Shown one piece after another: positions 1 to 64,000 of a DNA stretch of 64,000 nucleotides. Origin of the DNA: Actinomycetota bacterium (GTDB taxonomy: Bacteria; Actinomycetota; Actinomycetes; Propionibacteriales; Propionibacteriaceae). Made by a program: the position numbers and the translations under genes. The stretch covers positions 59,614-123,613 of the forward strand of contig JAIUOS010000009.1 of assembly GCA_020161755.1 (NCBI GenBank), written 5' to 3'. Position 1 is the first letter of the stretch. The number at the start of each line of letters is the position of its first letter. The notes under the pieces are model-generated. The model made no database searches and had not been told where the DNA came from. It worked only from the letters and a program-made list of their open reading frames with translations.

Positions 1-2058
1 GCCGAATCCCGTCGACAACTCGCGCTCGCCGACGCCCACGAGAAGGCGGCAGCGGAAGCTCGTGCCGCCGCGGGCCGTTTCGGGATCGCCGAGGTCACCG
101 AGAAGCGCACGGCCCGAACACTTGCCCCGCTCTCGGGCTTGGGGTACTTCCTGCTCGCGGACCGCTGCTGGCCGGGGACGAGGCGCGCGCAAGTGGATCT
201 CGTCGTCGTCGGCCCGGGCGGCGTCTTCATTGTTGACACCAAGGCGTGGGCTGAGGTCGCGGTCGACGGAGACCGCATCTTCCGAGGCGACGCGGACGTT
301 ACGGATGAGTTGATGTCTCTCGCCGACCTGGCCGACGTCACTCAAGCCGACCTGGCCGAAGTGGGGTTGGCCCCGGGAGAGGTGCGACCACTTGTGGTGC
401 TTGCAGGCCGCGGTGGTCTCGACGCGAGGATCGCCGGCGTCCGCATTGTCGGAGAGCGGGACGCGCTTCGCGCCATTGCCAGCCACGGCAGTCGGCTGAC
501 ACCAACCCAGGTGGACGTCGTACTAGCCCGGGCCTTGGCGCTCTTTGCCCAGGTCTCCGCCCCCGCTCCCGTCGTGGCCAGCGTGCCAGAGCCTGTGCTT
601 CCCACGGTTCCTCGCGAGACGGACCAGGACGCTCTGCTGACGGCCGAGGAGGTGAACGATGCGCTGGTGCAGGCCGTGCTCGCGCAGCCCATCGAAGAAT
701 GGATGTCGTTCCTGCACCCTCAGCAGGCCAAGCTCGTGCGTCGATCCTTCGCCGGCCCGTCGCGCGTCCGTGGTCCGGCCGGCACCGGGAAGACCGTCGT
801 GGGGCTGCATCGTGCAGCCCATCTCGCACGAATCAAGCCGGGGCGAGTCCTCGTCACCACCTATGTCCGCACATTGCCCGACGTCCTACGAGAACTGCTG
901 CGCCGCCTCGCTCCGGAGGCCGTGGACCGGGTGGACTTCACTGGCACACATGCGTTCGCGCGGCGAATCCTCCAGGAGCGTGGAGTTCGATTCACGCTTG
1001 ATCCCGCGAAGAGCAGAGAGGCGTTCGACACCGCTTGGCGCCGGGTGGGCACGAGTTCCGTCCTTGGCAACGGCACAAAGAACCATGACTACTGGGCCGA
1101 CGAGATCGAGCACGTCATCAAGGGACGCGGGATCTCCCAGTTCGAGCACTACGCGGATCTCACTCGAACGGGCAGACGACATCCGCTCAATCTGAGCGGC
1201 CGGCAGGCCGTCTGGGACTTGTACTGCGCGTATGACTCCGAACTGCGCCGGCGCGGGATCAACGACTTCGCCGATCTGGTGCTTCTCGCCGAGGCCGAGT
1301 TGCGGCGTGATCCGATGCACGACACTTACTCCGCGGTCATCGTGGACGAAGCACAGGACCTCTCCTGCGCCATGGTCCGGATGCTGCATTCCCTGGTCGG
1401 CGACGAACCCGATGGCTTCACATTGATAGGGGATGGGCAGCAGTCGATCTACCCGGGCGGCTACACGCTTGCTGAAGCGGGCTTGTCGGTGGCCGGTCGC
1501 GGCGTCGTGCTCGACATCAACTACCGCAACACCGCGCAGATCGTGGGCTTCGCTCAACGGCTTGTCGCTGGCGACGAGTACGCCGACATTGAGGGTGTCC
1601 TGGCTCGTGGGGACATGCCTTCCAGCGTGCCCCGCTCCGGCACCGCCCCCGTGATCTCGCACTGCGCAAGCCGGCGCGAGCTCACCGACACGATGGTTCG
1701 CCGCGTCCACAGCGTCACCAAGGACATCGGCACCGGCATCGGTGACGTCGCCGTCCTGTGCATCACGCGTCGTGCCGCAATGGACGCCACCGCCGCACTT
1801 CTGCGCGCCGGCTTTCCGGTCGTGAACCTGGAGGAGTACAGCGGCGTGCCCATCGATGCGATCAAGGTGGGCACGATCAAGCGCGCCAAGGGACTGGAGT
1901 TCAAGCAGGTTCTCATCCCAGACATTCGGCGCGAGCACACGATCACCGAGCCGCCGACAGATGACACCGAGCGCGAACGTTGGGATCTCACGCGGCGTGA
2001 GCTCTACGTTGCGATGACCCGGGCAAGAGATGGGCTCTGGGTGGGGATTTCGAGCTGA
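1..2058 (+). CDS. NERD nuclease-related domain fused to UvrD-type SF1 helicase (5' end outside window)
   Basis: The reading frame is open from base 1, so the gene starts before the window. The first part carries a NERD-like core (VDLVVVGPGGVFIVDTKAW, about 193-249), a nuclease-related fold often attached to helicases. It is followed by an SF1 helicase: Walker A GPAGTGKT at 772-795, Walker B DEAQD at about 1345-1359, a KRAKGLEF motif near 1879 and the terminal VAMTRARDGLW motif typical of UvrD/Rep helicases. The likely role is ATP-driven DNA unwinding or processing coupled to a nuclease-like domain, in repair or defence; the exact substrate is unknown. A TTG at 139 could be mistaken for the start, but the upstream codons read as a charged helical segment in the same frame and look coding. 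Family identity is clear; the biological role is inferred. Confidence 0.85.
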   Translation, partial: AESRRQLALADAHEKAAAEARAAAGRFGIAEVTEKRTARTLAPLSGLGYFLLADRCWPGTRRAQVDLVVVGPGGVFIVDTKAWAEVAVDGDRIFRGDADVTDELMSLADLADVTQADLAEVGLAPGEVRPLVVLAGRGGLDARIAGVRIVGERDALRAIASHGSRLTPTQVDVVLARALALFAQVSAPAPVVASVPEPVLPTVPRETDQDALLTAEEVNDALVQAVLAQPIEEWMSFLHPQQAKLVRRSFAGPSRVRGPAGTGKTVVGLHRAAHLARIKPGRVLVTTYVRTLPDVLRELLRRLAPEAVDRVDFTGTHAFARRILQERGVRFTLDPAKSREAFDTAWRRVGTSSVLGNGTKNHDYWADEIEHVIKGRGISQFEHYADLTRTGRRHPLNLSGRQAVWDLYCAYDSELRRRGINDFADLVLLAEAELRRDPMHDTYSAVIVDEAQDLSCAMVRMLHSLVGDEPDGFTLIGDGQQSIYPGGYTLAEAGLSVAGRGVVLDINYRNTAQIVGFAQRLVAGDEYADIEGVLARGDMPSSVPRSGTAPVISHCASRRELTDTMVRRVHSVTKDIGTGIGDVAVLCITRRAAMDATAALLRAGFPVVNLEEYSGVPIDAIKVGTIKRAKGLEFKQVLIPDIRREHTITEPPTDDTERERWDLTRRELYVAMTRARDGLWVGISS

Positions 2059-2117
2059 GGGCAACTGGTGACTCGCTCGGCCAACGCTCTCCGCGCACAC
2101 CCGCGAAAGGTAGGAGG

Positions 2118-2614
2118 ATGACACTTCTGAAGAACCTCCAGGACGCGCCAACGAAGGACTTGCTGTCGACCTACGTCGAGATCCTCGACGAACTGATCCG
2201 ACGCACATCATTCGAACCCGGAATGCTCCCGCCGGAGACCTCGCCGAGCGATTGGTCGCGAGCGCATACGCAGGTGAGCTGGCGCCGAACTCGTCAAAGA
2301 GCTGGGACGTCCGCGCCGCGGACGGACGATCGCTCCAGGTGAAATGCCGTGTGATCAGCAGAGACTCCGGCCGATCCGAGGTGTTCTCCCCGTTCCGGAG
2401 TTTCGACTTCGACGCCTGCGTCTTCGTCGTCTTCGATGCTGTCGACTATTCGGTCAGCCGCGCGGTCGAAGTCCCGGCATCGTCGGTGCAAGCGCTGGCC
2501 CGCCGTAACGAATGGGTCGCCGGGCACCGCGTTCGAGTGTTCGCCGACCTTCTCGCGGCACCCGGCGCTGTGGACGTCACGTGCCAACTCCGGGACGCCT
2601 TCGCCTCACTCTGA
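2118..2614 (+). pseudogene. Small conserved protein (nuclease-like family) with a single frameshift
   Basis: The N-terminal half reads in one frame from ATG 2118 (MTLLKNLQDAPTKDLL..EILDELIRR) and the C-terminal half in another (GDLAERLVASAYAGEL, then APNSSKSWDVRAADGRSLQVK) to the stop at 2614. The two halves together match the usual build of a short family in which a helical start is followed by 'GDLAEWLVA...LAPNS.KSWDV...DGR.IQVK', a restriction-endonuclease-like core with the D...QVK pattern. The frame change falls near 2219-2225, where one base appears to be missing. The AGGAGG box lies directly against the ATG, so translation may start a few codons further in. Either a real mutation or a sequencing error is possible. 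It follows the helicase gene by about 60 bases and could have been co-transcribed with it. Function unknown. Confidence 0.6.
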
Positions 2615-2680
2615 TCCCTCGCCTACGCGATCCGCGAGCCGACATCAGCGCCCTGTGCGTTGAGCGGTTAGGGTCGGACC

Positions 2681-3664
2681 ATGCACGCGATCCAGGCAAT
2701 GCGGGCCGGCGGCCCCGACGTCCTTGAGTTGGTCGATCTGCCCGAGCCCACGCCCGGTCCGGGTGAGGTGCTGGTCAGGGCTGCGGCCGCAGGCGTCAAC
2801 TTCATCGACACCTACCGGCGGGCCGGGGTCTACCCGATGCCGTTCCCGCACGTCCTGGGCAGTGAGGGCGCCGGCACGATCGTCGCGGTCGGCGACGGGG
2901 TGACCGATCTGGCCGTCAGCGACACCATTGCGTGGGCGGACTGCCCCGACTCCTACGCGGAGTTCGTCCGGGTCAAGGCCGACCGCGCGCTGCGCGTCCC
3001 CGCAGGCGTCGACCTGGAGGTCGCGGCCGCGCTCCCCCTCCAAGGACTCACCGCGCACTACATGGCCACGTCCACCTATTCGGTGCAGGCGGGGGACACG
3101 ATCCTCGTGCACGCGGGCGCGGGCGGCGTCGGGCTCCTGCTCACCCAGCTCGCCGTGGCCCGGGGCGCCCGCGTCATCACCACCGTCTCGACCGAGGCCA
3201 AGGAGCAACTGTCCCGCGCGGCCGGTGCGTCCGAGGTGATCCGCTACGACCTCCTCACAGACCTGACCGCCGAGCTCCCCGCCCTCGTCCGCGAACTCGC
3301 CGGTGGCGGCCTGCCGGTCGTCTACGACGGAGTCGGCCGCTCCACCTTCGACGCGTCCCTGGCCTGCCTGCGACCGCGCGGCCTGATGGTGCTGTTCGGC
3401 GCGTCCAGCGGGCCCGTGCCGCCGTTCGACCTCCAACGGCTCAACGCCGGCGGCTCGCTGTACATAACCCGTCCGACCCTGGCCCACTACATCGTGACCA
3501 GCGAGGAGTTGCGCGGCCGTGCCGACGAACTGTTCGCCGCTGTGCTGGACGGGACGCTGGACGTCCGCATCGGCCAGCGCTTCCCGCTCGCGGAGGCCCG
3601 GGCCGCCCACGAGGCGCTGGAGGGGCGGGCGACCACCGGCAAGGTGATCCTCGAGATCAACTGA
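2681..3664 (+). CDS. qorA: NADPH:quinone oxidoreductase, zeta-crystallin type (MDR superfamily)
   Basis: A 327-residue medium-chain dehydrogenase/reductase without the catalytic zinc ligands. It has the GroES-like N-terminal half (AAAGVNFIDTYRRAGVYP at about residues 36-53) and the Rossmann nucleotide motif HAGAGGVGLLLTQLA at about 144-158. The length is usual for single-electron quinone reductases, which reduce quinones with NADPH in the cytoplasm. It is followed by an OsmC protein and a thioredoxin, so the three may form a small redox or detoxification group, though gaps of 60-90 bases separate them. The start ATG at 2681 gives a protein that aligns from the first residue with the family. 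A general NADPH-dependent enal/enone reductase role is an alternative. Confidence 0.85.
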   Translation: MHAIQAMRAGGPDVLELVDLPEPTPGPGEVLVRAAAAGVNFIDTYRRAGVYPMPFPHVLGSEGAGTIVAVGDGVTDLAVSDTIAWADCPDSYAEFVRVKADRALRVPAGVDLEVAAALPLQGLTAHYMATSTYSVQAGDTILVHAGAGGVGLLLTQLAVARGARVITTVSTEAKEQLSRAAGASEVIRYDLLTDLTAELPALVRELAGGGLPVVYDGVGRSTFDASLACLRPRGLMVLFGASSGPVPPFDLQRLNAGGSLYITRPTLAHYIVTSEELRGRADELFAAVLDGTLDVRIGQRFPLAEARAAHEALEGRATTGKVILEIN

Positions 3665-3727
3665 AGGACCCAGCTCAGCAGAAGTTCACGCTTGGCTGGT
3701 CGCGGCCGTCGAGGAAGTCTTCACGTC

Positions 3728-4126
3728 ATGGACCGCTACCAGGTCGTCTGCGCATCCGGCACCCTTCGCAACGGGTTGCCGGACGGAGCGCCGATCACGC
3801 ACTTCGATCACCGCTGGACCGATGGTGGTGTCGACGCCGCCGCCGGCTTCACCGGAGCCCACGTCCTGCACCTCGCCGTCGCGGCCTGCGTGCTCAACGA
3901 CCTGTACCACGAGGCCGCGACGCTGGGGATTCCCCTGGACGGCGTCCGGGTGGACGCCGAGGGCGCGTTCGACGACAACTGGGCATCGACCGGCATCACC
4001 TACCGCGTCGAGGTCGACTCCCCCGCCGACTCGGAGCGCATCAAGGACCTGATCGCGATCGTCGATCGGGTCGCCGAGATCCCGCGTGCGCTGCGGGCGG
4101 GGGCGCCCGTCACTCGCGTCCGCTGA
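3728..4126 (+). CDS. OsmC/Ohr-family protein
   Basis: A 132-residue protein with the OsmC fold signature: an N-terminal strand region, then GFTGAHVLHLAVAACVLNDL with the conserved cysteine in the central helix, followed by VRVDAEGAFDD and a C-terminal segment. OsmC and Ohr proteins reduce organic hydroperoxides through a cysteine pair. Only one clear cysteine of the usual pair is visible near the helix (the other Cys is at the N-terminus, VVCASG), so peroxidase activity is not certain. An upstream start at 3692 is possible, but ATG 3728 is preceded by a GAGGAAG box and gives the family's usual N-terminus. It sits between the quinone reductase and thioredoxin genes on the same strand, consistent with a redox role. 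Confidence 0.7.
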   Translation: MDRYQVVCASGTLRNGLPDGAPITHFDHRWTDGGVDAAAGFTGAHVLHLAVAACVLNDLYHEAATLGIPLDGVRVDAEGAFDDNWASTGITYRVEVDSPADSERIKDLIAIVDRVAEIPRALRAGAPVTRVR

Positions 4127-4210
4127 GGGCAAGTGCAGAGGTCCAGCAGGCCCTGCTCTCGGCTCCCCGGAGGTCTCGGCTCCCAAACCTGCAGGGGCTA
4201 GATTCAACTC

Positions 4211-4636
4211 ATGGCGTCCCGTGTGATCAGCTGCCCCTCCTGCGGCACGAAGAACCGCGTCCCGGTGGGCGGCACCGGGCGCCCCCAGTGCGCGTCGTGC
4301 CACGCTCCCCTGCCGTGGCTGGTGGACGCCGGCGACACCGACTTCGCGGACGCGACGGCCACCAGCCAGCTCGTGCTGGTCGACCTGTGGGCGCCCTGGT
4401 GCGGACCTTGCCGGATGGTCGCGCCGATCCTGGAGCGCCTCGCCGAGCAGTACGCCGGCAGCGTCAAGGTGGTGAAGGTAAACGTCGACGACAACCCGGG
4501 CACCGCGGCCCGCTACGACGCCCGGAGCATCCCGACGCTGGTGATCCTGCGGGACGGCGCGACCGTCACGCGCCTTGTCGGGGCGCAGCCCGAGCCGGTG
4601 TTGAAGCAGCGCATCGACGCCCTTCTCTCCGCCTAG
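4211..4636 (+). CDS. trxC: Thioredoxin 2 with N-terminal zinc ribbon
   Basis: A 141-residue thioredoxin. The active site WCGPC lies in VDLWAPWCGPCRMVAP at about residues 57-72, and the cis-proline loop is present as SIPTLVIL. The first 30 residues hold two CxxC pairs (CPSC and CASC), the zinc ribbon that marks thioredoxin 2 (TrxC) and distinguishes it from TrxA. It reduces disulfides in cytoplasmic proteins using electrons from thioredoxin reductase, and the zinc ribbon tunes redox sensitivity. The length matches the TrxC family. Stop at 4636 is only seven bases from the convergent stop of the NERD gene, so the two genes converge tail to tail. Confidence 0.93.
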   Translation: MASRVISCPSCGTKNRVPVGGTGRPQCASCHAPLPWLVDAGDTDFADATATSQLVLVDLWAPWCGPCRMVAPILERLAEQYAGSVKVVKVNVDDNPGTAARYDARSIPTLVILRDGATVTRLVGAQPEPVLKQRIDALLSA

Positions 4637-4642
4637 GGTGCA

Positions 4643-5570
4643 CTACCAGTTCTTGCTGCGCGAGTCCCTCTGACGCGGGAAGGCTTCGTGGAGTTGCCAC
4701 TGCACGTCTGCGATCCGATCGGGGTCAAGCGGACCCGCCGCAGTCAACACCGACCTGAGCTTCTTCGGCCACATGACCGAGACGCCTTGGACGGTGAACG
4801 AGCCGCCGATCACCGGCCAGTCGGCGTCCACGAAGCAGAGGACACCCTGCACGGGCCCGTCGCGCTCGCCGGCGAGGGCCGTCCGCACCAGGTCGAGCTG
4901 CTTGTGCATGCCCTCCACGAGCGTGGTCCGCTCCCGGCCACCGACGATCAGCAGCTCCTCACGCGGGCGGATCAGACCGCCCTCCACCCGCAATTCCGGG
5001 CGAGCGTCCCGGTAGCGCTTGGCGTCCACCACGAACACTCCGGTCGGGCAGACCACGAGGTGGTCGATGTTCGCCGTCGACCTGGGGATCCGTCTGTCGT
5101 TGAGCACCCGGATTGCCGGGCCCGCGATCTGCGCCAGCATGCCGCCAAGCCGCTGCTCGCCCACCGCGCCCGTCGACCAGGCCTTCGTGGACTGCGGGTC
5201 GTCGAACACCGCGAGCAGGAGCCGGCCGATCTTGGGGTGGTTGGTCTGGACGCGTTGCTGTCGGGCGTCGTGTCGACGGTCGAACTCGCGCGCCGCCGAT
5301 CCGCCCGCAATGCCGTCGACGACCTCAAGCTGGGGAGGCAGGTCGGGGGTCATGGCATGCCGAGGAACGCTGGGCTCGTCCGCTTGTTCAGGCAAGGCAC
5401 GCCGGGCCGGGCATGCAATGCACGCAACCGTCCGGGACGCTCGGTCATAGTCCGCGGTCACGCCTTGCCTCGAGCACGAGCCCGCACCTGGTGCAGGTGC
5501 CGGCGTAGCGCAGCTTCATCCTCTTCACGGGCGGAGTTTCGGCAGCCTGCGCAATGGCGCTCTCAGGCAT
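4643..5570 (-). pseudogene. NERD-domain protein with N-terminal zinc ribbon; probable frameshift
   Basis: The main frame (GTG 5461 to 4643, 272 residues) carries a NERD domain: AVGEQRLGGMLAQIAG, then IDHLVVCPTGVFVVDAKRY, the nuclease-related core. Upstream, a second frame starting at ATG 5570 with a GAGGTAGG box encodes MKLRYAGTCTRCGLVLEAR before a stop at 5445. Together they give CxxC (CTRC) plus CxxC (CIAC in TVACIACPA), the four-cysteine zinc ribbon that normally precedes this NERD family. This indicates one gene with a one-base frame change at about 5448-5475. If the shift is real, translation from GTG 5461 would give a protein lacking half of the zinc ribbon. The NERD call is firm; the frameshift is inferred from the split cysteine pairs. 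Function in DNA processing is only suggested by the domain. Confidence 0.65.
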
Positions 5571-5573
5571 GAC

Positions 5574-5963
5574 CTACCTCTGCGCGTGCGGGACGAGGCT
5601 GCCGATCGCGGTGAGCACGCCACCGAACAGGAGCGGCAGGAAGACCAACGCCAGCACATGCACGACGATCCAGATGATGATCATCACCTTGAGGAACCTC
5701 GCGATGAACTGGAGGTCATCGGATGTCTGACGCGTGAATCCGTAGCCATAGTGCGGGTTCGCAAACGCACCCGACTGCGGAAGACGCTGCCACATCTGGA
5801 GGTGGGGAAGGTTCGCGCCAGCTGCCGGCGGCGCGTGGGGCGGGGCCGCTGACGACGCTCGGGGAGCCGGCACCCACCTCGCCCCGTCCCAGACATGTCC
5901 GTTCAGCTCGACTCCGACGGCACGCCGGTTTGCGTCCTCCACTCGGCTCTCTCCTGCTCTCAT
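5574..5963 (-). CDS. Small membrane protein with proline/alanine-rich N-terminus
   Basis: A 129-residue protein. Residues 1-30 hold a GHVWDGARWVP segment, which resembles the short DUF2510-like or 'WDG.RW' motif found at the start of many actinobacterial membrane proteins. It is followed by a Pro/Ala-rich linker (about 33-50). A single strong hydrophobic segment (VMIIIWIVVHVLALVFLPLLF) lies at about 92-113. The product is therefore likely to be an inner-membrane protein with a short cytoplasmic N-terminal module. The gene lies 3 bases upstream of the zinc-ribbon NERD gene's start, so the two may be one transcript. I do not recognise a specific function. Confidence 0.55.
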   Translation of the reverse strand: MRAGESRVEDANRRAVGVELNGHVWDGARWVPAPRASSAAPPHAPPAAGANLPHLQMWQRLPQSGAFANPHYGYGFTRQTSDDLQFIARFLKVMIIIWIVVHVLALVFLPLLFGGVLTAIGSLVPHAQR

Positions 5964-5985
5964 GGTCGTCGACCCTGTCCCTTGG

Positions 5986-6558
5986 CTACTTCTTCTTGCA
6001 GCCCTGAAGGTTCTCCTTGGTCATCGACCACTTCCAGACACCGTCCTCGTAGAACATGTGCGCGGTGACGGGCAGGGTGAAACCCTGGACCTTCAGCCGA
6101 GCTGTCACCACGGTCGCCGGCTTGGCTTCGGACGTCCCCGGGATCCTGCTCTTCACGTTCGCCTTCGTCTTCACCGTCTTCACCCAGGTGAACGTCGGGT
6201 TGACCGACTTGTCCCGACAGGCCGCATACCGCTTCTCGGTGATGATGCTGCGCTGCGCGGAGACCAGCGTTTCGTAGTGGCGGTCCCACTGCTCTGCGTT
6301 GTACTGCTTCACCCAGGTCCTGAACGCTGCCGCAGCGGCCTCGCCGGTCTGCGGTTCCGTGGCGACCGGCGACGGGGTCGCTGTGGGCGTCGGCGTGGCG
6401 GCGGACGTCGACGTCGAGGTCGGCGTCGCGCTCGCGTTCACACTCACTGTTGCCGCCGGAGGCGGGGTGCTGGGGGTTGAGGCTGCTGAGCAGCCCTGAA
6501 GCGCCAGGACGGAACCAAGGACAGGCAGCATCACGACGTAGTGGAGGTGGGACGTCAC
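5986..6558 (-). CDS. Putative secreted lipoprotein
   Basis: From GTG 6558 the protein has a hydrophobic signal followed by a lipobox, LGSVLALQGCSA, where the cysteine would be lipidated after cleavage. A long Thr/Ser/Pro/Ala-rich linker follows (about residues 30-75), typical of surface-exposed actinobacterial lipoproteins. The globular C-terminal part (about 80-190) begins FRTWVKQYNAEQWDRHYETLV and ends in a basic tail. The start is chosen because GGAAGG lies about 10 bases upstream and a longer reading frame adds residues without a signal peptide. The C-terminal domain resembles small NTF2-like or nuclear-transport-fold lipoproteins, but I cannot assign it. It is divergent from the next lipoprotein gene at 6766. 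Confidence 0.6.
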   Translation of the reverse strand: MTSHLHYVVMLPVLGSVLALQGCSAASTPSTPPPAATVSVNASATPTSTSTSAATPTPTATPSPVATEPQTGEAAAAAFRTWVKQYNAEQWDRHYETLVSAQRSIITEKRYAACRDKSVNPTFTWVKTVKTKANVKSRIPGTSEAKPATVVTARLKVQGFTLPVTAHMFYEDGVWKWSMTKENLQGCKKK

Positions 6559-6765
6559 GATGAATGAGCCTTCCACGAGATTCATCGCGAGATGAAGTCC
6601 CCGGCCGGGCGACTTCGGCACCCCTCCGTGGCCATGGCGCCCCCAAGACACGGGCGTGTCCCTCGCCCGGGGACTGACGGCCAGCTCCGCTGCCGTGCTG
6701 GGATGGACAGGCAGTAAGCAATTGCTGGCATATACAAACCCCAGAAACAGTTCGGAGCCGTAACC

Positions 6766-7380
6766 ATGCAAGACCGCCTGCGCGGGCTGCCCGCCGCCAC
6801 CCTCACCGTGCTTCTGATCCTCGCATTCAGCGGGTGCTCAGCCACGCCCGGTGCCGTCATCGCCACGCCTGACCCGGGCACCACCCAGACAACCGCGGCG
6901 AGCGATCAGTCCGTCGTCGTCGAAGACGATTCGGACGACCAGACCGCCGACACCGACGACGAGGGAGACGGCGGCCAGACGGCGGCGCTCGGCTCGACCG
7001 TCAAGCTCGGCGACTGGGAGGTGACGGTCGTGAAGGTCACCAAGAATGCCAACAAGTCCATTCGCAAGGCGAACATGTTCAACGACAAGCCGAAGGGCCA
7101 GTTCGTGTTGGTGGACTACACCGCCAAATACGTCGGCTCGGAGCGGAAGGCAGACGTCGAGTGGGACATCTCGTGGAGCTTCACCGACGCCGAGCAGAAC
7201 GTCCTTGACCAGGCATCGGAGGTGACGCCGGCTGACAAGGCCGACAAGCCCACAGAGGCCCGAAAGGGAGGCGTGATCAAGCAGCAGGCACTGTTCGACG
7301 TCGAGCCGAAGCTCATCAGCGGCGGCATCATCTCCGCCGAGAACTCGGGGTCGTCGGAGTACGCGGACTTCCAGCTCTAG
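6766..7380 (+). CDS. DUF4352 lipoprotein
   Basis: A 204-residue protein with a signal peptide and lipobox (LILAFSGCSA, Cys at about residue 25), an acidic Asp/Glu-rich linker (VVVEDDSDDQTADTDDEGD) and a C-terminal beta domain with LGDWEVTVVKV and GQFVLVDYTAKYVG. This matches the DUF4352 family (an immunoglobulin-like fold, Telo-repeat-binding-factor-like), common on Gram-positive cell surfaces. Its role is unknown; such lipoproteins are exported by Sec and anchored in the membrane. It is followed closely by a strong hairpin at 7396-7434, so it ends its own transcript. The start ATG 6766 gives a complete signal peptide. Confidence 0.72.
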   Translation: MQDRLRGLPAATLTVLLILAFSGCSATPGAVIATPDPGTTQTTAASDQSVVVEDDSDDQTADTDDEGDGGQTAALGSTVKLGDWEVTVVKVTKNANKSIRKANMFNDKPKGQFVLVDYTAKYVGSERKADVEWDISWSFTDAEQNVLDQASEVTPADKADKPTEARKGGVIKQQALFDVEPKLISGGIISAENSGSSEYADFQL

Positions 7381-7395
7381 CAAGGTTCTCGCCCC

Positions 7396-7434
7396 GACCA
7401 GCGTGCCTACTGAGTTCAGACGGGCACGCTGGTC
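7396..7434 (+). terminator. Hairpin terminator after the DUF4352 gene
   Basis: A perfect 12-bp inverted repeat (GACCAGCGTGCC at 7396-7407 with GGCACGCTGGTC at 7423-7434) lies 16 bases after the stop codon at 7380. No long T-run follows, which is common in high-GC actinobacteria. It lies between convergent genes and could act in both directions. Confidence 0.6.
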
Positions 7435-7494
7435 AGGGCTGTTCAGCACCGCCTGTTCGGATGCTCGGACCATCCGGTACTTGTGATCGAGACT

Positions 7495-8523
7495 TCAGGA
7501 CTCCCCGATGGTGATCACGGCGGTGCCGCGAATCCTGCCGGCACCGAGGTCGTCCAGCGCCTGGCCGACTTCGCCGAGCAGGTAGGTGGCGCCGGCAACG
7601 GGCTTCACCCTGCCCGCTTCGATCTCGGCGACGATCGGGGCGATCGCGTCGCGGTGCTCGGGGCCCATCACCATGGCCAGGTGCTGCCGGGTGAAGCGAT
7701 CCACGATCGGCGCGGCGAGCTGGCGCCCGAAGCCTCCGGTGAGGCGTCCGCCGCCCTCGCCGCCGACGATGACCAGCGTCCCGGTGTCGGTCAGGGCGCG
7801 GCGCAGGCGGCCCAGCGGACGGCGTCCGCCCATGTCGATGATGGCGTCGTAGCGCTCGGCGCCCGAGGTCGGGTCGTCGATGGCGTAGTCGAGGACGCGC
7901 TCGGCGCCCAGGGAGCGCACCAGGTCCGCCTTGGCCGCGCTGGCCACGCCGGTGACGTGCGCGCCCGCGGTCCGGGCCAGCTGGACGACGTAGCTGCCCA
8001 CTCCCCCGGACGCCCCGAGCACCAGCACCTTCTGGCCTTCACTCAGGCCGGCCGCGGCGACCGCGCGGTAGGCGGTCATGGCGGACGTCACAACGGCCGC
8101 GGCCTCGACCGGTGAGAGGACGGAGGGACGCCGCACGAGCTTGTCGGCCCGGGCGCGGGCGAACGGGGCGAACGATCCGATGCCGATGCCGAGCACTTCG
8201 TCGCCGATCTTCAGGTCGTCCACGCCGGGTCCGAGCGCGACGACGCGTCCGGACACATCGGTGCCGGGCACCCGTTGCGCGGGACGGCGGAGGCCGAACG
8301 CCAGCCGCATCAGGTAGGGCAGGCCGGTCATGAGGTGCCAGTTCGCGCGGCACACCCCAGCGGCGTGGACCTGGAGCAGCACCTCTCTCTCGCCCGGCGT
8401 GGGCGTCGAGACCTCGGCGTACCCGATCGTGTCGGAATCGCCGTAGCGGTCCTGCACGGCCGCCCGCATGAGTTCGGGGATCGGACGGGCGGACGATGCC
8501 GCGCGCGGCGTACTGGCTGTCAT
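7495..8523 (-). CDS. Zinc-independent MDR alcohol dehydrogenase / quinone reductase-like protein
   Basis: A 342-residue medium-chain dehydrogenase/reductase. The GroES-like part has AAGVCRANWHLMTGLPYLMRL (about 60-80), and the Rossmann motif is LVLGASGGVGSYVVQLA. It lacks the cysteine/histidine set for a catalytic zinc. The start at ATG 8523 is preceded by AGGAGGGAACCC. It is divergently transcribed from a TetR regulator at 8626, and two identical palindromes in the 100-base gap are likely binding sites for it. The usual meaning of this layout is a TetR-controlled detoxification or drug-response reductase. The substrate cannot be read from the sequence. Confidence 0.75.
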   Translation of the reverse strand: MTASTPRAASSARPIPELMRAAVQDRYGDSDTIGYAEVSTPTPGEREVLLQVHAAGVCRANWHLMTGLPYLMRLAFGLRRPAQRVPGTDVSGRVVALGPGVDDLKIGDEVLGIGIGSFAPFARARADKLVRRPSVLSPVEAAAVVTSAMTAYRAVAAAGLSEGQKVLVLGASGGVGSYVVQLARTAGAHVTGVASAAKADLVRSLGAERVLDYAIDDPTSGAERYDAIIDMGGRRPLGRLRRALTDTGTLVIVGGEGGGRLTGGFGRQLAAPIVDRFTRQHLAMVMGPEHRDAIAPIVAEIEAGRVKPVAGATYLLGEVGQALDDLGAGRIRGTAVITIGES

Positions 8524-8546
8524 GGGTTCCCTCCTGCGCACGTGGT

Positions 8547-8561
8547 TCGTACTAAGTACGA
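8547..8561. promoter_or_regulatory. TetR operator, copy 1
   Basis: The 15-bp near-palindrome TCGTACTAAGTACGA lies 24 bases upstream of the dehydrogenase start. An identical copy sits at 8580-8594, with 33 bp between centres (about three helical turns). Both lie in the divergent promoter region between the dehydrogenase and the TetR gene, the usual place for an autoregulated TetR operator. Confidence 0.75.
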
Positions 8562-8579
8562 CGAGTTGTGGGGACGGTA

Positions 8580-8594
8580 TCGTACTAAGTACGA
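8580..8594. promoter_or_regulatory. TetR operator, copy 2
   Basis: Second identical copy of TCGTACTAAGTACGA, 32 bases upstream of the TetR start at 8626. Two sites in phase on the helix suggest cooperative binding of two dimers and joint control of both divergent genes. Confidence 0.75.
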
Positions 8595-8625
8595 TCAGGC
8601 AAGACCTGGCGGCTGGAGGACGACG

Positions 8626-9303
8626 GTGACCCCGAAGACGGAGCGGACGCGCCCCGCGCTGACCCGGCAGCGGGTGATCGACGCCGCGGTGGCGCTCGCC
8701 GACCGTGAGGGCATCGAGGCACTGACGATCCGGGCGCTGGCCGTCGAACTGGACACCAAACCGATGACGCTCTACCACCATGTCGCCGGCAAGGAGGCGA
8801 TCATCGACGGGGTCATCGACGAGGTGTTCGCCGAGATCGAGATGCCTCCGACGGACCTGCCCTGGCAAGCGGCGATGCGCCGGCGGTGCATCTCAGCCCG
8901 GGATGTGCTGCGGCGCCACCCCTGGGCGACGCCGCTGATGGAGTCCCGCGCGAACGCCGGCCCGGCGAACTTCGCGCACCACGACGCCGTCCTGGCGTGC
9001 CTGTACCGCGGGGGCCTGGAGCGGCAACTCGTGGCGCACGCCTACGCGCTGCTGGACGCATTCGTCTACGGCTTCGCGGTGCAGGAGTCGTCGCTGCCGA
9101 TCGGCGACCACGAGCAGACCGCCGAGTTCGCAGACAAGATGTTCGCGGGCTTCCCTCCCGGCGCGTACCCCGCCTTGGTGGAGTTCACCAGGCAGCACGT
9201 ACTGCAGCCCGACTACGCCTTCGAGGACTCCTTCGACTTCGGCCTCGACCTGCTCCTCGACGGGATCGAACGTCGACGCGTTGCCGGCATGGCGGCCGAG
9301 TGA
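8626..9303 (+). CDS. TetR-family transcriptional repressor
   Basis: A 225-residue regulator. The N-terminal TetR helix-turn-helix is clear: RQRVIDAAVALADREGIEALTIRALAVELDTKPMTLYHHVAGKEAIIDGV (about residues 12-62). The C-terminal part matches the TetR_C ligand-binding domain found in homologues of TetR/ActII type, with a helical bundle and FEDSFDFGLDLLLDGIE near the end. The GTG start at 8626 is chosen because GGAGGA lies five bases upstream. It is divergent from the MDR dehydrogenase, and two palindromic operators lie between them, so it most likely represses that gene and itself until it binds a small ligand. The ligand is unknown. Confidence 0.85.
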   Translation: MTPKTERTRPALTRQRVIDAAVALADREGIEALTIRALAVELDTKPMTLYHHVAGKEAIIDGVIDEVFAEIEMPPTDLPWQAAMRRRCISARDVLRRHPWATPLMESRANAGPANFAHHDAVLACLYRGGLERQLVAHAYALLDAFVYGFAVQESSLPIGDHEQTAEFADKMFAGFPPGAYPALVEFTRQHVLQPDYAFEDSFDFGLDLLLDGIERRRVAGMAAE

Positions 9304-9407
9304 CTGGAGGCGGTTGTCAATCGCGTCCGATCAGATGACCGGCCCAGCGGGCGAGATTCCTGAACGGGGGCCGAGAGCCGTGCGGGCCACACCCCCATGG
9401 AGCCGAA

Positions 9408-9550
9408 CTACGTCGATTGCCACACCCGCAGGGAAACCACCTTGCTGGCGTTCTCGAAGTCGCGATCGGTGGTCAGCAGCTCCAGGTCGTTGGCAATCGC
9501 CAGCTGAGCGCTCAGGGCGTCGACCGCACCAAGCTGGACGCCGGCCTGGC
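9408..9550 (-). pseudogene. C-terminal remnant of a PIN-domain (VapC-like) toxin
   Basis: Read on the minus strand to a TAG at 9408-9410, the frame encodes GAVDALSAQLAIANDLELLT followed by TDRDFENASKVVSLRVW. This is the typical C-terminal stretch of a PIN-domain ribonuclease, including the D-x-D pair (TTDRDF) of the active site. There is no N-terminal half upstream: the frame breaks into the region of the nucleotidyltransferase start at about 9550. It is a leftover of a VapC toxin and is unlikely to make a working nuclease. It lies beside intact MNT and VapBC genes. Confidence 0.65.
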
Positions 9551-9568
9551 ATGTGCGCCTCCTTACAC

Positions 9569-9856
9569 ATGAGTCTACACAGCGGCCACCGGACGGCAGT
9601 CGAGGTCCACCGCATCATTGCGTCCACGGGCGGTGGCAACGTGCGCGTCTTCGGTTCGGTGGCCACTGGCCACGAGCACGACGACTCGGACATCGACCTG
9701 CTGTTCACCGCGGGAAGTACGCTCAGCCCCATGCAACTCGGGGAACTTGAGCGGCGACTCAGCGAATTGCTCGATGCGAAGGTCGACCTGGTACCCGACA
9801 GCGAAGTGCGACCGGAGGTCCGCAATCGCGTCTTCGCCGAGGCGGTGCTGCTCTGA
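9569..9856 (+). CDS. MNT-type minimal nucleotidyltransferase
   Basis: A 95-residue protein with the MNT signature VRVFGSVATGHEHDDSDIDL, in which GS and DxD form the nucleotide- and metal-binding site. MNT proteins are often antitoxins that nucleotidylate a HEPN RNase partner. No HEPN gene lies next to it here, so it may be orphaned. ATG 9569 and ATG 9551 are both in frame; neither has a clear Shine-Dalgarno sequence. The next gene, on the other strand, is the VapC toxin, and a PIN remnant lies upstream, so the stretch looks like an eroded toxin-antitoxin cluster. Confidence 0.75.
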   Translation: MSLHSGHRTAVEVHRIIASTGGGNVRVFGSVATGHEHDDSDIDLLFTAGSTLSPMQLGELERRLSELLDAKVDLVPDSEVRPEVRNRVFAEAVLL

Positions 9857-9882
9857 GCCGAGGCACCGCGCGACAATGCGTG

Positions 9883-10275
9883 TCAGTGGCTTCGCGGGAT
9901 CAGCTGGATCTCGGCGTTGTGGCCGCGGGTGGCGAGTTTCGCATCGCAAGTGAACAGTGGCGCCTGGAGTGCTTCGGCCAGGGCGAGGTAGCTGGCGTCG
10001 TAGCTGGTGAACTGGTGGCGCAACTGCCAGATCCGGTCGGCCAGCGGCGACGTCTCATGCCGGGTGATCGCGAAGGCGAAATGGTCCTCGCGCGCCTGAC
10101 CCGCCGATTCCGGCTCGAGCTTGCCTCCGATCACCAGCCCGCGCAGGACCGACAACACCTCGACGTCCAGCAGGTGCGGGGCGTCGATGTCTCCGGCCAG
10201 GGCGTCGAGCAACTCCGCGTCCGCTTCGCGCCCTACCAGCGCCTCCACCATCGCCGACGCGTCGATCACGATCAC
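9883..10275 (-). CDS. vapC: VapC-family PIN-domain ribonuclease toxin
   Basis: A 130-residue PIN-domain protein. The acidic metal-binding residues are visible: D5 in MIVIDASAMVEAL, a conserved E in the LLDVEVLSVLRGL segment, and D in SYDASYLALAEALQ and TCDAKLA. VapC toxins cleave tRNA or rRNA and are held inactive by VapB. The start at 10275 overlaps the vapB stop by four bases (ATGA), so the two are translationally coupled in the usual antitoxin-first order. The length is normal for the family. Confidence 0.88.
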   Translation of the reverse strand: MIVIDASAMVEALVGREADAELLDALAGDIDAPHLLDVEVLSVLRGLVIGGKLEPESAGQAREDHFAFAITRHETSPLADRIWQLRHQFTSYDASYLALAEALQAPLFTCDAKLATRGHNAEIQLIPRSH

Positions 10276-10499
10276 CGGCGACCGGCCTCGACAGCCGCGA
10301 CGATCTCATCGGTGCTCGGGCCATTCGAGCGGTCTCTGGCCCGCAGCCTCGCCGCGACTTCTTCGTTGGTCGGCCGTGCGGCGATCCTGGCCAACTCGGC
10401 CCCGACGTAGGCCGACAGCGACTTCCCCTGCGCCGCGGCGCGCTCCTTGAGCGTCTCCGCGACGGCCTCGGGGACTTCGCGAATGTAGAGGGTCGTCAT
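10272..10499 (-). CDS. vapB: VapB-family antitoxin
   Basis: A 75-residue protein starting MTTLYIREVPEAVAETLKERAAAQGKSL. The opening strand and helix form a ribbon-helix-helix (Arc/MetJ, FitA-like) DNA-binding domain, and the C-terminal tail (STDEIVAAVEAGRR) would bind and inhibit VapC. It overlaps vapC by four bases. A palindrome just upstream of its start (10507-10525) is the likely operator for autoregulation by the VapBC complex. Confidence 0.85.
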   Translation of the reverse strand: MTTLYIREVPEAVAETLKERAAAQGKSLSAYVGAELARIAARPTNEEVAARLRARDRSNGPSTDEIVAAVEAGRR

Positions 10500-10506
10500 G
10501 GCGCAA

Positions 10507-10525
10507 TGCTAGCACTCTGCAAGCA
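10507..10525. promoter_or_regulatory. VapBC autoregulatory operator (inverted repeat)
   Basis: TGCTAGCA-CTC-TGCAAGCA is an inverted repeat matching at 7 of 8 positions per arm. It begins eight bases upstream of the vapB start at 10499, the expected position for binding by a ribbon-helix-helix antitoxin. Confidence 0.5.
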
Positions 10526-10557
10526 TGTCCACCCGGTGTCGAGTCAAGGCGGAAGGG

Positions 10558-11288
10558 TCAGTCCTGCCCGACGGCCAGCTGCGAGAGCTTCTCGGCGATC
10601 TGACGGTCCCGGTCCTTGGCGGCATGCTGGTATAGCTGGGCAGCCACCGAGGTCGAGTGGCCGAGTCTGGCCTGGAGCTCGGCGGTGGTCGCCCCAACCT
10701 GGGCGGCCATCGTGGCTCCGGTGTGGCGGAGGTCGTGCCACTTGAGGTCGTCCCGGCCGGCTGCGGCCTTGGCCCTGGTGAAGTGGCCACCCATGACCGA
10801 GTGCCACAGGTGGCCGCGGGCTTCGCCGGGGAACAGTAGTGAGTTCGGCTCAGAATGGACGTAGGCCTTGAGGTGCTCCTCGACGATCGGCCAGACGTGC
10901 GGCGGGATCGAGACATCGCGATAGCCGGCGTCCGACTTCGGTGGGCCGACGACGGCACCGCCCGGCGGAAGAGTCACGGCGCGACGAACCTTGATCTGAT
11001 GGGTCTTCACGTCGATGTCCTTACGGCGCAGCTCGGCGAGCTCGCCGTAGCGAAGCTCACACCAGGTGGCGATCCACACCGCCGCCCGGAGCCTCGGCGG
11101 CATGTTGTCGGCGATCAGCTCGATCTCGGCCGGCGTGGCCGGCTCGACCGGACGCTTGGTCGTCGCCGCGCCGGCGCCGCGGATGTGGACGGGGGAAGCG
11201 GCGACCAGCTCGTCGTCGACGGCACTGTTGATGATCGCGCACAGCAGGGCGTATGCCTTCGTCCGGGCCCTGGTTCGTGCGAACTATG
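10558..11288 (-). pseudogene. int: Tyrosine recombinase (phage/ICE integrase), N-terminally truncated remnant
   Basis: The frame is open from a TAG near 11289 down to 10558 and encodes the end of the SAM-like core-binding domain (ARTRAKAYALLCAIINSAVDDEL) and a complete catalytic domain. The catalytic residues are visible: R in WCELRYGELAELR, K in the beta hairpin, HDLRHTG (H-x-x-R), LGH and the nucleophile Y in QLYQHA. The N-terminal arm-binding domain is missing. Its position, with the 3' end of tRNA-Lys about 90 bases from the truncated end, suggests that an element once integrated into that tRNA. An internal ATG at 11103 could make a catalytic fragment only, so the gene is probably inactive. 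Confidence 0.75.
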
Positions 11289-11376
11289 TGCGACAAGACA
11301 GCCGACGTGCGACCCGTTCAGCACACCAGACCTTTGCCTCGATCAGCATTTACCCTAGTCACTGCGCTGAAACCCC

Positions 11377-11452
11377 TGGTGGGCCCACTGGGAATCGAAC
11401 CCAGAACCCGCGGATTAAAAGTCCGCTGCTCTGCCAATTGAGCTATAGGCCC
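11377..11452 (-). tRNA. tRNA-Lys (anticodon UUU)
   Basis: Minus-strand cloverleaf. It starts GGGCCTATAGCTCAATTGGC, has anticodon loop CTTTTAA with anticodon TTT, and the T-arm GGTTCGATTCC. The acceptor stem GGGCCTA pairs with TGGGCCC with one G-U pair, followed by discriminator A and an encoded CCA (11377-11379). Confidence 0.95.
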
Positions 11453-11495
11453 CACGCCGGAGCGCTCTCGTAGCGTACCGAGCGCTACCGCGTCC

Positions 11496-12209
11496 GTGCA
11501 CACTGGAGGCGTGGACATCGGCTACCTCGGGATCGGGCTCGTGCTGGTGGTCGGCATCGCCGTCGTCGCCTACGGCTGGCTCGCCGATCGCACCGACACC
11601 AAGCGCCGCCAGGACGCCCTCACCCAGGCTCCCGACCGTCCCATTCCCGGCCATCGGACGGACGCCCCGTCCCCCGCCTACGTCACCGAGCACGAGGCCC
11701 TGCACGGGCCGGCGAAGCCGTCCACCCTCCAGCTCACCGACGACGCCCGCACCCGGCTCCAGCAGCGCCTCAGCGGCGCCCCGAGCCTGGCCTACGGCTA
11801 CGCCGACCCGGTCTTCGCCAACGACCCCGCCACCGGGCTGTGCGTCCTCACCCGTCCCCGCATCCTCGTCGCCGCGGACGAGGTCACCACCGTCCGCGAA
11901 CTGCTCAGCTTCCTGGAGAAGTCCAGCACCGCGAAGCGCAGCGTCGTGGTCGTCGCCCCGGGGTTCGCCAAGGACGTTCTCGCCACCCTCGCCGTCAACG
12001 CCTCCCAGCGCACCCTGGAATGCGTCGCCCTCGTCATCCCGGACGCCGGCCAGCGCCGCGCCCTCTGCTCACTCGTCGGCGCCACTCCCCTGTCGCGGCA
12101 GGACCTTCGCTCCGGCTACGTCCCGCCCAGCCTGGGCACCTGCGAGACCTGGGTGTCGAGCGCCGAGCGGCTGTGGATCCTGCCCGAGGAGGCCGGCGGC
12201 CCTTCGTGA
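11496..12209 (+). CDS. Membrane-anchored GroEL apical-domain-like protein
   Basis: A protein of about 235 residues. Residues about 6-28 form a single membrane segment (IGYLGIGLVLVVGIAVVAYGWLA). A low-complexity linker follows, and the C-terminal 130 residues resemble the apical domain of GroEL: AYGYADPVFANDPATGLCVL corresponds to the 'GYISPYF' region, ILVAADEVTTVRELLSFLEK to 'ILLvs.kvstv.dllp.lEk', and VVVVAPGFAKDVLATLAVNA to 'iiAEDVeGEALsTLvvN'. The equatorial and intermediate domains and ATP-binding loops are absent, so it cannot be a folding machine. It may be a tethered peptide-binding module. GTG at 11511 is an alternative start. The match is by eye and should be tested with a profile search. 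Confidence 0.6.
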   Translation: MHTGGVDIGYLGIGLVLVVGIAVVAYGWLADRTDTKRRQDALTQAPDRPIPGHRTDAPSPAYVTEHEALHGPAKPSTLQLTDDARTRLQQRLSGAPSLAYGYADPVFANDPATGLCVLTRPRILVAADEVTTVRELLSFLEKSSTAKRSVVVVAPGFAKDVLATLAVNASQRTLECVALVIPDAGQRRALCSLVGATPLSRQDLRSGYVPPSLGTCETWVSSAERLWILPEEAGGPS

Positions 12210-12267
12210 CGCCGGCTCCTCGGGACCGCGGATTCTCAGCGATCCCTCAAGTTCGGCTCAAGGTGAG

Positions 12268-12621
12268 TTACGCGTAGCCGAGGTCGTCCAACTCGTCGTC
12301 GTCGATGCCGAAGAAGTGGGCGATCTCGTGCCAGACCGTGATGCGGATCTCCTCCACCAACTCGGGCTCGCTGGAGACCAGCCGCAGCAGCGGTCCACGG
12401 AAGATCAGGATGCGGTCGGGCAGCACCCCCGAGTACTGCGAAGTGCGCTCTGACAAGGGGGTTCCGTCGTAATAGCCGAGCACGTCCCCCAGCTCGGGGT
12501 CGGGCTCCTCCTCGATGATCAGCGCACAGTTCTCCACCAGGTCGAACAGCTGCTGCGGGATGCCGTCCAGCGCCTCGTCCACCAGCTCCTCGAACCGTTC
12601 CGGGGACACCCTCAGCGCCAT
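12268..12621 (-). CDS. Minimal zincin metallopeptidase-like protein
   Basis: A 117-residue protein with a zinc-protease motif HEIAHFFGIDDDE at residues 98-110 (H98, E99, H102, with an acidic residue downstream). Together with the RILIFRGPLLRL strand segment it matches the short 'metallopeptidase family' (DUF1025/zincin-like MPN_6-type) proteins common in actinobacteria. The fold has an active-site helix and may have little or no proteolytic activity. The start ATG 12621 gives MALRVSPERFEELVDEALDGIP, typical for the family. Neighbours give no functional hint. Confidence 0.8.
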   Translation of the reverse strand: MALRVSPERFEELVDEALDGIPQQLFDLVENCALIIEEEPDPELGDVLGYYDGTPLSERTSQYSGVLPDRILIFRGPLLRLVSSEPELVEEIRITVWHEIAHFFGIDDDELDDLGYA

Positions 12622-12731
12622 GTCCCCACCCTAGTCCGCGCCCTCGCCGACCAATGACAGCCGTGTAGTTCTCATCCGGCCGATGACGCCCGAACGGGAC
12701 GCGATTTACAGTCGTGCCACTTGAGGCAGTT

Positions 12732-12770
12732 GGGACGGGTGTGACTGCGGTCACGGGGAAGACCCGTCCC
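12732..12770 (+). promoter_or_regulatory. Nested stem-loop in the leader of the SH3b protein gene
   Basis: GGGACGGGT (12732-12740) pairs with ACCCGTCCC (12762-12770), enclosing a second perfect stem GTGAC/GTCAC (12741-12745 with 12750-12754). It lies about 36 bases before the preferred TTG start at 12807, so it would sit in the 5' untranslated leader. It does not fit the ydaO consensus that often precedes cell-wall genes in actinobacteria. It could be an attenuator, an mRNA-stabilising hairpin or, if a GTG at 12714 is the start, coding sequence. Confidence 0.4.
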
Positions 12771-12806
12771 CTGTCTCTCGCTCTCTTCGGGAAGGACCTC
12801 TGGACG

Positions 12807-14126
12807 TTGAAGCAAGCGCTGACCGCCACTCGCGCCGCGCTGACCTGGCTCGTGCTCACCGCATGCCTGGTCACCGCGGGCGTGCTGGACGCCGTCCCCG
12901 CGCAGGCTGCCGTCAAGACCTACACCGCCAACACCAGCGTCAACGTGCGCTCCGGACCCAGCACCAGCAAGACCATCCTCACCCAGCTCGCGACCGGTGA
13001 CAGCGTCGTCGCCGCCGGAAAGGTCTCCGGCGACTGGCTGCCGATCACCTACGACAACACCACGGCCTACGTCTGGGCCGAATACCTGGACGTGAACACC
13101 AACCCCGCCTCGGTCGTCGTCACCGGCCCGTCCGGACGCAAGAGCGCCGCCCGCAACGTCAACGTCCGCTCCTCCGCCAGTCTGGACGCCGACATCACCG
13201 CGATCCTGCCGAAGGCCACCGCGATCAAGGTCACGGGGCTCGCGTCCGGCTCCTTCACCCAGGTCAACGTCGACGCCAAGACCCAGTGGATCCGTACCGA
13301 GTTCCTCTCCAGCGCCACCGACACCACCCCCGAGGTCGTCGCGTCCTTCACCACGATCGCCGACCTCGCGCTGCGCTCCACCGCGTCCGTCGCCGCGACC
13401 AGCCAGCTCGTCGTCCCCAAGGTCTCCACGCTCGGCACCACCGGCCTCCACTCCGGCAGCTACAGCCAGGTGGTCTACAAGTCCAAGGTCGGCTGGGTCA
13501 TCACCGGCTACCTCCAGGCCGTGGCCGGCACCCCGGACGACCTGGAGCTGCCGATCCGTACCGACACCCTCTACGCGAAGTCGGACGGGGTTGTCATCCG
13601 CGCCAAGGCGGACGCCAAGAGCACCCAGCTCGCCACCATCGACACCGACGGCGCGCTGCGCAGCACCGGGACCCCGCAGAACTCGTTCACCCAGGTGATC
13701 TGGAACGGCGGCACCGCGTGGGTCGCCAGCGCCGACCTGTCCACGAAGAAGTCGACGATCGACCTCGGTTCCGACAGCCTGAACAAGCTCGAGCCCTACG
13801 CCAAGGCCGCCGTGGTCGAGGTGCGCGCCAACTTCCCCGAGATCAAGACCATCTACGGGTGGCGCTCGGGCAGCGCGTACTCCTCCGACCACCCCAACGG
13901 CCGCGCCACCGACAACATGATCCCCAGCTACAAGAGCAACAAGGCGCTCGGCGACAAGCTCGCGCAGTGGGTCATCGACAACGGGGAGCGCCTGCACGTC
14001 ACCTACGTGATCTGGCGGCAGCGCAACTACCGCATCAGCCGCGGCTACTGGGTCAAGATGGCCGACCGCGGCGGCGACACCGCCAACCACATGGACCACG
14101 TCCACATCTCGTTCGAGCCCAGTTGA
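12807..14126 (+). CDS. Secreted SH3b-repeat protein with ARB_07466-like C-terminal domain
   Basis: From TTG 12807 the protein begins with a classical Sec signal (MKQALTATRAALTWLVLTACLVTAGVL, split here only for length) ending in AQAA. Four bacterial SH3 repeats follow, each with an 'NVRSGPS/NVRSSAS/ALRSTAS/VIRAKAD' core (at about 12940, 13160, 13365 and 13595). The C-terminal 110 residues contain IYGWRSGSAYSSDHPNGRA and a histidine-rich end (NHMDHVHISF), matching the ARB_07466-like C-terminal domain, which resembles LD-carboxypeptidase/lysozyme-type folds with H/D metal ligands. It probably binds and acts on peptidoglycan outside the cell. A GGAAGG box precedes the TTG; a GTG at 12714 would add residues with no clear purpose. 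A strong terminator follows. Confidence 0.8.
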   Translation: MKQALTATRAALTWLVLTACLVTAGVLDAVPAQAAVKTYTANTSVNVRSGPSTSKTILTQLATGDSVVAAGKVSGDWLPITYDNTTAYVWAEYLDVNTNPASVVVTGPSGRKSAARNVNVRSSASLDADITAILPKATAIKVTGLASGSFTQVNVDAKTQWIRTEFLSSATDTTPEVVASFTTIADLALRSTASVAATSQLVVPKVSTLGTTGLHSGSYSQVVYKSKVGWVITGYLQAVAGTPDDLELPIRTDTLYAKSDGVVIRAKADAKSTQLATIDTDGALRSTGTPQNSFTQVIWNGGTAWVASADLSTKKSTIDLGSDSLNKLEPYAKAAVVEVRANFPEIKTIYGWRSGSAYSSDHPNGRATDNMIPSYKSNKALGDKLAQWVIDNGERLHVTYVIWRQRNYRISRGYWVKMADRGGDTANHMDHVHISFEPS

Positions 14127-14160
14127 GCCTCCCCCTGGACCCGCCCCCGATCCCCCCGGA

Positions 14161-14197
14161 CCGCGCGGTCCCGCCAGCCACCGGCGGGACCGCGCGG
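14161..14197 (+). terminator. Strong hairpin terminator after the SH3b gene
   Basis: A perfect 15-bp inverted repeat, CCGCGCGGTCCCGCC (14161-14175) with GGCGGGACCGCGCGG (14183-14197) and a 7-base loop, lies 35 bases after the stop codon. No T-run follows. Confidence 0.75.
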
Positions 14198-14262
14198 CCA
14201 CTTCCGGGCCCGCTCCCCCGTTTTGAGCGGTCTGCCTCGCGCCCCGTATAGTGACGCGTCAG

Positions 14263-14338
14263 GTCCCCATCGTCTAGCGGCCTAGGACACCGCCCTTTCA
14301 AGGCGGCAGCGCGGGTTCGAATCCCGTTGGGGATACCA
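14263..14338 (+). tRNA. tRNA-Glu (anticodon UUC)
   Basis: The cloverleaf is clear: acceptor GTCCCCA, D-arm CGTCTAGCGGCCTAGGACAC, anticodon stem CCGCC/GGCGG with loop CTTTCAA (anticodon TTC), T-arm GGGTTCGAATCCC, discriminator A and encoded CCA. A terminator follows directly. Confidence 0.96.
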
Positions 14339-14341
14339 GGT

Positions 14342-14379
14342 GAAACCCCTTGCCGGAGCCAACTCCAGCAGGGGGTTTC
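14342..14379 (+). terminator. Terminator after tRNA-Glu
   Basis: GAAACCCCTTGC (14342-14353) pairs with GCAGGGGGTTTC (14368-14379) with one G-T pair. The hairpin starts four bases after the tRNA CCA end and its 3' arm ends with TTTC. Confidence 0.75.
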
Positions 14380-14578
14380 GGCCATCACAGACGCCAGATC
14401 AAGCAGACTCAACACAAACTCAACACACTCCGCGCCAACGTCGACGACCAGGACCGCGCTGGGCAGGTGTTGCGAACCCGCGCCTGAGCCCGCGACCCGA
14501 CCTCTAGGAGGCAGGCCTCAGGCGGGACGCCGGCTGGCTCCACACTCCGGCTTGGTGGTCGCGGATAGCCTGCCTCAC

Positions 14579-15346
14579 GTGCCGTTCACGCCCAGCCATA
14601 TCGCGGCGGTCCTGCCGTTGCGTGGCCGCCGTGACCGGGGGCTGCCGCTGGCCGCGTTGGCGGCGGGCAGCATGAGTCCGGACCTGCCCTACTACCAACC
14701 GGTGGCCGACTGGCGGCTGATGTCACCCGCGACCCACAGCCTGGCGGGCATCCTCACTTGGGACCTGCTGTTCGGCGTGGCGATGTGGGCGGTGTGGCGG
14801 GCTGGCGCCGAACCATTGCACGACTTGACCCCGGACACGATTCGCCGGCGGTGGCGGTCGGCGAGCTGACCGACAAGCCCCTCTGGCTGGGTGATCGTGG
14901 TGCCGGCTGTCGTTGTCGGAGCGGTGACTCATGTGCTGTGGGACGAGTTCACCCACATCGGGCGGTTCGGCACCACCCACATCCCGGCGATCGCGGCCAG
15001 CTACCCGATGCCATGGGGGCCGTTCCCTGGCTACCGGCTCCTGCAGTACGCCAGCGGTGCTGTCGGGCTCGCCATCATCCTCTGGGTCGGGGCCCGCCAA
15101 CCCTCCCGGGAACCCGAGCCCAGGCCACGCCCGGGTCTGGCCCGCGCGACCGCCTGGCTCGTTCCCCTTGCAGCGCTCACAGCTGCCGCAATCAGCGTCG
15201 CCAGGCTCGAGGACCTGGGCGATCTTCGTGCCCTGGCGTTCGCCGGGATCACCAGCGCGATCGGCACCGCGACCACCGTCCTGATCTTCCTCACCGCTGG
15301 CCACGCCATCACCAGCCAAAGGCGCCACGCCGCCCAGTCGACCTAG
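14579..15346 (+). pseudogene. DUF4184-family membrane protein interrupted by an in-frame TGA
   Basis: The GTG at 14579 opens with VPFTPSHIAAVLPLRGRR and continues to LAAGSMSPDLPYY and THSLAGILTWDLLFGVAMW, the signature of DUF4184 membrane proteins. The frame ends at a TGA (14867-14869), then continues open in the same frame without any shift through WVIVVPAVVVGAVTHVLW and DEFTHIGRFG to the true stop at 15346. The second part is exactly the C-terminal half of the family. A single base change would restore the gene. It may be a point-mutation pseudogene, or the downstream half may be expressed from an internal start (GTG 14891). Membrane function unknown. Confidence 0.75.
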
Positions 15347-15384
15347 CAAGGTGCGGCAGAAGCGGGCGTTTGTCGGTGACGGAC

Positions 15385-15849
15385 TCAGCTCATGATGGGT
15401 GCTCGGTATGGCTCGTAGGCGACAACTCGGGCCCGATTCCGCCAGCCGGGGAGGGGAAGCCACCCAAGTCCCGTGCCGTAGCCGGTCTCGCGCACCTGCT
15501 CCCCCGATGCAAGCGTGGCCCGCACTTCCGAACGAGCCAACGACATGAGCTCCACGACACGGCCGGCGATCACCGCTTCGATTAGCTCACGTGCCCGCTC
15601 AATGCCCTCGTCGGTGTAGTCCAGCTCCCAGCACCCGCCGTGATCGCCGGCCTCGACCTGAAGCCACTGCTGGCCGACGACATTCAGCGGTCGAGCCTTG
15701 TCGTTGAGCGGCGTCACGGACAAGGTGCTGAGACCGCCGCTGTACGACGTCCGCTCGTACGAGGCAGTTACGCCGGCCAGTTCGCGCACGTACTGCTCAA
15801 GGGAGTCGACCGCCTGCAAGATCTGCGCGCGATCGTCATTCGGGTCCAT
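15385..15849 (-). CDS. Hypothetical protein
   Basis: A 154-residue soluble protein with no signal peptide or membrane segment. The N-terminal third is helical and acidic (MDPNDDRAQILQAVDSLEQYVREL). The centre has WLQVEAGDHGGCWELDYTDEGIERARELIEAVIAGRVVELMSL, an alternating strand and helix pattern. The C-terminus is WLPLPGWRNRARVVAYEPYRAPIMS. It resembles the small immunity-like or accessory proteins seen scattered in actinobacterial genomes, but I recognise no family. It lies alone at the edge of the IS-rich segment and converges with the DUF4184 remnant. Confidence 0.5.
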   Translation of the reverse strand: MDPNDDRAQILQAVDSLEQYVRELAGVTASYERTSYSGGLSTLSVTPLNDKARPLNVVGQQWLQVEAGDHGGCWELDYTDEGIERARELIEAVIAGRVVELMSLARSEVRATLASGEQVRETGYGTGLGWLPLPGWRNRARVVAYEPYRAPIMS

Positions 15850-15944
15850 GTCGCCAAGGATGCACCACCCTGGTGCCGCACGGCGTCAGCGACGTGAACC
15901 GCGCGGACCGCGGCTACTAGTTCCATTGACCTTAGGTCGGGCCT

Positions 15945-16150
15945 TGGCCGAGGCTCGGTTTAGGTGTCCGGGGTGGTCGCTCTCATACGCGGCTGTCCTG
16001 GCGGGCTGGTGGCCTGTGACTCTCATTTGGCGTGCGCTGCCCCGGACACCGATCCGGGGCGGGAGAGGCTGAAGAAGGGAATGCTCTGCCATTAGTAGCG
16101 GTGCCCTCCCGGCTCCATCCATCAGTTCGGATCGAGCAACAAGGAGGTCA
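15945..16150 (+). ncRNA. Candidate IS110 bridge RNA region
   Basis: About 250 noncoding bases lie upstream of the IS110 transposase. For IS110-group elements the noncoding left end encodes the bridge RNA that pairs with target and donor DNA. The segment holds stem-loops, including CCCCGGA (16040-16046) with TCCGGGG (16053-16059), and GGTGTCC at about 15964 is complementary to the GGACACC within that loop. I cannot set the exact RNA ends or guide loops by eye. The feature rests on position and known family biology, supported by the visible hairpins. Confidence 0.4.
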
Positions 16151-16152
16151 TC

Positions 16153-17328
16153 ATGGCAACACAGCGGCGGGTTGTGATCGGGATGGACCCGCACAAGCGG
16201 TCGGTCACTGTCGAGGTGATGGAGGCCGACGAGACGATCGTGGGGCATGGCCGGTTCGGCACGGATGTGGCCGGGTTCGCCCAGCTGGTCGGGTTCGCCG
16301 CCCAATGGCCACAGCGGGTGTGGGCGGTCGAGGGCTGTGAGGGGATCGGGCGGCACGTGGCCCAACGCCTGATCGCCGCCGGTGAGCAGGTTGTCGATGT
16401 GCCGGCGAAGCTGTCGGCGCGGATGCGGATGTTCGCCACCGGTCAGGGCCGCAAGACCGATGACACCGATGCCCACTCCATCGCCCTGGTCGGCGTCCGG
16501 ATCGCCGGCCTCCAGGCGGTCGTCGCCGATGACCAGTTGGAGATGCTGCGGCTGTTGGTCGACCGGCGCCGCCGGATCGGGCAAGAGCACGTCACCAAGA
16601 TCTGTCAGCTCCACCAACTGCTATTGGAGCTTGTCGCAGGCGGTGCGAAGAAGGACCTGTCCGCCGCCCAAGCCCGCAAGATCCTCGCCGGCATCCGACC
16701 AAAAGACGATGTCGGGAAGCTCCGCAAGCGGGTCGCTCTCGAACTGGTCGTCGATCTCGAGCGGATCTATCAGCGCAAGAAGCAAGCCAACAAAGAGCTC
16801 GTCACCCTGCTCAAGACCACCGGCACCGGGCTGCTGGACCTGCACGGCATCGGCCCCACCGGAGCGGCCCGGCTCCTGGTCGAGGTCGGTGACATCACCC
16901 GGTTCCCCAACCGTGGCCACTTCGCGTCCTGGACCGGCACCGCCCCCATCGACGTGTCCTCCGGCGACAAGCAACACCACCGGCTCTCCCGCGGCGGGAA
17001 CCGACAGATCAACATGGTGCTGCACATGATGGCCGTCGTGCAGCTCCGCAACCCCACCGAGGGCCGGGCCTACTACGACCGGAAAGTCGCCGACGGGAAG
17101 AGCCCCAACGAAGCCATGCGCTGCCTCAAACGACGCCTCTCCGACATCGTGTACAGAGCACTCCTCGACGACTACGTCACAGCCAAAGCGACAGGCCCGG
17201 GAGGACACCGGGGAGCGACACTGAAATCCAGCGCGGCCGGCTCACATCCCCACACCAGCACTTCGGATAAGTCACTTCCCGGACCCATCACCACAAAGCC
17301 TACGACCGACCTGCCCAAGGCGTCTTGA
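16153..17328 (+). CDS. IS110-family DEDD transposase
   Basis: A 391-residue transposase. The N-terminal DEDD (RuvC-like) domain starts VVIGMDPHKRSVTVEVMEAD, with further acidic residues in VWAVEGCEGIG and KTDDTDAHSIALV. The C-terminal Transposase_20 domain has LLDLHGIGPTGAARLLVEVG and FASWTGTAPIDVSSGDKQHH with the serine thought to act as nucleophile (S-S-G-D). This is the bridge-RNA-guided recombinase family. AGGAGG lies nine bases before ATG 16153. The reading frame is complete, and all landmark motifs are present, so it may be active. The last 50 residues (after about 340) are a family-variable tail. Confidence 0.92.
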   Translation: MATQRRVVIGMDPHKRSVTVEVMEADETIVGHGRFGTDVAGFAQLVGFAAQWPQRVWAVEGCEGIGRHVAQRLIAAGEQVVDVPAKLSARMRMFATGQGRKTDDTDAHSIALVGVRIAGLQAVVADDQLEMLRLLVDRRRRIGQEHVTKICQLHQLLLELVAGGAKKDLSAAQARKILAGIRPKDDVGKLRKRVALELVVDLERIYQRKKQANKELVTLLKTTGTGLLDLHGIGPTGAARLLVEVGDITRFPNRGHFASWTGTAPIDVSSGDKQHHRLSRGGNRQINMVLHMMAVVQLRNPTEGRAYYDRKVADGKSPNEAMRCLKRRLSDIVYRALLDDYVTAKATGPGGHRGATLKSSAAGSHPHTSTSDKSLPGPITTKPTTDLPKAS

Positions 17329-17427
17329 CACAGAAGGGAGCCAGATGCGCGCGTTCGTCGGACTCATGAGTGGCCAGCTGACCTGGCCCATGGTGCACTT
17401 TGGGCTCGGAGGTTCCGGAAATCACCG

Positions 17428-17527
17428 TGTGTCGGCGGCCACGAGAAACTGCCCAGTGACGGCCACGAAAGTGCCCGCTGGCGGTCATGAGAAGTGCCCG
17501 GTGGCGGTCATGGGATCTGCCCGGATG
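17428..17527 (+). repeat. IS21 left-end multiple terminal repeats
   Basis: Four diverged copies of a unit of about 25 bases, with core TGCCC(A/C/G)GTG(A/G)CGG and (C)CA(T/C)GAGAA, follow each other from the left tip. They match the unit array at the right end (21596-21695) in inverted orientation. IS21 transposases bind such repeated sites to pair the ends. Confidence 0.7.
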
Positions 17528-17620
17528 TGACGTCCTGCCCGGCCGCGCCTGCGCGGTGTGGGCCCCTTCCTCGGATGCGATGAGCGGTGCTGATGCGCTG
17601 TTCACGCCCGAGGAAGGGAC

Positions 17621-19144
17621 ATGTTGAAGTCTGCCGAGGAGATCATGGAAATTCTGGATGCTTACGATCTGACCGGGTCGTTACGAGATGCCGCCGAACT
17701 GGCTGGCTGTTCCCACCACACCGTTGCACGCTACGTCGGGGCCCGGGAGAAGGCCGGCGTGCCGGCGGCGCCGGTGCGCCGGGACCAGCTGATTGATCCG
17801 TTCCTGGACAAGGTCGAGGAATGGGTCGAACGCTCACACGGGAAGGTCCGTGCGGACCGGGCCCACGCGAAGCTGGTGTGGCTGGGATACGCCGGCTCGG
17901 AACGGACGACCCGTCGGGCGGTGGCCGAGTTGAAGGCGGCCTACGCTGCCGGGCACCGGAGGGTGCACCGGCCGTGGATCACCGAGCCGGGGATGTGGCT
18001 GCAATACGACTACGGCGATGGGCCGGTCATCGACGGGGTCAAGACGACCTTGTTCGTGGCCTGGTTGGCGTGGTCGAGGTTCCGGGTGGTGCTACCGATC
18101 CGGGACAAGACGATGCCGAGCGTGTTCGCCGCCCTGGATGTGACGTTCCGTCGCCTGGGTGGGGTCCCGACGTATGTGTTGACCGACAACGAGAAGACCG
18201 TGACCGTTGAGCACATTGCCGGGATCCCGGTCCGCAACGGGCAGCTGGCTGAGTTCGCCCGGCATTACTCGGTGGTGGTCCACACCTGTGTGCCGGCTGA
18301 CCCGGCGTCGAAGGGCGGCACCGAGTCGTCGGTGAAGCTGGCCAAGGCCGATCTGGTGCCCAAAGACACGAACCTGCGCCAGGAGTACACCTCGTTCGCT
18401 GAACTCGAGGCGGCGTGCCAGGAGTTCTGTGACCTGGTGAACGGTCGTGCCCATCGGGTGACGCGCCGGCCGCCGGCGGAGATGCTCGCCGAGGAGCAGC
18501 AACGGCTGCACCCGGTGGTGACCGATCCGTTCACGGTCGCGTTCGGCACCACCAGGGTCGTGCCGGTCAACACTCCGATGGTGGCGTTCGAGTACGGCCA
18601 GTACTCGGTGCCCCACCAGCTGATGGGCGCCACGGTGTGGGTCCGGGTCCACGGCCAAGGCGCCGATGAGCAGGTTGTGATCACCCACGTCGGGCCGGAC
18701 GGCCCGAAGGAGGTGGCCCGCCACCGCAGGGCCACCCCCGGCACCCCGAAGCTCGACGACCTCCACTTCCCGGCCGCCCCGGCCGGGGCGCTGGAACGGA
18801 CCCCGCGGGCCAAGACGACCGCGGAGGCGGAGTTCCTCGGCCTGGGTGAAGGAGCCCGGCTGTGGCTGGTCGAAGCCGCCGCGGCGGGTACCGGGAAGGT
18901 GCGGGTCAAGATGGCTGCCGCGGTCCAGCTGGCCCGGCTGTTCACCGCCGGCGAGGTCGACTGGGCCCTCGGGCATGCCGCGGTCCACGGCCGGTTCGCC
19001 GAAGCCGACCTCGCCTCGATCCTGGACCACCACCGCCAACAAGCGGCCCGTGTCGGTGAACACCGGGCCAGCGAGGACCGCTCGCTCACCCAGGGCACGA
19101 GCAGCTGGGCCCGCTACGGCCAGCACGAGGGGATCGACCGATGA
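17621..19144 (+). CDS. istA: IS21-family transposase IstA
   Basis: A 507-residue IstA. The N-terminal helix-turn-helix reads GSLRDAAELAGCSHHTVARYV (about 20-40). The DDE integrase core has WLQYDYGDGPVIDG (first D), VLTDNEKTVT (second D) and KGGTESSVKLAK (E). The C-terminal third carries a beta-barrel and helical segment, as usual. Start ATG 17621 is preceded by GAGGAAGGGAC. It overlaps the istB start by four bases (ATGA at 19141), the coupling seen in IS21. All catalytic residues are present. Confidence 0.92.
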   Translation: MLKSAEEIMEILDAYDLTGSLRDAAELAGCSHHTVARYVGAREKAGVPAAPVRRDQLIDPFLDKVEEWVERSHGKVRADRAHAKLVWLGYAGSERTTRRAVAELKAAYAAGHRRVHRPWITEPGMWLQYDYGDGPVIDGVKTTLFVAWLAWSRFRVVLPIRDKTMPSVFAALDVTFRRLGGVPTYVLTDNEKTVTVEHIAGIPVRNGQLAEFARHYSVVVHTCVPADPASKGGTESSVKLAKADLVPKDTNLRQEYTSFAELEAACQEFCDLVNGRAHRVTRRPPAEMLAEEQQRLHPVVTDPFTVAFGTTRVVPVNTPMVAFEYGQYSVPHQLMGATVWVRVHGQGADEQVVITHVGPDGPKEVARHRRATPGTPKLDDLHFPAAPAGALERTPRAKTTAEAEFLGLGEGARLWLVEAAAAGTGKVRVKMAAAVQLARLFTAGEVDWALGHAAVHGRFAEADLASILDHHRQQAARVGEHRASEDRSLTQGTSSWARYGQHEGIDR

Positions 19145-19416
19145 CCAGCCGTACCGCACCAGTTGTTGGGGTTCCTTCGGCGCCGCCGTTACCAGCCGAG
19201 CTCGATGAGCTGCTACGCCGGCTCCGGCTGCCTCATATCCGCCGCCTGGCACCAGAAGTTATCGCCACCGCCAAGAGCCAACGCTGGGACCCAGCCGAGA
19301 TCCTGAAAGTGCTGTTCGCTGAGGAAGCAGGCGGCCGGGCCCGCTCCGCCCTGGCGACCAGGCGGGCGGCGGCCGGGTTCCCCACCGGGAAGACATTCCA
19401 CGCCTGGCAACCTGAA

Positions 19417-21047
19417 CCCTGATCCACCGTTGAGGGTGTGGTCTGGCCGTGTCGTGACAAGCGAGATGCCTTCCTGACTTGGGATGATGTTGATTGCGAA
19501 GCCAGCATCGGGTCCGAGCAGGGAGGCATCTCGTAAGTGAAAGCATCTCATGGGATCGTCCCTGTTTTCGATGAGCCGAATCTGGTGTCGGCGGCCGGAC
19601 TGGTTCCGGTGCTGGCACTGGCCGAGGCGGCCGGGCTGAGCGGCGCGGTCGAGAGCTCGCTCACTGTCCCGGTGGCGAGTCTGCCGGCGAAGGTGCGCAC
19701 CGTGGTGGCGGGCATGCTGGCGGGCGCGGACAGCATCGATGATCTGGATGTGCTGCGTGCCGGCGGCACGGCCCGGGTGGTGAAAGGTGTGCGGGCACCG
19801 TCGACGATCGGGACGTTCCTGCGGTCGTTCACCCATGGTCATGTGTTGCAGCTCCACAAGGCCGCCCGCCAGGTACTGGCCGGGCTCGTCGGGAGAGTGC
19901 CGAAACTGGTCGGCGCCGATCCTTTGGTGTTCGTCGACGTGGACGACACGATCGGTGAGGTCCACGGCTACGCCAAGCAGGGTGCCGGGTTCGGTTACAC
20001 CCGGGTGCGCGGGTTGAACGCGCTGCTGGTCACGATCTCCACACCGTCGAGCGCGCCGCTTGTCACCGAGTGCGCCCTGCGGAAGGGGCCGACCCGCTCG
20101 GGCAAGGCCGCTGACTGGCACCTCAAACGCGCCTTGAACGATACCGCGGCGCTGGTTGGTGAGGACCAGCAGGTGTGGGTGCGTGGGGACGCCGCCTTCG
20201 CCACGGCCAAGGACGTCCACGCCGCGATCGGGGCGGGAGCATGGTTCTCGTTCACCGTCCCGGCGTGGCCGACCGTGACCCGCGCCATCGCCGCGATCAG
20301 CGAAGATGCGTGGACGCCGATCCGGTACCCGCGCGCGCTCCTGGATGCCGACACCGGTGAGTGGGTCAGCGAGGCCGAGGTCGCCGAAACAATGATCACG
20401 ATGTTCACCTCGCACCCCAAGGCCGAACAGGTCACCTGCCGACTGGTCGTGCGCCGGGTGAAACGCTTGGGCACCCCCGTCGGCCAGGACGAACTCGTGG
20501 CCGCCCACCGGCATCATGCGTTCATCACGAACACCACCCTGGATGCCGTCCAGGCCGACCAGCATCACCGCGGGCACGCGATCATCGAGCAGGTCATCGC
20601 CGAACTCAAGGCCGGGCCGTTGGCGCACCTGCCCTCGGGCAAGTTCGCGGCAAACGCCGCCTGGCTCGCTCTCGCGGTGATCGCGTTCAACATCGCCCGC
20701 GCCGCAGCTGTGGCCGCCGGGATGACCAAAATCCGCATGGCCACCCTGCTCCGCACCCTCATCAACGTACCCGCACGGCTGGCCACCACCGGCCGCCGCA
20801 CCCTCATGCACCTCCCCAGCAGCTGGCCCTGGCAGGACCCCTGGACCGACCTGTGGAACACCGCGACCGACCCACCCACAGCAGCCTGAACCCCCGACCA
20901 CCAGCCCCGAAGGGCACGAACGAGGAACCCGACGTGGAAGAACCGGACAGACCGGCAGCCCACGCACGCCCTCACATCACCTCACCCCCGGCACCCACCC
21001 AAGAACGCGGAGATCCCCACCCGACAAACACCGACGGTGGATCAGGG
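19417..21047 (+). mobile_element. IS1380-type insertion sequence inside istB
   Basis: A 1,631-bp element bounded by perfect 14-bp inverted repeats, CCCTGATCCACCGT at 19417-19430 and its complement at 21034-21047. A 5-bp target duplication CTGAA lies directly outside both ends (19412-19416 and 21048-21052). One intact IS1380-family transposase gene fills the middle. It clearly came later than the IS21 element it sits in. Confidence 0.93.
19537..20889 (+). CDS. IS1380-family transposase
   Basis: A 450-residue DDE transposase. DPLVFVDVDDTIGEVHGYAKQG holds the first catalytic Asp region and the characteristic 'VDVDDT...GY' motif. VWVRGDAAFATAKDV gives the second Asp, and HHRGHAIIEQVIAELKAG provides the E near the C-terminus, typical of IS1380/IS1249-like enzymes. 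The start is GTG 19537. The gene is complete and lies between intact inverted repeats, so the element may be active. It is only distantly similar to the second IS1380-type transposase at 42037. Confidence 0.88.
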   Translation: MKASHGIVPVFDEPNLVSAAGLVPVLALAEAAGLSGAVESSLTVPVASLPAKVRTVVAGMLAGADSIDDLDVLRAGGTARVVKGVRAPSTIGTFLRSFTHGHVLQLHKAARQVLAGLVGRVPKLVGADPLVFVDVDDTIGEVHGYAKQGAGFGYTRVRGLNALLVTISTPSSAPLVTECALRKGPTRSGKAADWHLKRALNDTAALVGEDQQVWVRGDAAFATAKDVHAAIGAGAWFSFTVPAWPTVTRAIAAISEDAWTPIRYPRALLDADTGEWVSEAEVAETMITMFTSHPKAEQVTCRLVVRRVKRLGTPVGQDELVAAHRHHAFITNTTLDAVQADQHHRGHAIIEQVIAELKAGPLAHLPSGKFAANAAWLALAVIAFNIARAAAVAAGMTKIRMATLLRTLINVPARLATTGRRTLMHLPSSWPWQDPWTDLWNTATDPPTAA

Positions 21048-21595
21048 CTGAACTGTCCTCCATCCCGGCCCCCACCCAGCAAGCCCTGCGCACCCTGGAA
21101 TGGATCGGTAGGAGGGAGAACCTGGTCGTGTGTGGGCCCTCCGGCACCGGGAAGACGTTCCTGCTCGAGGCACTCGGCCAACAAGCCGTGGAAGCAGGAC
21201 TCCACGTCGCCTGGTTCACCCTGGAGAACCTCGGTGTCCTGCTCCGCCGGCACCGGGCCGATGACACCGTCAGCAAAGCGATCGCCCGCATCCTGCGTGC
21301 TGACCTGATCGTCGTCGACGACATAGGGCTGTTGGCCGTGCCTGCCGACGCTGCCGAAGGGCTGTACCGGCTCGTGGATGCCGCCTACGAGAAACGCTCC
21401 GTCGCCGTCAGCAGCAACCTGCACCCAGCCGGGTTCGACGAACTCATGCCCAAAACCCTGGCCACCGCCACCGTCGACCGGCTCCTCCACCACGCCCACG
21501 TCTGTCAAACCAGCGGCGACAGCGTCCGCCTCACCCAAGCACTCGCAGGTCAGGGGGTGAACCCCTTGAACTGACACTCAGGCCGTTGGTGGCCA

Positions 21596-21695
21596 ACCCT
21601 TGGGCAGATCCCATGGCCACCACCGGGCAATTCTCGTGGCCGTCACTGGGCAGGTTTCATGACCGTCTCCGGGCAGAAACCAATGGCCCTTGACA
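21596..21695 (+). repeat. IS21 right-end multiple terminal repeats
   Basis: Array of repeated transposase-binding units with the core (CCGGGCA / TGCCC) and TCATG/CCATGG spacers, the inverted counterpart of the left-end array at 17428-17527. It ends with ...TTGACA at 21695. Confidence 0.7.
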
Positions 21696-21732
21696 ACCGT
21701 GCTCGGCGAGGAGAGCCGCTTAGTGTGTGAGC

Positions 21733-21954
21733 GTGCCCGATGATCAGGACTATGCGGACCTAGGCGCCCTACTCGCGGACCCTGCTCACTGGACAGATGA
21801 ACAGGCGGCAACGGCGCGGCTCGTCCGCCGGGCGCAGATCAGCGCGCTTGCGGAGGTCGATCCGAGGGATCAGAAGCGGGCTGCCGACATGGCGGTTGTT
21901 GTGAAGGAGCTCGACTCTGCGATAGCTGCCTGGGAAGCCGGTCACTCAGGCTAG
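21733..21954 (+). CDS. Small hypothetical protein
   Basis: A protein of about 73 residues starting VPDDQDYADLGALLADPAHWTDEQAATARLVRRAQISALA (GTG 21733; another GTG at 21727 adds two residues). It is rich in helix-formers and acidic residues and has no membrane segment. It starts 33 bases after the IS21 target duplication, so the insertion may have cut its promoter. Codon use and length suggest a real small gene, but no family is recognised. Confidence 0.45.
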   Translation: MPDDQDYADLGALLADPAHWTDEQAATARLVRRAQISALAEVDPRDQKRAADMAVVVKELDSAIAAWEAGHSG

Positions 21955-22183
21955 GCCCGGCTCTGTAGACGACACGCCACGACCACGCGGCGGTAGATCC
22001 GGATGTTGGGCAGTTGTTAGGCAGAGGAACTCGTGGAATCGCTGCGGACACGGCACAGGGGCGCAGTGTCCGCCCTGCACTGGCGTCCCCCCAGACACGG
22101 CCGACAGATGTCGGGATCCCGAAATCGGATCGGCTCGAATGGAGGGCGCCCCGATGCAGCCGAGGTGTCACTAGTGTGGCCGT

Positions 22184-22699
22184 GTGGATGAGTTCGAACT
22201 CGGCGGTGGAACCCCTGTCGTCTATAGGTGGCTGGTCGGATTGAGGGACGAAGAGCCCGCACAACTCTGGGCTGATCTGGATGAGAACCTGAAGCTGTGT
22301 TTCGCTCAGGCATGGCTGATGAACAATGATCGGGCGAAGCCAGGAAGGCGTGAGGCGCGAGCAGCGGCGCTGGTGTCGGGCGACCACAAATGGTTCGGCC
22401 AGATGCTTGAAGACCTCACTGAGCAGTGGCGGCACGTTTACCGGGACCTCAACTACGAACCAGCGATCATCGCCGCATCGGACCTTGTCGGCCCCGACAT
22501 GGAACTGGTGATGGTCACGAGCGACGAGTTCGCAGGCGATTACCCTGCGGGTGCCCGCATTCCCGCGCACAGCTTCATCACGCACTACGTCGGCAGGGAG
22601 TGGAAGATCGCGGCGACCTCAAGGCGACTACCCTTGCCCGGATGGCCACCTACCGAACAGGTGATCGAAGGTCTCCTGGGATCGACGGAATCCCGGTAG
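22184..22699 (+). CDS. Hypothetical protein, possibly a small self-immunity or SnoaL-like protein
   Basis: A 171-residue protein from GTG 22184. It has a helical N-terminus (EEPAQLWADLDENLKLCFAQAWLMNN), a centre with GDHKWFGQMLEDLTEQWRHVYRDLNYEPAIIAASDLVG and a C-terminal half with ELVMVTSDEFAGDYPAGAR and THYVGREWKIAATSRRLPLPGWPPTE. The layout, with a long helical front and a beta-rich, Trp-ending domain, is reminiscent of NTF2/SnoaL-like proteins, but this is a guess. It stands alone between the IS21 element and a NUDIX gene. Confidence 0.5.
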   Translation: MDEFELGGGTPVVYRWLVGLRDEEPAQLWADLDENLKLCFAQAWLMNNDRAKPGRREARAAALVSGDHKWFGQMLEDLTEQWRHVYRDLNYEPAIIAASDLVGPDMELVMVTSDEFAGDYPAGARIPAHSFITHYVGREWKIAATSRRLPLPGWPPTEQVIEGLLGSTESR

Positions 22700-22842
22700 G
22701 CAGTTGTCCACTGCTTCTTGTGAACAACCCGTGGCATCAGCTCGAGATCGGCACCCGAGGTCGGGCCGGGCGACGTCATTCGACCCGTCGGAGTCGACGA
22801 GGGCGCCATCAGCACCGCCGGACGGCGGCAGAAGCGGTTGTT

Positions 22843-23334
22843 CTAGTGGCCGCATTCAGCGCACGGCCTGGCTCTTCCGTGGGCCAGGTTGGCTAGATCG
22901 ATGACCCAGGGTTCGGCGGCACTCGGATAGAGCGGCAACACCTCGCCGTCGCCGGTGATCGAACGCCACACCACCGGCACGGGTGTTCCGTCGTTCTCCG
23001 TGAGGGTCGCCCCGGCTGTTTGCGGTGTCGGGTCGAGGCGTCCGGAGTAGAGGAAGACGATCTCGTGACCAAGGACACCGTCGAGGGTGAAGATGTTCTC
23101 GACGGTGGCGAGGAAGGCGAGGTCACCGATCGTGGCGCCCAGCTCCTCTTCGACCTCGCGCCGGATGGCGTCGCGGTGCGACTCGCCAACCTCCACCGTG
23201 CCGCCGATCAGCCGGTGATAGCCACCAGGGTTCTCAGTCGTGGGGGCGTTGAGGCTCACCGCGTGGGCAGTGTGGTCTGCATTCGGAACGATGAGCATTG
23301 CCTTGACCTGGATGACGGGGCGGTCGTTGGTCAT
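22843..23334 (-). CDS. NUDIX hydrolase
   Basis: A protein of 163 residues with the NUDIX box GGTVEVGESHRDAIRREVEEELG (Gx5Ex7REVxEExG), which binds Mg2+ and cleaves nucleoside diphosphates linked to another moiety. The length and the N-terminal MTNDRPVIQVKAMLIVP match small NUDIX hydrolases related to ADP-ribose or (d)NTP pyrophosphatases. The C-terminus ends in CAECGH, two cysteines that could bind zinc. ATG 23334 is chosen because earlier in-frame codons are basic and unlike the family. The substrate cannot be named. Confidence 0.85.
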   Translation of the reverse strand: MTNDRPVIQVKAMLIVPNADHTAHAVSLNAPTTENPGGYHRLIGGTVEVGESHRDAIRREVEEELGATIGDLAFLATVENIFTLDGVLGHEIVFLYSGRLDPTPQTAGATLTENDGTPVPVVWRSITGDGEVLPLYPSAAEPWVIDLANLAHGRARPCAECGH

Positions 23335-23436
23335 GCTGACGAACCTAGCTGGCCGACGCCGGTGCACGATGCCATCGGCGGCATGTGCGTGCGTTCACTC
23401 CTACGACTTAGCGATCATGCCCCAGCTGTCGGCAAC

Positions 23437-23923
23437 TCAGGAAAACGCCTCACGTGATGTGATGCCGTGGGGGCGCAGCTCTTCGTAGGCTTCTAGCCAT
23501 TGTTCCAGTCCCAGACTCGCCTTCAGCGCGCGTTCGAGGCGTACTGGGGCCACGATCCTTCGGTAGGGCAGGCTCGTGGCCTCTGCCTTGGTCGCTCTTC
23601 GGCGGCGCGTCCCGGAGTAGTCGACGGCCAATTGGAGTTGTGGCGACAACCTTCCAATCACCGACGTGGAGCTTCGCATCCATCGAGAGCGCCAAGAGCT
23701 TCACTGGGCCCGAGAGCAAGTCTTGGAACTTGATCGGGATCTCCTGCTCGGGGAGTACCGATTCGAAGATGGCAAAGAAGTAGGCACTCGTTCCGTAGTG
23801 CCCCACGATCTGGCCTAGCCCTGCGCGACCATCACCAAGAGGAATCGAGAAGACGTCACCATCCCGAAGCTTCACCGTCACGCCCACCCCTTCCGTACCC
23901 AAGGCTGTCGCCAGCGTAGCCAT
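23437..23923 (-). pseudogene. Imm26-like immunity protein with a frameshift
   Basis: The first frame (from about ATG 23923) encodes VTVKLRDGDVFSIPLGDGRA, GLGQIVGHYGTSAYFFAIFES and LHVGDWKVVATTPI. The family continues in another frame as VDYSGTRRRRATKAEATSLP and APVRLERALKASLGLEQW to the stop at 23437. This order matches the Imm26 immunity family of polymorphic toxin systems, which begins with a 'GDVF.IPL..G..G.GQI' strand pair and ends with 'RR.AT..E...LP.R...AP.R.E.AL'. The shift lies near 23625-23650. A sequencing error is possible. No toxin gene is next to it. Confidence 0.55.
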
Positions 23924-24146
23924 TGGGTGTGTCACAGCGGCCACCACCGAGGAGGCTGACCACGCGTGCCAGCCAGAGCGCGAGCGTCCCCCACAATGCG
24001 GCAGGAGAGTACGTTCCCGAGTGCCAAGTCTCGCTCGGTGGGGCGCCGTTGGGGCATCGCTCACGACTTGCAGGGGTCTCAGTGTCAACGGGCGCCCCGC
24101 GCGGGCGGACCGCCGAGCATGCGTCCCGAGCGATCGAGGCTAAAGC

Positions 24147-25609
24147 GGCTCTTCACAATCCAGGGTGTAGCTGAGGTCTGAACCCGCCGGTCTCGAGTAG
24201 CGATCTGGCGATGTAGTTGGTGAGGTTTCGGAAGCCGAGGGCGCTGCCGCGGAGGTGTTCGAGGCGGCCGTTGATCGCTTCGGTAGGGCCGTTGCTGGTG
24301 CCGGGCCGGTCGAAGTAGGCGAGCACGTCGGTGGCTCGCTGTTTCAGGGTTCGGCCGAGGGATCGGAGTTCGACGAGCGCGGCGGGTACGCCGCTGGCGA
24401 GGCTGGCGATCAGCTTGGTCATGAGGTCACGGCCGCGGGTGGGGTCGGGGTCGCGGTAGGCGGTGATCATTCGCTGGTATGCGGCCCAGGTGACTTCGAC
24501 GGCGACATGATCATCGCCGGCGAACAGGGCATCAAGCCGGTTCTTCTGTTTGTCGGTGAGCAGGCTCGTGCCGGTGTGCAGGGTCCGTCGGGCCGAATAG
24601 AGCGGGTCGCCGGCCCGGCCGCGGTGGCCGTGGAGGTCTTGCTGGATCCGGCGGCGGCACTTGTCGAGGGCATCGCCGGCGAGGCGGACGACGTGGAAGG
24701 GGTCCATCACCGCGACCGCGTCGGGCAGTTCTTCGGTGGTGGCGGTCTTGAAGCCGGTGAAGCCGTCCATCGCGACCACCTCGACGGCGTCTCGCCAGGC
24801 CTGGTCGCGCTCAGCCAGCCAGGTGGCGAACACGTTCTTGGAACGGCCCTCGACCATGTCGAGCAACCTGGCTGGACCGTCACCGGTGCGTGGCCCGGTC
24901 AGGTCGATGATCACGGTGACGTACTTGTCGCCGCGGCGGGTGTGGCGCCATACGTGCTCATCCACCCCGATCGTGGTGACCCCGGCGAACCGTGCCGGGT
25001 CGTTGATCAGCACCCGCTTGCCCTCGGCCAGCACCGCGTCGTTCGCCGTGTTCCACGACACCGCCAGTCCTTCGGCGATCCGGGCCACGGTGAGGTGCTG
25101 CACCACGATGCCCTCCAGCGCCCACCGCAGGCCACGCCGGGACAGCTTTGCCCTGGGCTCGGCGGCCCGGCTGGTGTCCTGGCGCCACACATGCCCGCAA
25201 CCCGTGCACCGATACCGGCGGATGGTGACCTCCAGGATCGTCGGACGCCAGCCCAGCGGCTCGTGGGCGAGCTTGCGGATCACCGTACCGACCGGGGTGC
25301 CCTGACAACCGCAGCGGCGGCACCACTCATCGGGCTCGACGACCCGGCAGGCCAGCACCGCGCTGCCCGGCTCGAGCAGCTGACCAACCACCTCCAGACC
25401 AAGCTCATCGACACGGCAGAACGTGGTCAGGTCAGGGCAAGCGAAGGTAGCGTGAGGCACGTCGAGGTCTTCCAGACGGGTTGTGTGAGAACTCCCATCA
25501 TCGGAAGACCTCGACCCTCACCCCGGCACCGACGCGCCGCCATCGATCACACCCTCGCTACACCCTCGTTTGCGATGAGCCACCAAACCACGCTGAATGA
25601 CGAAGAGCC
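24147..25609 (-). mobile_element. ISL3-family insertion sequence
   Basis: A 1,463-bp element with one transposase gene. The left tip GGCTCTTCACAATCC at 24147 and the right tip, read inward, GGCTCTTCGTCATTC at 25609 share the GGCTCTTC end typical of ISL3 elements. The 8-bp flanks (GCTAAAGC on the left, GTCATGGT on the right) do not match, so either the flank has been altered or a deletion followed insertion. The right end lies inside the truncated deoR gene. Confidence 0.82.
24153..25460 (-). CDS. ISL3-family transposase
   Basis: A 435-residue transposase. The N-terminal zinc ribbon has two CxxC pairs (CRRCGCQG and YRCTGCGHVW), followed by a helix-turn-helix (LTVARIAEGLAVSWNTANDAV). The DDE core reads VTTIGVDEHVWRHTRRGDKYVTVI, then VEVVAMDGFTGFKTATTEEL and DAVAVMDPFHVVRLA, and the C-terminus has SNGPTEAINGRLEHLRGSALGFRN, where the catalytic E lies. 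The end LHPGL falls six bases from the left tip. The gene is intact. Confidence 0.92.
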   Translation of the reverse strand: MPHATFACPDLTTFCRVDELGLEVVGQLLEPGSAVLACRVVEPDEWCRRCGCQGTPVGTVIRKLAHEPLGWRPTILEVTIRRYRCTGCGHVWRQDTSRAAEPRAKLSRRGLRWALEGIVVQHLTVARIAEGLAVSWNTANDAVLAEGKRVLINDPARFAGVTTIGVDEHVWRHTRRGDKYVTVIIDLTGPRTGDGPARLLDMVEGRSKNVFATWLAERDQAWRDAVEVVAMDGFTGFKTATTEELPDAVAVMDPFHVVRLAGDALDKCRRRIQQDLHGHRGRAGDPLYSARRTLHTGTSLLTDKQKNRLDALFAGDDHVAVEVTWAAYQRMITAYRDPDPTRGRDLMTKLIASLASGVPAALVELRSLGRTLKQRATDVLAYFDRPGTSNGPTEAINGRLEHLRGSALGFRNLTNYIARSLLETGGFRPQLHPGL

Positions 25610-25734
25610 GTCATGGTGGACACTGCGCACAGCTCGGCGAGCCGGTCCACTGTGAGCGTGCCGTTCCGGATCAACGCGTCCAGGATCGCGAGCTGTCGCT
25701 CCTTCGGCCCCTCGGGTCCGGGAACAGCCCCCAT
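25610..25734 (-). pseudogene. N-terminal fragment of a DeoR-family regulator, cut by the ISL3 element
   Basis: Read from ATG 25734, the fragment encodes GPEGPKERQLAILDALIRNG then TLTVDRLAELCAVSTMT, the recognition helix region of a DeoR helix-turn-helix. It then runs into the ISL3 tip at 25609. The sugar-binding domain is missing. AGGAGG lies upstream of the start. Because the fragment ends the catabolic locus on its 3' side, the locus once had two DeoR regulators: this broken one and the intact one at 33813. The fragment would have no ligand-binding part. Confidence 0.75.
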
Positions 25735-25890
25735 CGACCACCACCTCCTGGTGGCCATTGTCCACGGCCCCGCCTCCTGGACGTCACGGACGCGCCAGGC
25801 CCCGCGCCGCATCACTGCTGGCCGCTGGAGGGCGCGGACGGTCGACAGGGCGGCCTCCTCCTTCTTCCCGCGCGGTCGACGGCGCAGGCC

Positions 25891-26352
25891 TCACCCCTCG
25901 GTCGTGGGGGCGTCGATGGCGTCGATGGCGTCGATCATCCTGACCCGACGCTCATGACGGCCTCCGAGGAAATCCGTGCTCAGCCAGGTGCCCACGATCT
26001 CCTCCGCCAGGCCTTCCCCGACGACCCTTGCCCCCAGTGCGATCGCATTGGCGTCATTGTGCTCACGCGACATCCTGGCCGAGTAGGTGTCGGACACGAT
26101 GGCACAGCGCACACCCGGCACCTTGTTCGCGGCCATCCCGATTCCCTGTCCCGTGCCGCAGACGAGGATCGCCCGGTCAGCCACGCCTCGGGCGAGCTCG
26201 CGAGCCGCCCGCTCGCCGAAAGTGGGGTAGTCGACGCTCTCAGAGGTGTGCGTACCGACATCCTCGACGTCGTGGCCGAGTTGACGGATGTACCCCGCCA
26301 ACCCATTCTTCAGCTCCAGGCCAGCATGGTCACTGGCGACGATGATTCTCAA
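25891..26352 (-). CDS. rpiB: RpiB-family sugar-phosphate isomerase
   Basis: A 153-residue isomerase. ASDHAGLELK carries the D8-H9 pair, VCGTGQGIGMAANK the C65-GTG motif and SREHND the H98 residue, all landmarks of ribose-5-phosphate isomerase B and its LacAB/EryI relatives. The start is TTG 26352, chosen because GAGGAG lies six bases upstream; the next in-frame ATG would miss the first strand. The C-terminal tail (RRVRMIDAIDAIDAPTTEG) has a short repeat. It follows the TIM-like gene, separated by two strong hairpins, so it may be separately regulated. This copy has the classical catalytic set, unlike its neighbour at 27357, so the two probably act on different substrates. Confidence 0.88.
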   Translation of the reverse strand: MRIIVASDHAGLELKNGLAGYIRQLGHDVEDVGTHTSESVDYPTFGERAARELARGVADRAILVCGTGQGIGMAANKVPGVRCAIVSDTYSARMSREHNDANAIALGARVVGEGLAEEIVGTWLSTDFLGGRHERRVRMIDAIDAIDAPTTEG

Positions 26353-26448
26353 TGGTTGCTCCTCGGTCCGCTGTGTCCTCTGCTCCGCTGGTGCGCATCG
26401 CGACTGCGCACAGTGCCCTCGTCCGGGAACCGGGCAAGGGGCTGGGTG

Positions 26449-26497
26449 CTCGTGCCGACCGGTTCTGGGGAATGGGCCCCTGACCGGTCGGCACGAG
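26449..26497 (-). terminator. Large intercistronic stem-loop 1 (possible terminator or attenuator)
   Basis: A perfect 15-bp inverted repeat, CTCGTGCCGACCGGT (26449-26463) with ACCGGTCGGCACGAG (26483-26497), encloses a smaller GGGG/CCCC hairpin. It lies between the TIM-like gene and rpiB, 112 bases after the TIM-like stop. It could end the upstream transcript or stabilise its 3' end. Confidence 0.55.
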
Positions 26498-26500
26498 TGT

Positions 26501-26533
26501 GCCGGTCCCCGAGCGGCGCGCTCGGGGACCGGC
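26501..26533 (-). terminator. Intercistronic stem-loop 2, next to stem-loop 1
   Basis: A perfect 14-bp inverted repeat, GCCGGTCCCCGAGC (26501-26514) with GCTCGGGGACCGGC (26520-26533) and a 5-base loop. Only three bases separate it from the first hairpin. A tandem pair of this strength points to a deliberate break or processing point between two cistrons. Confidence 0.6.
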
Positions 26534-26608
26534 AAGATGTGGCGCAGCCCCACGGGGTTGGAACCCGTTCTGATGGTCTCCGTGGGACCGTGCCAGTCCT
26601 GTGTGGGG

Positions 26609-27355
26609 TCAGTGGCGACCGACCCACTCGCCGGCGATCGCCAGGATCTCGAGGTACCCTTCGGCACTCCACGCGGCACGGCCCACGAAGAGCCCCTCCA
26701 CGCCCGGGATCCCCAGGAGCTCCGCTGCGTTCCCCCGGTTCACCGACCCCCCGTAGATCACCGCGGTCACCCGATCCGCGTAGCGGTCGTGCAGGGCGTC
26801 GAACGCCCGGGCGAGGTCCTCCCGACGGGGCTCCCGTCCGTGCTCGCCGATGGCCCAGATGGGTTCGTAGGCCAGCACGACACCCGAGGTGTCGACGCCA
26901 TCGAGCGCGGAGTCGGCCTGCCCGGTGATGAACTCCACCGTGCGCCCCTCCTCGAAGACCTCCGCCGGTTCACCCACGCACAACACGGGCCGCAAACCGT
27001 GGGCGACGATCGACCGGACCTTGCGGTTCACGACCTCGTCCGTGTCCCCGAAGTACTGACGACGTTCCGAGTGCCCGACCTCAACGAGCTCAGCACCCGC
27101 ATCCGCGACCTGCGGTACGGACACCTCACCTGTCCACGCCCCCGCGTCCTCCCAGTGCGCGTTCTGCGCACCCAGAAGGATGCCCGAGTCACGTCCGAGG
27201 ACCCGGTGCACCTCGGAGAGCGCGGTGGCGGGCGGGATGATGAAGGGCTGGACACCCGACCACTGGGAGGCATCTGCCCCGACGAGCTTCTCGGCATAGT
27301 CCCTGGCCGAGGCGAGGGTCCCGTTCATCTTCCAACTGGTGCCCACCCACAGCAT
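26609..27355 (-). CDS. Triosephosphate-isomerase-like isomerase (candidate L-erythrulose-1-phosphate isomerase)
   Basis: A 248-residue TIM barrel with the catalytic set of triosephosphate isomerase: K9 in SWKMNG, H95 in VGHSERRQYFG and E164 in LAYEPIWAIG, plus the phosphate-binding YGGSVNRGNA. The first motif is GTSWKMN in place of GNWKMN; this variation marks the LerI/EryH branch, which isomerises L-erythrulose 1-phosphate to D-erythrulose 4-phosphate, and differs from housekeeping TpiA. The stop of the preceding rpiB-like gene lies one base away (TGACATG), so the two are coupled. The pairing of a LerI-like and a DerI-like enzyme is the known tetritol module in mycobacteria and rhizobia. Substrate is inferred. 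Confidence 0.78.
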   Translation of the reverse strand: MLWVGTSWKMNGTLASARDYAEKLVGADASQWSGVQPFIIPPATALSEVHRVLGRDSGILLGAQNAHWEDAGAWTGEVSVPQVADAGAELVEVGHSERRQYFGDTDEVVNRKVRSIVAHGLRPVLCVGEPAEVFEEGRTVEFITGQADSALDGVDTSGVVLAYEPIWAIGEHGREPRREDLARAFDALHDRYADRVTAVIYGGSVNRGNAAELLGIPGVEGLFVGRAAWSAEGYLEILAIAGEWVGRH

Positions 27356-27356
27356 G

Positions 27357-27812
27357 TCAGTCCTCCTCGTACTCGCAGATCGCCGCGACCTTCGGCACCG
27401 AGTGAGACTCCGGGTCGAAGGTGTAGTCGAAGAACTCCCGCGCAAGCCTGCGCGCGAGCTCGCGTCCGATCACGCGCTCCCCCATGCAGAGCACCTGGGC
27501 ATTGTTGGACAGCACCAGACGCTCGACCGAGTAGGAGTCGTGCGCTGTGCCCGCACGGATTCCCTTGACCTTGTTGGCGGCCATCGCGACACCGAGGCCG
27601 GTACCACAGATGAACACCCCCCGGTCGGCCTCCCCCGCAGCGATCATCCGCGCTGCCCGGACCGCGACGTGGGGGTAGTCGATGTCCTCCCCCTCGCCGA
27701 CTCCCGCATCCATGACCTCATCGATCCGCGGATCCTCCAACAGGTCCTTCTTGATCGTCTCCTTGTAACCGAAACCGGCGATGTCACCGGCCACGACGAC
27801 ACGAAATCCCAT
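27357..27812 (-). CDS. RpiB-like isomerase of the DerI/EryI type (candidate D-erythrulose-4-phosphate isomerase)
   Basis: A 151-residue RpiB-family protein. It has C69 in FICGTGLGVAMAANK and H91 in TAHDSY, but the first motif reads GDIAGFGYKETIK, with isoleucine where classical RpiB has histidine (D-H). The same change is typical of the EryI/DerI branch that converts D-erythrulose 4-phosphate to D-erythrose 4-phosphate. ATG 27812 is preceded by GAGGAGAGAACG. The stop overlaps the next gene's start region (TGACATG). It is the first gene of a second minus-strand operon, after a terminator hairpin at 28084-28125. Confidence 0.78.
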   Translation of the reverse strand: MGFRVVVAGDIAGFGYKETIKKDLLEDPRIDEVMDAGVGEGEDIDYPHVAVRAARMIAAGEADRGVFICGTGLGVAMAANKVKGIRAGTAHDSYSVERLVLSNNAQVLCMGERVIGRELARRLAREFFDYTFDPESHSVPKVAAICEYEED

Positions 27813-28083
27813 GACGTTCTCTCCTCTGTTCCCGGCTGCGTGCCGGGATGGTGGTGTGGATGGAGTGCTCGCACCTGCACTCCTGGCAGCGTGCGGATCC
27901 GTACGGCGCCTCAGGCACGCGCGAGAAACCGCGCCGGACGTGGGCATCTTCTGTCAGTGCGCAACTAGGTCACAAGACAGCGCCAGAGTCGGATACATTT
28001 CGACCACAAAGGCCGCCTCGCACCGATGACCGCCATCGGTTGAGCGTGATGCGCGTTCCGAGGAATCGGTCACCGGCAATGCA

Positions 28084-28125
28084 CCCGTGTGCCCCATGAA
28101 CGTTTCCGCTCTTGAGGCACACGGG
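28084..28125 (-). terminator. Hairpin terminator after the UPF0261 gene
   Basis: CCCGTGTGCC (28084-28093) pairs with GGCACACGGG (28116-28125). It lies 34 bases past the stop at 28159 and separates the RLP operon from the isomerase operon. The remaining 270 bases up to 27813 should hold the isomerase promoter; I see no convincing -10/-35 pair. Confidence 0.55.
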
Positions 28126-28158
28126 CAATCATCGACCGATTGCTCCTGTGGACTTATC

Positions 28159-29556
28159 TCAGTGTTCGTAGTCCCCGTAGGCGAGAATCCTGTCGCTGTA
28201 CGAGTCGTACCTGCCGATCTCCCACCGGTCGCTGATCATGTCCCACACGATCGTCTCCATGAGGTCAGCGAACTCCGGATCGAGGATGTGATAGTCAGTG
28301 GCGATCAGGTCAACCTTGCTCGGGTCCAGCAGCTCCTTCATGAGCTTCCACATGAGCGTTGCTCGACGAGACCATCTCGGGTACTGCTCATCGGGTTCCC
28401 ACACGGGACCGTCGCCGTTGCCCTTCGCCCATCCACGCTCCCGCGTCGCAGTCGACTCTGGTTGGTCGTAGGCGGACCATCCTCTCATCGGGATGACGAA
28501 TGCCGTCGGCCCGTTGGTCTTGTTGAGCTTTCCTGCCATGTAGTCGGAGAGCGCCGCGATCTCTTCTAGCGTCGGGACCATGATGGTCACGCCCTCGTTG
28601 TGCACGTACGGTTTGTCGGTGCCGTGGAAGCCCCGGCGCTTGCCTGTCCTGAAGTCCTCTAGGTACTCGGGGTTGAACTGGGCCATCCCGTTGTATGCGG
28701 CCTGGTCCAGTCCTCCGGGAGCAACGACCTGCGGAATGCCGATGTCGGAAGCGGCACTCATCCGTTCCCCGCCCCACGTCTTCGGTGTCCCGTAGAAGGA
28801 GTTGTACATGTTGTTCGTCAACTCGCCAGGTGTCATGTCGACCACTGCCGTGATGTCCCCCGAGCGCATAAGATCCTCCATCGTCGCGCCGACGCCGACC
28901 GCGTGGAACGTGGCGCAGTCCCAGCCGTGCTTGTCGAAGAAATCCGTGACGTGGATCTGCGTCGGAGTCGTGGTGCCGTACGACGTGACCGCGGCCAGTG
29001 GGCGAGTGGAGCCGGACTCATTCGGAACCTGGGCCATCGCAACCACGGCTGCACAGGCGTTGCTCACGATGCGGTGGGTCACCTTGTTGATCCCCTGCTC
29101 GGCTGTGGGCGAGGCGATGAAGATGTCCTTGTTACCCAGCCACATCGACACGTCTGCACTTGCCATGTCTGTGAGCATGATCTTCGGGATCCCGAAAGGC
29201 AGCGCCCGCATCACGTGAGTCACGGTTGTGGTTCCGACTGAACCCGCCCATGAGATGATGCCGTCCAGGCGCCCCTCGTCAAGCAGTTTGAGTGCCATGC
29301 GGGCACCCGCCTTGCCGACGATCTCAATGGCCTCCGATCGCGGTGCAGTGAAGACATCACTGGCCTGCGTGATTCCCGACTCCTGGAGAACGTCCTCCAC
29401 AGCGATGTCCGCGAAGGCGACCGACGCGCCGAGGGACAGGTCCATGATGAGCGGCTCACCGCCGAACATTCTGACGCGCTCGGCGAGGAACCGGATCTCA
29501 TTCCCCTTGGTGTTGCACATTCCCGTGCAGACGATGACCGGCTTCTTGTTGTCCAT
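28159..29556 (-). CDS. UPF0261 / Tm-1-like ATP-binding protein
   Basis: A 465-residue protein that reads throughout as UPF0261 (the Tm-1-like ATP-binding domain): IVCTGMCNTKGNEIRFL at the N-terminus, MDLSLGASVAFADIAVEDV, IISWAGSVGTTTVTHVMRALPFGIPK in the centre and DMTPGELTNNMYN then PQVVAPGGLDQAAYN in the second half. Tomato Tm-1 fuses this domain to a TIM barrel; here the barrel is the next upstream gene (29606). It is about 60 residues longer than most family members, with a C-terminal extension (KVDLIATDYHILDPEFADLM). ATG 29556 is preceded by AAAGGAGC. Bacterial members have no agreed reaction. As an ATP-binding enzyme beside an RLP it may act as the missing kinase or ligase; this is inference. 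Confidence 0.82.
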   Translation of the reverse strand: MDNKKPVIVCTGMCNTKGNEIRFLAERVRMFGGEPLIMDLSLGASVAFADIAVEDVLQESGITQASDVFTAPRSEAIEIVGKAGARMALKLLDEGRLDGIISWAGSVGTTTVTHVMRALPFGIPKIMLTDMASADVSMWLGNKDIFIASPTAEQGINKVTHRIVSNACAAVVAMAQVPNESGSTRPLAAVTSYGTTTPTQIHVTDFFDKHGWDCATFHAVGVGATMEDLMRSGDITAVVDMTPGELTNNMYNSFYGTPKTWGGERMSAASDIGIPQVVAPGGLDQAAYNGMAQFNPEYLEDFRTGKRRGFHGTDKPYVHNEGVTIMVPTLEEIAALSDYMAGKLNKTNGPTAFVIPMRGWSAYDQPESTATRERGWAKGNGDGPVWEPDEQYPRWSRRATLMWKLMKELLDPSKVDLIATDYHILDPEFADLMETIVWDMISDRWEIGRYDSYSDRILAYGDYEH

Positions 29557-29605
29557 ACCAGAGCTCCTTTGCTCTCATTCTCTTCTTGCAGTGGACGAGT
29601 TGCCC

Positions 29606-30439
29606 TCAGTACAGGTTGAGGGCGTTTTTGTATTCCTTGGTGATCGCAAGGACGGCCTTCTCGATCGGGACCCTCTCAGCAGCCGACCCGCCGATGAACC
29701 CATGGGCCGACGTGTTGTGCATGACATGTGCGGCCTGTCGCGGGCCCTCGATCGGTCCTCCGTGCGCGAACAGAATGATGTCCGGATTGGCAGCCAATGC
29801 AGCCTCGAACATTTCCTGGCTGCGCTCGGTCGCCTCTTCGAGAGTGATCTTCGATGCTGCCCCGGTGATCCCGCCGACGGTTGAGCCGAAATGCGTGGCG
29901 ATCGCGTGGGCGCCAGCCTCCGCGAGCACCCGGGCCTCCTCGGGTGTGAAGGCATATGCCAGAGCAAACATGTTCTCATTTGCGGCCGCCTCGACGAACT
30001 CGACTTCGCGCTTCCAGCCAATTCCGATGTTGTCCATCTGGGCGACGGTGGCATCGCCGTAGATCTTGATCATGAACGGGTTGATCCCCGAGACTCCTGC
30101 GTCACGAAGCCGGCGCAGGTGGTCCTTGTGAGGGATGAGCGGGTTGAAAGCGCCGGACAGGGACAGTATTGGCGTGTCCTTGACATTCGCCACGATCTCA
30201 GGCGCCAAGTCGAAGACAATCTGGTTGATGTCGGAGTTCGGCATGAGCGCCGCAAGCGACCCCTGTCCCTTGAGTCGCCAGTAACTGGTGCCGGAGATGA
30301 CGATCATGTCAGACCCGCCCATCTCCTGCAGCTTCGCCGTCAGGCCCGAACCGCAGTTCGGGACGAAGAGCGGTGCGCCGGTGGAGATCACCTTGCGCAG
30401 ACGGGCGACGACCTCGTCCGCACTGTATACCTTGGCCAT
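29606..30439 (-). CDS. TIM-barrel 'phosphoenolpyruvate hydrolase-like' protein (Tm-1 C-terminal half)
   Basis: A 277-residue TIM barrel, of the family annotated as phosphoenolpyruvate hydrolase or TIM-barrel signal transduction protein. Landmarks are GAPLFVPNCGSGLTAKLQEMGG at the start, SLSGAFNPLI, GVSGINPFMIKIYGDATVAQMD, AIATHFGSTVGGITGAASK and HGFIGGSAAERVPIEKAV at the end, where the phosphate-binding strand lies. ATG 30439 is chosen because AAGGAG lies six bases upstream; nine earlier residues from 30466 are all basic and unlike the family. It is the partner of the UPF0261 protein: the two are one polypeptide in plant Tm-1 and some microbes. The gap between their genes is 49 bases. Reaction unknown. 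Confidence 0.8.
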   Translation of the reverse strand: MAKVYSADEVVARLRKVISTGAPLFVPNCGSGLTAKLQEMGGSDMIVISGTSYWRLKGQGSLAALMPNSDINQIVFDLAPEIVANVKDTPILSLSGAFNPLIPHKDHLRRLRDAGVSGINPFMIKIYGDATVAQMDNIGIGWKREVEFVEAAANENMFALAYAFTPEEARVLAEAGAHAIATHFGSTVGGITGAASKITLEEATERSQEMFEAALAANPDIILFAHGGPIEGPRQAAHVMHNTSAHGFIGGSAAERVPIEKAVLAITKEYKNALNLY

Positions 30440-30484
30440 TCTTCTTCTCCTTCTAGTTGAAACCACCCTGACTCATGGAATCAG

Positions 30485-31372
30485 TCAGATCAAGCAGTAC
30501 TTGGCCAGGAATCTCCTGGCGTTCTCGTCACGTACTGCGATGACGTCTTGCGGTGTCAGCGGAGTGGGCCCGGAAGCACCTGCCGCGATTTCCCCACTCA
30601 GTTGATCGACGACCGAAATGGTCTCCGAAACTGAGTACAACGGGAAATCTGAGCCGAACAACACGTGTTCCGTACTGCCAGCCCAAGGCTTCACCACTTC
30701 CAGCAGGTTCTTCAGTGGCCAAGTTCGCGACCCAGGATCCCGACCGATAACCGAACTGATGTCTGCATAGACATTTGAGTGCTTGCGCAGGAGTCCGGCA
30801 ACGGTGGAGAAATCGATCCGGCCCGCGTGCCCGAGGACCATCGGAAGTTCAGGGAAGTCACAGGCAATCTCATCGAAGCGGGTGGCCCGCGTGTACGTAT
30901 CCGTACAGGGCAGGACTCCGATGTCCCCGGAATGAAACAGAATTGGAAGCCGATGAGCCTCCATGAACTCGTAGATTGGCCATAGCCGGCGATCGTCCAC
31001 ATCGATCTCCTGCATGGCGCCGTGGATCTTGAGGCCTTGGGCACCGCTGTCCTCGACCTCGGATCGGAGGATCTCCGTCGCTCGCTCTGAGCGCGGGTTC
31101 ACGGCACAGAACCGAACGAGGCGATCGGGGGCCAGAGCAACCTGCGACGCTACATAGCTGTTGATGGCGGAGACTTCCTGATCGTCAAGGTCTGGTGAAG
31201 GCACGAGCGCAACTGCGATCGCCTTGTCGATGCCCGACCGATCCATACTGGCCAACAGACGCTCCGTACCGGACTCGACGCTGCTGCCTCCACCACGACC
31301 AGACGAATAGTCGCGGATGAACCGGGGGACCCCCGATCCGGCCCACAAGTGTGTGTGGACATCAACCCTCAT
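30485..31372 (-). CDS. Amidohydrolase_2-family metal-dependent hydrolase
   Basis: A 295-residue protein. The metal ligands of the amidohydrolase fold are visible: H6 and H8 in MRVDVHTHLWAGSG, a Lys in GLKIHG, His in ILFHSGDIG and GHAGRIDFS, and Asp in VLFGSDFPLY. The family includes lactonases, decarboxylases (ACMSD-like) and hydrolases acting on carboxylated substrates. The start is set at ATG 31372, one base after the RLP stop (TGACATG), which implies translational coupling. In this operon it may open a lactone ring or decarboxylate an acid before the RLP step. The substrate is unknown. Confidence 0.82.
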   Translation of the reverse strand: MRVDVHTHLWAGSGVPRFIRDYSSGRGGGSSVESGTERLLASMDRSGIDKAIAVALVPSPDLDDQEVSAINSYVASQVALAPDRLVRFCAVNPRSERATEILRSEVEDSGAQGLKIHGAMQEIDVDDRRLWPIYEFMEAHRLPILFHSGDIGVLPCTDTYTRATRFDEIACDFPELPMVLGHAGRIDFSTVAGLLRKHSNVYADISSVIGRDPGSRTWPLKNLLEVVKPWAGSTEHVLFGSDFPLYSVSETISVVDQLSGEIAAGASGPTPLTPQDVIAVRDENARRFLAKYCLI

Positions 31373-31373
31373 G

Positions 31374-32684
31374 TCAGTCACCGACCTTCCGGTACCCGAA
31401 TGCGGCCAGGGCCTGAGACAGCTCGCAATGCTCAGAGGCGTATGCGTCGGTTGGCACGCCAAGTTTCCACGCCTCGATCGCCTGCATCATGGCTCTGATT
31501 CCCGCTGCAGGCCCATCCGGGTGCCCCTGGACGGCACCACCCGGAGCGAGCACGATGTCATCGCCCAGTTCGCTCAAGTAGCGCTCAACCACGCCAGGAT
31601 GGACCCCGCCACCTATCACCGGCATCGAGGCGCGCAGCCCTGGCGTGTGCAGCCCGAGGCGATGGGTGATGTCGAGGTAGCTGGAACGACGGATCGGGTA
31701 ACCACCGTAGGGCGTGTTGATGACGGCCAGGTCTGCGCCAGCCAGGCGTGGGAAGAACCCTGCAGCCAGGCCCGCGCTCATACCGCTCTGCGGTCCCTCG
31801 TAGTAGGAGTTCGAGCCGGCGTAGTGGCCGAGAACCGGAACTCCCGCGTTTGCCGCGACCTCAGCCAGCATGCCGTAGCCAACGGATCCGTAGGCGACCA
31901 TGACGGCCTTGGCGCCGGCGTCCACAGCCCTGCGCGCGTTGTCCAGGAGCCTGCCACCTTGCGCAGTGATGTTGGGGACGTACACGGTTCGGTGCCCGGT
32001 CTCCGCCTCAGCGCGTGACGCCGCGGCCTCATAGGCGGTGACCCTCTCAACGAGAGGCGAGAAGGTCGGGTCACCCATCAGTTCGTCATCCTTGATGAGG
32101 TCGACGCCGCCCAGGGCTGTGCGGTAGAAGATCTCGGATCCCTGTTCAGGCGTGATGCCGGTGCAGGGCTTGATCATGTTCAGCACGAGTGGGCGGTCCC
32201 AGACGCCAGTCAGCTCGCGAACGCCGTCAATGCCGAACCGCGGACCGCCGAAGGATGCCGCGAAATCATCGGGAAGCTGGACGTCGACCAGCTTGCACTG
32301 CATCGAGGTCGACGCGTCGTTGCCGAGGATAGTGGTGAGCATCTGTGCGATGTCCGATCCGAAGTTCGTCGTGGGCACGGCAAGCGAGATGACGTAACCG
32401 ACTTGGTCTGGCACCTGCGGCCCCAGGTCAACAGCCGGGCACGAGATGATCGACACGACCCTGGTCTGGTAGGCGCGGCGCATTTCCTTCGTGATGCCTG
32501 GGACTTCGACCCATGTGCCCAAGGACTGGCCGACCGCAAAACGCTCCGCCAGTCGGCTGACATCTGTTTCGGCGGGCAACTCGACGCAGTAGGTTGCGAT
32601 GAGATCCCGCTCCAGACGCGCTTGGGGCGGAAGCACGTACATCCCCTCCGACCTGAGCACTGCGTTCGTCGAGCCTGACAACAT
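31374..32684 (-). CDS. RuBisCO-like protein (form IV), candidate 3-oxo-isoapionate-4-phosphate-type decarboxylase
   Basis: A 436-residue RuBisCO large-subunit homologue. The metal and carbamylation residues are kept: K172 in MIKPCTGITPE (RuBisCO K175), K198-D200-E201 in VDLIKDDELMGDP (K201, D203, E204) and H287 in GHYAG (H294). The phosphate-site loop GGGVHPG and the GDDIVLAPGGAVQGHPDG motif are present. Loop 6 has no lysine equivalent to K334 (it reads FFPRLAGAD), so it cannot be a carbon-fixing RuBisCO. ATG 32684 is preceded by CTGGAGGTTCCA; an earlier ATG at 32756 adds 24 residues absent from the family. It begins the operon with the amidohydrolase, TIM-barrel and UPF0261 genes. Known sugar-acid RLPs (OiaX, OiaT) decarboxylate or hydrolyse 3-oxo-isoapionate 4-phosphate; that role is inferred here. 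Confidence 0.85.
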   Translation of the reverse strand: MLSGSTNAVLRSEGMYVLPPQARLERDLIATYCVELPAETDVSRLAERFAVGQSLGTWVEVPGITKEMRRAYQTRVVSIISCPAVDLGPQVPDQVGYVISLAVPTTNFGSDIAQMLTTILGNDASTSMQCKLVDVQLPDDFAASFGGPRFGIDGVRELTGVWDRPLVLNMIKPCTGITPEQGSEIFYRTALGGVDLIKDDELMGDPTFSPLVERVTAYEAAASRAEAETGHRTVYVPNITAQGGRLLDNARRAVDAGAKAVMVAYGSVGYGMLAEVAANAGVPVLGHYAGSNSYYEGPQSGMSAGLAAGFFPRLAGADLAVINTPYGGYPIRRSSYLDITHRLGLHTPGLRASMPVIGGGVHPGVVERYLSELGDDIVLAPGGAVQGHPDGPAAGIRAMMQAIEAWKLGVPTDAYASEHCELSQALAAFGYRKVGD

Positions 32685-32761
32685 TGGAACCTCCAGCACA
32701 AGATGGCCGACACCGCCGTCACTAGCAACGACCGTCGGAAGGACTTCCCTCAACACAGACG

Positions 32762-32784
32762 ATCATAGACATCACATCTATGAT
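32762..32784. promoter_or_regulatory. Operator dyad in the RLP/DUF1097 divergent promoter
   Basis: ATCATAGA-N7-TCTATGAT is a perfect 8-bp inverted repeat (32762-32769 with 32777-32784), 78 bases upstream of the RLP start. Its AT-rich arms stand out in GC-rich DNA. It is a good candidate site for the DeoR protein encoded at 33813. Confidence 0.6.
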
Positions 32785-32947
32785 GTTGCAAGTACCAGAT
32801 CATCTGCGACTCGATGCCAGCACATCCGCCCCCCCACGACTCTATATCCGCAGGTCAACAGCAACTTAACGATCTCTCACCCTCATTCGTCTCCACTCTC
32901 GGCGCTGAGCATTCGTCCTTCGGACCCACCGTATCGTCACAGTTTGG

Positions 32948-32977
32948 TTGACACTTAGATCACGCATGGCGTTAACT
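32948..32977 (+). promoter_or_regulatory. Promoter of the DUF1097 gene
   Basis: TTGACA at 32948-32953 and TTAACT at 32972-32977 are separated by 18 bases, a good match to the housekeeping sigma consensus, 36 bases before the DUF1097 start. The spacer contains TAGATCAC, which recurs at 33773-33780 in front of the DeoR gene. Confidence 0.55.
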
Positions 32978-33013
32978 GTGAGCCACCAGATACCTGTCAA
33001 CGAAGGAGTTGTC

Positions 33014-33607
33014 ATGAGAACCAAAGAGCGCATGCCCAACTGGCTGGCGGTCGCCATCTCGGTGATGGTCAGTCTTCCGTTCGGACTGTGGCTGGGCGAC
33101 TACAGCCTCCCGCTGTGGATCGCCTTCATCGTCTGGGCCGAGTACTTCATGTTCGGCAGCAATCTCCACGGACTCCGCACACTGATCCCCGCATTCGCGT
33201 TCGGCATCGTCATGGCCGCCGCAGTGCAGAGCTTCGCCACGCTCTTGACCAGTGTCTTCGGGGATGCACACCTCGTGTCCGCGGGTGACCTCGCCACAGC
33301 GGTCTCCTACTTCATCGGCTTCGGCGTCGCCGTGTTCCTGATGGACTACATCGAGGTCCTCAGGAGCGGTACGCTCGCCTACTTCCAAGGGATTGCCATC
33401 ACGCTAGCCGCGATCTTCACCGGGCAAGGTGCCGGCTACGTCGGTCACTCCTCCAATGCGTATGTGCTTCTGATCGGCTCGGTGATCGCCACAGCGCTGG
33501 CCTGCCTGCTCGGCTCGTTCATTGGGTGGCTGAATGTCACTCTGAACGGCGCCGTGAAGGCGGTTGCGCCCGAGACAACCGGCTCCGAACAGCGCATCAT
33601 GCCTTAG
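33014..33607 (+). CDS. DUF1097 integral membrane protein
   Basis: A 197-residue protein with about six hydrophobic segments, including WLAVAISVMVSLPFGLWLG, LWIAFIVWAEYFMFGS, LIPAFAFGIVMAAAVQSFA, ATAVSYFIGFGVAVFLM, LAYFQGIAITLAAIFTG and LLIGSVIATALACLLGSFIG. This matches the DUF1097 family. ATG 33014 is preceded by AAGGAG. Members occur beside catabolic genes and are suspected to help transport, but none has an agreed substrate. Here it is divergent from the RLP operon and shares its control region, and no ABC or MFS transporter gene is nearby. It is the best candidate for uptake of the pathway substrate in this window, by context only. Confidence 0.78.
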   Translation: MRTKERMPNWLAVAISVMVSLPFGLWLGDYSLPLWIAFIVWAEYFMFGSNLHGLRTLIPAFAFGIVMAAAVQSFATLLTSVFGDAHLVSAGDLATAVSYFIGFGVAVFLMDYIEVLRSGTLAYFQGIAITLAAIFTGQGAGYVGHSSNAYVLLIGSVIATALACLLGSFIGWLNVTLNGAVKAVAPETTGSEQRIMP

Positions 33608-33620
33608 GGGCTCATCCGAT

Positions 33621-33663
33621 GCAGGCGGTGCCCACGCACCATAATGCTGTGGGCGCCGCCTGC
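33621..33663 (+). terminator. Terminator after the DUF1097 gene
   Basis: GCAGGCGGTGCCCAC (33621-33635) pairs with GTGGGCGCCGCCTGC (33649-33663), one G-T pair in 15. It starts 14 bases after the stop codon, so the DeoR gene that follows has its own promoter. Confidence 0.7.
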
Positions 33664-33812
33664 TGCCCCCTGAAGTTGGGCACATGGTCGGGCAAAAGAC
33701 ATGTGCATCATCGGTCGTCACTGCGACAGCTGACGTGTGATGTGAGTCCTGTAAGGTTGTGCTTTAGGCAGCTAGATCACACTACGCTGACTCGACAACA
33801 CGGGAGGCCGAT

Positions 33813-34793
33813 GTGGACAACGTCGAGGACAACAGCTCACCAGCCGCCCTCGTCGAGGGCAGGACTCGGGATCGGAACCAGACCGACGCGATGGTCGGAA
33901 AGGACCAGATCGACGTGAGTCTCACTGGCGCTGCGACTCCCGTCACCCACGGTCAGGACCACGCCGGACCACTGCGGCTGGAGGAACGCCAGGACGCGAT
34001 CGTTGAGCTGGTCCTCTCCGCGGGTTCCATCCGGATCGACGACATCGTTGAGCAGTTCAGCGTGTCACGCATGACGATCCACCGCGATCTCGATGCCCTG
34101 GAAGCGCGTGGGATCCTCCGGAAGTCGCGTGGCACAGTCACCGCGGTGGCCTCAAGCCTCTTCGAGGCTTCCACGGACTATCGCATCCGACAGTCCATCG
34201 TTGAGAAGCAGGCCATCGCTCGCGCCGCGTTCGATCTGGTCGAGCCCGGGCAGGCGATCGTCCTCGACGACTCGACGACAGGATTGCAACTTGCCAAACT
34301 TCTGGTCCAGAAGGCTCCCCTCACCGTAATCACGAACTTCAATCGTGTCATCACCGAGCTCAAGGGGAAGCCCGGCATCTCGCTCCTCTCAACTGGCGGC
34401 GAGTACTACGAACTGTGCGACGCCTACAAGGGTCCGATCGCACTCAACGCGCTCGGACAACTTCGGACCGACATCTACTTCATGTCCACCCCTGCCATCA
34501 CGGGGGGTATCTGCTATCACCAGCACCCGGAACTTGTCCTCATCAAGCAGGCCATGCTCAAGTGCGCGCAGAAGAAGGTGCTCATCGCGGACCACACGAA
34601 GTTCAGGAAGCGAGCCCTTCACGCCATGTGCACCATCAGCGACTTCGATCTCGCCATAGTCGACTCGGGAACGAGCCCGGAGGAGTTGGGGATGCTCAAG
34701 CGTGCGGACCTCGAGGTGAAGGTCGCGCCGTTGAGGACAGGGCTTCATCGCAGAGCAGACCTCATGATTGACTCCGAGACGAGGGATCACTGA
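33813..34793 (+). CDS. DeoR-family transcriptional regulator of the RLP locus
   Basis: A 326-residue regulator. The DeoR helix-turn-helix lies at about residues 57-110: LEERQDAIVELVLSAGSIRI and then VEQFSVSRMTIHRDLDALEARG. The sugar-phosphate-binding DeoRC domain follows, with VLDDSTTGLQLAKLL, STGGEYYELCDAYKGP and VLIADHTKFRKRALHAM, the motif that binds a phosphorylated sugar. The protein has an unusual 55-residue acidic, disordered N-terminal extension. GTG 33813 is preceded by GGGAGG five bases upstream, which supports it; the family is normally about 255 residues. It likely represses the RLP and isomerase operons until a pathway sugar phosphate binds. Confidence 0.85.
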   Translation: MDNVEDNSSPAALVEGRTRDRNQTDAMVGKDQIDVSLTGAATPVTHGQDHAGPLRLEERQDAIVELVLSAGSIRIDDIVEQFSVSRMTIHRDLDALEARGILRKSRGTVTAVASSLFEASTDYRIRQSIVEKQAIARAAFDLVEPGQAIVLDDSTTGLQLAKLLVQKAPLTVITNFNRVITELKGKPGISLLSTGGEYYELCDAYKGPIALNALGQLRTDIYFMSTPAITGGICYHQHPELVLIKQAMLKCAQKKVLIADHTKFRKRALHAMCTISDFDLAIVDSGTSPEELGMLKRADLEVKVAPLRTGLHRRADLMIDSETRDH

Positions 34794-34806
34794 AAAGAGG
34801 GCAGGA

Positions 34807-35013
34807 ATGGCGACACCGGCACGAGTCGTCCTGCTGGGAACGGCCGGAGGATCGATCACTTGGGCGCCTGGAACTGGCGGTGCCGTGGCCCGCTTTGGAA
34901 TCTCCACGGCCATCGTCGTTGGCGATCGCCGTCCCGATCACTGTCGCTGCACTAGTTACCGTGCGCCCTGGACAAGCCGCCCCGCGCTCTTGGCTACGGC
35001 ACCTCTTGCCTAA
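34807..35013 (+). pseudogene. N-terminal fragment of an MBL-fold hydrolase
   Basis: ATG 34807, with AGGGCAGGA upstream, starts RVVLLGTAGGSITWAPGTGG, and then FGISTAIVVGDRR. This is the first strand pair of RNase Z/arylsulfatase-type MBL hydrolases ('VVLLGT.GGP......STAVVVGD..YLVDCG'). The sequence then loses all similarity (from about 34935) and runs to a stop at 35013 without the HxHxDH metal site. It starts 14 bases after the DeoR stop, so the full gene was probably the last member of the regulator transcript and has been lost by a deletion that joined the locus to the next genes. Confidence 0.55.
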
Positions 35014-36068
35014 TGGGTCACTTCGAAGGCAGGTGGCGTGAGGAGGATGCGCCAGGGACCGTTTGGCTTCTTGCGGGCACGAACCACTCCAACTCGTTGA
35101 GGTATCTCGACGACACGCCGTGCGCCTGATTCGTCGAACACCCCGGTTCTTTCGGCAGCGCCACTTGGCGCCGCCTGTAGGAGCCGGCCTCCCCTCGACT
35201 TCAGCCGTCGACAGTCCTCTGCCGTAGGGATGGGCGAGACGAGTGACGTGAAGGGCGCTACGAGCATGGCGGCGTCTGGCGCGACGAGCCGACTCCACAT
35301 TCCTTCGTGATGAGCACCTGAACTGCCGTGATGCGGCACCTTGATGACCTGAGCCGGCTGGAGGCTCTGATGCCTAGCGTCGGCCAGAATCGCGGACCAG
35401 CCAAACTGGGCCGGGGCCGATTCCACGTCACCACTCAGCAGCACCGACGAGCCGTAGGCTGCAATGTGCAGAGCGACACTGCAGCGGTTGTCTCCTCGCA
35501 ACTGGCTCTTGATGGGACCCTTTCCCAAGGCGGCTCGCTCCGCCAACTCACCGCACGACGCAGCGACCGCTTGATCGGATGGTGACAGTGCACGTACGCG
35601 CACGCTGCCCGCGTCCAGCATCGACAGCCCCACTTTCAGCGGAACGAGGCCCGCCACGAACGGACCGAGAACTCTCCGTCCAGCGCGGTGCAGCGCCGAC
35701 ATGATCGGGTCGCCTTTCGGATCCAGCTTCGCCCACGCCCGCACAAATTGATCATCCCGCATGGCCGCCGTCACCCACAGCTGCGCCTCGGTGTAGCGAT
35801 CGTGCAGGTGATCGAGGCCACGGTAGTGGTCACGGTGGAAGTGCGTTACAACAAGATGCTTGACGGCGGATCCGGGAACCTGCATCCGATCCAGGTAGCT
35901 CTCCGCTGCCGGTCTAGCGCGTCCGCCCCGCTCGGGACTGAAAGCCATGAAGCTGTCGACGACCATCCAATTTCCGTTGCCATAGTGAACCAGGCAACTC
36001 TCGCCAACGCCTCGACCTAGCAGCGTCACTTCCAGTTCGTCGAATGCTGGCTTGGAGGCGTCACTCAT
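35010..36068 (-). CDS. ComEC-like metallo-beta-lactamase-fold protein of a defence-like pair
   Basis: A 352-residue soluble MBL-fold protein. The metal site is VVTHFHRDHYRGLDHL (H76, H78, D80, H81), with LLSGDVES providing the bridging Asp and KVPHHGSSGAHHEGM the later His. The order matches the MBL domain of ComEC/Rec2 proteins but the membrane part is absent. The start ATG 36068 lies inside the end of the upstream PRTase gene (overlap 36061-36068), so the two are coupled. Stand-alone ComEC-like MBL proteins occur beside conflict-system genes; here the partner is a PRTase-like protein. A nuclease or phosphodiesterase activity is likely. Role inferred. Confidence 0.75.
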   Translation of the reverse strand: MSDASKPAFDELEVTLLGRGVGESCLVHYGNGNWMVVDSFMAFSPERGGRARPAAESYLDRMQVPGSAVKHLVVTHFHRDHYRGLDHLHDRYTEAQLWVTAAMRDDQFVRAWAKLDPKGDPIMSALHRAGRRVLGPFVAGLVPLKVGLSMLDAGSVRVRALSPSDQAVAASCGELAERAALGKGPIKSQLRGDNRCSVALHIAAYGSSVLLSGDVESAPAQFGWSAILADARHQSLQPAQVIKVPHHGSSGAHHEGMWSRLVAPDAAMLVAPFTSLVSPIPTAEDCRRLKSRGGRLLQAAPSGAAERTGVFDESGARRVVEIPQRVGVVRARKKPNGPWRILLTPPAFEVTH

Positions 36069-37984
36069 CTCCGAATGTCTTCAGCAACTGCGCCGCCACA
36101 AGCTCCGTGGTTTCAGGCGACACATCATCGGGCAGCACGTGCACTCGCGATGCCACCAGCCGATTCCCTTCCTCGATTCGCGTGAACACAGTCCAGACTA
36201 TCTCGGCGTCCGGCGCTAGGGCGCCAAAGTCATTGGGGTCGATGACTTCCCATTGAAGATCGAATAGGCCCGCGTCGACTCCGTCGAGCGTCCGGAGTTG
36301 TGCAGTAAGGAACTCGTTCGGAGTCGAATCGATGACAGAACCGAGATATCGGCGCTCTGAGCGTCCCGGGAGTGCGCCACGGATAAACCTGTCGAGCGCC
36401 TTCTCCAGATCGCGTCTGCGCAACTTCCGGCGACCTGGCGCCCTACCAATGACTTCCGGAAGATCGCCCGCGCTGTGCACCGCCGACTGGAGCGGATAGC
36501 CACGATAGAGGCATGCCGTGAAGTCATCGAATGTCTTCTCGCTCCACTGCCCTTCACCGAGCGGCACCGACGCGAATACGGACGTCTCGCCGAGCCGGAA
36601 GCACCGATACACCACCCCTCGCACCTCGTCAACCCGGATGATCGGCACCACGATCCCGAGGTCATTACCGATGTCCAACGCGAGCGTGATTGCAGCACTC
36701 GACCACTCATCGTCCGGCTCCCCGGTCAAAGCCATCAGGTCCGCAAGCTCCTCGAGGGTGAAACCCGACGACAGGACCCTTGCGTTTCCTTCCCGACCGA
36801 CGGTGCGACGGTAGTCACTGATCCTGTGAAGGCTGGCAAGCTTCTTCCGTTGCGGCTTCTCGTATCGTTCGCCGATGTACCCGAAGATCGACGTGACTGC
36901 ATGAGCAAAGGCAAGGCCGACCTTGGTCACCTCGCCTTCAGCCGGACGTCCAGGAACATCCGTCCGGGCGATAAGCTCCTGCTGCTCCCACATGAGGCGT
37001 TGAATGTCCGGCATCGAAAGCAGCTCATAGGGACGCGGGCGATCAAGCACGAGCGGAGTGAGCGTCGCCGGCTCATGGGCCTTGTTAGCCACCCCGCGCA
37101 GCACCTCCACGACGTGGGACAGGTGGTCCAGCGCCGGCCCGAAGTTCAGCCGCAGCGTCTCCTCGTCGATAACCGTTCCGACCGTCGGCACGACGCCCGG
37201 CTCGAGGGCCTGGACACGCAACAAGAAGTATCTGGAAAGCAGATACTGAAGGAGGCGATACTTCGTCTCAGCACCCAGGGAGAGGAGCCAGTTGGCCGTG
37301 TCGCCCCGCACCCCGAGACTGCACAAGTCTCCCAAAAGCGCGTCGATGCTCTCGAGAGCCACGGGCTTGATCAGGCAAATCGGCACCAACCGCGCCGCAA
37401 CACCGAACTGGGTTTCTGAGACGTACGCCCTGAGCTTCCCCAACTCGACAATCTCGGTAAGGCTTGCGGGCAGGCCGCCGAAGAGCTCACGTTGATGAAC
37501 TGCACTGGGAACCTTGGCGAGCGCTGTCCTTTCACAATCCTCAAGCAATGGTGCCGTTACGTCGGCGACTCGCCACCCGTCAGCCTGCACGAATTCAAGC
37601 CAGTCGCCCTTAGTACACTCAAATGCCAGACCAACCGGAAAATCAGTGAAGAGTGGACGGCCGTTCCGGTAAAGAACGCGAATGACGTCCTTGGAGAACT
37701 GCTCGATCGTGGCCGTATCTGCCTCGATGAGCGCGCTGGCGTGGGCGGACGCCAGAAGATACGGCGCCATCTGCTCACGGTCACTGCAAACTGCGCGCGT
37801 CTTCCAAGTCCGTGCGCCGGCGCTCCTCAGCGTATCGGTGATGCCCGCGAGCGTTGAGCCGAAAATGATGTTGTCGTCAAGAACAAGCACCCGGTCCCAC
37901 TCCCAATCCTGCACAAGATCGATGGCACGACTACTGAATACGTCGGCGCCGGTCAAGGGCGGAAGGCCGTTATCGAGGAGCACC
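36061..37984 (-). pseudogene. Phosphoribosyltransferase-like conflict-system protein, 5'-truncated by an IS21 end
   Basis: The frame runs for 640 residues from GTG 37983, but the IS21-type tip TGTCAATGG begins at 37985, so the real start is gone. The first visible domain is PRTase-like: DRVLVLDDNIIFGSTLAGIT holds the 'VLVLDD..T.G.T' PRPP-binding motif (D, D, G-S-T), which would sit after the missing first strands. The remaining 500 residues are helical and beta-rich without other known motifs (one stretch RRKLRRRDLEKALDRFIRGA is strongly basic). It overlaps the MBL gene by eight bases. The layout fits a two-gene defence or conflict module, which this insertion has probably disabled. The family name is a best guess. 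Confidence 0.6.
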
Positions 37985-38376
37985 TGTCAATGGCCAGGTC
38001 TTGGTCCCCGCTGGTGGCCAAGTAGAAGTCCCCGTTCTTCGTTCTGGTTTGGTCAGTTCTTGAGTGGGGTTCCTCCTTTGGTTTTGGCTTGTCGCATGCG
38101 GTAGCTGTCGCCGTCGGTGATGGTGGTGTGGCAGTGGTGGAGTAGTCGGTCGAGCATGCTGACGGCGGTGGTGTGTTCGGGCATGAACCGGCCCCAGGCT
38201 TCGAAGGGCCAGTGGGAGGCGATGCCGAGGGATCGGCGTTCGTAGGCGGCGGCGACGAACCGGAACAGTAGCTGGGCGCCGGTGTCATCCAGCGGCGCGA
38301 AGCCCAGTTCGTCGACGAGCACGACGTCGTTTCGGAGCAGGTGGGACTGCTGCACCTGTTGGTGACTGATCCGCAC
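37985..38376 (-). mobile_element. IS21-like remnant 1 (right end plus istB C-terminus)
   Basis: A tip TGTCAATGGCCAGG at 37985 is followed inward by an IstB C-terminal coding piece on the minus strand. The remnant stops at the IS3 element starting at 38377; the istA and istB N-terminal parts are missing. It is not the same IS21 as the complete element at 17428: the sequences differ throughout. Confidence 0.75.
38053..38376 (-). pseudogene. istB: IstB C-terminal fragment
   Basis: A fragment of about 107 residues: VVLVDELGFAPLDDTGAQLL (Walker B), FVAAAYERRSLGIASHWPFEAW and SMLDRLLHHCHTTITDGDSYRMR. These are the second half of the IstB ATPase. The Walker A half is missing, cut off by the IS3 element. 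The three Cys/His/Met features of this fragment differ from the copy at 21053, so it comes from another IS21 family member. Confidence 0.85.
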
Positions 38377-38388
38377 TGGGTTTCGTTC

Positions 38389-39312
38389 CTAGTGGTTTCC
38401 GAGGCTGGCGGTTGCCAGTCGGGGTTGTGCGAGGTCAGCGTAGGCTGCTTCGACCTCGGCGGGGGTGTGCATTCCGAGTTCGCCGTGGAGGCGTTGATTG
38501 TTCCACCACCAGACGTACTCGCAGGTGGCGAGTTCGACTTGTTCGATGGTCCGCCACGGGCCACGGCGGCGAATCAGTTCGGTCTTGTACAGGCCGTTGA
38601 CGGCCTCGGCCAGGGCGTTGTCGTAGGAGTCGCCCACGGTGCCGGTCGACGGGGTGGCGCCAAGTTCAGCGATCCGGTCGGTGTAGACCATGGCCAGGTA
38701 GTTCGAGCCGTGGTCGGCGTGGTGGACCAGCCCATCGAGGCGACCGCCGGCCTGCCATGCGGCCATGTCGAGGGCTTGGAGCGGCAGGATGTCGGCCTTC
38801 AGGGTCGCGGCCACGTTCCAGCCCACGATGCGGCGGCTGTACACGTCGGTGACGAACGCGACATAGGCGAACCCCGACCAGGTCGCCACATAGGTCACGT
38901 CGGCGACCCACAGCCGCCGGGGCCGGTCGGCGACGAAGCGTCGCTGCACCAGGTCAGCCGGCTTGAGCAGGGCGGCATCGGGCCTGGTGGTGAACACTTT
39001 CCGGGATCGTTGCACGCCGCGCACTCCGGCGATACGCATCAGCCTGGTGGTCTGGTCGCGGCCCACCTGCCACCCCTGGCGGCGGAGCAGGGCGTGCATC
39101 TTGCGGGCGCCGTACACGCCGTAGTTCTCGGCGTGGAGCCGGGCCACCTCGCCGACCAGCAGGTCGTCACGCACCCCGCGAGCCGAGCGTGGGCGGGTCT
39201 TGGCGCCCCGGTAGCCGCGGCTGGTCAGGAACCCACTCTCTGTGGCACCCAGGGTGCAACAGATGGCCTCGACCCCGAAACGATCCGCGAACATGTCTAT
39301 GAACCGGATCAT
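38389..39312 (-). CDS. IS3-family transposase OrfB (integrase catalytic domain)
   Basis: A 307-residue protein with the rve integrase core: LWVADVTYVATWSGFAYVAF (first D), HHADHGSNYLAMVYTDRIAELG (second D) and DNALAEAVNGLYKTELIRRRG (E). The N-terminal part has the HTH_21 region LHAENYGVYGARKMHALLRRQG. The start overlaps the orfA stop by four bases (ATGA), and in IS3 a -1 ribosomal shift joins the two frames. A candidate shift site is the T-run GTTTTTCGC near 39338-39346, within the AASAFFAAEL codons. All three catalytic acids are present. Confidence 0.9.
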   Translation of the reverse strand: MIRFIDMFADRFGVEAICCTLGATESGFLTSRGYRGAKTRPRSARGVRDDLLVGEVARLHAENYGVYGARKMHALLRRQGWQVGRDQTTRLMRIAGVRGVQRSRKVFTTRPDAALLKPADLVQRRFVADRPRRLWVADVTYVATWSGFAYVAFVTDVYSRRIVGWNVAATLKADILPLQALDMAAWQAGGRLDGLVHHADHGSNYLAMVYTDRIAELGATPSTGTVGDSYDNALAEAVNGLYKTELIRRRGPWRTIEQVELATCEYVWWWNNQRLHGELGMHTPAEVEAAYADLAQPRLATASLGNH

Positions 39313-39623
39313 CTCGTCGTGGGGCGGTCGAGCTCCGCTGCGAAAAACGCCGACGCCGCCTTCAGGATCTCGTTGGCGCGACGCAGCTCGGCGTTCTCAC
39401 GCTTCAACCGCTTGATCTCGGCAAGCTCGTCGCTGGTCACACCAGGACGGGCCCCTGCGTCGATCTCGGCACGTCGCCGCCACTTCCGCAACGTCTCCGG
39501 GCCGACACCCAACTTCGAACCGACGTGCCGGATCGCGGCGTACTCGGTGTCATGCTCAGGGATCGCCTCCTCCAGCATCCTGAGCGCGCGCTGCCGGAAG
39601 TCCGGCGAGAACTGACGAGGCAT
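39309..39623 (-). CDS. IS3-family transposase OrfA (helix-turn-helix)
   Basis: A 104-residue protein starting MPRQFSPDFRQRALRMLEEA, with HTH_Tnp_1 residues VGSKLGVGPETLRKWRRRAEID and a leucine-zipper-like tail LAEIKRLKRENAELRRANEIL that mediates dimerisation. ATG 39623 is used. An earlier ATG (39653) falls inside the terminal repeat. It binds the IS ends and supplies the N-terminal part of the OrfAB fusion. Confidence 0.9.
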   Translation of the reverse strand: MPRQFSPDFRQRALRMLEEAIPEHDTEYAAIRHVGSKLGVGPETLRKWRRRAEIDAGARPGVTSDELAEIKRLKRENAELRRANEILKAASAFFAAELDRPTTR

Positions 39624-39658
39624 GGTCCATCCTCCCAAGAGAATCGGAACCAAACCCA

Positions 39659-39815
39659 GTACGCATCACCCCCGCCTGTGCGCCGCCATCGTCGACCGGC
39701 TCACCTACCAAGCCACCATCATCGAGACCGGCACCACCAGCTACCGCCTCGCCCACACCCGCGCCGCCGGTGGGGCCAACTCAAGCCGTCCTAGTGGGGC
39801 CAAGTCGAGTTGACA
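39659..39815 (+). pseudogene. istB: IS21-like remnant 2: IstB C-terminal tail and right end
   Basis: On the plus strand the frame reads AAIVDRLTYQATIIETGTTS YRLAHTRAAGGA (written here as two parts), the last segment of an IstB ATPase. It ends with the IS tip ...GAGTTGACA at 39815, whose inward reading is TGTCAACTCGACTTGGCCCC. Orientation and sequence differ from remnant 1, so two separate IS21 elements were joined around the IS3. Confidence 0.75.
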
Positions 39816-40082
39816 TACTCACTGCAGGACGTGGTCAGCGTCGACGTCAGCGACGACGGTTCCATCGGGGTACATCGCGTCGTACTTGAAGCTGGGTCGA
39901 CTCCATGGCCACCGGTGCCGGCAGCCGAGTGGCCCGAAGCGCCTTCGGAAGTGCGGGTTCCGTCACGCGTCAATGATCCAGCAAAGCTGGCAGCCTCCGC
40001 GGCAATCGAGTGCATCCAGCCCTCCCTCCCTGTTGCCTTTCACGCGCACACGGGGCCCTTGGCTGAGAAGCTGGGGCAGTGA
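39810..40082 (+). CDS. Hypothetical protein, probably 5'-truncated by the IS21 end
   Basis: The frame starts with a TTG at 39810 that lies inside the IS21 tip, so the native start is missing. The host-derived part reads SLQDVVSVDVSDDGSIGVHR VVLEAGSTPWPPVPAAEWPEAP (two parts) and ends FHAHTGPLAEKLGQ. The stop overlaps the next gene's GTG start (GTGA at 40079), so both were one transcript. It has no membrane segment. I do not recognise a family. Expression now would depend on the IS-supplied start. Confidence 0.45.
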   Translation: MTYSLQDVVSVDVSDDGSIGVHRVVLEAGSTPWPPVPAAEWPEAPSEVRVPSRVNDPAKLAASAAIECIQPSLPVAFHAHTGPLAEKLGQ

Positions 40083-40444
40083 AGTTCAATGCCGGTGCGA
40101 GCGTGGTGGTTGGTGGCGGATACGACTATGAGCCCCAGTGGCTCAGTGGCCGACCCAGCGTCGAAGGCGTCATTTTGAAGTGGATACCCGGCCAGAACAC
40201 AGAGCCGGCATGCGTGGTGCTGCTCGCGGAACCGCTCACAGCGGAGGGGGCAGTTGGCGGTCACCAAGAGACTCTCACAGGTTCCCATCTCGTCCTAGAA
40301 CTCCGATACGAGGGTCAGACGTGGGAGAGGTCCGGCACTGTCCATGTCGAACTATGCCCTTCCGAGCCTGAGTCCTTGAAGTGGGGCGAGCGCCATCAGG
40401 GAGCCTGGGTCGAGTCCCACGTGACCTACTCGTTCGGCTCCTGA
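40079..40444 (+). CDS. Hypothetical protein, translationally coupled to the truncated gene before it
   Basis: A 121-residue protein from GTG 40079: MKFNAGASVVVGGGYDYEPQWLSG, EGVILKWIPGQNTEPACVVLL, LVLELRYEGQTWERSGTVHVELCPSEPESLK. The pattern is an all-beta domain with alternating strands and no signal peptide. The start codon overlaps the previous stop. Similar small beta proteins occur as accessory or immunity genes, but no match is evident. Confidence 0.5.
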   Translation: MKFNAGASVVVGGGYDYEPQWLSGRPSVEGVILKWIPGQNTEPACVVLLAEPLTAEGAVGGHQETLTGSHLVLELRYEGQTWERSGTVHVELCPSEPESLKWGERHQGAWVESHVTYSFGS

Positions 40445-40467
40445 CCGACGTTCCGCACTGTCGGGTC

Positions 40468-40536
40468 GCGGCAATTGAGGGCAGTCGTGCTCGGGAGGCC
40501 GAAGCCGAAGGCTACCCTCGCACACCGCGGCATGTC
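40468..40536 (+). repeat. Direct repeat copy A (about 70 bp)
   Basis: GCGGCAATTGAGGGCAGTCG and on to CACACCGCGGCATGTC. The copy at 41431-41502 matches with a few substitutions and small length differences. The pair flanks the hypothetical gene 40593-41333. Confidence 0.75.
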
Positions 40537-40592
40537 AGTGCGTTACCCCTGGTCGGGCAGCGTCGCGTGCGGCATCGTGCGACCATTCCAAC

Positions 40593-41333
40593 ATGGACTT
40601 GCTCGAGCGGTATCGGTCGGGTGATCGGGAGCAGGTTTGGCACGCGCTGCGTCAGTTGGGAAGCAGGGTTCGTGAGCCTGAGGTAGCGGTTGAGGCGCGG
40701 GCGGTCTGTGACGAGATGGCTCGTCGCGCGCGGAAGAACGTCGAGATCGTTGTCGATCGATTGACTGCTCAGGGATACCGATTCCACACCAATGACGACA
40801 AGCGGGCGCCGGTCATTCCTTGGCGCCCGCCCACGCCGGCCGCCGCGTCGATGGCTTCGTGGCTTGAGGACCGCTTCGGTCCACTCCCGATGACGGTGTC
40901 CTCGTGGTTGCGGCTGGTAGGGGACGTGTGGCTGGTCGGCACTCACCCGGAATGGACTGATATCGACCGGGCAGATCCGTTGGTGGTGGAACTGGAGTAC
41001 TCGGGGTACCCCGGTGCGTCTGCGCAGGTCTATTACGAAGGCGAGCTTCAGGCGTGGCAGGAATGGTCGAGCGAGGATCCCGGCGGCGCGGGTGGGTTCG
41101 TGTTGCCGGTCGCGCCGGATCGGCTGCACAAGGCGAATATCAGCGGTGGGCTGCCGTACGGGTTCCGTGTCCCGGATGCGTGCGCCGAGGGCATCTTCGT
41201 TGGGGAGGTGGCCACGCCATTCGTTGCCTACCTGAACTGGGTCTTCGCATCCGGCGGCTTCCCGGGCCCCTCCAGCAGTGATGCGCAATGGAGCATCAAG
41301 CGGGACCTTGCGAATGAACTCCTACCGCTTTGA
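40593..41333 (+). CDS. Hypothetical protein between direct repeats
   Basis: A 246-residue soluble protein. It has a helical front (MDLLERYRSGDREQVWHALR, QLGSRVREPEVAVEARAVCD), a centre with RFHTNDDKRAPVIPWRPPTP and WLEDRFGPLPMTVSSWLRLVGDVWLVGTHPEW, and a C-terminal part with FVLPVAPDRLHKANISGGLPYGF then FVAYLNWVFASGGFPG. The SMI1/KNR4-like tryptophan pattern ('FGPLPMTVSSWLRLVGDVWLVGTHP') is suggestive of polymorphic-toxin immunity proteins, but the family is not certain. It lies between two copies of a 70-bp repeat, the first 57 bases upstream. Confidence 0.55.
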   Translation: MDLLERYRSGDREQVWHALRQLGSRVREPEVAVEARAVCDEMARRARKNVEIVVDRLTAQGYRFHTNDDKRAPVIPWRPPTPAAASMASWLEDRFGPLPMTVSSWLRLVGDVWLVGTHPEWTDIDRADPLVVELEYSGYPGASAQVYYEGELQAWQEWSSEDPGGAGGFVLPVAPDRLHKANISGGLPYGFRVPDACAEGIFVGEVATPFVAYLNWVFASGGFPGPSSSDAQWSIKRDLANELLPL

Positions 41334-41430
41334 GATGCCACGGCGATCACTCAGTCGCCGCAGACAGGCGACCTGACCGACGGCGGCAGATGAGGTCGCG
41401 GCCGGGCAGCCGGAGGCTACCGTCCGCGGC

Positions 41431-41502
41431 GCGGCTAATTGAGGGCGGTCGTTCTCGGATGGCGGCCAGCCGAAAGGCTACCGTCGCACACCGCGGCATG
41501 TC
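41431..41502 (+). repeat. Direct repeat copy B (about 70 bp)
   Basis: Second copy of the 70-bp repeat that starts GCGGCTAATTGAGGGCGGTC and ends CACACCGCGGCATGTC. A shorter, related stretch (AGCCGGAGGCTACCGTCCGC) lies just before it at 41408-41427. Confidence 0.75.
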
Positions 41503-41850
41503 GGATAGTCCGCGCGCTAATCGGGCTTGCTGAGGGGTGCCTGGGCCGTCGGTAGGTGCCGTGTTGTCAGCCGGTTGGGCCGTTGTGACGGGGTCGAGTG
41601 TTCGCTTTCACCCGCGTCGGAACTGTTGAGTTTCTGATCGTCGCCGACTCCTGTCGCGGGCGTATGGGCGTTGAGCCCCTTTAGATCGCGTGGTTCGTAC
41701 ACTTTCTTGGCCACTGATGACCCGCCGCCATACTCGATCTGCTAGCTTCTCGTTCGAAAGCACCTTCGCGCGACCCCGCTTCGGCAGACCGCCGCTACTA
41801 CGGGAGAGCAATCTGGTGGTCATTATTGTCGAGAGGAGCCCCAGGTGTTG
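41503..41850. other. Intergenic stretch with no supported gene
   Basis: Between repeat copy B and the metalloprotease start there are 350 bases without a gene I can support. A 65-codon minus-strand frame (41517-41714) lacks a ribosome binding site. GAGAGGAG at 41831-41838 is the likely ribosome binding site of the metalloprotease gene. Confidence 0.5.
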
Positions 41851-41872
41851 ATGAGGCGCAAGATTGCTCTAG

Positions 41873-43555
41873 CCTCGATCTTTCATCGGCCGGGGGTGGG
41901 TCGTGGTGACGGCTTGAGGATCACTGTCGGGCTCTGATTGTGGTGGTGGGGTGTGACAGTGGGCCCGTTGTCGTCACGGGCTGGGCGGGCTTCCACTGGC
42001 CGGGTGTTGCGGCTGGTTGGGGTGTCGGGGTCGTTTTCAGCCGGGGACGGCGAGCGCGTCGAGCCGGGTGACTGCGTTGGTGGCGAGCGCGGCCCAGGGG
42101 TGTTGCTCGGCGAGGTGGAGTTTGACCTGCCGCGCGCCGTGGGCGAGGGTCGCCGGGATCGAGTACAGGCGGTGGCGGAGTCGTTTGGGTTCCCAGCGGC
42201 GGGCGTCGGTGTCGGTGAGGGCGAGGAGTTGCATCCAGGCGGTGAGGTCGACGGCGAGGGCGATGATGGCGCACCAGATCTGGTTGGCGGCGAAGCCGTG
42301 CAGTGGCAGGTTGGCCAGTCCGGTGTCTTTGGCGATCCGGATCCGGTCCTCGCAGCGGGCGCGGCGGCGGTGGCGGAGTTCGAGGGCGGCGAGCCGGGTG
42401 TCGGGGCTGGTGGTTGTGGTGTTGGTGGCGAACGCGGTGATCCGGTGGCCGTCGATGTCGGTGATCCTCAGTTGCGCGCCGGGGTGGGGCCTCTCTTTGC
42501 GGGCGATGACCCGCATCCCGGCAGGCCAGCCGGCCAGATTCAGCAGCCCGGTCAGCTCGGCCACCCACGCCCCGTCACGGGGCTTGCCGTCGGCGTCCCA
42601 GGCCGGCGTCCAGCACTGGTCGGGGATCTGTTCGATCAGGTCGCCGGCGTCGGTGGGCAGGGTCCAGCCGATCGAGTACTGCACCCTTTGGCCGACCAGC
42701 CAGTCGACCAGCTGGTGGGTGCATCCGGCTCCGTCGGTGCGGACCAGGACGCTCTTCCCGGGCCGGCAGCCGCCTTGGTGGCCGGGTAGCTGTTTGAACG
42801 CGTCGCGGAGCACGCTGATGTGATCTTTGGCGGTGTTCGAGCCGGCGTTACCGGGCCGTAGTTGGATCGCCAACAGCTCCCCGGTGCCGTCGGCTTGGTG
42901 GTCGAGGAACGCGCACAACGGGTGGAACCCGTAGCCGCGTTTGAACGTCGGCGCAGCGTTCTCCTTGTCCGAGTGGGCGGTGACCAGCGTGGCGTCCACA
43001 TCGATGATCACCGGATCGGCAGGGCTGGCGCCGTGATCGGGTGCCTGCTCGCCGGCCAGTAACCACGCCTGCCCGCGGGCCGCCGCGCGGGCGGCGTTGA
43101 TCGTCCGCAACGCCGGCCCGACATTGTCGGCGAGCTGGGCGACGAGCCGGGAGATCGTCGGATCGGAAGCGACCCGGCCGTACACGCCGGGTTCGGAACG
43201 GATCAGCCCGACATCGGCCAGGCAGTCACCACCCAGCGCCAGGCTGACCGCGAGATCGGTGATGATCTTGCCCGGGTCATGCACAGCGAACGGTTTGCGC
43301 CACCGGGCCAGCCCACTCGACAGTGCCCCGCCCAACCCGGTCGCGTTCACCGTCCGGGTCAGCAACACCCCACCGGCCTGCCCGACCGCACCAGACCTGT
43401 CCGAGTCGACCTTCACCTGCGGGTAGAACCTGCCAGTACGCTTCACCTTGAAAGTGCTCCCCGCTCGGACCCGAATGATGCTTCGACAACCTCATTCTCC
43501 CAAGCCAGGAGCACTTTCGCCGCTCAAGACACGACCACCCCATGAAAGCCCGAGG
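41873..43555 (-). mobile_element. IS1380-type insertion sequence 2
   Basis: A 1,683-bp element with ends CCTCGATCTTTCAT (left) and CCTCGGGCTTTCAT (right, read inward), a 14-bp inverted repeat with two mismatches, and a 4-bp duplication CTAG at 41869-41872 and 43556-43559. It carries one transposase gene on the minus strand. Its target is the signal-peptide region of a metalloprotease gene. Confidence 0.88.
42037..43446 (-). CDS. IS1380-family transposase 2
   Basis: A 469-residue DDE transposase. ADPVIIDVDATLVTAHSDKENAAPTFKRGYGFHPL contains the first catalytic Asp and the 'VDAT...K.GYGFHP' motif, VLVRTDGAGCTHQLVDWL the second, and the tail LELRHRRRARCEDRIRIAKD the catalytic Glu (E-D-R-I). This is the IS1380 subgroup with the typical KENAAPTFKRGYGFHP stretch. 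It is much unlike the IS1380-type transposase at 19537, so the window holds two different subgroups. It is intact. Confidence 0.92.
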   Translation of the reverse strand: MKRTGRFYPQVKVDSDRSGAVGQAGGVLLTRTVNATGLGGALSSGLARWRKPFAVHDPGKIITDLAVSLALGGDCLADVGLIRSEPGVYGRVASDPTISRLVAQLADNVGPALRTINAARAAARGQAWLLAGEQAPDHGASPADPVIIDVDATLVTAHSDKENAAPTFKRGYGFHPLCAFLDHQADGTGELLAIQLRPGNAGSNTAKDHISVLRDAFKQLPGHQGGCRPGKSVLVRTDGAGCTHQLVDWLVGQRVQYSIGWTLPTDAGDLIEQIPDQCWTPAWDADGKPRDGAWVAELTGLLNLAGWPAGMRVIARKERPHPGAQLRITDIDGHRITAFATNTTTTSPDTRLAALELRHRRRARCEDRIRIAKDTGLANLPLHGFAANQIWCAIIALAVDLTAWMQLLALTDTDARRWEPKRLRHRLYSIPATLAHGARQVKLHLAEQHPWAALATNAVTRLDALAVPG

Positions 43556-44114
43556 CTAGCGATTGCTCTGCCAGGCGCCATAGCCGCTACCTCGGTGGTA
43601 AATGCCGGCCCGGCTCACGCCGAGTATTGGTCCGGTGGTTTGCCGGTCGCCCAGTTCACCGTCTCGAACTATAACTTCAATGATACTTGGCAGCCCGGCA
43701 TGGATCAAGCGCTTAGCAACTGGAATAACACTGCCACGCCAGCAATGATCACTAAGTCATCTTCCCCGAAGGGCAAGATCTACGCCCAGCAGTACGCCGA
43801 TGGTTGGTACGGCCTGTATGTCTATTCGGGCGCGCGTGACAGTTCAAGGACATTCACGATTCAGCTGAACGCCCGCACGATAGCTGCGGCGCAAAAGTCC
43901 TATGGCGGAACGTTCAAGAACTGGGTGACGGCAATCTTCGTCCACGAACTTGGTCATGGGCTCTCCCTCAAGGACAACCCAAGCACGAGCAGTTCCACCA
44001 TTATGAAGTACCGCACGAACTGGTCGACGCTCACGAAGCCGACCAGCTACGACACCACCGACGTCAACAATATCTACTGAACAGCCAGGGTCTTCGCCCA
44101 GGAGGAGAATTTCG

Positions 44115-44675
44115 ATGCCTAGAACAGCACTTCTCATCGCTCTGGTAGTTGCCCTCTCTGGGTGTTCGGCGTCCACGGGTGCCGCCCAACAGGAAGTCTT
44201 CTACAACGCCGCCTATCCGGCCTACGCGTCCGTCTCGGACATTGGTGCAGCTGCGGACCTCGTCATCGAGGGCACGGTAACTTCCTCAGAGGTCAGGGAG
44301 CTAGATATCGTGATGGCGCCTAGCGACGGCTCGTCCGAAGACCCGAAACTCAATCCCGGCGGGGAAGCCCAAGCCCTGCCGATGGTCTATACCGTGCACA
44401 CGGTGCGCGTAGCCAACGTCATTAAAGGAAAGATCTCGACGAACGCGAGTATTGAGGTGAAGGAGTTGGGCGGGCTGCTGAAGGGGACTTTGTACCGCAC
44501 ATCGGAGGGCGTTGTCCTTAAGGATCAGAAGGTGTATGTGATGTACCTGAAGACCTACGACGGTTCACCTGCGACGCTTCTGAATCCACTTCAGGCTGCA
44601 TATCCTGTGGAGAACGGTAAAGTCTCAGCCCTGCCCGGCAACACTCTGCCTCCGGGGGACGTACCCCGACGGTAA
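44115..44675 (+). CDS. Putative lipoprotein
   Basis: A 186-residue protein with a short signal peptide and lipobox (LVVALSGCSA, Cys at about residue 17). AGGAGG lies about 10 bases before ATG 44115. The mature part has an IGAAADLVIEGTVTSSEVREL region and TVRVANVIKGKISTNASIEV then GQVVLKDQKVYVMYLKTYDG-like beta strands: a small all-beta domain repeated among actinobacterial surface lipoproteins. It starts 35 bases after the metalloprotease stop, so it may have been co-transcribed with that secreted protease before the IS insertion. Function unknown. Confidence 0.65.
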   Translation: MPRTALLIALVVALSGCSASTGAAQQEVFYNAAYPAYASVSDIGAAADLVIEGTVTSSEVRELDIVMAPSDGSSEDPKLNPGGEAQALPMVYTVHTVRVANVIKGKISTNASIEVKELGGLLKGTLYRTSEGVVLKDQKVYVMYLKTYDGSPATLLNPLQAAYPVENGKVSALPGNTLPPGDVPRR

Positions 44676-44744
44676 GCATCGCACCGCCCCGGCTGTCGGC
44701 AGGTCGCCATTTTCGGGGGCACCGACAGAAGAGGGACCCACGAA

Positions 44745-44790
44745 CGAACCATCACGCGCGCAACCGGCCAGTCGCGCGCGTGATGGTTCG
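44745..44790 (+). terminator. Terminator hairpin after the lipoprotein gene
   Basis: CGAACCATCACGCGCGC (44745-44761) pairs perfectly over 17 bp with GCGCGCGTGATGGTTCG (44774-44790). The remaining bases up to 45004 contain nothing I can support; they mark the edge between chromosome and the conjugative element genes. Confidence 0.75.
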
Positions 44791-45004
44791 ACGGCTCAGT
44801 GAATCGTGTGCATCAGCGACCAGGACGTGTACTTCCCTCCTGTTCGCTGTTGAGCTGATCGTCTAATCGCCGAGGTGATCTTGGGGACACTTCGACTCGG
44901 ACCCACCAACGCACGACTCTCGGCATGTGGGGACTGTTGCGAGTTGGCCGGCCGACCCGCGGCGAGGTTGCTCGGCATGGAGTTCATGACAGCGACTTGG
45001 TTGT

Positions 45005-46240
45005 TCACCGAGCGATCCCGCGGACGGGAGGCGTCAGGACCTTCGCCGATCTGGGACGTCGGGACCTAGTCGGGGCTGAGACCATCTCCCATTGCGGCTT
45101 CTCGCCTGGCGTTCCTGTTGCGCTGGCCGTTGCCGGGGGGTGGAGGTGGTCGAGTGCGGTCTGCAGAGCGGTCTCGGCCTGTCTACATGCGTCGAGCAAC
45201 GTCTGGCCCGCCCGGGTACGGGGGTAGGGTACCCAGTCGGAGCGGCGGGCTCCGGGATTGAAGGTGAGGTAGCTCGGACCCAGAGTCGCGACGTTGATCC
45301 ATAGGCTCCTCTTGCTGACGGCCTGGATCAGCGCTGACTCGTGGCAGGCCCCGACCTTCTCCGCAGAGAGCAGCGCGGCGCTCATCGAATCATTCCGCGA
45401 CGGGGCGCCAGGCTGCCCGAGCCGGTGTATGGCGAGTGCTTGATCGAGGTCTCGTGATCGGTGGCGCAGTTGAGTTGCGCGGCCACCTAGCCGGACCTCG
45501 GGTGGCCAGTCCGCGGCGCGCTGCCAGGCCTCCGATGCCCTGAGGAGTGCCACCGATGCCGCGCTCTCGGGGGGCAAATTGCCCGTCGGTTCGGCGAATG
45601 TGGCTGCTGCTGTGCTGCAGAGGGCGGCGATCGTGACCGCGGTGCGTTGGAAGGCATAGGACGTGACCCGGGTCTGGCTTTGCAGGATCTCGATTGCGGT
45701 TTCGGCCCACCGAGCGACGCTATCGTCCAGGCTGCCGGGTATCTGTGCGAGCGCGAGCAGGCCGATCGGCTCCCGGAGATCTACACGAGGAACGTAAGAG
45801 GCCGTTTGGGTCGCGTCAGCGAGATCACGAATCAACGCGGGACTCGAGAAGCCCGGGTCGGTGGGGAGGGCAGCGAGGCTGACCGTTGCGACTTGGTGCA
45901 GCGTGGCGAGGACTTGGGAGCGCAGTTGCCCTCGGTCGGTGTGTCCGGTGTTCCTCACGGTCTCGGGGTTGGCATTCAGGGTGTCGGCGAGAGCCCCCAA
46001 GGTGTAGCCGATCGTTGTGATCGGGGAGTTGCCGGGTTCCTCCGCTGGCTCGGATGTCGGCATTGCTTGCAGGATCGTCATCACGTCTGGTGGCGGGTCA
46101 ATCAGGGCCAGGATGCGGATCGCGTTCCCGACCAGACGTCCCAGTCCGGGATCCTCGGTATTGGACGGCATGGCCGGTTGGGCGCTGAGTTCGAGGGTCC
46201 GGTCGTGGAGCGCGTCGAGGAGCGCGTTAACGGTGGCCAC
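45005..46240 (-). CDS. Hypothetical protein of the conjugative element
   Basis: A 411-residue, mainly helical, soluble protein. It starts MATVNALLDALHDRTLELSAQ and holds several Ala/Leu-rich helices (QVLATLHQVATVSLAALPTDP, VSLAALPTDPGFSSPALIRDLADATQTAS) and a Pro-rich linker, then a basic C-terminus (RSRRPRSAKVLTPPVRGIAR). The order of helices, with no known motif, is typical of plasmid or ICE 'orphan' proteins. The start overlaps the end of the next upstream minus-strand gene (46227), so the two are coupled. Function unknown. Confidence 0.55.
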   Translation of the reverse strand: MATVNALLDALHDRTLELSAQPAMPSNTEDPGLGRLVGNAIRILALIDPPPDVMTILQAMPTSEPAEEPGNSPITTIGYTLGALADTLNANPETVRNTGHTDRGQLRSQVLATLHQVATVSLAALPTDPGFSSPALIRDLADATQTASYVPRVDLREPIGLLALAQIPGSLDDSVARWAETAIEILQSQTRVTSYAFQRTAVTIAALCSTAAATFAEPTGNLPPESAASVALLRASEAWQRAADWPPEVRLGGRATQLRHRSRDLDQALAIHRLGQPGAPSRNDSMSAALLSAEKVGACHESALIQAVSKRSLWINVATLGPSYLTFNPGARRSDWVPYPRTRAGQTLLDACRQAETALQTALDHLHPPATASATGTPGEKPQWEMVSAPTRSRRPRSAKVLTPPVRGIAR

Positions 46241-46532
46241 GATCGCCCGCCTTGTCGAGCAGCGCGACCAGGGCCGGCCAGACCCAGGATGGCACGATCT
46301 CAGCGGCTCGTCCGAGAAGCCGTCCGGCGGCGGCCAAGGAGTCGGCGGTGGAGTCTGCGGCGGGCACCCAGGCCGGTTCGATGCCTTGGTCTTCGAGGAG
46401 GTTCTCGATGTCGAGGATGCCGCTGGCCAGTTCCAGCGCCAGGCCGCTTGGGTCGGGCTCGGCCAGCAGCAGGTGGGCGGCTTGGCGGAGGTGGCCGAGG
46501 GCGTCGGCGAGATCGCGGTTCGGGTCCGACAT
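46227..46532 (-). CDS. Small hypothetical protein
   Basis: A 101-residue helical protein: MSDPNRDLADALGHLRQAAHLLLAEPDPSG (two helices) then ILDIENLLEDQGIEPAWVPA and LGRAAEIVPSWVWPALVALL. It starts three bases after the ArdC stop at 46536 and overlaps the start of the 45005-46240 gene, so all three read as one operon with ArdC first. No family recognised. Confidence 0.55.
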   Translation of the reverse strand: MSDPNRDLADALGHLRQAAHLLLAEPDPSGLALELASGILDIENLLEDQGIEPAWVPAADSTADSLAAAGRLLGRAAEIVPSWVWPALVALLDKAGDRGHR

Positions 46533-46535
46533 GTG

Positions 46536-47621
46536 CTACCTGGCCCTGGTTGGCGCGCCGCGTCCTGGGGATCTGGTCATGGCCGTCAGGGCTTCTGCGC
46601 GTAGTCGTGGTGCCGCCGTCACCGTTTCCGGGATCTCGGGTGCCGGCCTGGCGACCGCGATCGCCTCGAAGGCTGGGGAGTCGCTGTTCGGGTCGGTGGC
46701 GGGCTGGGTGTGGCTGAGGATGCGGTGGGCGGCGGTGATGACGCGTTCGCCGGTTTGGCGGACGACCTGGTCGAGGCTGCGGAGGTCCTTGTCGCGTCCT
46801 GCGGCTTCGACGGCCCAGCCGGCAACGTAGTTGAAGGTGTACTGGGCGGCGTCCAGGCCGTGGGCCTGGGTGACGAGGTACGCGGTCGATTCGGCGATCA
46901 CCTCGAGGATGCCGCGGCAGTGCCGGTCGCCGTAAGTGGCGATGTCGCCGGCGTCCATCGTGAGCAGGTGGGCGGCCTCGTGGCAGAGTGTGCGGACCGA
47001 TTGGGCGTCGTCGACGTCGGCACGGACGCGGACTTCCTTGGCGGCGAAGTTGGTGTAGCCGTTCGCGCCTCCGCAGTCGCCGCGGGTAACGGTGAAGCCC
47101 TCGTCCGCGACGAGTTGGGCGAGGGAGTCCCACAGGCCCGGCGGTGCCTGGCCGGTCAGCAGGGCGGGTTGGGGGCGTTCGGTCTGGGGTGGCGGGTCGA
47201 CCTGGCTGGCGTCGAAGACGTGGGCGACACGGACGCCCAGCATCTGGCGTCGGGTGATCTGCCGGCCGTTGGCGTCAAGGATCGGGCTGCCGTGGGCGTC
47301 TTCCAGTGGCACCAGCCGGGTGACGGGTGCCAGGATTGGGATCGCCTTCTCGCCCCGGCGCACTTGGTGTCCTTTGGCCAGCCAGCTTTGGTACCCAGCG
47401 ACCAAAGTGGCCTCTGGCTTGGCCATATAGATCAAGCAGGTATTGGCGAATGAGTACTGGTGGAAGCCGCTGGCGAAGCGGAGCCAGCGCTGCCAAGCGT
47501 CCCGATCGTCGAACGTGGCCAACTTCGCGGCGAGATCGGTGTGCATCTTCTCGACGACTTCGCGCCGGGCTCTCTCGGCGGCGTCTCGCTGCTGCTCGGT
47601 GGTCTTGGAGATGCGTGCCAT
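46536..47621 (-). CDS. ardC: ArdC-like antirestriction / ssDNA-binding zincin protein
   Basis: A 361-residue protein. The N-terminal ArdC-N ssDNA-binding domain (residues about 20-135) has WQRWLRFASGFHQYSFANTCLIYMA and ATLVAGYQSWLAKGHQVRRGEKAIPILAPV, the family signature. The C-terminal zincin has LCHEAAHLLTMDA (HExxH at residues 214-218) and ILEVIAESTAYLVTQAHGLD. ArdC homologues are carried by conjugative elements and protect incoming single-stranded DNA from restriction. A promoter-like block shared with two other genes lies 30 bases upstream (47649-47688), and a GAAGGA box precedes ATG 47621. The element also carries its own type ISP enzyme, which makes such protection useful. Confidence 0.88.
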   Translation of the reverse strand: MARISKTTEQQRDAAERARREVVEKMHTDLAAKLATFDDRDAWQRWLRFASGFHQYSFANTCLIYMAKPEATLVAGYQSWLAKGHQVRRGEKAIPILAPVTRLVPLEDAHGSPILDANGRQITRRQMLGVRVAHVFDASQVDPPPQTERPQPALLTGQAPPGLWDSLAQLVADEGFTVTRGDCGGANGYTNFAAKEVRVRADVDDAQSVRTLCHEAAHLLTMDAGDIATYGDRHCRGILEVIAESTAYLVTQAHGLDAAQYTFNYVAGWAVEAAGRDKDLRSLDQVVRQTGERVITAAHRILSHTQPATDPNSDSPAFEAIAVARPAPEIPETVTAAPRLRAEALTAMTRSPGRGAPTRAR

Positions 47622-47648
47622 CGCGGGGTCCTTCGTAGCGGGGTTGCT

Positions 47649-47688
47649 AACCCACTAAGCCGATGGCGACCCTACGATCCGGACAGAA
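47649..47688 (-). promoter_or_regulatory. Shared promoter-like block P1, upstream of ardC
   Basis: On the minus strand it reads TTCTGTCCGG-N19-CTTAGTGGGTT. P2 (50096-50135) and P3 (50315-50354) repeat the block with the same 19-base spacing between TGTCCGG and CTTAGT. Confidence 0.7.
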
Positions 47689-47787
47689 CGACGCACACAA
47701 TCGTCTCGATCCGAGCGTTTCCCAGGCGACCGCCAAAGCCTGGCGGCCTGTTTCCACCGCGTCGGCCGGGGCTGTCAGCTCGGCCGG

Positions 47788-48420
47788 TCAGTTCGACTGA
47801 TTGGGTCTTGGCTCGCGCCGGAGTTCGATGATCCGTCGGGCGATGTGGTCGCGGCGGGTGTCGCTGACCAGGGTGAGGCCGGGCATGTCGGCGAGGTAGA
47901 GGTCGGCGAGCTTGCGGACGCGGGTGTCGGTGATGATGACGACCTGGTGCCGGTCGGCCTCCGCGGCGAGGTGCTGGAACAGTCGTCGCCGGAACGGCGC
48001 GGCGGAGCGGCGGCCGCGGTGGAGGGCGTGGTGGTCGGACAGCTGCCAGGCGCCGTCTGGGGTGGGGTGGACCAGTTGGGTGGCTGTGTCATCGAAGTAG
48101 CCCACGACCCAGCCCTGGCGTTGCCACCGCTTGATGCTCCACCAGATCCCGAAGGGCAGGCACGCCAGCCCCGCCGCACCCATGATCAGCCCGGCGGCGA
48201 TCCCGGCGACGGGGTCGAGTGGGCGTCCGTAGGGCAGGCCGGCGACGTACCAGGTGGTGCCGATCAGCAGGGAGGCGGCGACGAGGTAGACCAGCAGGCC
48301 GATGTCGAAGTGCCGGAACGACACCCATTGCAGGACGCGGAGGGTTTCCGGGTTCAGGGGCATCTTCCCGGGCAGCGGGTCTGGCCTGGGCGGTGGTGGG
48401 CCGGGGGAGGCGGTCGCCAT
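47788..48420 (-). CDS. Membrane protein of the conjugative element
   Basis: A 210-residue protein with two transmembrane segments (FDIGLLVYLVAASLLIGTTWYVA and PVAGIAAGLIMGAAGLACLPF) in the first half. The second half is cytoplasmic and charged (LSDHHALHRGRRSAAPFRRRL, VVIITDTRVRKLADLYLADMPG). It has no known family name; the layout suggests a membrane component with a cytosolic domain. A proline-rich N-terminus (MATASPGPPPPRPDPLPGKM) precedes the first segment. Function unknown. Confidence 0.5.
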   Translation of the reverse strand: MATASPGPPPPRPDPLPGKMPLNPETLRVLQWVSFRHFDIGLLVYLVAASLLIGTTWYVAGLPYGRPLDPVAGIAAGLIMGAAGLACLPFGIWWSIKRWQRQGWVVGYFDDTATQLVHPTPDGAWQLSDHHALHRGRRSAAPFRRRLFQHLAAEADRHQVVIITDTRVRKLADLYLADMPGLTLVSDTRRDHIARRIIELRREPRPNQSN

Positions 48421-48439
48421 GGGGTTGACTCTGCCTGTT

Positions 48440-48904
48440 CTATGCCGGATCGGGCCATGGGTAGAGGCTGCCGAGCCGAGGGATGGTCATCCTGGTTCCG
48501 TCGCTGGTCCGGTAGCGACCGACCGGGTCGGGCACCGGGTGGCCGGCGTGTTCGTGGCTGCCGCTGGTGTGGGCGATCGCGGCGAGCACGAGCTGGACGT
48601 GGTCGCGGTCCAGTCCTGGGACGGCCTCGTACAGGTTGACCGGGGCTCCTGCCAGGAGCGATGCGGCGATGCGCAGCATGCGCGCTTCGGCGCCGGAGAG
48701 GGCGCCGAGGTTGTCGTCGGTGAGTTGGTCGGCGTCGACCCACCACCAGCCCGGGTTGTCGCCGGGCTGGATCCAGGGCTGGGTATCGGCGGCGAAGCGT
48801 CCGTCGCTGGTGCGGATGAGTAGTTCGACGCCGGCCTCGAGCGGGTAGGCCCCTTTCGCCCAGGTCCGTAACGCGCTGTGGGTGTCCACCTGGCTGACCT
48901 TCAT
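48440..48904 (-). CDS. Hypothetical protein of the conjugative element
   Basis: A 154-residue soluble protein: MKVSQVDTHSALRTWAKGAY, then GDNPGWWWVDADQLTDDNLGALSGAEARMLRIAASLL and VPGLDRDHVQLVLAAIAHTSGSHE. It starts with an ATGA overlap with the upstream gene stop at 48901. The tryptophan-rich centre and helical tail resemble small plasmid accessory proteins, without a definite match. Confidence 0.5.
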   Translation of the reverse strand: MKVSQVDTHSALRTWAKGAYPLEAGVELLIRTSDGRFAADTQPWIQPGDNPGWWWVDADQLTDDNLGALSGAEARMLRIAASLLAGAPVNLYEAVPGLDRDHVQLVLAAIAHTSGSHEHAGHPVPDPVGRYRTSDGTRMTIPRLGSLYPWPDPA

Positions 48905-49755
48905 CGTGTCTTCCCCCATCGTCCGATGGTGGTGCCGGCGGGATGGGGCCGGTTCGCGGACGGGGTGAGCGCGGCGGCCCGCTCGAGGTCGGGGATCCGG
49001 CGGCCGGTGCGGATCATGGCTGCCAGGGTGGGGCCGAAGCCGTCTGCTGTGGCCCGCTCGTCACCCAGTCCGCGCAGGGTGGTCCTCCAGCGGGCGCGGA
49101 AGGCCGGGGTCGTGCCGCTGAGAATGGCGATGATCGTCACGGCGATCAGTGCGTTCCACCGCGAAGCGAGTGCGTTGTCGATGATGGCCACGGCGAACAC
49201 GATCCAGCGGATCTTCCACGACACCGACAGCAGCGGCGTCCAGACCGCCACCCGGCTGCACGCGCCGACCACGATCTCCACCGCTGCCCACGGCACGCAG
49301 TAGGCGTCGACGGCCGCGACCAGAACCGAGCTGTTCACCGGCTGTTGGCCCAGAGCGTGGCAGACCAGCGCAGAGACCTGCAGCGCATCCAGCTGGCCGG
49401 AGATGACGCGGCCCACCAGCGACCGGCTGACCACCAAGTCCTTCCCGGTGGGCATGATCGCCTCGATCCAGGTGAGTCGCCGGCCGATCCAGATCCTCGG
49501 CTGGTGTCGTCCGCGCAACGAGCTGATCGGGACGGTCGCGGCCAGCACTTGGTCTCGTTCGAACCCGGTTGCCGGACGGGCCCCGAACCGCCACCACAGC
49601 CCGGCCCGGGTGTTGCGGCCGGCCAGCAACCCCGCGCCGAGCATGAGGGCGAGGGCAGCGGCCGGGAGGGACAGGCCGGCGACAATCAGCCAGACGACGC
49701 TGCTGAACACCAGACCGGTGATCTGTGCCCGCAGCCAGGCACCTCGCCAGGGCAT
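48901..49755 (-). CDS. Membrane protein with a degenerate M48-like peptidase region
   Basis: A 284-residue protein with hydrophobic segments near the start (LVFSSVVWLIVAGLSLPAAALALMLGA) and in the middle (WIVFAVAIIDNALASRW, LIAVTIIAILSGTTP). The part GQLDALQVSALVCHALGQQPVNS aligns with M48 (HtpX-like) peptidases, but the zinc motif HExxH has become CHALGQQ, so it should be inactive. The start ATG 49755 follows the previous gene's stop (TGACATG at 49757). It may be a membrane scaffold in the mating or entry-control machinery. Role unknown. Confidence 0.55.
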   Translation of the reverse strand: MPWRGAWLRAQITGLVFSSVVWLIVAGLSLPAAALALMLGAGLLAGRNTRAGLWWRFGARPATGFERDQVLAATVPISSLRGRHQPRIWIGRRLTWIEAIMPTGKDLVVSRSLVGRVISGQLDALQVSALVCHALGQQPVNSSVLVAAVDAYCVPWAAVEIVVGACSRVAVWTPLLSVSWKIRWIVFAVAIIDNALASRWNALIAVTIIAILSGTTPAFRARWRTTLRGLGDERATADGFGPTLAAMIRTGRRIPDLERAAALTPSANRPHPAGTTIGRWGKTR

Positions 49756-49756
49756 G

Positions 49757-50062
49757 TCACTCCCCCGTCTGGTCGTGGAGCTTGGCGAGTCGGCTGATCT
49801 CCTTGCCGTCCAGCGCCCCGCCACACCAACCGGCGATCTCGGTCGGGGTTGCTCCCTCGGCGAGCATCTCGTGGATGGCCGTCGCTGCGGCCAGCTCGGC
49901 CTCGCCGACGGCGGCGTCCCGTTCGGCGAGCGCGGTCAGTATTGAGACCGCGTGGCCGGTGAGCCGCTTCTCCCTGGCCTCCCGTTCACGCTGCTTGATC
50001 AGCAGTGCTTCTCCGACCCGGCGCCTGGCCTCCCGACGGAGGCTCTGTTGCGTGCCACTCAT
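49757..50062 (-). CDS. Small hypothetical protein, first gene of the accessory operon
   Basis: A 101-residue helical protein: MSGTQQSLRREARRRVGEALL, IKQREREAREKRLTGHAVSI, then AVGEAELAAATAIHEMLAEGATPTEIAGWCGGALDGKEIS. Basic N-terminus and a small C-terminal helix bundle suggest a nucleic-acid-binding or regulatory role. Block P2 lies 34 bases upstream, divergent from the relaxase gene. It begins the operon 49757-47788 or beyond. Its proximity to the oriT-type region makes a relaxosome accessory protein possible; inference only. Confidence 0.5.
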   Translation of the reverse strand: MSGTQQSLRREARRRVGEALLIKQREREAREKRLTGHAVSILTALAERDAAVGEAELAAATAIHEMLAEGATPTEIAGWCGGALDGKEISRLAKLHDQTGE

Positions 50063-50095
50063 GGTGTCGACTCCCTTCAGCCCGATTGGTTCCTC

Positions 50096-50135
50096 ACCCC
50101 ACTAAGCCGACGGCGACACCCCGTCCCGGACAAGT
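50096..50135 (-). promoter_or_regulatory. Shared promoter-like block P2
   Basis: On the minus strand it reads AACTTGTCCGG-N19-CTTAGTGGGGT, with the same spacing as P1 and P3, and lies 34 bases upstream of the 50062 start. Confidence 0.7.
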
Positions 50136-50314
50136 TCACCCGCCAAGTTGACGACCCGCCGACCAGCAGCCGCGAGGTCGCCCGCTCCCCCACCCCATGT
50201 CCCCCCTCGAGAAGATGCCGATTCCATGTGCGATACACCTCTTGCACGCGGACCCAGACCGAGCTTTATGGCACTTCCGGCAACATCGAGGATCGCCGCA
50301 AACTCGATGCCCGG
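50136..50314. other. Candidate oriT region between divergent operons
   Basis: The 180 bases between P2 and P3 contain no gene. An inverted repeat CATCGAG (50284-50290) with CTCGATG (50303-50309) and a looser one GTGC...GCAC (50228-50247) lie near the relaxase start, the usual place for a MobF origin of transfer. No nic site can be named. Confidence 0.35.
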
Positions 50315-50354
50315 TTCTGTCCGGATCGACCCCTCCTCATCGGCTTAGTGGGTT
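50315..50354 (+). promoter_or_regulatory. Shared promoter-like block P3 with leaderless relaxase start
   Basis: TTCTGTCCGG-N19-CTTAGTGGGTT ends directly at the GTG start codon (50355). There is no Shine-Dalgarno sequence. If CTTAGT is the -10 element, transcription would begin at or next to the start codon, giving a leaderless mRNA. Confidence 0.65.
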
Positions 50355-53300
50355 GTGACGATGAGCCTGCACCGCATCACGGCCGGGTCGGGATACGACT
50401 ACCTGACCCGGCAGGTCGCGGCCATGGACAGCACCGAGAAGGGCTACACCGGCCTGGCGTCCTACTACACGGAGAAGGGCGAAACCCCGGGCACTTGGGT
50501 GGGTTCGGGCCTGGCTGGCATCGAAGGCTTGGCCGCTGGGGACGTGGTGACGGCGGAGCAGATGCAGGCGCTGTTCGGCGCCGGACTGCACCCCCTGGCC
50601 AGACAGCGCAGCGAGGCCCTTGGAGGGACAGGCGCGACCGAGGCCGACTACTTGGAAGCCACCCGGCTGGGCCGGCCGTTCGCGGTCTACAACGATGACG
50701 TCAGCCCGTTCCGGGTCGAGGTCGCCCGCCGGTTGGAGCAACTCAACACCTCCCGCGGCCTGCCCGTCCGAACACGGAACTCGATCGAGGACCGGGCCAG
50801 GATTCGGTCCGAAGTAGCGGCGGCAATGTTTCGCGAGCAGTACGGACGCGCACCGTTGGACCAGCGCGAGTTGGCCGGGCACATCGCGAAGCTGTCGCGG
50901 CAGAAGACGACCGCGGTGGCCGGGTTCGACCTCACGTTCTCCCCGGTGAAGAGCGTCTCCACCCTGTGGGCGATCGCCGACCAGCCGGTTGCGGCGGTGA
51001 TCGAACGGGCCCACAACGCCGCCGTCGCGGAGGCGTTGGCGTTCATCGAACGCACCGCCCTCTACACCCGAACCGGTACCGCCGGGGTGCGGCAGGTCGA
51101 CGTCCGCGGCCTGATCGGCACCGCGTTCGTCCACCGCGATTCCCGGGCCGGAGATCCGGATCTGCACACCCATGTCGCGGTCGCGAACAAGGTCCAGACC
51201 GTCGAGGACGGCCGCTGGCTGTCCATCGACGGCCGGGTGCTGTTCAAGGGGATCGTCGCCGCGTCCGAGACCTACAACACCGCCCTCGAACAGCACCTCG
51301 CGACCGAGCTGGGGTTGCGGTTCGAGGAGCGGCCCAACCCAGACCGGCGCAAGCTCCCGGTCAGGGAAGTCGTCGGTGTCGACCCGGCGTTGAACGCCCG
51401 CTGGTCCCAGCGCCGGCAGAGCATCGAGGCCCGCCGACGGGTTCTGGCCAAGGCGTTCCAGCGCGATCATGGCCGGCCGCCGACCCCGGTGGAGGCGATC
51501 GCGCTCGCCCAGCAGGCCACCCTGGAGACCCGGGAGGACAAGCACGAACCGCGCAGCCTGGCCGAGCAGCGCGCCACCTGGTACGACCAAGCAGTCGAAG
51601 TCCTGGGCGGGTCACGTCAGATCGCCGCGATGATCCGCCACGCCCTGCACCCCGATCAGGCGGACCGGCAGATGCTGGACCAGCGGTGGTTCGACGACAC
51701 CGTCGCGGCGATGCTGGCCCGGATGGAGACCAACCGGTCCACCTGGCAGGACTGGCATCTACGGGCCGAAGCCCTCCGCCGGGTCCGCGCCGCCGAAGCC
51801 CCTCTGGAGCACACCGGCTGGTGGGTCGACCACCTCGTCGCCGCCGCGATCGCCCGCTCGGTACCGGTCACCCGAACCACCGACGGCGTGGACGAACCCG
51901 ACCCGTTGCGGCGGGCCAGCGGCGACAGTGTCTACACCGTCGCAGGCGCCCAGCTGTTCACCTCCGGACGCGTCCTGGCCGCAGAACAGCGGCTCGTCGA
52001 CGCCGCCGGACGCCGCGGCGGCATGGTCGCCGATCCGACCGCGATCGACTTGGCGCTGCTGGAATCTGAAGCGAACCGGGTTCGGCTGAACCCCGGCCAG
52101 GTGCTGCTGGTCCGCGAGATGGCGTCGTCGGGTGCACGGGTGCAGCTGGCGATCGCCCCGGCCGGCTCGGGCAAGACCACTGCCATGGACGCCTTGTCCC
52201 GGGCGTGGATCGCCTCCGGCGGCAACGTGATCGGCCTGGCCCCCTCGGCTGCCGCGGCGGCCCAGCTCGGTGCCCAGATGCAGGGACACCACGACACCCT
52301 CGCCAAACTCGTCTGGGACCTTACCCCCGGCCTCGGCGACCCGTCGGCCTGGAAGCAGCGGATCGGACAACACACCTTGGTGGTGATCGATGAGGCCGGC
52401 ATGGCCGACACCGTCTCCCTCGACACCGCGGTCAACTTCATCCTCGAGCGCGGCGGCAGCGTCCGGCTGATCGGCGACGACCAACAACTCGCCGCGATCG
52501 GCGCCGGCGGCGTCCTACGCGACATCCAAGCCCAACACGGCGCGCTGCGGCTCACCGAACTGCTCAGATTCAGCGATCCCGCCGAAGGCTCCGCCTCCTT
52601 GGCCCTGCGCGAAGGACACACCGCTGCGCTCGGGTTCTACCTCGACCAACACCGCCTCCACGTCGGTGACGAAGCGACCATGGCCGACGACCTGTTCGAC
52701 GCCTGGAGTGCTGACCGCGAACAGGGTTTGGACTCGATCATGCTCGCCCCGACCCGGGAACGCGTCTCCGAACTCAACCAGCGCGCCCGCACCCAGCGCC
52801 TCGCCGGCACCACCCCTCACCGGCAGATCGAGCTGGCCGACGGCAACCAGGCCAGCATCGGGGATGTCATCATCACCCGCCAGAACAACCGGCTCCTGCG
52901 CGTCGCCGCCAACGACTGGGTCAAGAACGGCGACCGCTGGACCGTCACCGGTATCACCCTGCGCGGCGGCATCCGGGCCCGCCACAATCAGTCCGGACGG
53001 TATGTCACCTTGCCCGCCGAATATGTCGCCGAACAGGTCGAACTCGGCTACGCCTCCACCATCCACACCGCCCAAGGCATCACCGCCGACACCATGCACG
53101 GCCTGCTCACCGGCGCTGAGACCCGGCAGCAGGCCTACACCATGCTCACCCGCGGCCGACACCACAACGCCGCCTACGTGGTGGTCGTCTGCGACGGCGA
53201 TCCCCACACCACCATCCGGCCCGAAGTCGTCAACCCGCTCACCCCGACCGACATCCTCCACGCCATCCTGGCGCGCGACGAATCCCCGATCTCGGCCACC

Positions 53301-55838
53301 ACCCAACTCCGCGACGCCGGCAACCCCACCGCGCTGCTGCACCAGGCCGTCACCCGCTACACCGACGCGACCAGCTTCGCCGCCAGCCACATCGCCGGCG
53401 AGTTCGGCATCCGCGGCCTCCAACGCCGCGCCGAAGAAGCACTCCCCCGGATCACCACCGCCGCGGCCTGGCCCTCCCTGCAAGCCGAACTACTCCTCGT
53501 CGAGGCCGACGGACATGACCCCATCGACGCCCTCGCCCGCGCCACCGCCGATCCGATCGGCACCGCCCACGACCCGGTCGCCGTCCTCGCCTGGCGCGTC
53601 GCCGACCAGCGTCACCACACGGGTCGCGGACCGCTGCCCTGGCTCGCCGGCATTCCGACCGAACTCGCCCAACACCCACTCTGGAACCAATACCTTGGCG
53701 CCCGCCAGACCCTGATCCGCAACCTCGTCGAACAGATCCGCGCCAACCAGCACGAAGACGCGCCGGCCTGGGTTGCGTCGTTGGCTTCTGTTCCCCCAGC
53801 GAGCCTGATCGCCGAGGTCGAGGTGTGGCGGGCAGCCAACGGCGTCCCGGACACCGACCTGCGCCCGACCGGCGAACGCCGCCACGCCTCCGCCGCGGGC
53901 CGCTACCAGCAGCGACTCGAACACCGCCTCCAGACCAGCCAGTCCGCCGCCCTCGATGAGTGGCGCGACACCCTCGCAGCCATCTCGCCCGCGATCCTCG
54001 TCGACGACTTCGCGCCCGTCCTCGCCCGCAGGCTCGCCCAGCTGTCCAGCAGCGGCATCAATGCCCGCGGCCTGATCGACCAGGCCGCTGCGCAAGGCCC
54101 GCTGCCCGACGACCACGCAGCCGCAGCCCTGTGGTGGCGACTGGCTCGCCACCTCACCCCGGCCGTCGCCGAAGGCGCCGACACCGCTTACCGCCTCACC
54201 ACCGAATGGCTCGACCAGTTCGCCCGCGCCGTCAACCCCGACACCGCCCACGCCCTGGCCGACAGCGCGTCCTGGCCGGCTCTGGTCGCCACCATCGAAC
54301 GCGGCCTGCAACGCGGCTGGCACCTCGACCGGCTCCTCGACGACGCCCGCCGCACCCCCACCGACCCGCACCTCGACCCCTGCCAAGCCTGGGTCTGGCG
54401 GCTGTCCATCCTCACCGACCCCACCCCCTACGACAACCTCCCGGACGTCGAGGACGAGCCGCCCGCCGACCTGTGGGAGGGCCTCATCCCCACCACGCCA
54501 TCCGTCACCAGCCAGACGGGTCCCGCAATCGTGTCCGACCCGCCCACCGCCGAAGAGAGCCTCGAGGAACCGGATCTGGACGCCGAGCAGGCCCTGGCCA
54601 TCGAAGCGATCGTGCGCCGCGGCCTGCCCGCCCCCGAACCCACCGACGCCGAGATCCGCGCCATGCTCGAACGTCGCGACGCCTGGCGCGACAGCCCACC
54701 CCTGGACCGGCTTATCCGGGTCAACGACCTCACCGCCGATTACTACCAGCAGCGCTACACCGACAGCTGGGCACGCGGCTACGTCACCGAACGCTTCGGC
54801 CACGACCTCACCGGCAGCGAGGTGCGACCCGGCTACGCCCCCGACAGCTGGACCGCGCTCGTCACCCATCTGCACCTCCATGGAGTGACCGATGAGGAGA
54901 TGCTCGCCGCCGGCGTCGCCACCCGAGCAAGCACCGGATGGCTCATCGACCGCTTCCGCGACCGCGTCACCTTCCCAATCACCAACCCCGACGGTCACAT
55001 CGTCGGGTTCGTCGGACGCCGCAACCCCGTCCACACCGACGCGGACGGACACGGGCCCAAGTACCTCAATACCGCCGAGACCGCCCTCTACCGCAAGGGC
55101 GACCAACTCTTCACCGCCGGACACCTCAGCCCCGACACCATCCCGGTGCTGACCGAAGGCCCCTTCGACGCCATCGCAGTCACGATCGCCGCTGCGGGCA
55201 GTCACACCGGCGTCGCCGCCCTCGGTACCAGCCTCACCAACCAACAGGCCGCACAGCTACGCGGCCAGCTTCACCAGCCTATCGTCGCCACCGACCCCGA
55301 CCTCGCCGGCCGGATCGCCGCCGAACGCGACTACTGGCTGCTCGCCGCCCAAGGCCTCGACCCCCGATTCGCACGGCTCCCGGAGGGTCAGGACCCAGCC
55401 GAACTAGCCCGAGCGGACGCCGGCCTGCTCACCGCCGCCCTTCGGAGCGCGGGCACTCTCGGTAATCAGCTCATCGACGAGCGCCTGGACCACCTGCCGA
55501 CGAACCAAGCCGCCCTCGAAGCCGCGACAGTCGTCGCCGCGCAACCCCCGGAGCGCTGGACGGCCGGGGTCGAGTACATCGCCGAGCGCACCGACCTGCC
55601 CGCCACGCTCATCCGCGCGGCGCTGGTCGGCCTGGTGCGCACCTGGAATGAAGACCCTCGTCGCTCCGCCGACCAACATCTCGGACGCGTCGCAGAGACC
55701 AAAGAGCGCCTCACCACCCCCGACCCGGACGAAGCGCTCGCGAGCCGCGGCGAGCAGGCCGACCCGAACCGTCAGCGCAAGCTCCCCGAGCGTCGGATTG
55801 AGAACGCTGCCCAGCGATCGACCAACGTCCCGAGATGA
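50355..55838 (+). CDS. traA: MobF relaxase - helicase - DnaG-type primase fusion
   Basis: A 1,827-residue protein. Residues 1-about 330 form a TrwC/MobF relaxase, with tyrosines near the N-terminus (SGYDYLTRQ), [14 protein letters not shown] motif [15 protein letters not shown] and the His triad at about 259-274 ([18 protein letters not shown]). A RecD/TraI-like helicase follows: Walker A PAGSGKTT at about 602-609, DEAG at 678-681 and STIHTAQG near 900. After a helical middle the C-terminus is a DnaG-like primase core: [41 protein letters not shown] and a Toprim [16 protein letters not shown] with ATDPDLAG. The zinc-binding primase domain is missing. It nicks oriT, unwinds and probably primes the transferred strand. 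GTG 50355 or ATG 50361 can be the start. Typical MobF relaxases lack the primase. Confidence 0.88.
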
Positions 55839-55889
55839 CAGCTCCGTCTTCGGACGCATACTGAACCCAGCACCCCAAGGAGACAGCGC

Positions 55890-56546
55890 ATGCTCACCGC
55901 ATTCCTCACCGGCGCCGCCGGCGCAGCGATCGGCGTCGTGCTCGGCCTCTGGACCAGACGCACCCTCGCCGCCTTGAACTACAGACTCGACGACGAACAA
56001 CACCTTCCGACACCCGGACCGCGCCGCTGGATCATCTGGGTATCGGCGCTCAGCCTCGGCAGCATCGGGGCCTGGCTCGCCGCCACAGGCAGCTGGGCAC
56101 TCGCCCCGATACTGCTTCCCCTCGCGCTCACCGGGCCCGTGCTGGCCGCCATCGACCTCGACGTGATGAGGCTCCCCAACCGCATCTTGGTTCCTGTAGC
56201 CGTCGCAGCCTTCGGAGGGTTGGCGTCCACCGTACTGACCCAGAGCGGGTGGACAACCGCCCTTCGGGGATTGCTCGGCGGCCTCATCGCCGGCGGCACC
56301 CTTGCGGTCCTGAGTCTGATTACGCACGGCGGAATCGGGTTCGGCGACGTCAAGCTCGCAGTCATCCTTGGTGTCAGCACCGGCGCCATCACAATCGCCG
56401 CCGCCGTGTGGAGTCTGCTGTTGGGCTCAATCAGCGCGCTCGCCTGGATCAAGGTCGAGCACAGAGGAGATCCACTGCCCTATGGTCCTTGGCTCCTGAT
56501 TGGCGCCTGGGCTGGACTCCTGCTGTCGGGATTCGCTGTGGTCTGA
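55890..56546 (+). CDS. Type IV prepilin peptidase (A24)
   Basis: A 218-residue protein of about seven hydrophobic segments. The two catalytic aspartates of the A24 aspartic peptidases are visible: AAIDLDVMRLPNRILVP and GIGFGDVKLAVIL (GxGD). It is short and lacks the N-terminal methyltransferase cysteine domain, so it only cleaves leader peptides. It follows the relaxase gene after 51 bases and may process a pilin-like subunit of the mating apparatus, though no pilin gene is visible in the window. The start ATG 55890 gives a membrane-inserted first segment. Confidence 0.85.
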   Translation: MLTAFLTGAAGAAIGVVLGLWTRRTLAALNYRLDDEQHLPTPGPRRWIIWVSALSLGSIGAWLAATGSWALAPILLPLALTGPVLAAIDLDVMRLPNRILVPVAVAAFGGLASTVLTQSGWTTALRGLLGGLIAGGTLAVLSLITHGGIGFGDVKLAVILGVSTGAITIAAAVWSLLLGSISALAWIKVEHRGDPLPYGPWLLIGAWAGLLLSGFAVV

Positions 56547-56580
56547 CGGTCACGATAGGCCGGCACGACCTATCGATTAG

Positions 56581-57684
56581 CTACTGCCGCATCCTGAGTG
56601 GCACGACGTTGTCAGGATCCTGGTGCACCCGGGGCGACCCGGGGTCAAGGAGTGATTTCAGGAGTGTCGTGGAAAGAGCAAGTTCTTTGCGAAGGTCGCG
56701 CAAGGGTCGATCCCCATACAGGTGTCGACGTAGCCTCCCGAGCAATACCGGGCTCTCGGGCTGAACCGTAACCGGCTCGATCCGTCGCCACCCACGCGCG
56801 CTGATCTGCTTCCAGAGCGACGTGGAGCGCTCATCGTCGATTGCACCGACCTGCTTCGCGCGCATCACCAAACCCTGAATCGATACCCCCCACAACGCCT
56901 TCACTTGTCGGTACTCGTTGAGAGTGAGATGGCCGGACAGTGTCTCCTGGGCACGTTCGAACGGCATCAACAACTCCCCTGCAAACAGGTTTGCCTCACG
57001 CTCAGGATCCGCCGGGCGCCGCCGAAGATGCAGCACCAAGTGCCCCACTTCGTGTGCCAACGTGAACCGATCCCGGTCTCCTTGGTGGCCTGGAAAGTAG
57101 CCGATAAACGCGTCCTCATCAGGACCGCTCCAGTACGAGAGCCCGAAGTGCTGGTTCTTCGTGGACGTTTCGTCGTCGTCTGGCAGGACTATTGGGGCGA
57201 CGGGGATACCGGCGCGCTCAACGGAGCGCATCAGGTGAGGGATGGGCTTGCTCCCGTCGAGCTGGAGCGCGCGCCGAGTCTCCGCGGCGAGTTCGACGAT
57301 GTCTTCCTTCTGCAACTCGCCCGTGGCCACGGGAAGGGACGGACGCGGGTAGCCGGTTCCCTCCACAAGTAGTCGGCTGACACGGAAGCCCTCCTGGAAT
57401 AGAGCGTGGGCTCGCCGCGTCGTCACGGCCGACGCCGTCTGCTGCTTCCTGAAGCGAAGTGAGTCGAGCGGTACCTCATCGAGGATCACGTCGAAGAACT
57501 CGAGCGGTAAATCGACAGCCTTGGCTACGGCGTCAACGAGGTCTCGACTCGCTGGCTTTTGCCCCCGCTCGACTTGGGAGAGGAGGGACTGGCTTACTCC
57601 GGCTTGGTCTCGCAGAGCAGCCTGTGTCAGGCCGAAGATCTCGCGGGCTGTACGAATCCGCTCACCCGTGAAGGGTGTCGTCAT
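56581..57684 (-). CDS. XRE-ImmA/IrrE regulator (HTH plus metallopeptidase)
   Basis: A 367-residue protein. The N-terminal XRE helix-turn-helix reads IRTAREIFGLTQAALRDQAGVSQSLLSQVERGQKPASRDLVDAV (about residues 9-52). The DUF955 ImmA/IrrE metallopeptidase follows, with FTLAHEVGHLVLHLRRRPAD (HExxH) and EREANLFAGELLMPFE. Such proteins bind DNA and are inactivated or act by cleaving a repressor in response to stress. The start ATG 57684 overlaps the end of the upstream gene (57662), so the two are coupled. The -19-base dyad upstream of that operon (58296-58314) may be its operator. It probably controls the restriction-modification or transfer genes. Confidence 0.85.
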   Translation of the reverse strand: MTTPFTGERIRTAREIFGLTQAALRDQAGVSQSLLSQVERGQKPASRDLVDAVAKAVDLPLEFFDVILDEVPLDSLRFRKQQTASAVTTRRAHALFQEGFRVSRLLVEGTGYPRPSLPVATGELQKEDIVELAAETRRALQLDGSKPIPHLMRSVERAGIPVAPIVLPDDDETSTKNQHFGLSYWSGPDEDAFIGYFPGHQGDRDRFTLAHEVGHLVLHLRRRPADPEREANLFAGELLMPFERAQETLSGHLTLNEYRQVKALWGVSIQGLVMRAKQVGAIDDERSTSLWKQISARGWRRIEPVTVQPESPVLLGRLRRHLYGDRPLRDLRKELALSTTLLKSLLDPGSPRVHQDPDNVVPLRMRQ

Positions 57685-58294
57685 CGGAGTCCTCCTGCGG
57701 GATCGGAAGGTCGATGCCAACGTCAGACGGTTCGAAGGCAAGGTCGTCGAGGTCGCCCGGCTCCTCAGGCAGCCAGAACGCCAGATCCGCCTTACTGCGG
57801 TCACCGATCTCGAAGGTGCCGACCGTACGGAATACCTGTACACCCACCTCGAAGGAGTCCGGGTCGAGGATGTCCCAGACCGCGATGTACCTGCTGACCT
57901 CGAGTTCTGGGAGGGCTTGCTCCACCGTTAGGCCCGCGATCGTTGGCTGGATGTAGAACGCGCGGCGCGCGCGGTTGCGACCCGGGATTGGCAACCCGCC
58001 GTCCATGGGCCGAAGCACTCGCAGAGTCGCGTCGCCACAGACGAGCTGGAGCGACCCAGTCCTCTGCCCAGGCAGCACTCGCCAAGGAGCGATCTCAGCC
58101 TGGTTCCGCTTCAAGTACATCCCCGCCTGAACCCGTGCGAGATGGTGGCGCAACCAACTATGTTCCGCGTCCGACAGGCCTTGCTCATTCATGGCATGGG
58201 CTGAACGATCCGCTCCATAGCGGAGCGCATCATGTAGGGGACGGCAGAGCGGCTTCATCTTCTGGAGAGCGGCGGCCCGAACAGGTGTGTCCAT
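57662..58294 (-). CDS. Hypothetical partner of the XRE-ImmA regulator
   Basis: A 210-residue protein: MDTPVRAAALQKMKPLCRPL, SDAEHSWLRHHLARVQAGMY, then LQLVCGDATLRVLRPMDGG and ISRYIAVWDILDPDSFEVGVQ-like segment QALPELEVSRYIAVWDILDP. It ends with a very acidic tail (LPEEPGDLDDLAFEPSDVGI, DLPIPQEDSDDDTL). Coupled genes of this size often precede XRE/ImmA genes on mobile elements. The acidic tail could mimic DNA. The start is ATG 58294, since earlier codons are unlike the rest. No Shine-Dalgarno box; a palindrome lies directly upstream. Function unknown. Confidence 0.55.
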   Translation of the reverse strand: MDTPVRAAALQKMKPLCRPLHDALRYGADRSAHAMNEQGLSDAEHSWLRHHLARVQAGMYLKRNQAEIAPWRVLPGQRTGSLQLVCGDATLRVLRPMDGGLPIPGRNRARRAFYIQPTIAGLTVEQALPELEVSRYIAVWDILDPDSFEVGVQVFRTVGTFEIGDRSKADLAFWLPEEPGDLDDLAFEPSDVGIDLPIPQEDSDDDTLHG

Positions 58295-58295
58295 G

Positions 58296-58314
58296 GCGGT
58301 AATAATATCACCGC
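58296..58314. promoter_or_regulatory. Operator-like dyad upstream of the ImmA regulator operon
   Basis: GCGGTAATAATATCACCGC matches its own reverse complement at 16 of 19 positions (GCGGT..ATA.TAT..ACCGC). It lies directly upstream of the 58294 start; a likely binding site for the XRE protein. Confidence 0.5.
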
Positions 58315-58392
58315 AGTTCTCACTGGCAAGCGACACGCGCGGAAGATGCCTTACCTCTTGTCCACAGTGGGCTCGACGCGGTCCCCAGTTCG

Positions 58393-61300
58393 TCAGGCGA
58401 GTGGCAGTTCGGGCAACGAGTCAACGATCATCATCGTCTGCACTGAGACCCGCGTGATCCGCTTGACGAGGTCGACGATGTAGCGCGGGTCGCCATGTTC
58501 GCGGCACCAGTCGTTGGGGTCGTTCACGATGCCGGAGTCCTTGTCGGTCTTCACCTGATAGCGGTCGATCAGCCACTCCAGTGCCGAGCGGGAGCCGAGC
58601 ATGTACCGGTGCGCCTCGGCCGGGATGTCTCCCAGCGTGACGTGGCCGTTGTAGACGATGGCCTTCTTGGTGGTCTTGTCCGCCCAGCGCATCTTCTCCA
58701 CCCGGAACGTCTCCCACGGGTCGGTGCTGAACGGTGCTTGCTCGGCCAGTGGGTACGGTTCGACGGATTCGTAGTTCACATGCAGGTCGGACAACTTCCG
58801 GCCGGCTTCGACGAACGCGTCGAAGTCGGACGTCGAAGCCGCCAGCGGGATCCGCGGGAGCATCCGCTTTAGGTCGGCGGCGAAGGTGCTGCGGTACTGC
58901 TCCGAATGCAGCACGCCGTAGACGTAGAAGAAGACGTCGTCCTTAGCGACTCGGGGGCCGAACGTGTCGCGATAGAGCGTCAGGATGCCGTCGGTGATGT
59001 TGTCGACCCGCCGATCGCCCCACTCGTCGACGTCGCCTGAGGACTCCAGCAGCGACGCCTGGTCGCCGGGGGCAACTCTCTCGTAGGTCCAGCGCGGAAA
59101 GAATTGACCAGGGTTGCCAGCTCCGCCCAGCACTAGGTTCGGCAGAAGGTCAGTAGCGAGGGCCAGAAAGGGTGCCGAGGCGGCAGTTCCCGAAACCCAC
59201 ATCCCCAGGTTCGGTTGGTCACGATGAGGGAACAGGTCTTCCAGTTGGTAGACCATGTCATTGAGTGGGCGATCGAAATAGACCCAATGACGCGTAAAGG
59301 GTCGATACGATCCCGTCCGAACAGCCTCCTGCAGCCATGCATATCGCCGTCCCCGGTCGGCGTCGCTGCGTGTGCTTCGATTCCAATTGAACTTGCTCTT
59401 ATCGTTGTCCAGGAGATCGGCGGCGGTGCGATTATCTCCCTGACTTCGCTTTGCCTCTAGCCTCGCCACTTCCCCGTTGTAGAAGCTGATCGCTCGCTGC
59501 ATGTTCCGGCTCACCGCTGCTTGCGAGAACCCGTACACCCAAGCGTCTCGACCGCTGTTCAGCCCCTGCGAGTATCGGGCGAATACGGTGATTGCGGTGG
59601 ATCCGTCCTTAAGCCCCAGCGGGACCAGTCTCTCGAACGAATCCCCGCGCTGGTTCAACCAGTCACCCGACTCGTTCGGGTTAATCGCCTGCCAGCCGAC
59701 TCCGGCCATCGTCGCGCTGTCGATCCGCTCGAGCTTGTCTTCACGGCTAAGGTAGTCGTCGACCCCGAAGTAGCGGAGGTTACATGGCCCTGTCGCGCCC
59801 TCGCGCTTCACGGCTATAACCACAGCGACGCCCGTCCGCGCTCCTGAGCCGAAGACCTTGCCACCTTCCCGCCGAGAGATCTCGCCAGCAGTGCGCTGAT
59901 TGCCCCGCAAGTTGTAGACCCAGATATCGCTGAATTCATCCGCGAGGGTCTTTCGTATGCCGTCCGCTGCGTTCCCATCAACCCAGCCGTTGTTGGAGAC
60001 GAACGCGATCACTCCTTGGCTACCTAGCCGATCCGTGGCCCAACGAAAAGCTCGGACGTAGGAGTCGTACAGGTTGTTCTTGTTTATCGCTGTCGATAGC
60101 GCGCCGTAGGTCCGTGCAATTCGAGCATCAAGGGTCGGATAGCGCAAGTTCGCGTTGTTGTCGTTAGCGCTTGCCTGTCTGATTGAATAAGGGGGGTTGC
60201 CGACGATGACCTTGATGGGTGCGGCGAGTTGGGCGTCGATGCGGTCGTTGTTGACGGGAATGAGGCTGGTGTCGGATCGGTCGCCGGCCTCGGTGATCTG
60301 GAAGGTATCGGTGAGCGTGGCCCCGGCGAACGGCAGGTACGGGATCTCGACGGGATCGACCGACGACTCGGCCGTGTGGGTCTGCGCGATTGCCTGATAG
60401 GTGGTCTCGATGTTCACGCAGGCGATGTAGTAGGCCAGCAGCATGATCTCGTTGGCCCACAGCTCGTGGGCGTACTTGCGGGCCAGGTCCTCGGGTCGGA
60501 TGATGCCGGATTCGAGGAGTCGGACGATGAAGGTGCCGGTCCCGGTGAACGGGTCGAGGATGTGGACGCCTTCGTCGGTGAGGCCGTAGCCGAACTCTTG
60601 GCGGCAGACGTCGTCGGCGGCGCGGAGGATGAAGTCGACGATTTCGACTGGGGTGTAGACCACACCGAACGAGCTGGCCTGTTTGGGGAAGGCCTTTTTG
60701 AAGAAGTTCTCGTACAGCTCGTGGATCACGGTCTGGCGTCCGGCGGCGGTTTCGATTTGGGCGGCGCGTTTGCGGACGGAGGCGTAGAACGCGTCCAGCT
60801 TGGCGGTTTCGGCGTCGAGGCCTTGCCCGGCGAGGGCGTCGACCATGTGCTGCATGGTGATGGAGACCGGGTTGTGGGCGGCGAAGCTGTCGTGCTCGAA
60901 CAGGGCGTCGAAGACGGGCCGGGTGATCAGGTGCTGGCTGAGCATCGAGACGGCGTCGTCGGTGCCGATTGAGTCGTTGAGGTTGGACTTCAGTCCGTCC
61001 AGGAAGCGGTCGAACTCGGCGTGGACGCTGTGGTCGCCGGCGGCGAGGATGGCTTTGATGCGGGCGGTCTGGTTGTGGGTGATGTCGACGACGTCGTCGG
61101 CCCAGGCGTCCCAGTACTCCCGGTCGCCGCACTTCTTCACGATCCGGGCCAGGATCGAGTCGCGCCACTCGGTCAGGGAGAACAGCGGGAACTGGATCCC
61201 CGCGGTGGGCTTGGGCTTGGTGTTGCCTTCTTCGTAGTCGGTGGGGTCACCCTTGCCGATCACGTCGATGGTGATCTTGCCCTTGGTGTTCTTGTCCAGG

Positions 61301-63225
61301 TCGATCGAGTTGATCATGGCGTTGAACCGGTCGTCGTGGGAGCGCAGCGCGTTCAGAACGTCCCACACGACCTTGAACCGCTTGTTGTCCTTCAGCGCCT
61401 CCTCCGGTGCCATGCCGGCCGGGATCGCGACCGGCAGGATGACGTAGCCGAAGTCCTTGTCCTTGGCTTTGCGCATCACCCGTCCGACCGACTGGACCAC
61501 GTCGACCAAGCTGTTGCGCGGGTGCAGGAACAGCACAGCGTCCAGCGCGGGAACGTCCACGCCTTCGGACAGGCAGCGGGCGTTGGACAGGATTCGGCAT
61601 TCGCCTTCGGTGATCGGGGCCTTCAGCCAGGCCAGCCGCTCGGCTCGCTGGAGCGCGTTCATGTTGCCGTCGACATGCTGGACGTCGACGGCCAGGTTGG
61701 CTCCCGTGCCGTCACCATCGCCGAGGGCGTCCACCACTTGCGGGAACGCGTAAGTGAAGCCCTTCGAGGAGCGGATGTCGCGCAGGAACGCGACCGCCCG
61801 CTTCATCGGGGCGGGGTCGGGCCCGAAGTCGCCGTCCTTGGTGCGTTTGGCCAGGCCGTTCCAGCAGCCGACGATCTTCGCTGCGTCGTCCAGGCTCAGT
61901 TCGGAGTTGGCATCGGCCAGGCTGGCCTGGAGCGGTTCGGCGATCGCGTCGCCTTCGACGACCAGCACCATCACCTTGTAGTCACTCAGCAGCCGCTGTT
62001 CGACCGCTTCGCCGAAGCCGAGCCGGTGGAACTCTGGGCCGTAAAGGTCCTCGTTGTCCATGGAGGTGAGCACTGCGGCCGCCTCGTCGGCCTTCTTCTT
62101 CACCGCGTCGCCATAGATGCGTGGGGTGGCGGTCATGTACAGGCGGCGCGCGGCGGGCAGGGAGGTGTTGTCGTGCACCTTCACGAATGACGATTCGTCC
62201 GCCTCGCCGGGCAGCCGCACTCCGGTGGTGCGGTGGGCCTCGTCGCAAAGGATCAGGTCGAACTCGCTGGTCGAGGCTTGCTGGGCTTGGGCGACCACGT
62301 CGATGGACTGGTAGGTGGAGAACACTACGGTCATGCCGCGAAGCCGTCGTCCGACCCCGGCCAGGTTGGCGGCCAATCTGCCGGCGTCGGTGGTGGGCAG
62401 CGGGATGTCGTGGGTGGTGATGTCCTCGGCCTGGGCGGCGGCCTTGCTATCGGAACAGACCACGAAGGGGCGGATGTCGGTCTGGGTCTGCGCCATCCAC
62501 TCCCGCAGCGACTGCGACACCAACGAGATCGAGGGCGCCAGGAACAGCACCTTCAGCTGGCCGCCGTTCGCGGCACACAACTGCTCGGCCAGCTTCAACG
62601 AGGTGAACGTCTTGCCGGTGCCACAAGCCGAGATCCACTTGCCCCGATCCGAGGTCTCGAAGCCGGCACGGATGCGTTCGATGGCGAGCTTCTGGTGCGG
62701 CCGCAGCCCGTACTTGACCGCCTTCTTCAGCTGGAAGGCCAGCGCCCCGGGAGCGACCTGCATCCAGTCAATTGGTGACTCGGCGATCTCGGCCAACCCG
62801 ATTCGCTGCACCGGGATCGACTGGTTCACCAGGGCGTCCTCGGCGTGCTTGGACCAGCGATCGGTCGTGGAGATGATCACTCGGTTGGTGAACGTGATCC
62901 CGTCCCACGACTTGCCCGACGCGGTAAAGAACGAGTCGATGTCGGCCTTCTGCAGGGTGTGCTTGGGGTCATAGAACTTGCACTGGATCGCCGTCCATTC
63001 ACCTGTGGACTTGTTGCGGGCGACCAGATCGATCCCGGTGTCGTGCGTGCCCTCACGGTGCTGCCAATCCGGCCAGCGCTGCACTTCGTCGTACTCGACG
63101 CTGAGAGTGGGGTCGAGCCAGAAGTAGTCGACCATCAGCTTTTCGAACTTCTCACCGCGCTCGGAGTTCGTCGGAGCCGTCCGAAAGTCCTCGATGACAT
63201 CGTGGACAGTGGTCTTTGTAGCCAA
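58393..63225 (-). CDS. Type ISP restriction-modification enzyme (LlaGI-like)
   Basis: A 1,610-residue single polypeptide. The N-terminal Mrr-like nuclease has D66 in DTGIDLVARNKST and Q81-x-K83 in IQCKFYD. A superfamily 2 helicase follows, with Walker A SACGTGKTFTS (202-206) and DEAH (328-331). The methyltransferase core has the motif I DPFTGTGTFIV near residue 890 and the N6-adenine NPPY motif near 1008. The remaining 550 residues are the target-recognition part. This domain order is that of type ISP enzymes, which methylate one strand and translocate to cleave. The start is TTG 63225, with GGAAGG upstream; the longer frame from 63417 has no family match before it. It protects the element against phage and competing elements. 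Confidence 0.9.
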   Translation of the reverse strand: MATKTTVHDVIEDFRTAPTNSERGEKFEKLMVDYFWLDPTLSVEYDEVQRWPDWQHREGTHDTGIDLVARNKSTGEWTAIQCKFYDPKHTLQKADIDSFFTASGKSWDGITFTNRVIISTTDRWSKHAEDALVNQSIPVQRIGLAEIAESPIDWMQVAPGALAFQLKKAVKYGLRPHQKLAIERIRAGFETSDRGKWISACGTGKTFTSLKLAEQLCAANGGQLKVLFLAPSISLVSQSLREWMAQTQTDIRPFVVCSDSKAAAQAEDITTHDIPLPTTDAGRLAANLAGVGRRLRGMTVVFSTYQSIDVVAQAQQASTSEFDLILCDEAHRTTGVRLPGEADESSFVKVHDNTSLPAARRLYMTATPRIYGDAVKKKADEAAAVLTSMDNEDLYGPEFHRLGFGEAVEQRLLSDYKVMVLVVEGDAIAEPLQASLADANSELSLDDAAKIVGCWNGLAKRTKDGDFGPDPAPMKRAVAFLRDIRSSKGFTYAFPQVVDALGDGDGTGANLAVDVQHVDGNMNALQRAERLAWLKAPITEGECRILSNARCLSEGVDVPALDAVLFLHPRNSLVDVVQSVGRVMRKAKDKDFGYVILPVAIPAGMAPEEALKDNKRFKVVWDVLNALRSHDDRFNAMINSIDLDKNTKGKITIDVIGKGDPTDYEEGNTKPKPTAGIQFPLFSLTEWRDSILARIVKKCGDREYWDAWADDVVDITHNQTARIKAILAAGDHSVHAEFDRFLDGLKSNLNDSIGTDDAVSMLSQHLITRPVFDALFEHDSFAAHNPVSITMQHMVDALAGQGLDAETAKLDAFYASVRKRAAQIETAAGRQTVIHELYENFFKKAFPKQASSFGVVYTPVEIVDFILRAADDVCRQEFGYGLTDEGVHILDPFTGTGTFIVRLLESGIIRPEDLARKYAHELWANEIMLLAYYIACVNIETTYQAIAQTHTAESSVDPVEIPYLPFAGATLTDTFQITEAGDRSDTSLIPVNNDRIDAQLAAPIKVIVGNPPYSIRQASANDNNANLRYPTLDARIARTYGALSTAINKNNLYDSYVRAFRWATDRLGSQGVIAFVSNNGWVDGNAADGIRKTLADEFSDIWVYNLRGNQRTAGEISRREGGKVFGSGARTGVAVVIAVKREGATGPCNLRYFGVDDYLSREDKLERIDSATMAGVGWQAINPNESGDWLNQRGDSFERLVPLGLKDGSTAITVFARYSQGLNSGRDAWVYGFSQAAVSRNMQRAISFYNGEVARLEAKRSQGDNRTAADLLDNDKSKFNWNRSTRSDADRGRRYAWLQEAVRTGSYRPFTRHWVYFDRPLNDMVYQLEDLFPHRDQPNLGMWVSGTAASAPFLALATDLLPNLVLGGAGNPGQFFPRWTYERVAPGDQASLLESSGDVDEWGDRRVDNITDGILTLYRDTFGPRVAKDDVFFYVYGVLHSEQYRSTFAADLKRMLPRIPLAASTSDFDAFVEAGRKLSDLHVNYESVEPYPLAEQAPFSTDPWETFRVEKMRWADKTTKKAIVYNGHVTLGDIPAEAHRYMLGSRSALEWLIDRYQVKTDKDSGIVNDPNDWCREHGDPRYIVDLVKRITRVSVQTMMIVDSLPELPLA

Positions 63226-63383
63226 CGTGGCTTCCTTCCGCGGGGTTCTCACGACACGGTAGCGGCAGAGCCTGGAGCTTCGGGCGAATGCTCGTAGTGT
63301 CGTGGCAACGACCAAGGAGTGATGGAGCGCTGCGTCGAAGGACACCCTCGGCTGCTCGGCATCGCCGGGAGGCTGAATCGAAC

Positions 63384-63680
63384 ATGTGTGCGATACTGCG
63401 GTTTGTGGGTGAGGCACTCTTTCCGGCGCCGCAGAATGCGGTTGGTGTGCCTCCTGGCGCGAGCGGCAAGGGCTACTTCGGCCGGCGTCTGGTGTTGGCG
63501 AGGCTGGTCTGGAAGACGCACACCGAGGTGGTGCCGGGGGTGGTCTTGTGGCGCGAGCAGGGCCGGGTGTGTGTGGAGTGGGAACCTCGCCCAGGGGCGC
63601 CTAAGCGGCTCACCTGGCTGCTCGCTGAGGATGTGAGGCCGCGACTCCGGTACGGCGGCCGCGAGGACGACGCGACGTAG
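63384..63680 (+). CDS. Small hypothetical protein
   Basis: A protein of about 98 residues (ATG 63384): MCAILRFVGEALFPAPQNAV, GRRLVLARLVWKTHTEVVPG VVLWREQGRVCVEWEP (parts), ending KRLTWLLAEDVRPRLRYGG. It is a compact, mixed alpha/beta domain with several tryptophans. It lies between the restriction enzyme and another conjugative-element gene and may be an accessory or immunity gene. The start is uncertain. Confidence 0.45.
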   Translation: MCAILRFVGEALFPAPQNAVGVPPGASGKGYFGRRLVLARLVWKTHTEVVPGVVLWREQGRVCVEWEPRPGAPKRLTWLLAEDVRPRLRYGGREDDAT

Positions 63681-63691
63681 CCGGGAGGCTG

Positions 63692-64000
63692 TTAGTCGGG
63701 CAGGACCTCACCGGTGGCGGCGTCGATCTGGTTGCCGTCGTCGTCGACGATGCGGAGCCTGGGTGGTCGGGCCGGGAGGTCGCTCAGTTGGGCGATGTCG
63801 GTGTCGTAGGAGCGTTGGCGGTCGCGCACGGCGGTGTCGCTGGCAAAGCGGGCGTGGCGTGATCGTCCGGGCCAGGGTTTGTGTTCTTCTTCGCAGAGGG
63901 TTCGGGTGCGGAGTTTGAGTCTCTCGGTGAAGGCGGGGATGGTGTAGCGGTGCCATTCTTCGAGGCTGTTGCTGCTGGTGTCGATGCTGGCGCGGCGGCG
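63692..64000 (-). CDS. C-terminal part of a protein cut by the window edge
   Basis: On the minus strand the frame is open from base 64000 down to a TAA at 63692-63694. It encodes SNSLEEWHRYTIPAFTERLK, LRTRTLCEEEHKPWPGRSRH, ARFASDTAVRDRQRYDSYTD and ends IVDDDGNQIDAATGEVLPD. No start codon is available in the window. It reads as a genuine, charged soluble protein, probably another conjugative-element gene. No family is recognised. Confidence 0.55.
   Translation of the reverse strand, partial: RRRASIDTSSNSLEEWHRYTIPAFTERLKLRTRTLCEEEHKPWPGRSRHARFASDTAVRDRQRSYDTDIAQLSDLPARPPRLRIVDDDGNQIDAATGEVLPD

Follow-up and report, generated by a model that had tools for sequence, protein, structure and literature searches.

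The locus under study lies in a stretch of 64,000 nucleotides (the window; positions are counted from its first letter) and comprises nine genes, all of which exceed the curated Pfam cut-offs. Four of them form a unit on the minus strand: a gene encoding a RuBisCO-like protein (RLP, 31374..32756; RuBisCO_large 139.5 bits, N domain 34.7 bits) is followed by ORFs encoding an Amidohydro_2 enzyme (30485..31372; 125.7 bits), a PEP_hydrolase TIM barrel (29606..30439; 243.7 bits) and a UPF0261 protein (28159..29556), whose N domain (PF06792) and C domain (PF23189) scored 134.6 and 146.9 bits against a cut-off of 27. A second minus-strand unit encodes a first RpiB family isomerase (27357..27812), a LerI-like protein of the triose isomerase family (TIM, 26609..27355; 228.8 bits) and a second RpiB family isomerase (25891..26352) with a TTG start and GAGGAG upstream; the LacAB_rpiB scores of the two RpiB proteins are 146.2 and 186.2 bits. 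Divergently, on the plus strand, lie genes for a DUF1097 membrane protein (32948..33607; 39.3 bits), a possible transporter, and for a DeoR family protein (33813..34793; DeoRC 146.5 bits), which is likely the local regulator. This layout agrees with the one given in a preliminary description of the DNA. The listed ORF starts were too early, and the intergenic distances were computed with starts re-set to about 31372 (amidohydrolase), 30439 (PEP_hydrolase barrel), 27812 (first RpiB) and 27355 (TIM) and to the TTG at 26352 (second RpiB). Within the RLP unit the gaps amount to 1 base between RLP and amidohydrolase, 45 bases before the barrel and 49 before UPF0261; 346 bases separate the latter from the first RpiB gene, which is followed by the TIM gene after 1 base and, another 256 bases on, by the second RpiB gene. 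The locus is flanked on both sides by transposase genes, of the IS110, DDE_Tnp_1_4 and ISL3 families according to Pfam, together with an IS3-like pair read from the sequence.

Membership of the RLP in the RuBisCO superfamily is evident from the metal site K-x-D-E, kept as KDDE, and from the phosphate-site glycines in the GTW and GG stretches; the lysine of the IKP motif is kept as well. For the functional roles of these positions, of the loop-6 lysine and of the arginine after the catalytic histidine, we assume those from work on RuBisCO. Loop 6 reads GGYP in the window, compared with SKYW, VKYW and GKFW in three OiaX or OiaX-like sequences. Its lysine, which is kept in OiaX and absent in MtnW (2,3-diketo-5-methylthiopentyl-1-phosphate enolase), is absent in the window RLP and in 73 of the 81 aligned rows, which argues against decarboxylation by the RLP. 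The eight rows with the lysine (L069, L070, L072, L074, L075, L078, L080 and L081) are all deep relatives, and none of the 81 has an arginine behind the catalytic histidine. At the phosphate site GGGVHPG is found in the window, SAGIHPG in MtnW and SGQW in OiaX.

The RLP stayed well below the cut-offs for both OiaX and MtnW: it scored 201 bits on the NCBIfam equivalog model of OiaX (NF042437, cut-off 700), 243 on the MtnW model (TIGR03332, cut-off 513.6) and 290 on NF007095 (cut-off 409). The best solved relative is the MtnW structure 2oek (230 bits). In a carefully built tree with 49 RLPs, from which the R. rubrum, R. palustris and C. tepidum (Chlorobium) types were absent, the window RLP belongs to a near clade of 24 rows with a support of 100/99, and OiaX falls with haloarchaeal and rhizobial RLPs into another group (97/99). 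A placement of OiaX inside the clade of the window was rejected on the same 49 rows (p-AU 9.9e-7), with groups that had been named after a first quick tree was viewed. The assignment of the RLP to the OiaX type in the preliminary description has thus to be given up, in view of the model score, the rejected joint clade and the absent loop-6 lysine. The same description had named clustering with MtnW as an outcome that would overturn it; MtnW forms a separate long branch outside the near clade, yet shares the near clade's side of the tree. Methionine-salvage genes, present at two other loci (L093 and L098), are absent among the nine genes of the locus. The RLP lineage is separate from both OiaX and MtnW. 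It spans Actinomycetota, Bacillota and Chloroflexota, with deeper relatives extending to archaea, and the sources consulted label its members MtnW or give just the name of the RuBisCO-like domain.

Enolase or carbonyl-shifting isomerase activity is known from MtnW and from the RLP of R. rubrum. A reaction of this type is possible for the window RLP too, though we consider it somewhat doubtful; any loss of carbon would then fall to the amidohydrolase or the PEP_hydrolase barrel. It would fit the motifs, which are nearer to MtnW than to OiaX in loop 6, behind the catalytic histidine and at the phosphate site, and the position of the near clade on the MtnW side, but likeness of motifs leaves the reaction unfixed.

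Gene neighborhoods were surveyed at 81 loci, namely the window and the best 80 of at least 569 confirmed RLP relatives, whose genes were called and clustered, the clusters being named by Pfam matches of representatives. Genes for RLP, amidohydrolase, PEP_hydrolase barrel and UPF0261 are no more than 8 kb apart in 12 of the 81 loci, and because of this recurrence the grouping is more than chance. Four main layouts recur. The first is that of the window, with the same gene order in 10 of its 12 loci, a DeoR regulator in all 12 and a DUF1097 gene in six. The second combines a ribose-type ABC transporter and a metallo-beta-lactamase (MBL)-fold protein with UPF0261, a class II aldolase, a GntR regulator and the RLP. 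Loci of the third layout carry a Gat-type PTS, in most cases accompanied by the aldolase and by RpiB, TIM or both of these; the fourth is made up of actinobacterial loci with FGGY kinases. A PTS would presumably supply a sugar or polyol phosphate with no carboxylate to lose, a further point for an enolase or isomerase role of the RLP. For the gene combination of the window no published description was found in our literature searches; it is real and repeated, and would be a variant of RLP-based catabolism.

The second unit provides the best-supported step of the predicted pathway, an exit of the LerI/DerI kind to erythrose 4-phosphate, since the TIM groups with that of the oiaX operon of Rhizobium etli p42f rather than with the triose isomerase of its own genome. 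The identities are 49 and 34%, respectively, and the TIMs of the window, R. etli and Roseibium form one clade (support 100/99), in which the window TIM is a long branch and from which the genome's triose isomerase stands apart. Its best solved relative is the L-erythrulose-1-phosphate isomerase 11ef with 228 bits, the top-scoring triose isomerase reaching 155; NCBIfam names the protein triose isomerase (316 bits, cut-off 293). Both RpiB proteins remain below the cut-off of 240 of the DerI model NF051858 (140.8 and 122.9 bits), the first (27357..27812) being the better DerI candidate. The isomerase module put forward in the preliminary description is supported. LerI and DerI convert L-erythrulose 1-phosphate to erythrose 4-phosphate, according to the available text of PMC10733421. 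Within 8 kb of the RLP gene both TIM and RpiB were found in 28 of the 81 loci, at least one of them in 45 and neither in 36. The recurrent pairing is the best evidence that the RLP, like OiaX, may yield L-erythrulose 1-phosphate. The pair also weighs against the enolase or isomerase reading, as it stands beside oiaX too, the product of which is presented as a decarboxylase in the accessible part of PMC6302742. Clostridial TIMs lie on a branch of their own, apart from the clade of the window and R. etli, and no TIM gene was detected at the two loci whose RLPs stand nearest to that of the window in the tree, L014 (10 kb on both sides) and L002 (3.6 kb on one side); for these reasons the TIM/RpiB pair seems to have joined the RLP lineage independently and more than once. 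The TIMs of the actinobacterial FGGY loci form a distant branch with about 30% identity to the R. etli TIM.

UPF0261 is the likely ATP-dependent kinase of the pathway, in the place of OiaK, since it is rarely found alongside a PTS or FGGY kinase and since a structure of its family holds an aromatic substrate. Within 8 kb of the RLP gene UPF0261 alone occurred in 38 of the 81 loci, a Gat-type PTS or FGGY kinase alone in 31, neither in 11 and both in one; L061 has two phosphorylation devices. Among the 56 loci flanked by at least 4 kb on both sides the numbers were 29, 23 and 3, with one locus carrying both; ten held-out loci, which include no copies of the first 80, gave 2, 4 and 4, with none carrying both. 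After correction for kinship, 11 independent pairs were left, on average 4.5 opposite, 0 same and 6.5 without difference (median p 0.125), and for the well-flanked loci eight pairs (p 0.0625), so the direction of the exclusion persists without reaching significance. The structure, PDB 9mpy, is that of the UPF0261 protein Saro_1862 of Novosphingobium aromaticivorans with acetovanillone bound. In this species, as stated in the available text of PMC13101465, the breakdown of acetovanillone begins with the single-component kinase MarK, which is probably Saro_1862. The substrate of Saro_1862 is a phenol, and the window protein shares 24% identity with it over the aligned residues. The displacement counts, 9mpy and MarK thus favor one part of an earlier proposal that UPF0261, the barrel and the amidohydrolase provide activation and ring opening or decarboxylation, namely that UPF0261 is the likely activating enzyme.

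It is unlikely, but consistent with several observations, that UPF0261 and the PEP_hydrolase barrel carry out another ATP-dependent reaction while a kinase encoded elsewhere acts. The pair stands without an annotated RLP in all six plasmid stretches examined (about 14.8 kb, picked among 30 of the 230 records listed), which argues that its chemistry is not tied to the RLP pathway. Moreover, four of the ten held-out loci have neither UPF0261 nor PTS nor FGGY kinase, and no sugar kinase was seen among the ten flanking genes of three such device-less loci. Against this, ABC-type loci such as L036 and L042 contain no other candidate kinase in the stretch from the transporter genes to the RLP, and the UPF0261 protein of 9mpy holds a compound on which a known kinase of that species acts (PMC13101465, as far as its available text reports). 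A role of UPF0261 as the kinase is preferred.

The metal-site motifs of the amidohydrolase (HxH, H, H, D) are all intact, and the enzyme may be a lactonase, hydrolase or decarboxylase. Tm-1 is a virus-resistance protein of tomato, in which a UPF0261 domain is fused to a PEP_hydrolase/TBST barrel. The UPF0261 protein of the window is the counterpart of its N-terminal half and the PEP_hydrolase barrel that of its C-terminal half; here, by contrast, the halves are split, bacterial and part of a catabolic-looking cluster, whereas Tm-1 has been studied as an inhibitor of virus replication (available text of PMC5028733).

Among the closest known systems is the D-apiose/D-apionate operon of R. etli p42f (L110), in which oiaX, a DUF1537 kinase gene, TIM and RpiB likewise stand together. 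The window differs in an RLP of another lineage, in UPF0261 at the place of the DUF1537 kinase and in the additional amidohydrolase and PEP_hydrolase barrel. The DUF1537 kinase gene adjoins the RLP gene in three oiaX or oiaX-like loci (L092, L095 and L110) and lies about 6.6 kb off in L091; a DUF1537 query gave no match among the called genes of the window, and the absence of OiaK noted earlier is thereby borne out. An OiaX-type D-apionate pathway in which some parts have been exchanged would account for the common TIM/RpiB exit and for the MBL-fold proteins found at ABC-type loci, which fall into one cluster (21 of 21) and are related to an Agrobacterium protein encoded next to oiaX (E values from 6e-18 to 1e-6, in a small set). 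We regard it as quite improbable, as the RLP lies outside the OiaX clade and Pfam annotation gave no oxidoreductase in the two minus-strand units of the window, compared with two in the R. etli stretch.

The reading we prefer, with a probability of roughly one half, is a catabolic cluster in which UPF0261 would serve as kinase, the RLP would yield L-erythrulose 1-phosphate and LerI- and DerI-like isomerases are predicted to lead to erythrose 4-phosphate; that the locus breaks down a sugar-like compound is likely. The amidohydrolase would open or trim the incoming compound, which UPF0261, judged by its family and the displacement pattern, would phosphorylate with ATP in the position of OiaK. 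The RLP, which has a Lys/Asp/Glu metal site, would then form an enediolate on the way to L-erythrulose 1-phosphate, the first choice being decarboxylation of a C5 3-oxo acid 4-phosphate and the second a carbonyl shift. Best supported are the last conversions, in which the TIM would produce D-erythrulose 4-phosphate and one of the RpiB proteins D-erythrose 4-phosphate. The PEP_hydrolase barrel would be the partner of UPF0261, possibly in a lyase step guessed from its fold.

More tentatively, the window may represent a widespread unnamed RLP lineage coupled to the LerI/DerI exit, with the phosphate coming from a PTS, an FGGY kinase or UPF0261. UPF0261 and the barrel could then be a kinase–lyase module, and plant Tm-1 would consequently descend from such a catabolic pair. 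If these proposals are true, a function can be assigned to an RLP lineage of Actinomycetota, Bacillota and Chloroflexota, the orphan pair UPF0261–PEP_hydrolase becomes a kinase with an accompanying barrel enzyme that can be put to the test, and substrates could be screened by a single readout, namely whether an E. coli dependent on erythrose 4-phosphate is rescued.

Within the class, only one of 394 genomes matches the RLP at E 1e-80, and this is the source genome itself. One RLP from the same genus, with 54% identity, has in the tree alignment the same sequence as that of L019, a Propionibacteriaceae metagenome bin, by which the genus would be placed in this family. Among the 29 genomes of the genus that were searched it stands alone at this identity; two others encode RLPs with 40–42%, and ten more give matches of 30–37% only.

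Transposase genes were found on both sides of the locus encoding the RuBisCO-like protein (RLP), at positions 16153-25460 and 38389-39653 of the window, and were assigned to the IS110, DDE_Tnp_1_4 and ISL3 families by Pfam; an IS3-like pair was additionally recognized among them by reading of the gene calls. Because such genes occur on either side, the RLP locus lies in a mobile or rearranged region. A two-gene unit on the minus strand (35010-37983) encodes an MBL-fold protein and a protein of 640 amino acids, whose genes overlap by 8 bases. PADLOC matched the MBL-fold protein weakly to both RTasMBL and LmuA, with E values of about 1e-7, and its 640-aa partner had no match in Pfam or PADLOC; the two could represent a defence-type pair.

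Among the RLP loci compared, those of Syntrophomonas and loci related to them (L070, L074, L075 and L080) encode RLPs with the active-site lysine of loop 6 and have a distinct gene layout, in the order RLP, PEP_hydrolase, 2-phosphosulpholactate phosphatase family, UPF0261 and PEP_hydrolase. In two Pseudomonadota/Deltaproteobacteria loci (L069 and L072), the RLP gene is preceded by two PEP_hydrolase genes that are separated by a gene about 600 codons long, and UPF0261 is not adjacent. The held-out locus L112 combines the RLP with two phosphatases of the HAD type as well as a zinc alcohol dehydrogenase, and none of the tested phosphorylation devices (UPF0261, PTS, FGGY kinase) was detected there. 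In three further loci (L020, L021 and L025), genes encoding an anion transporter and arylsulfotransferase-family proteins are located upstream of the RLP unit.
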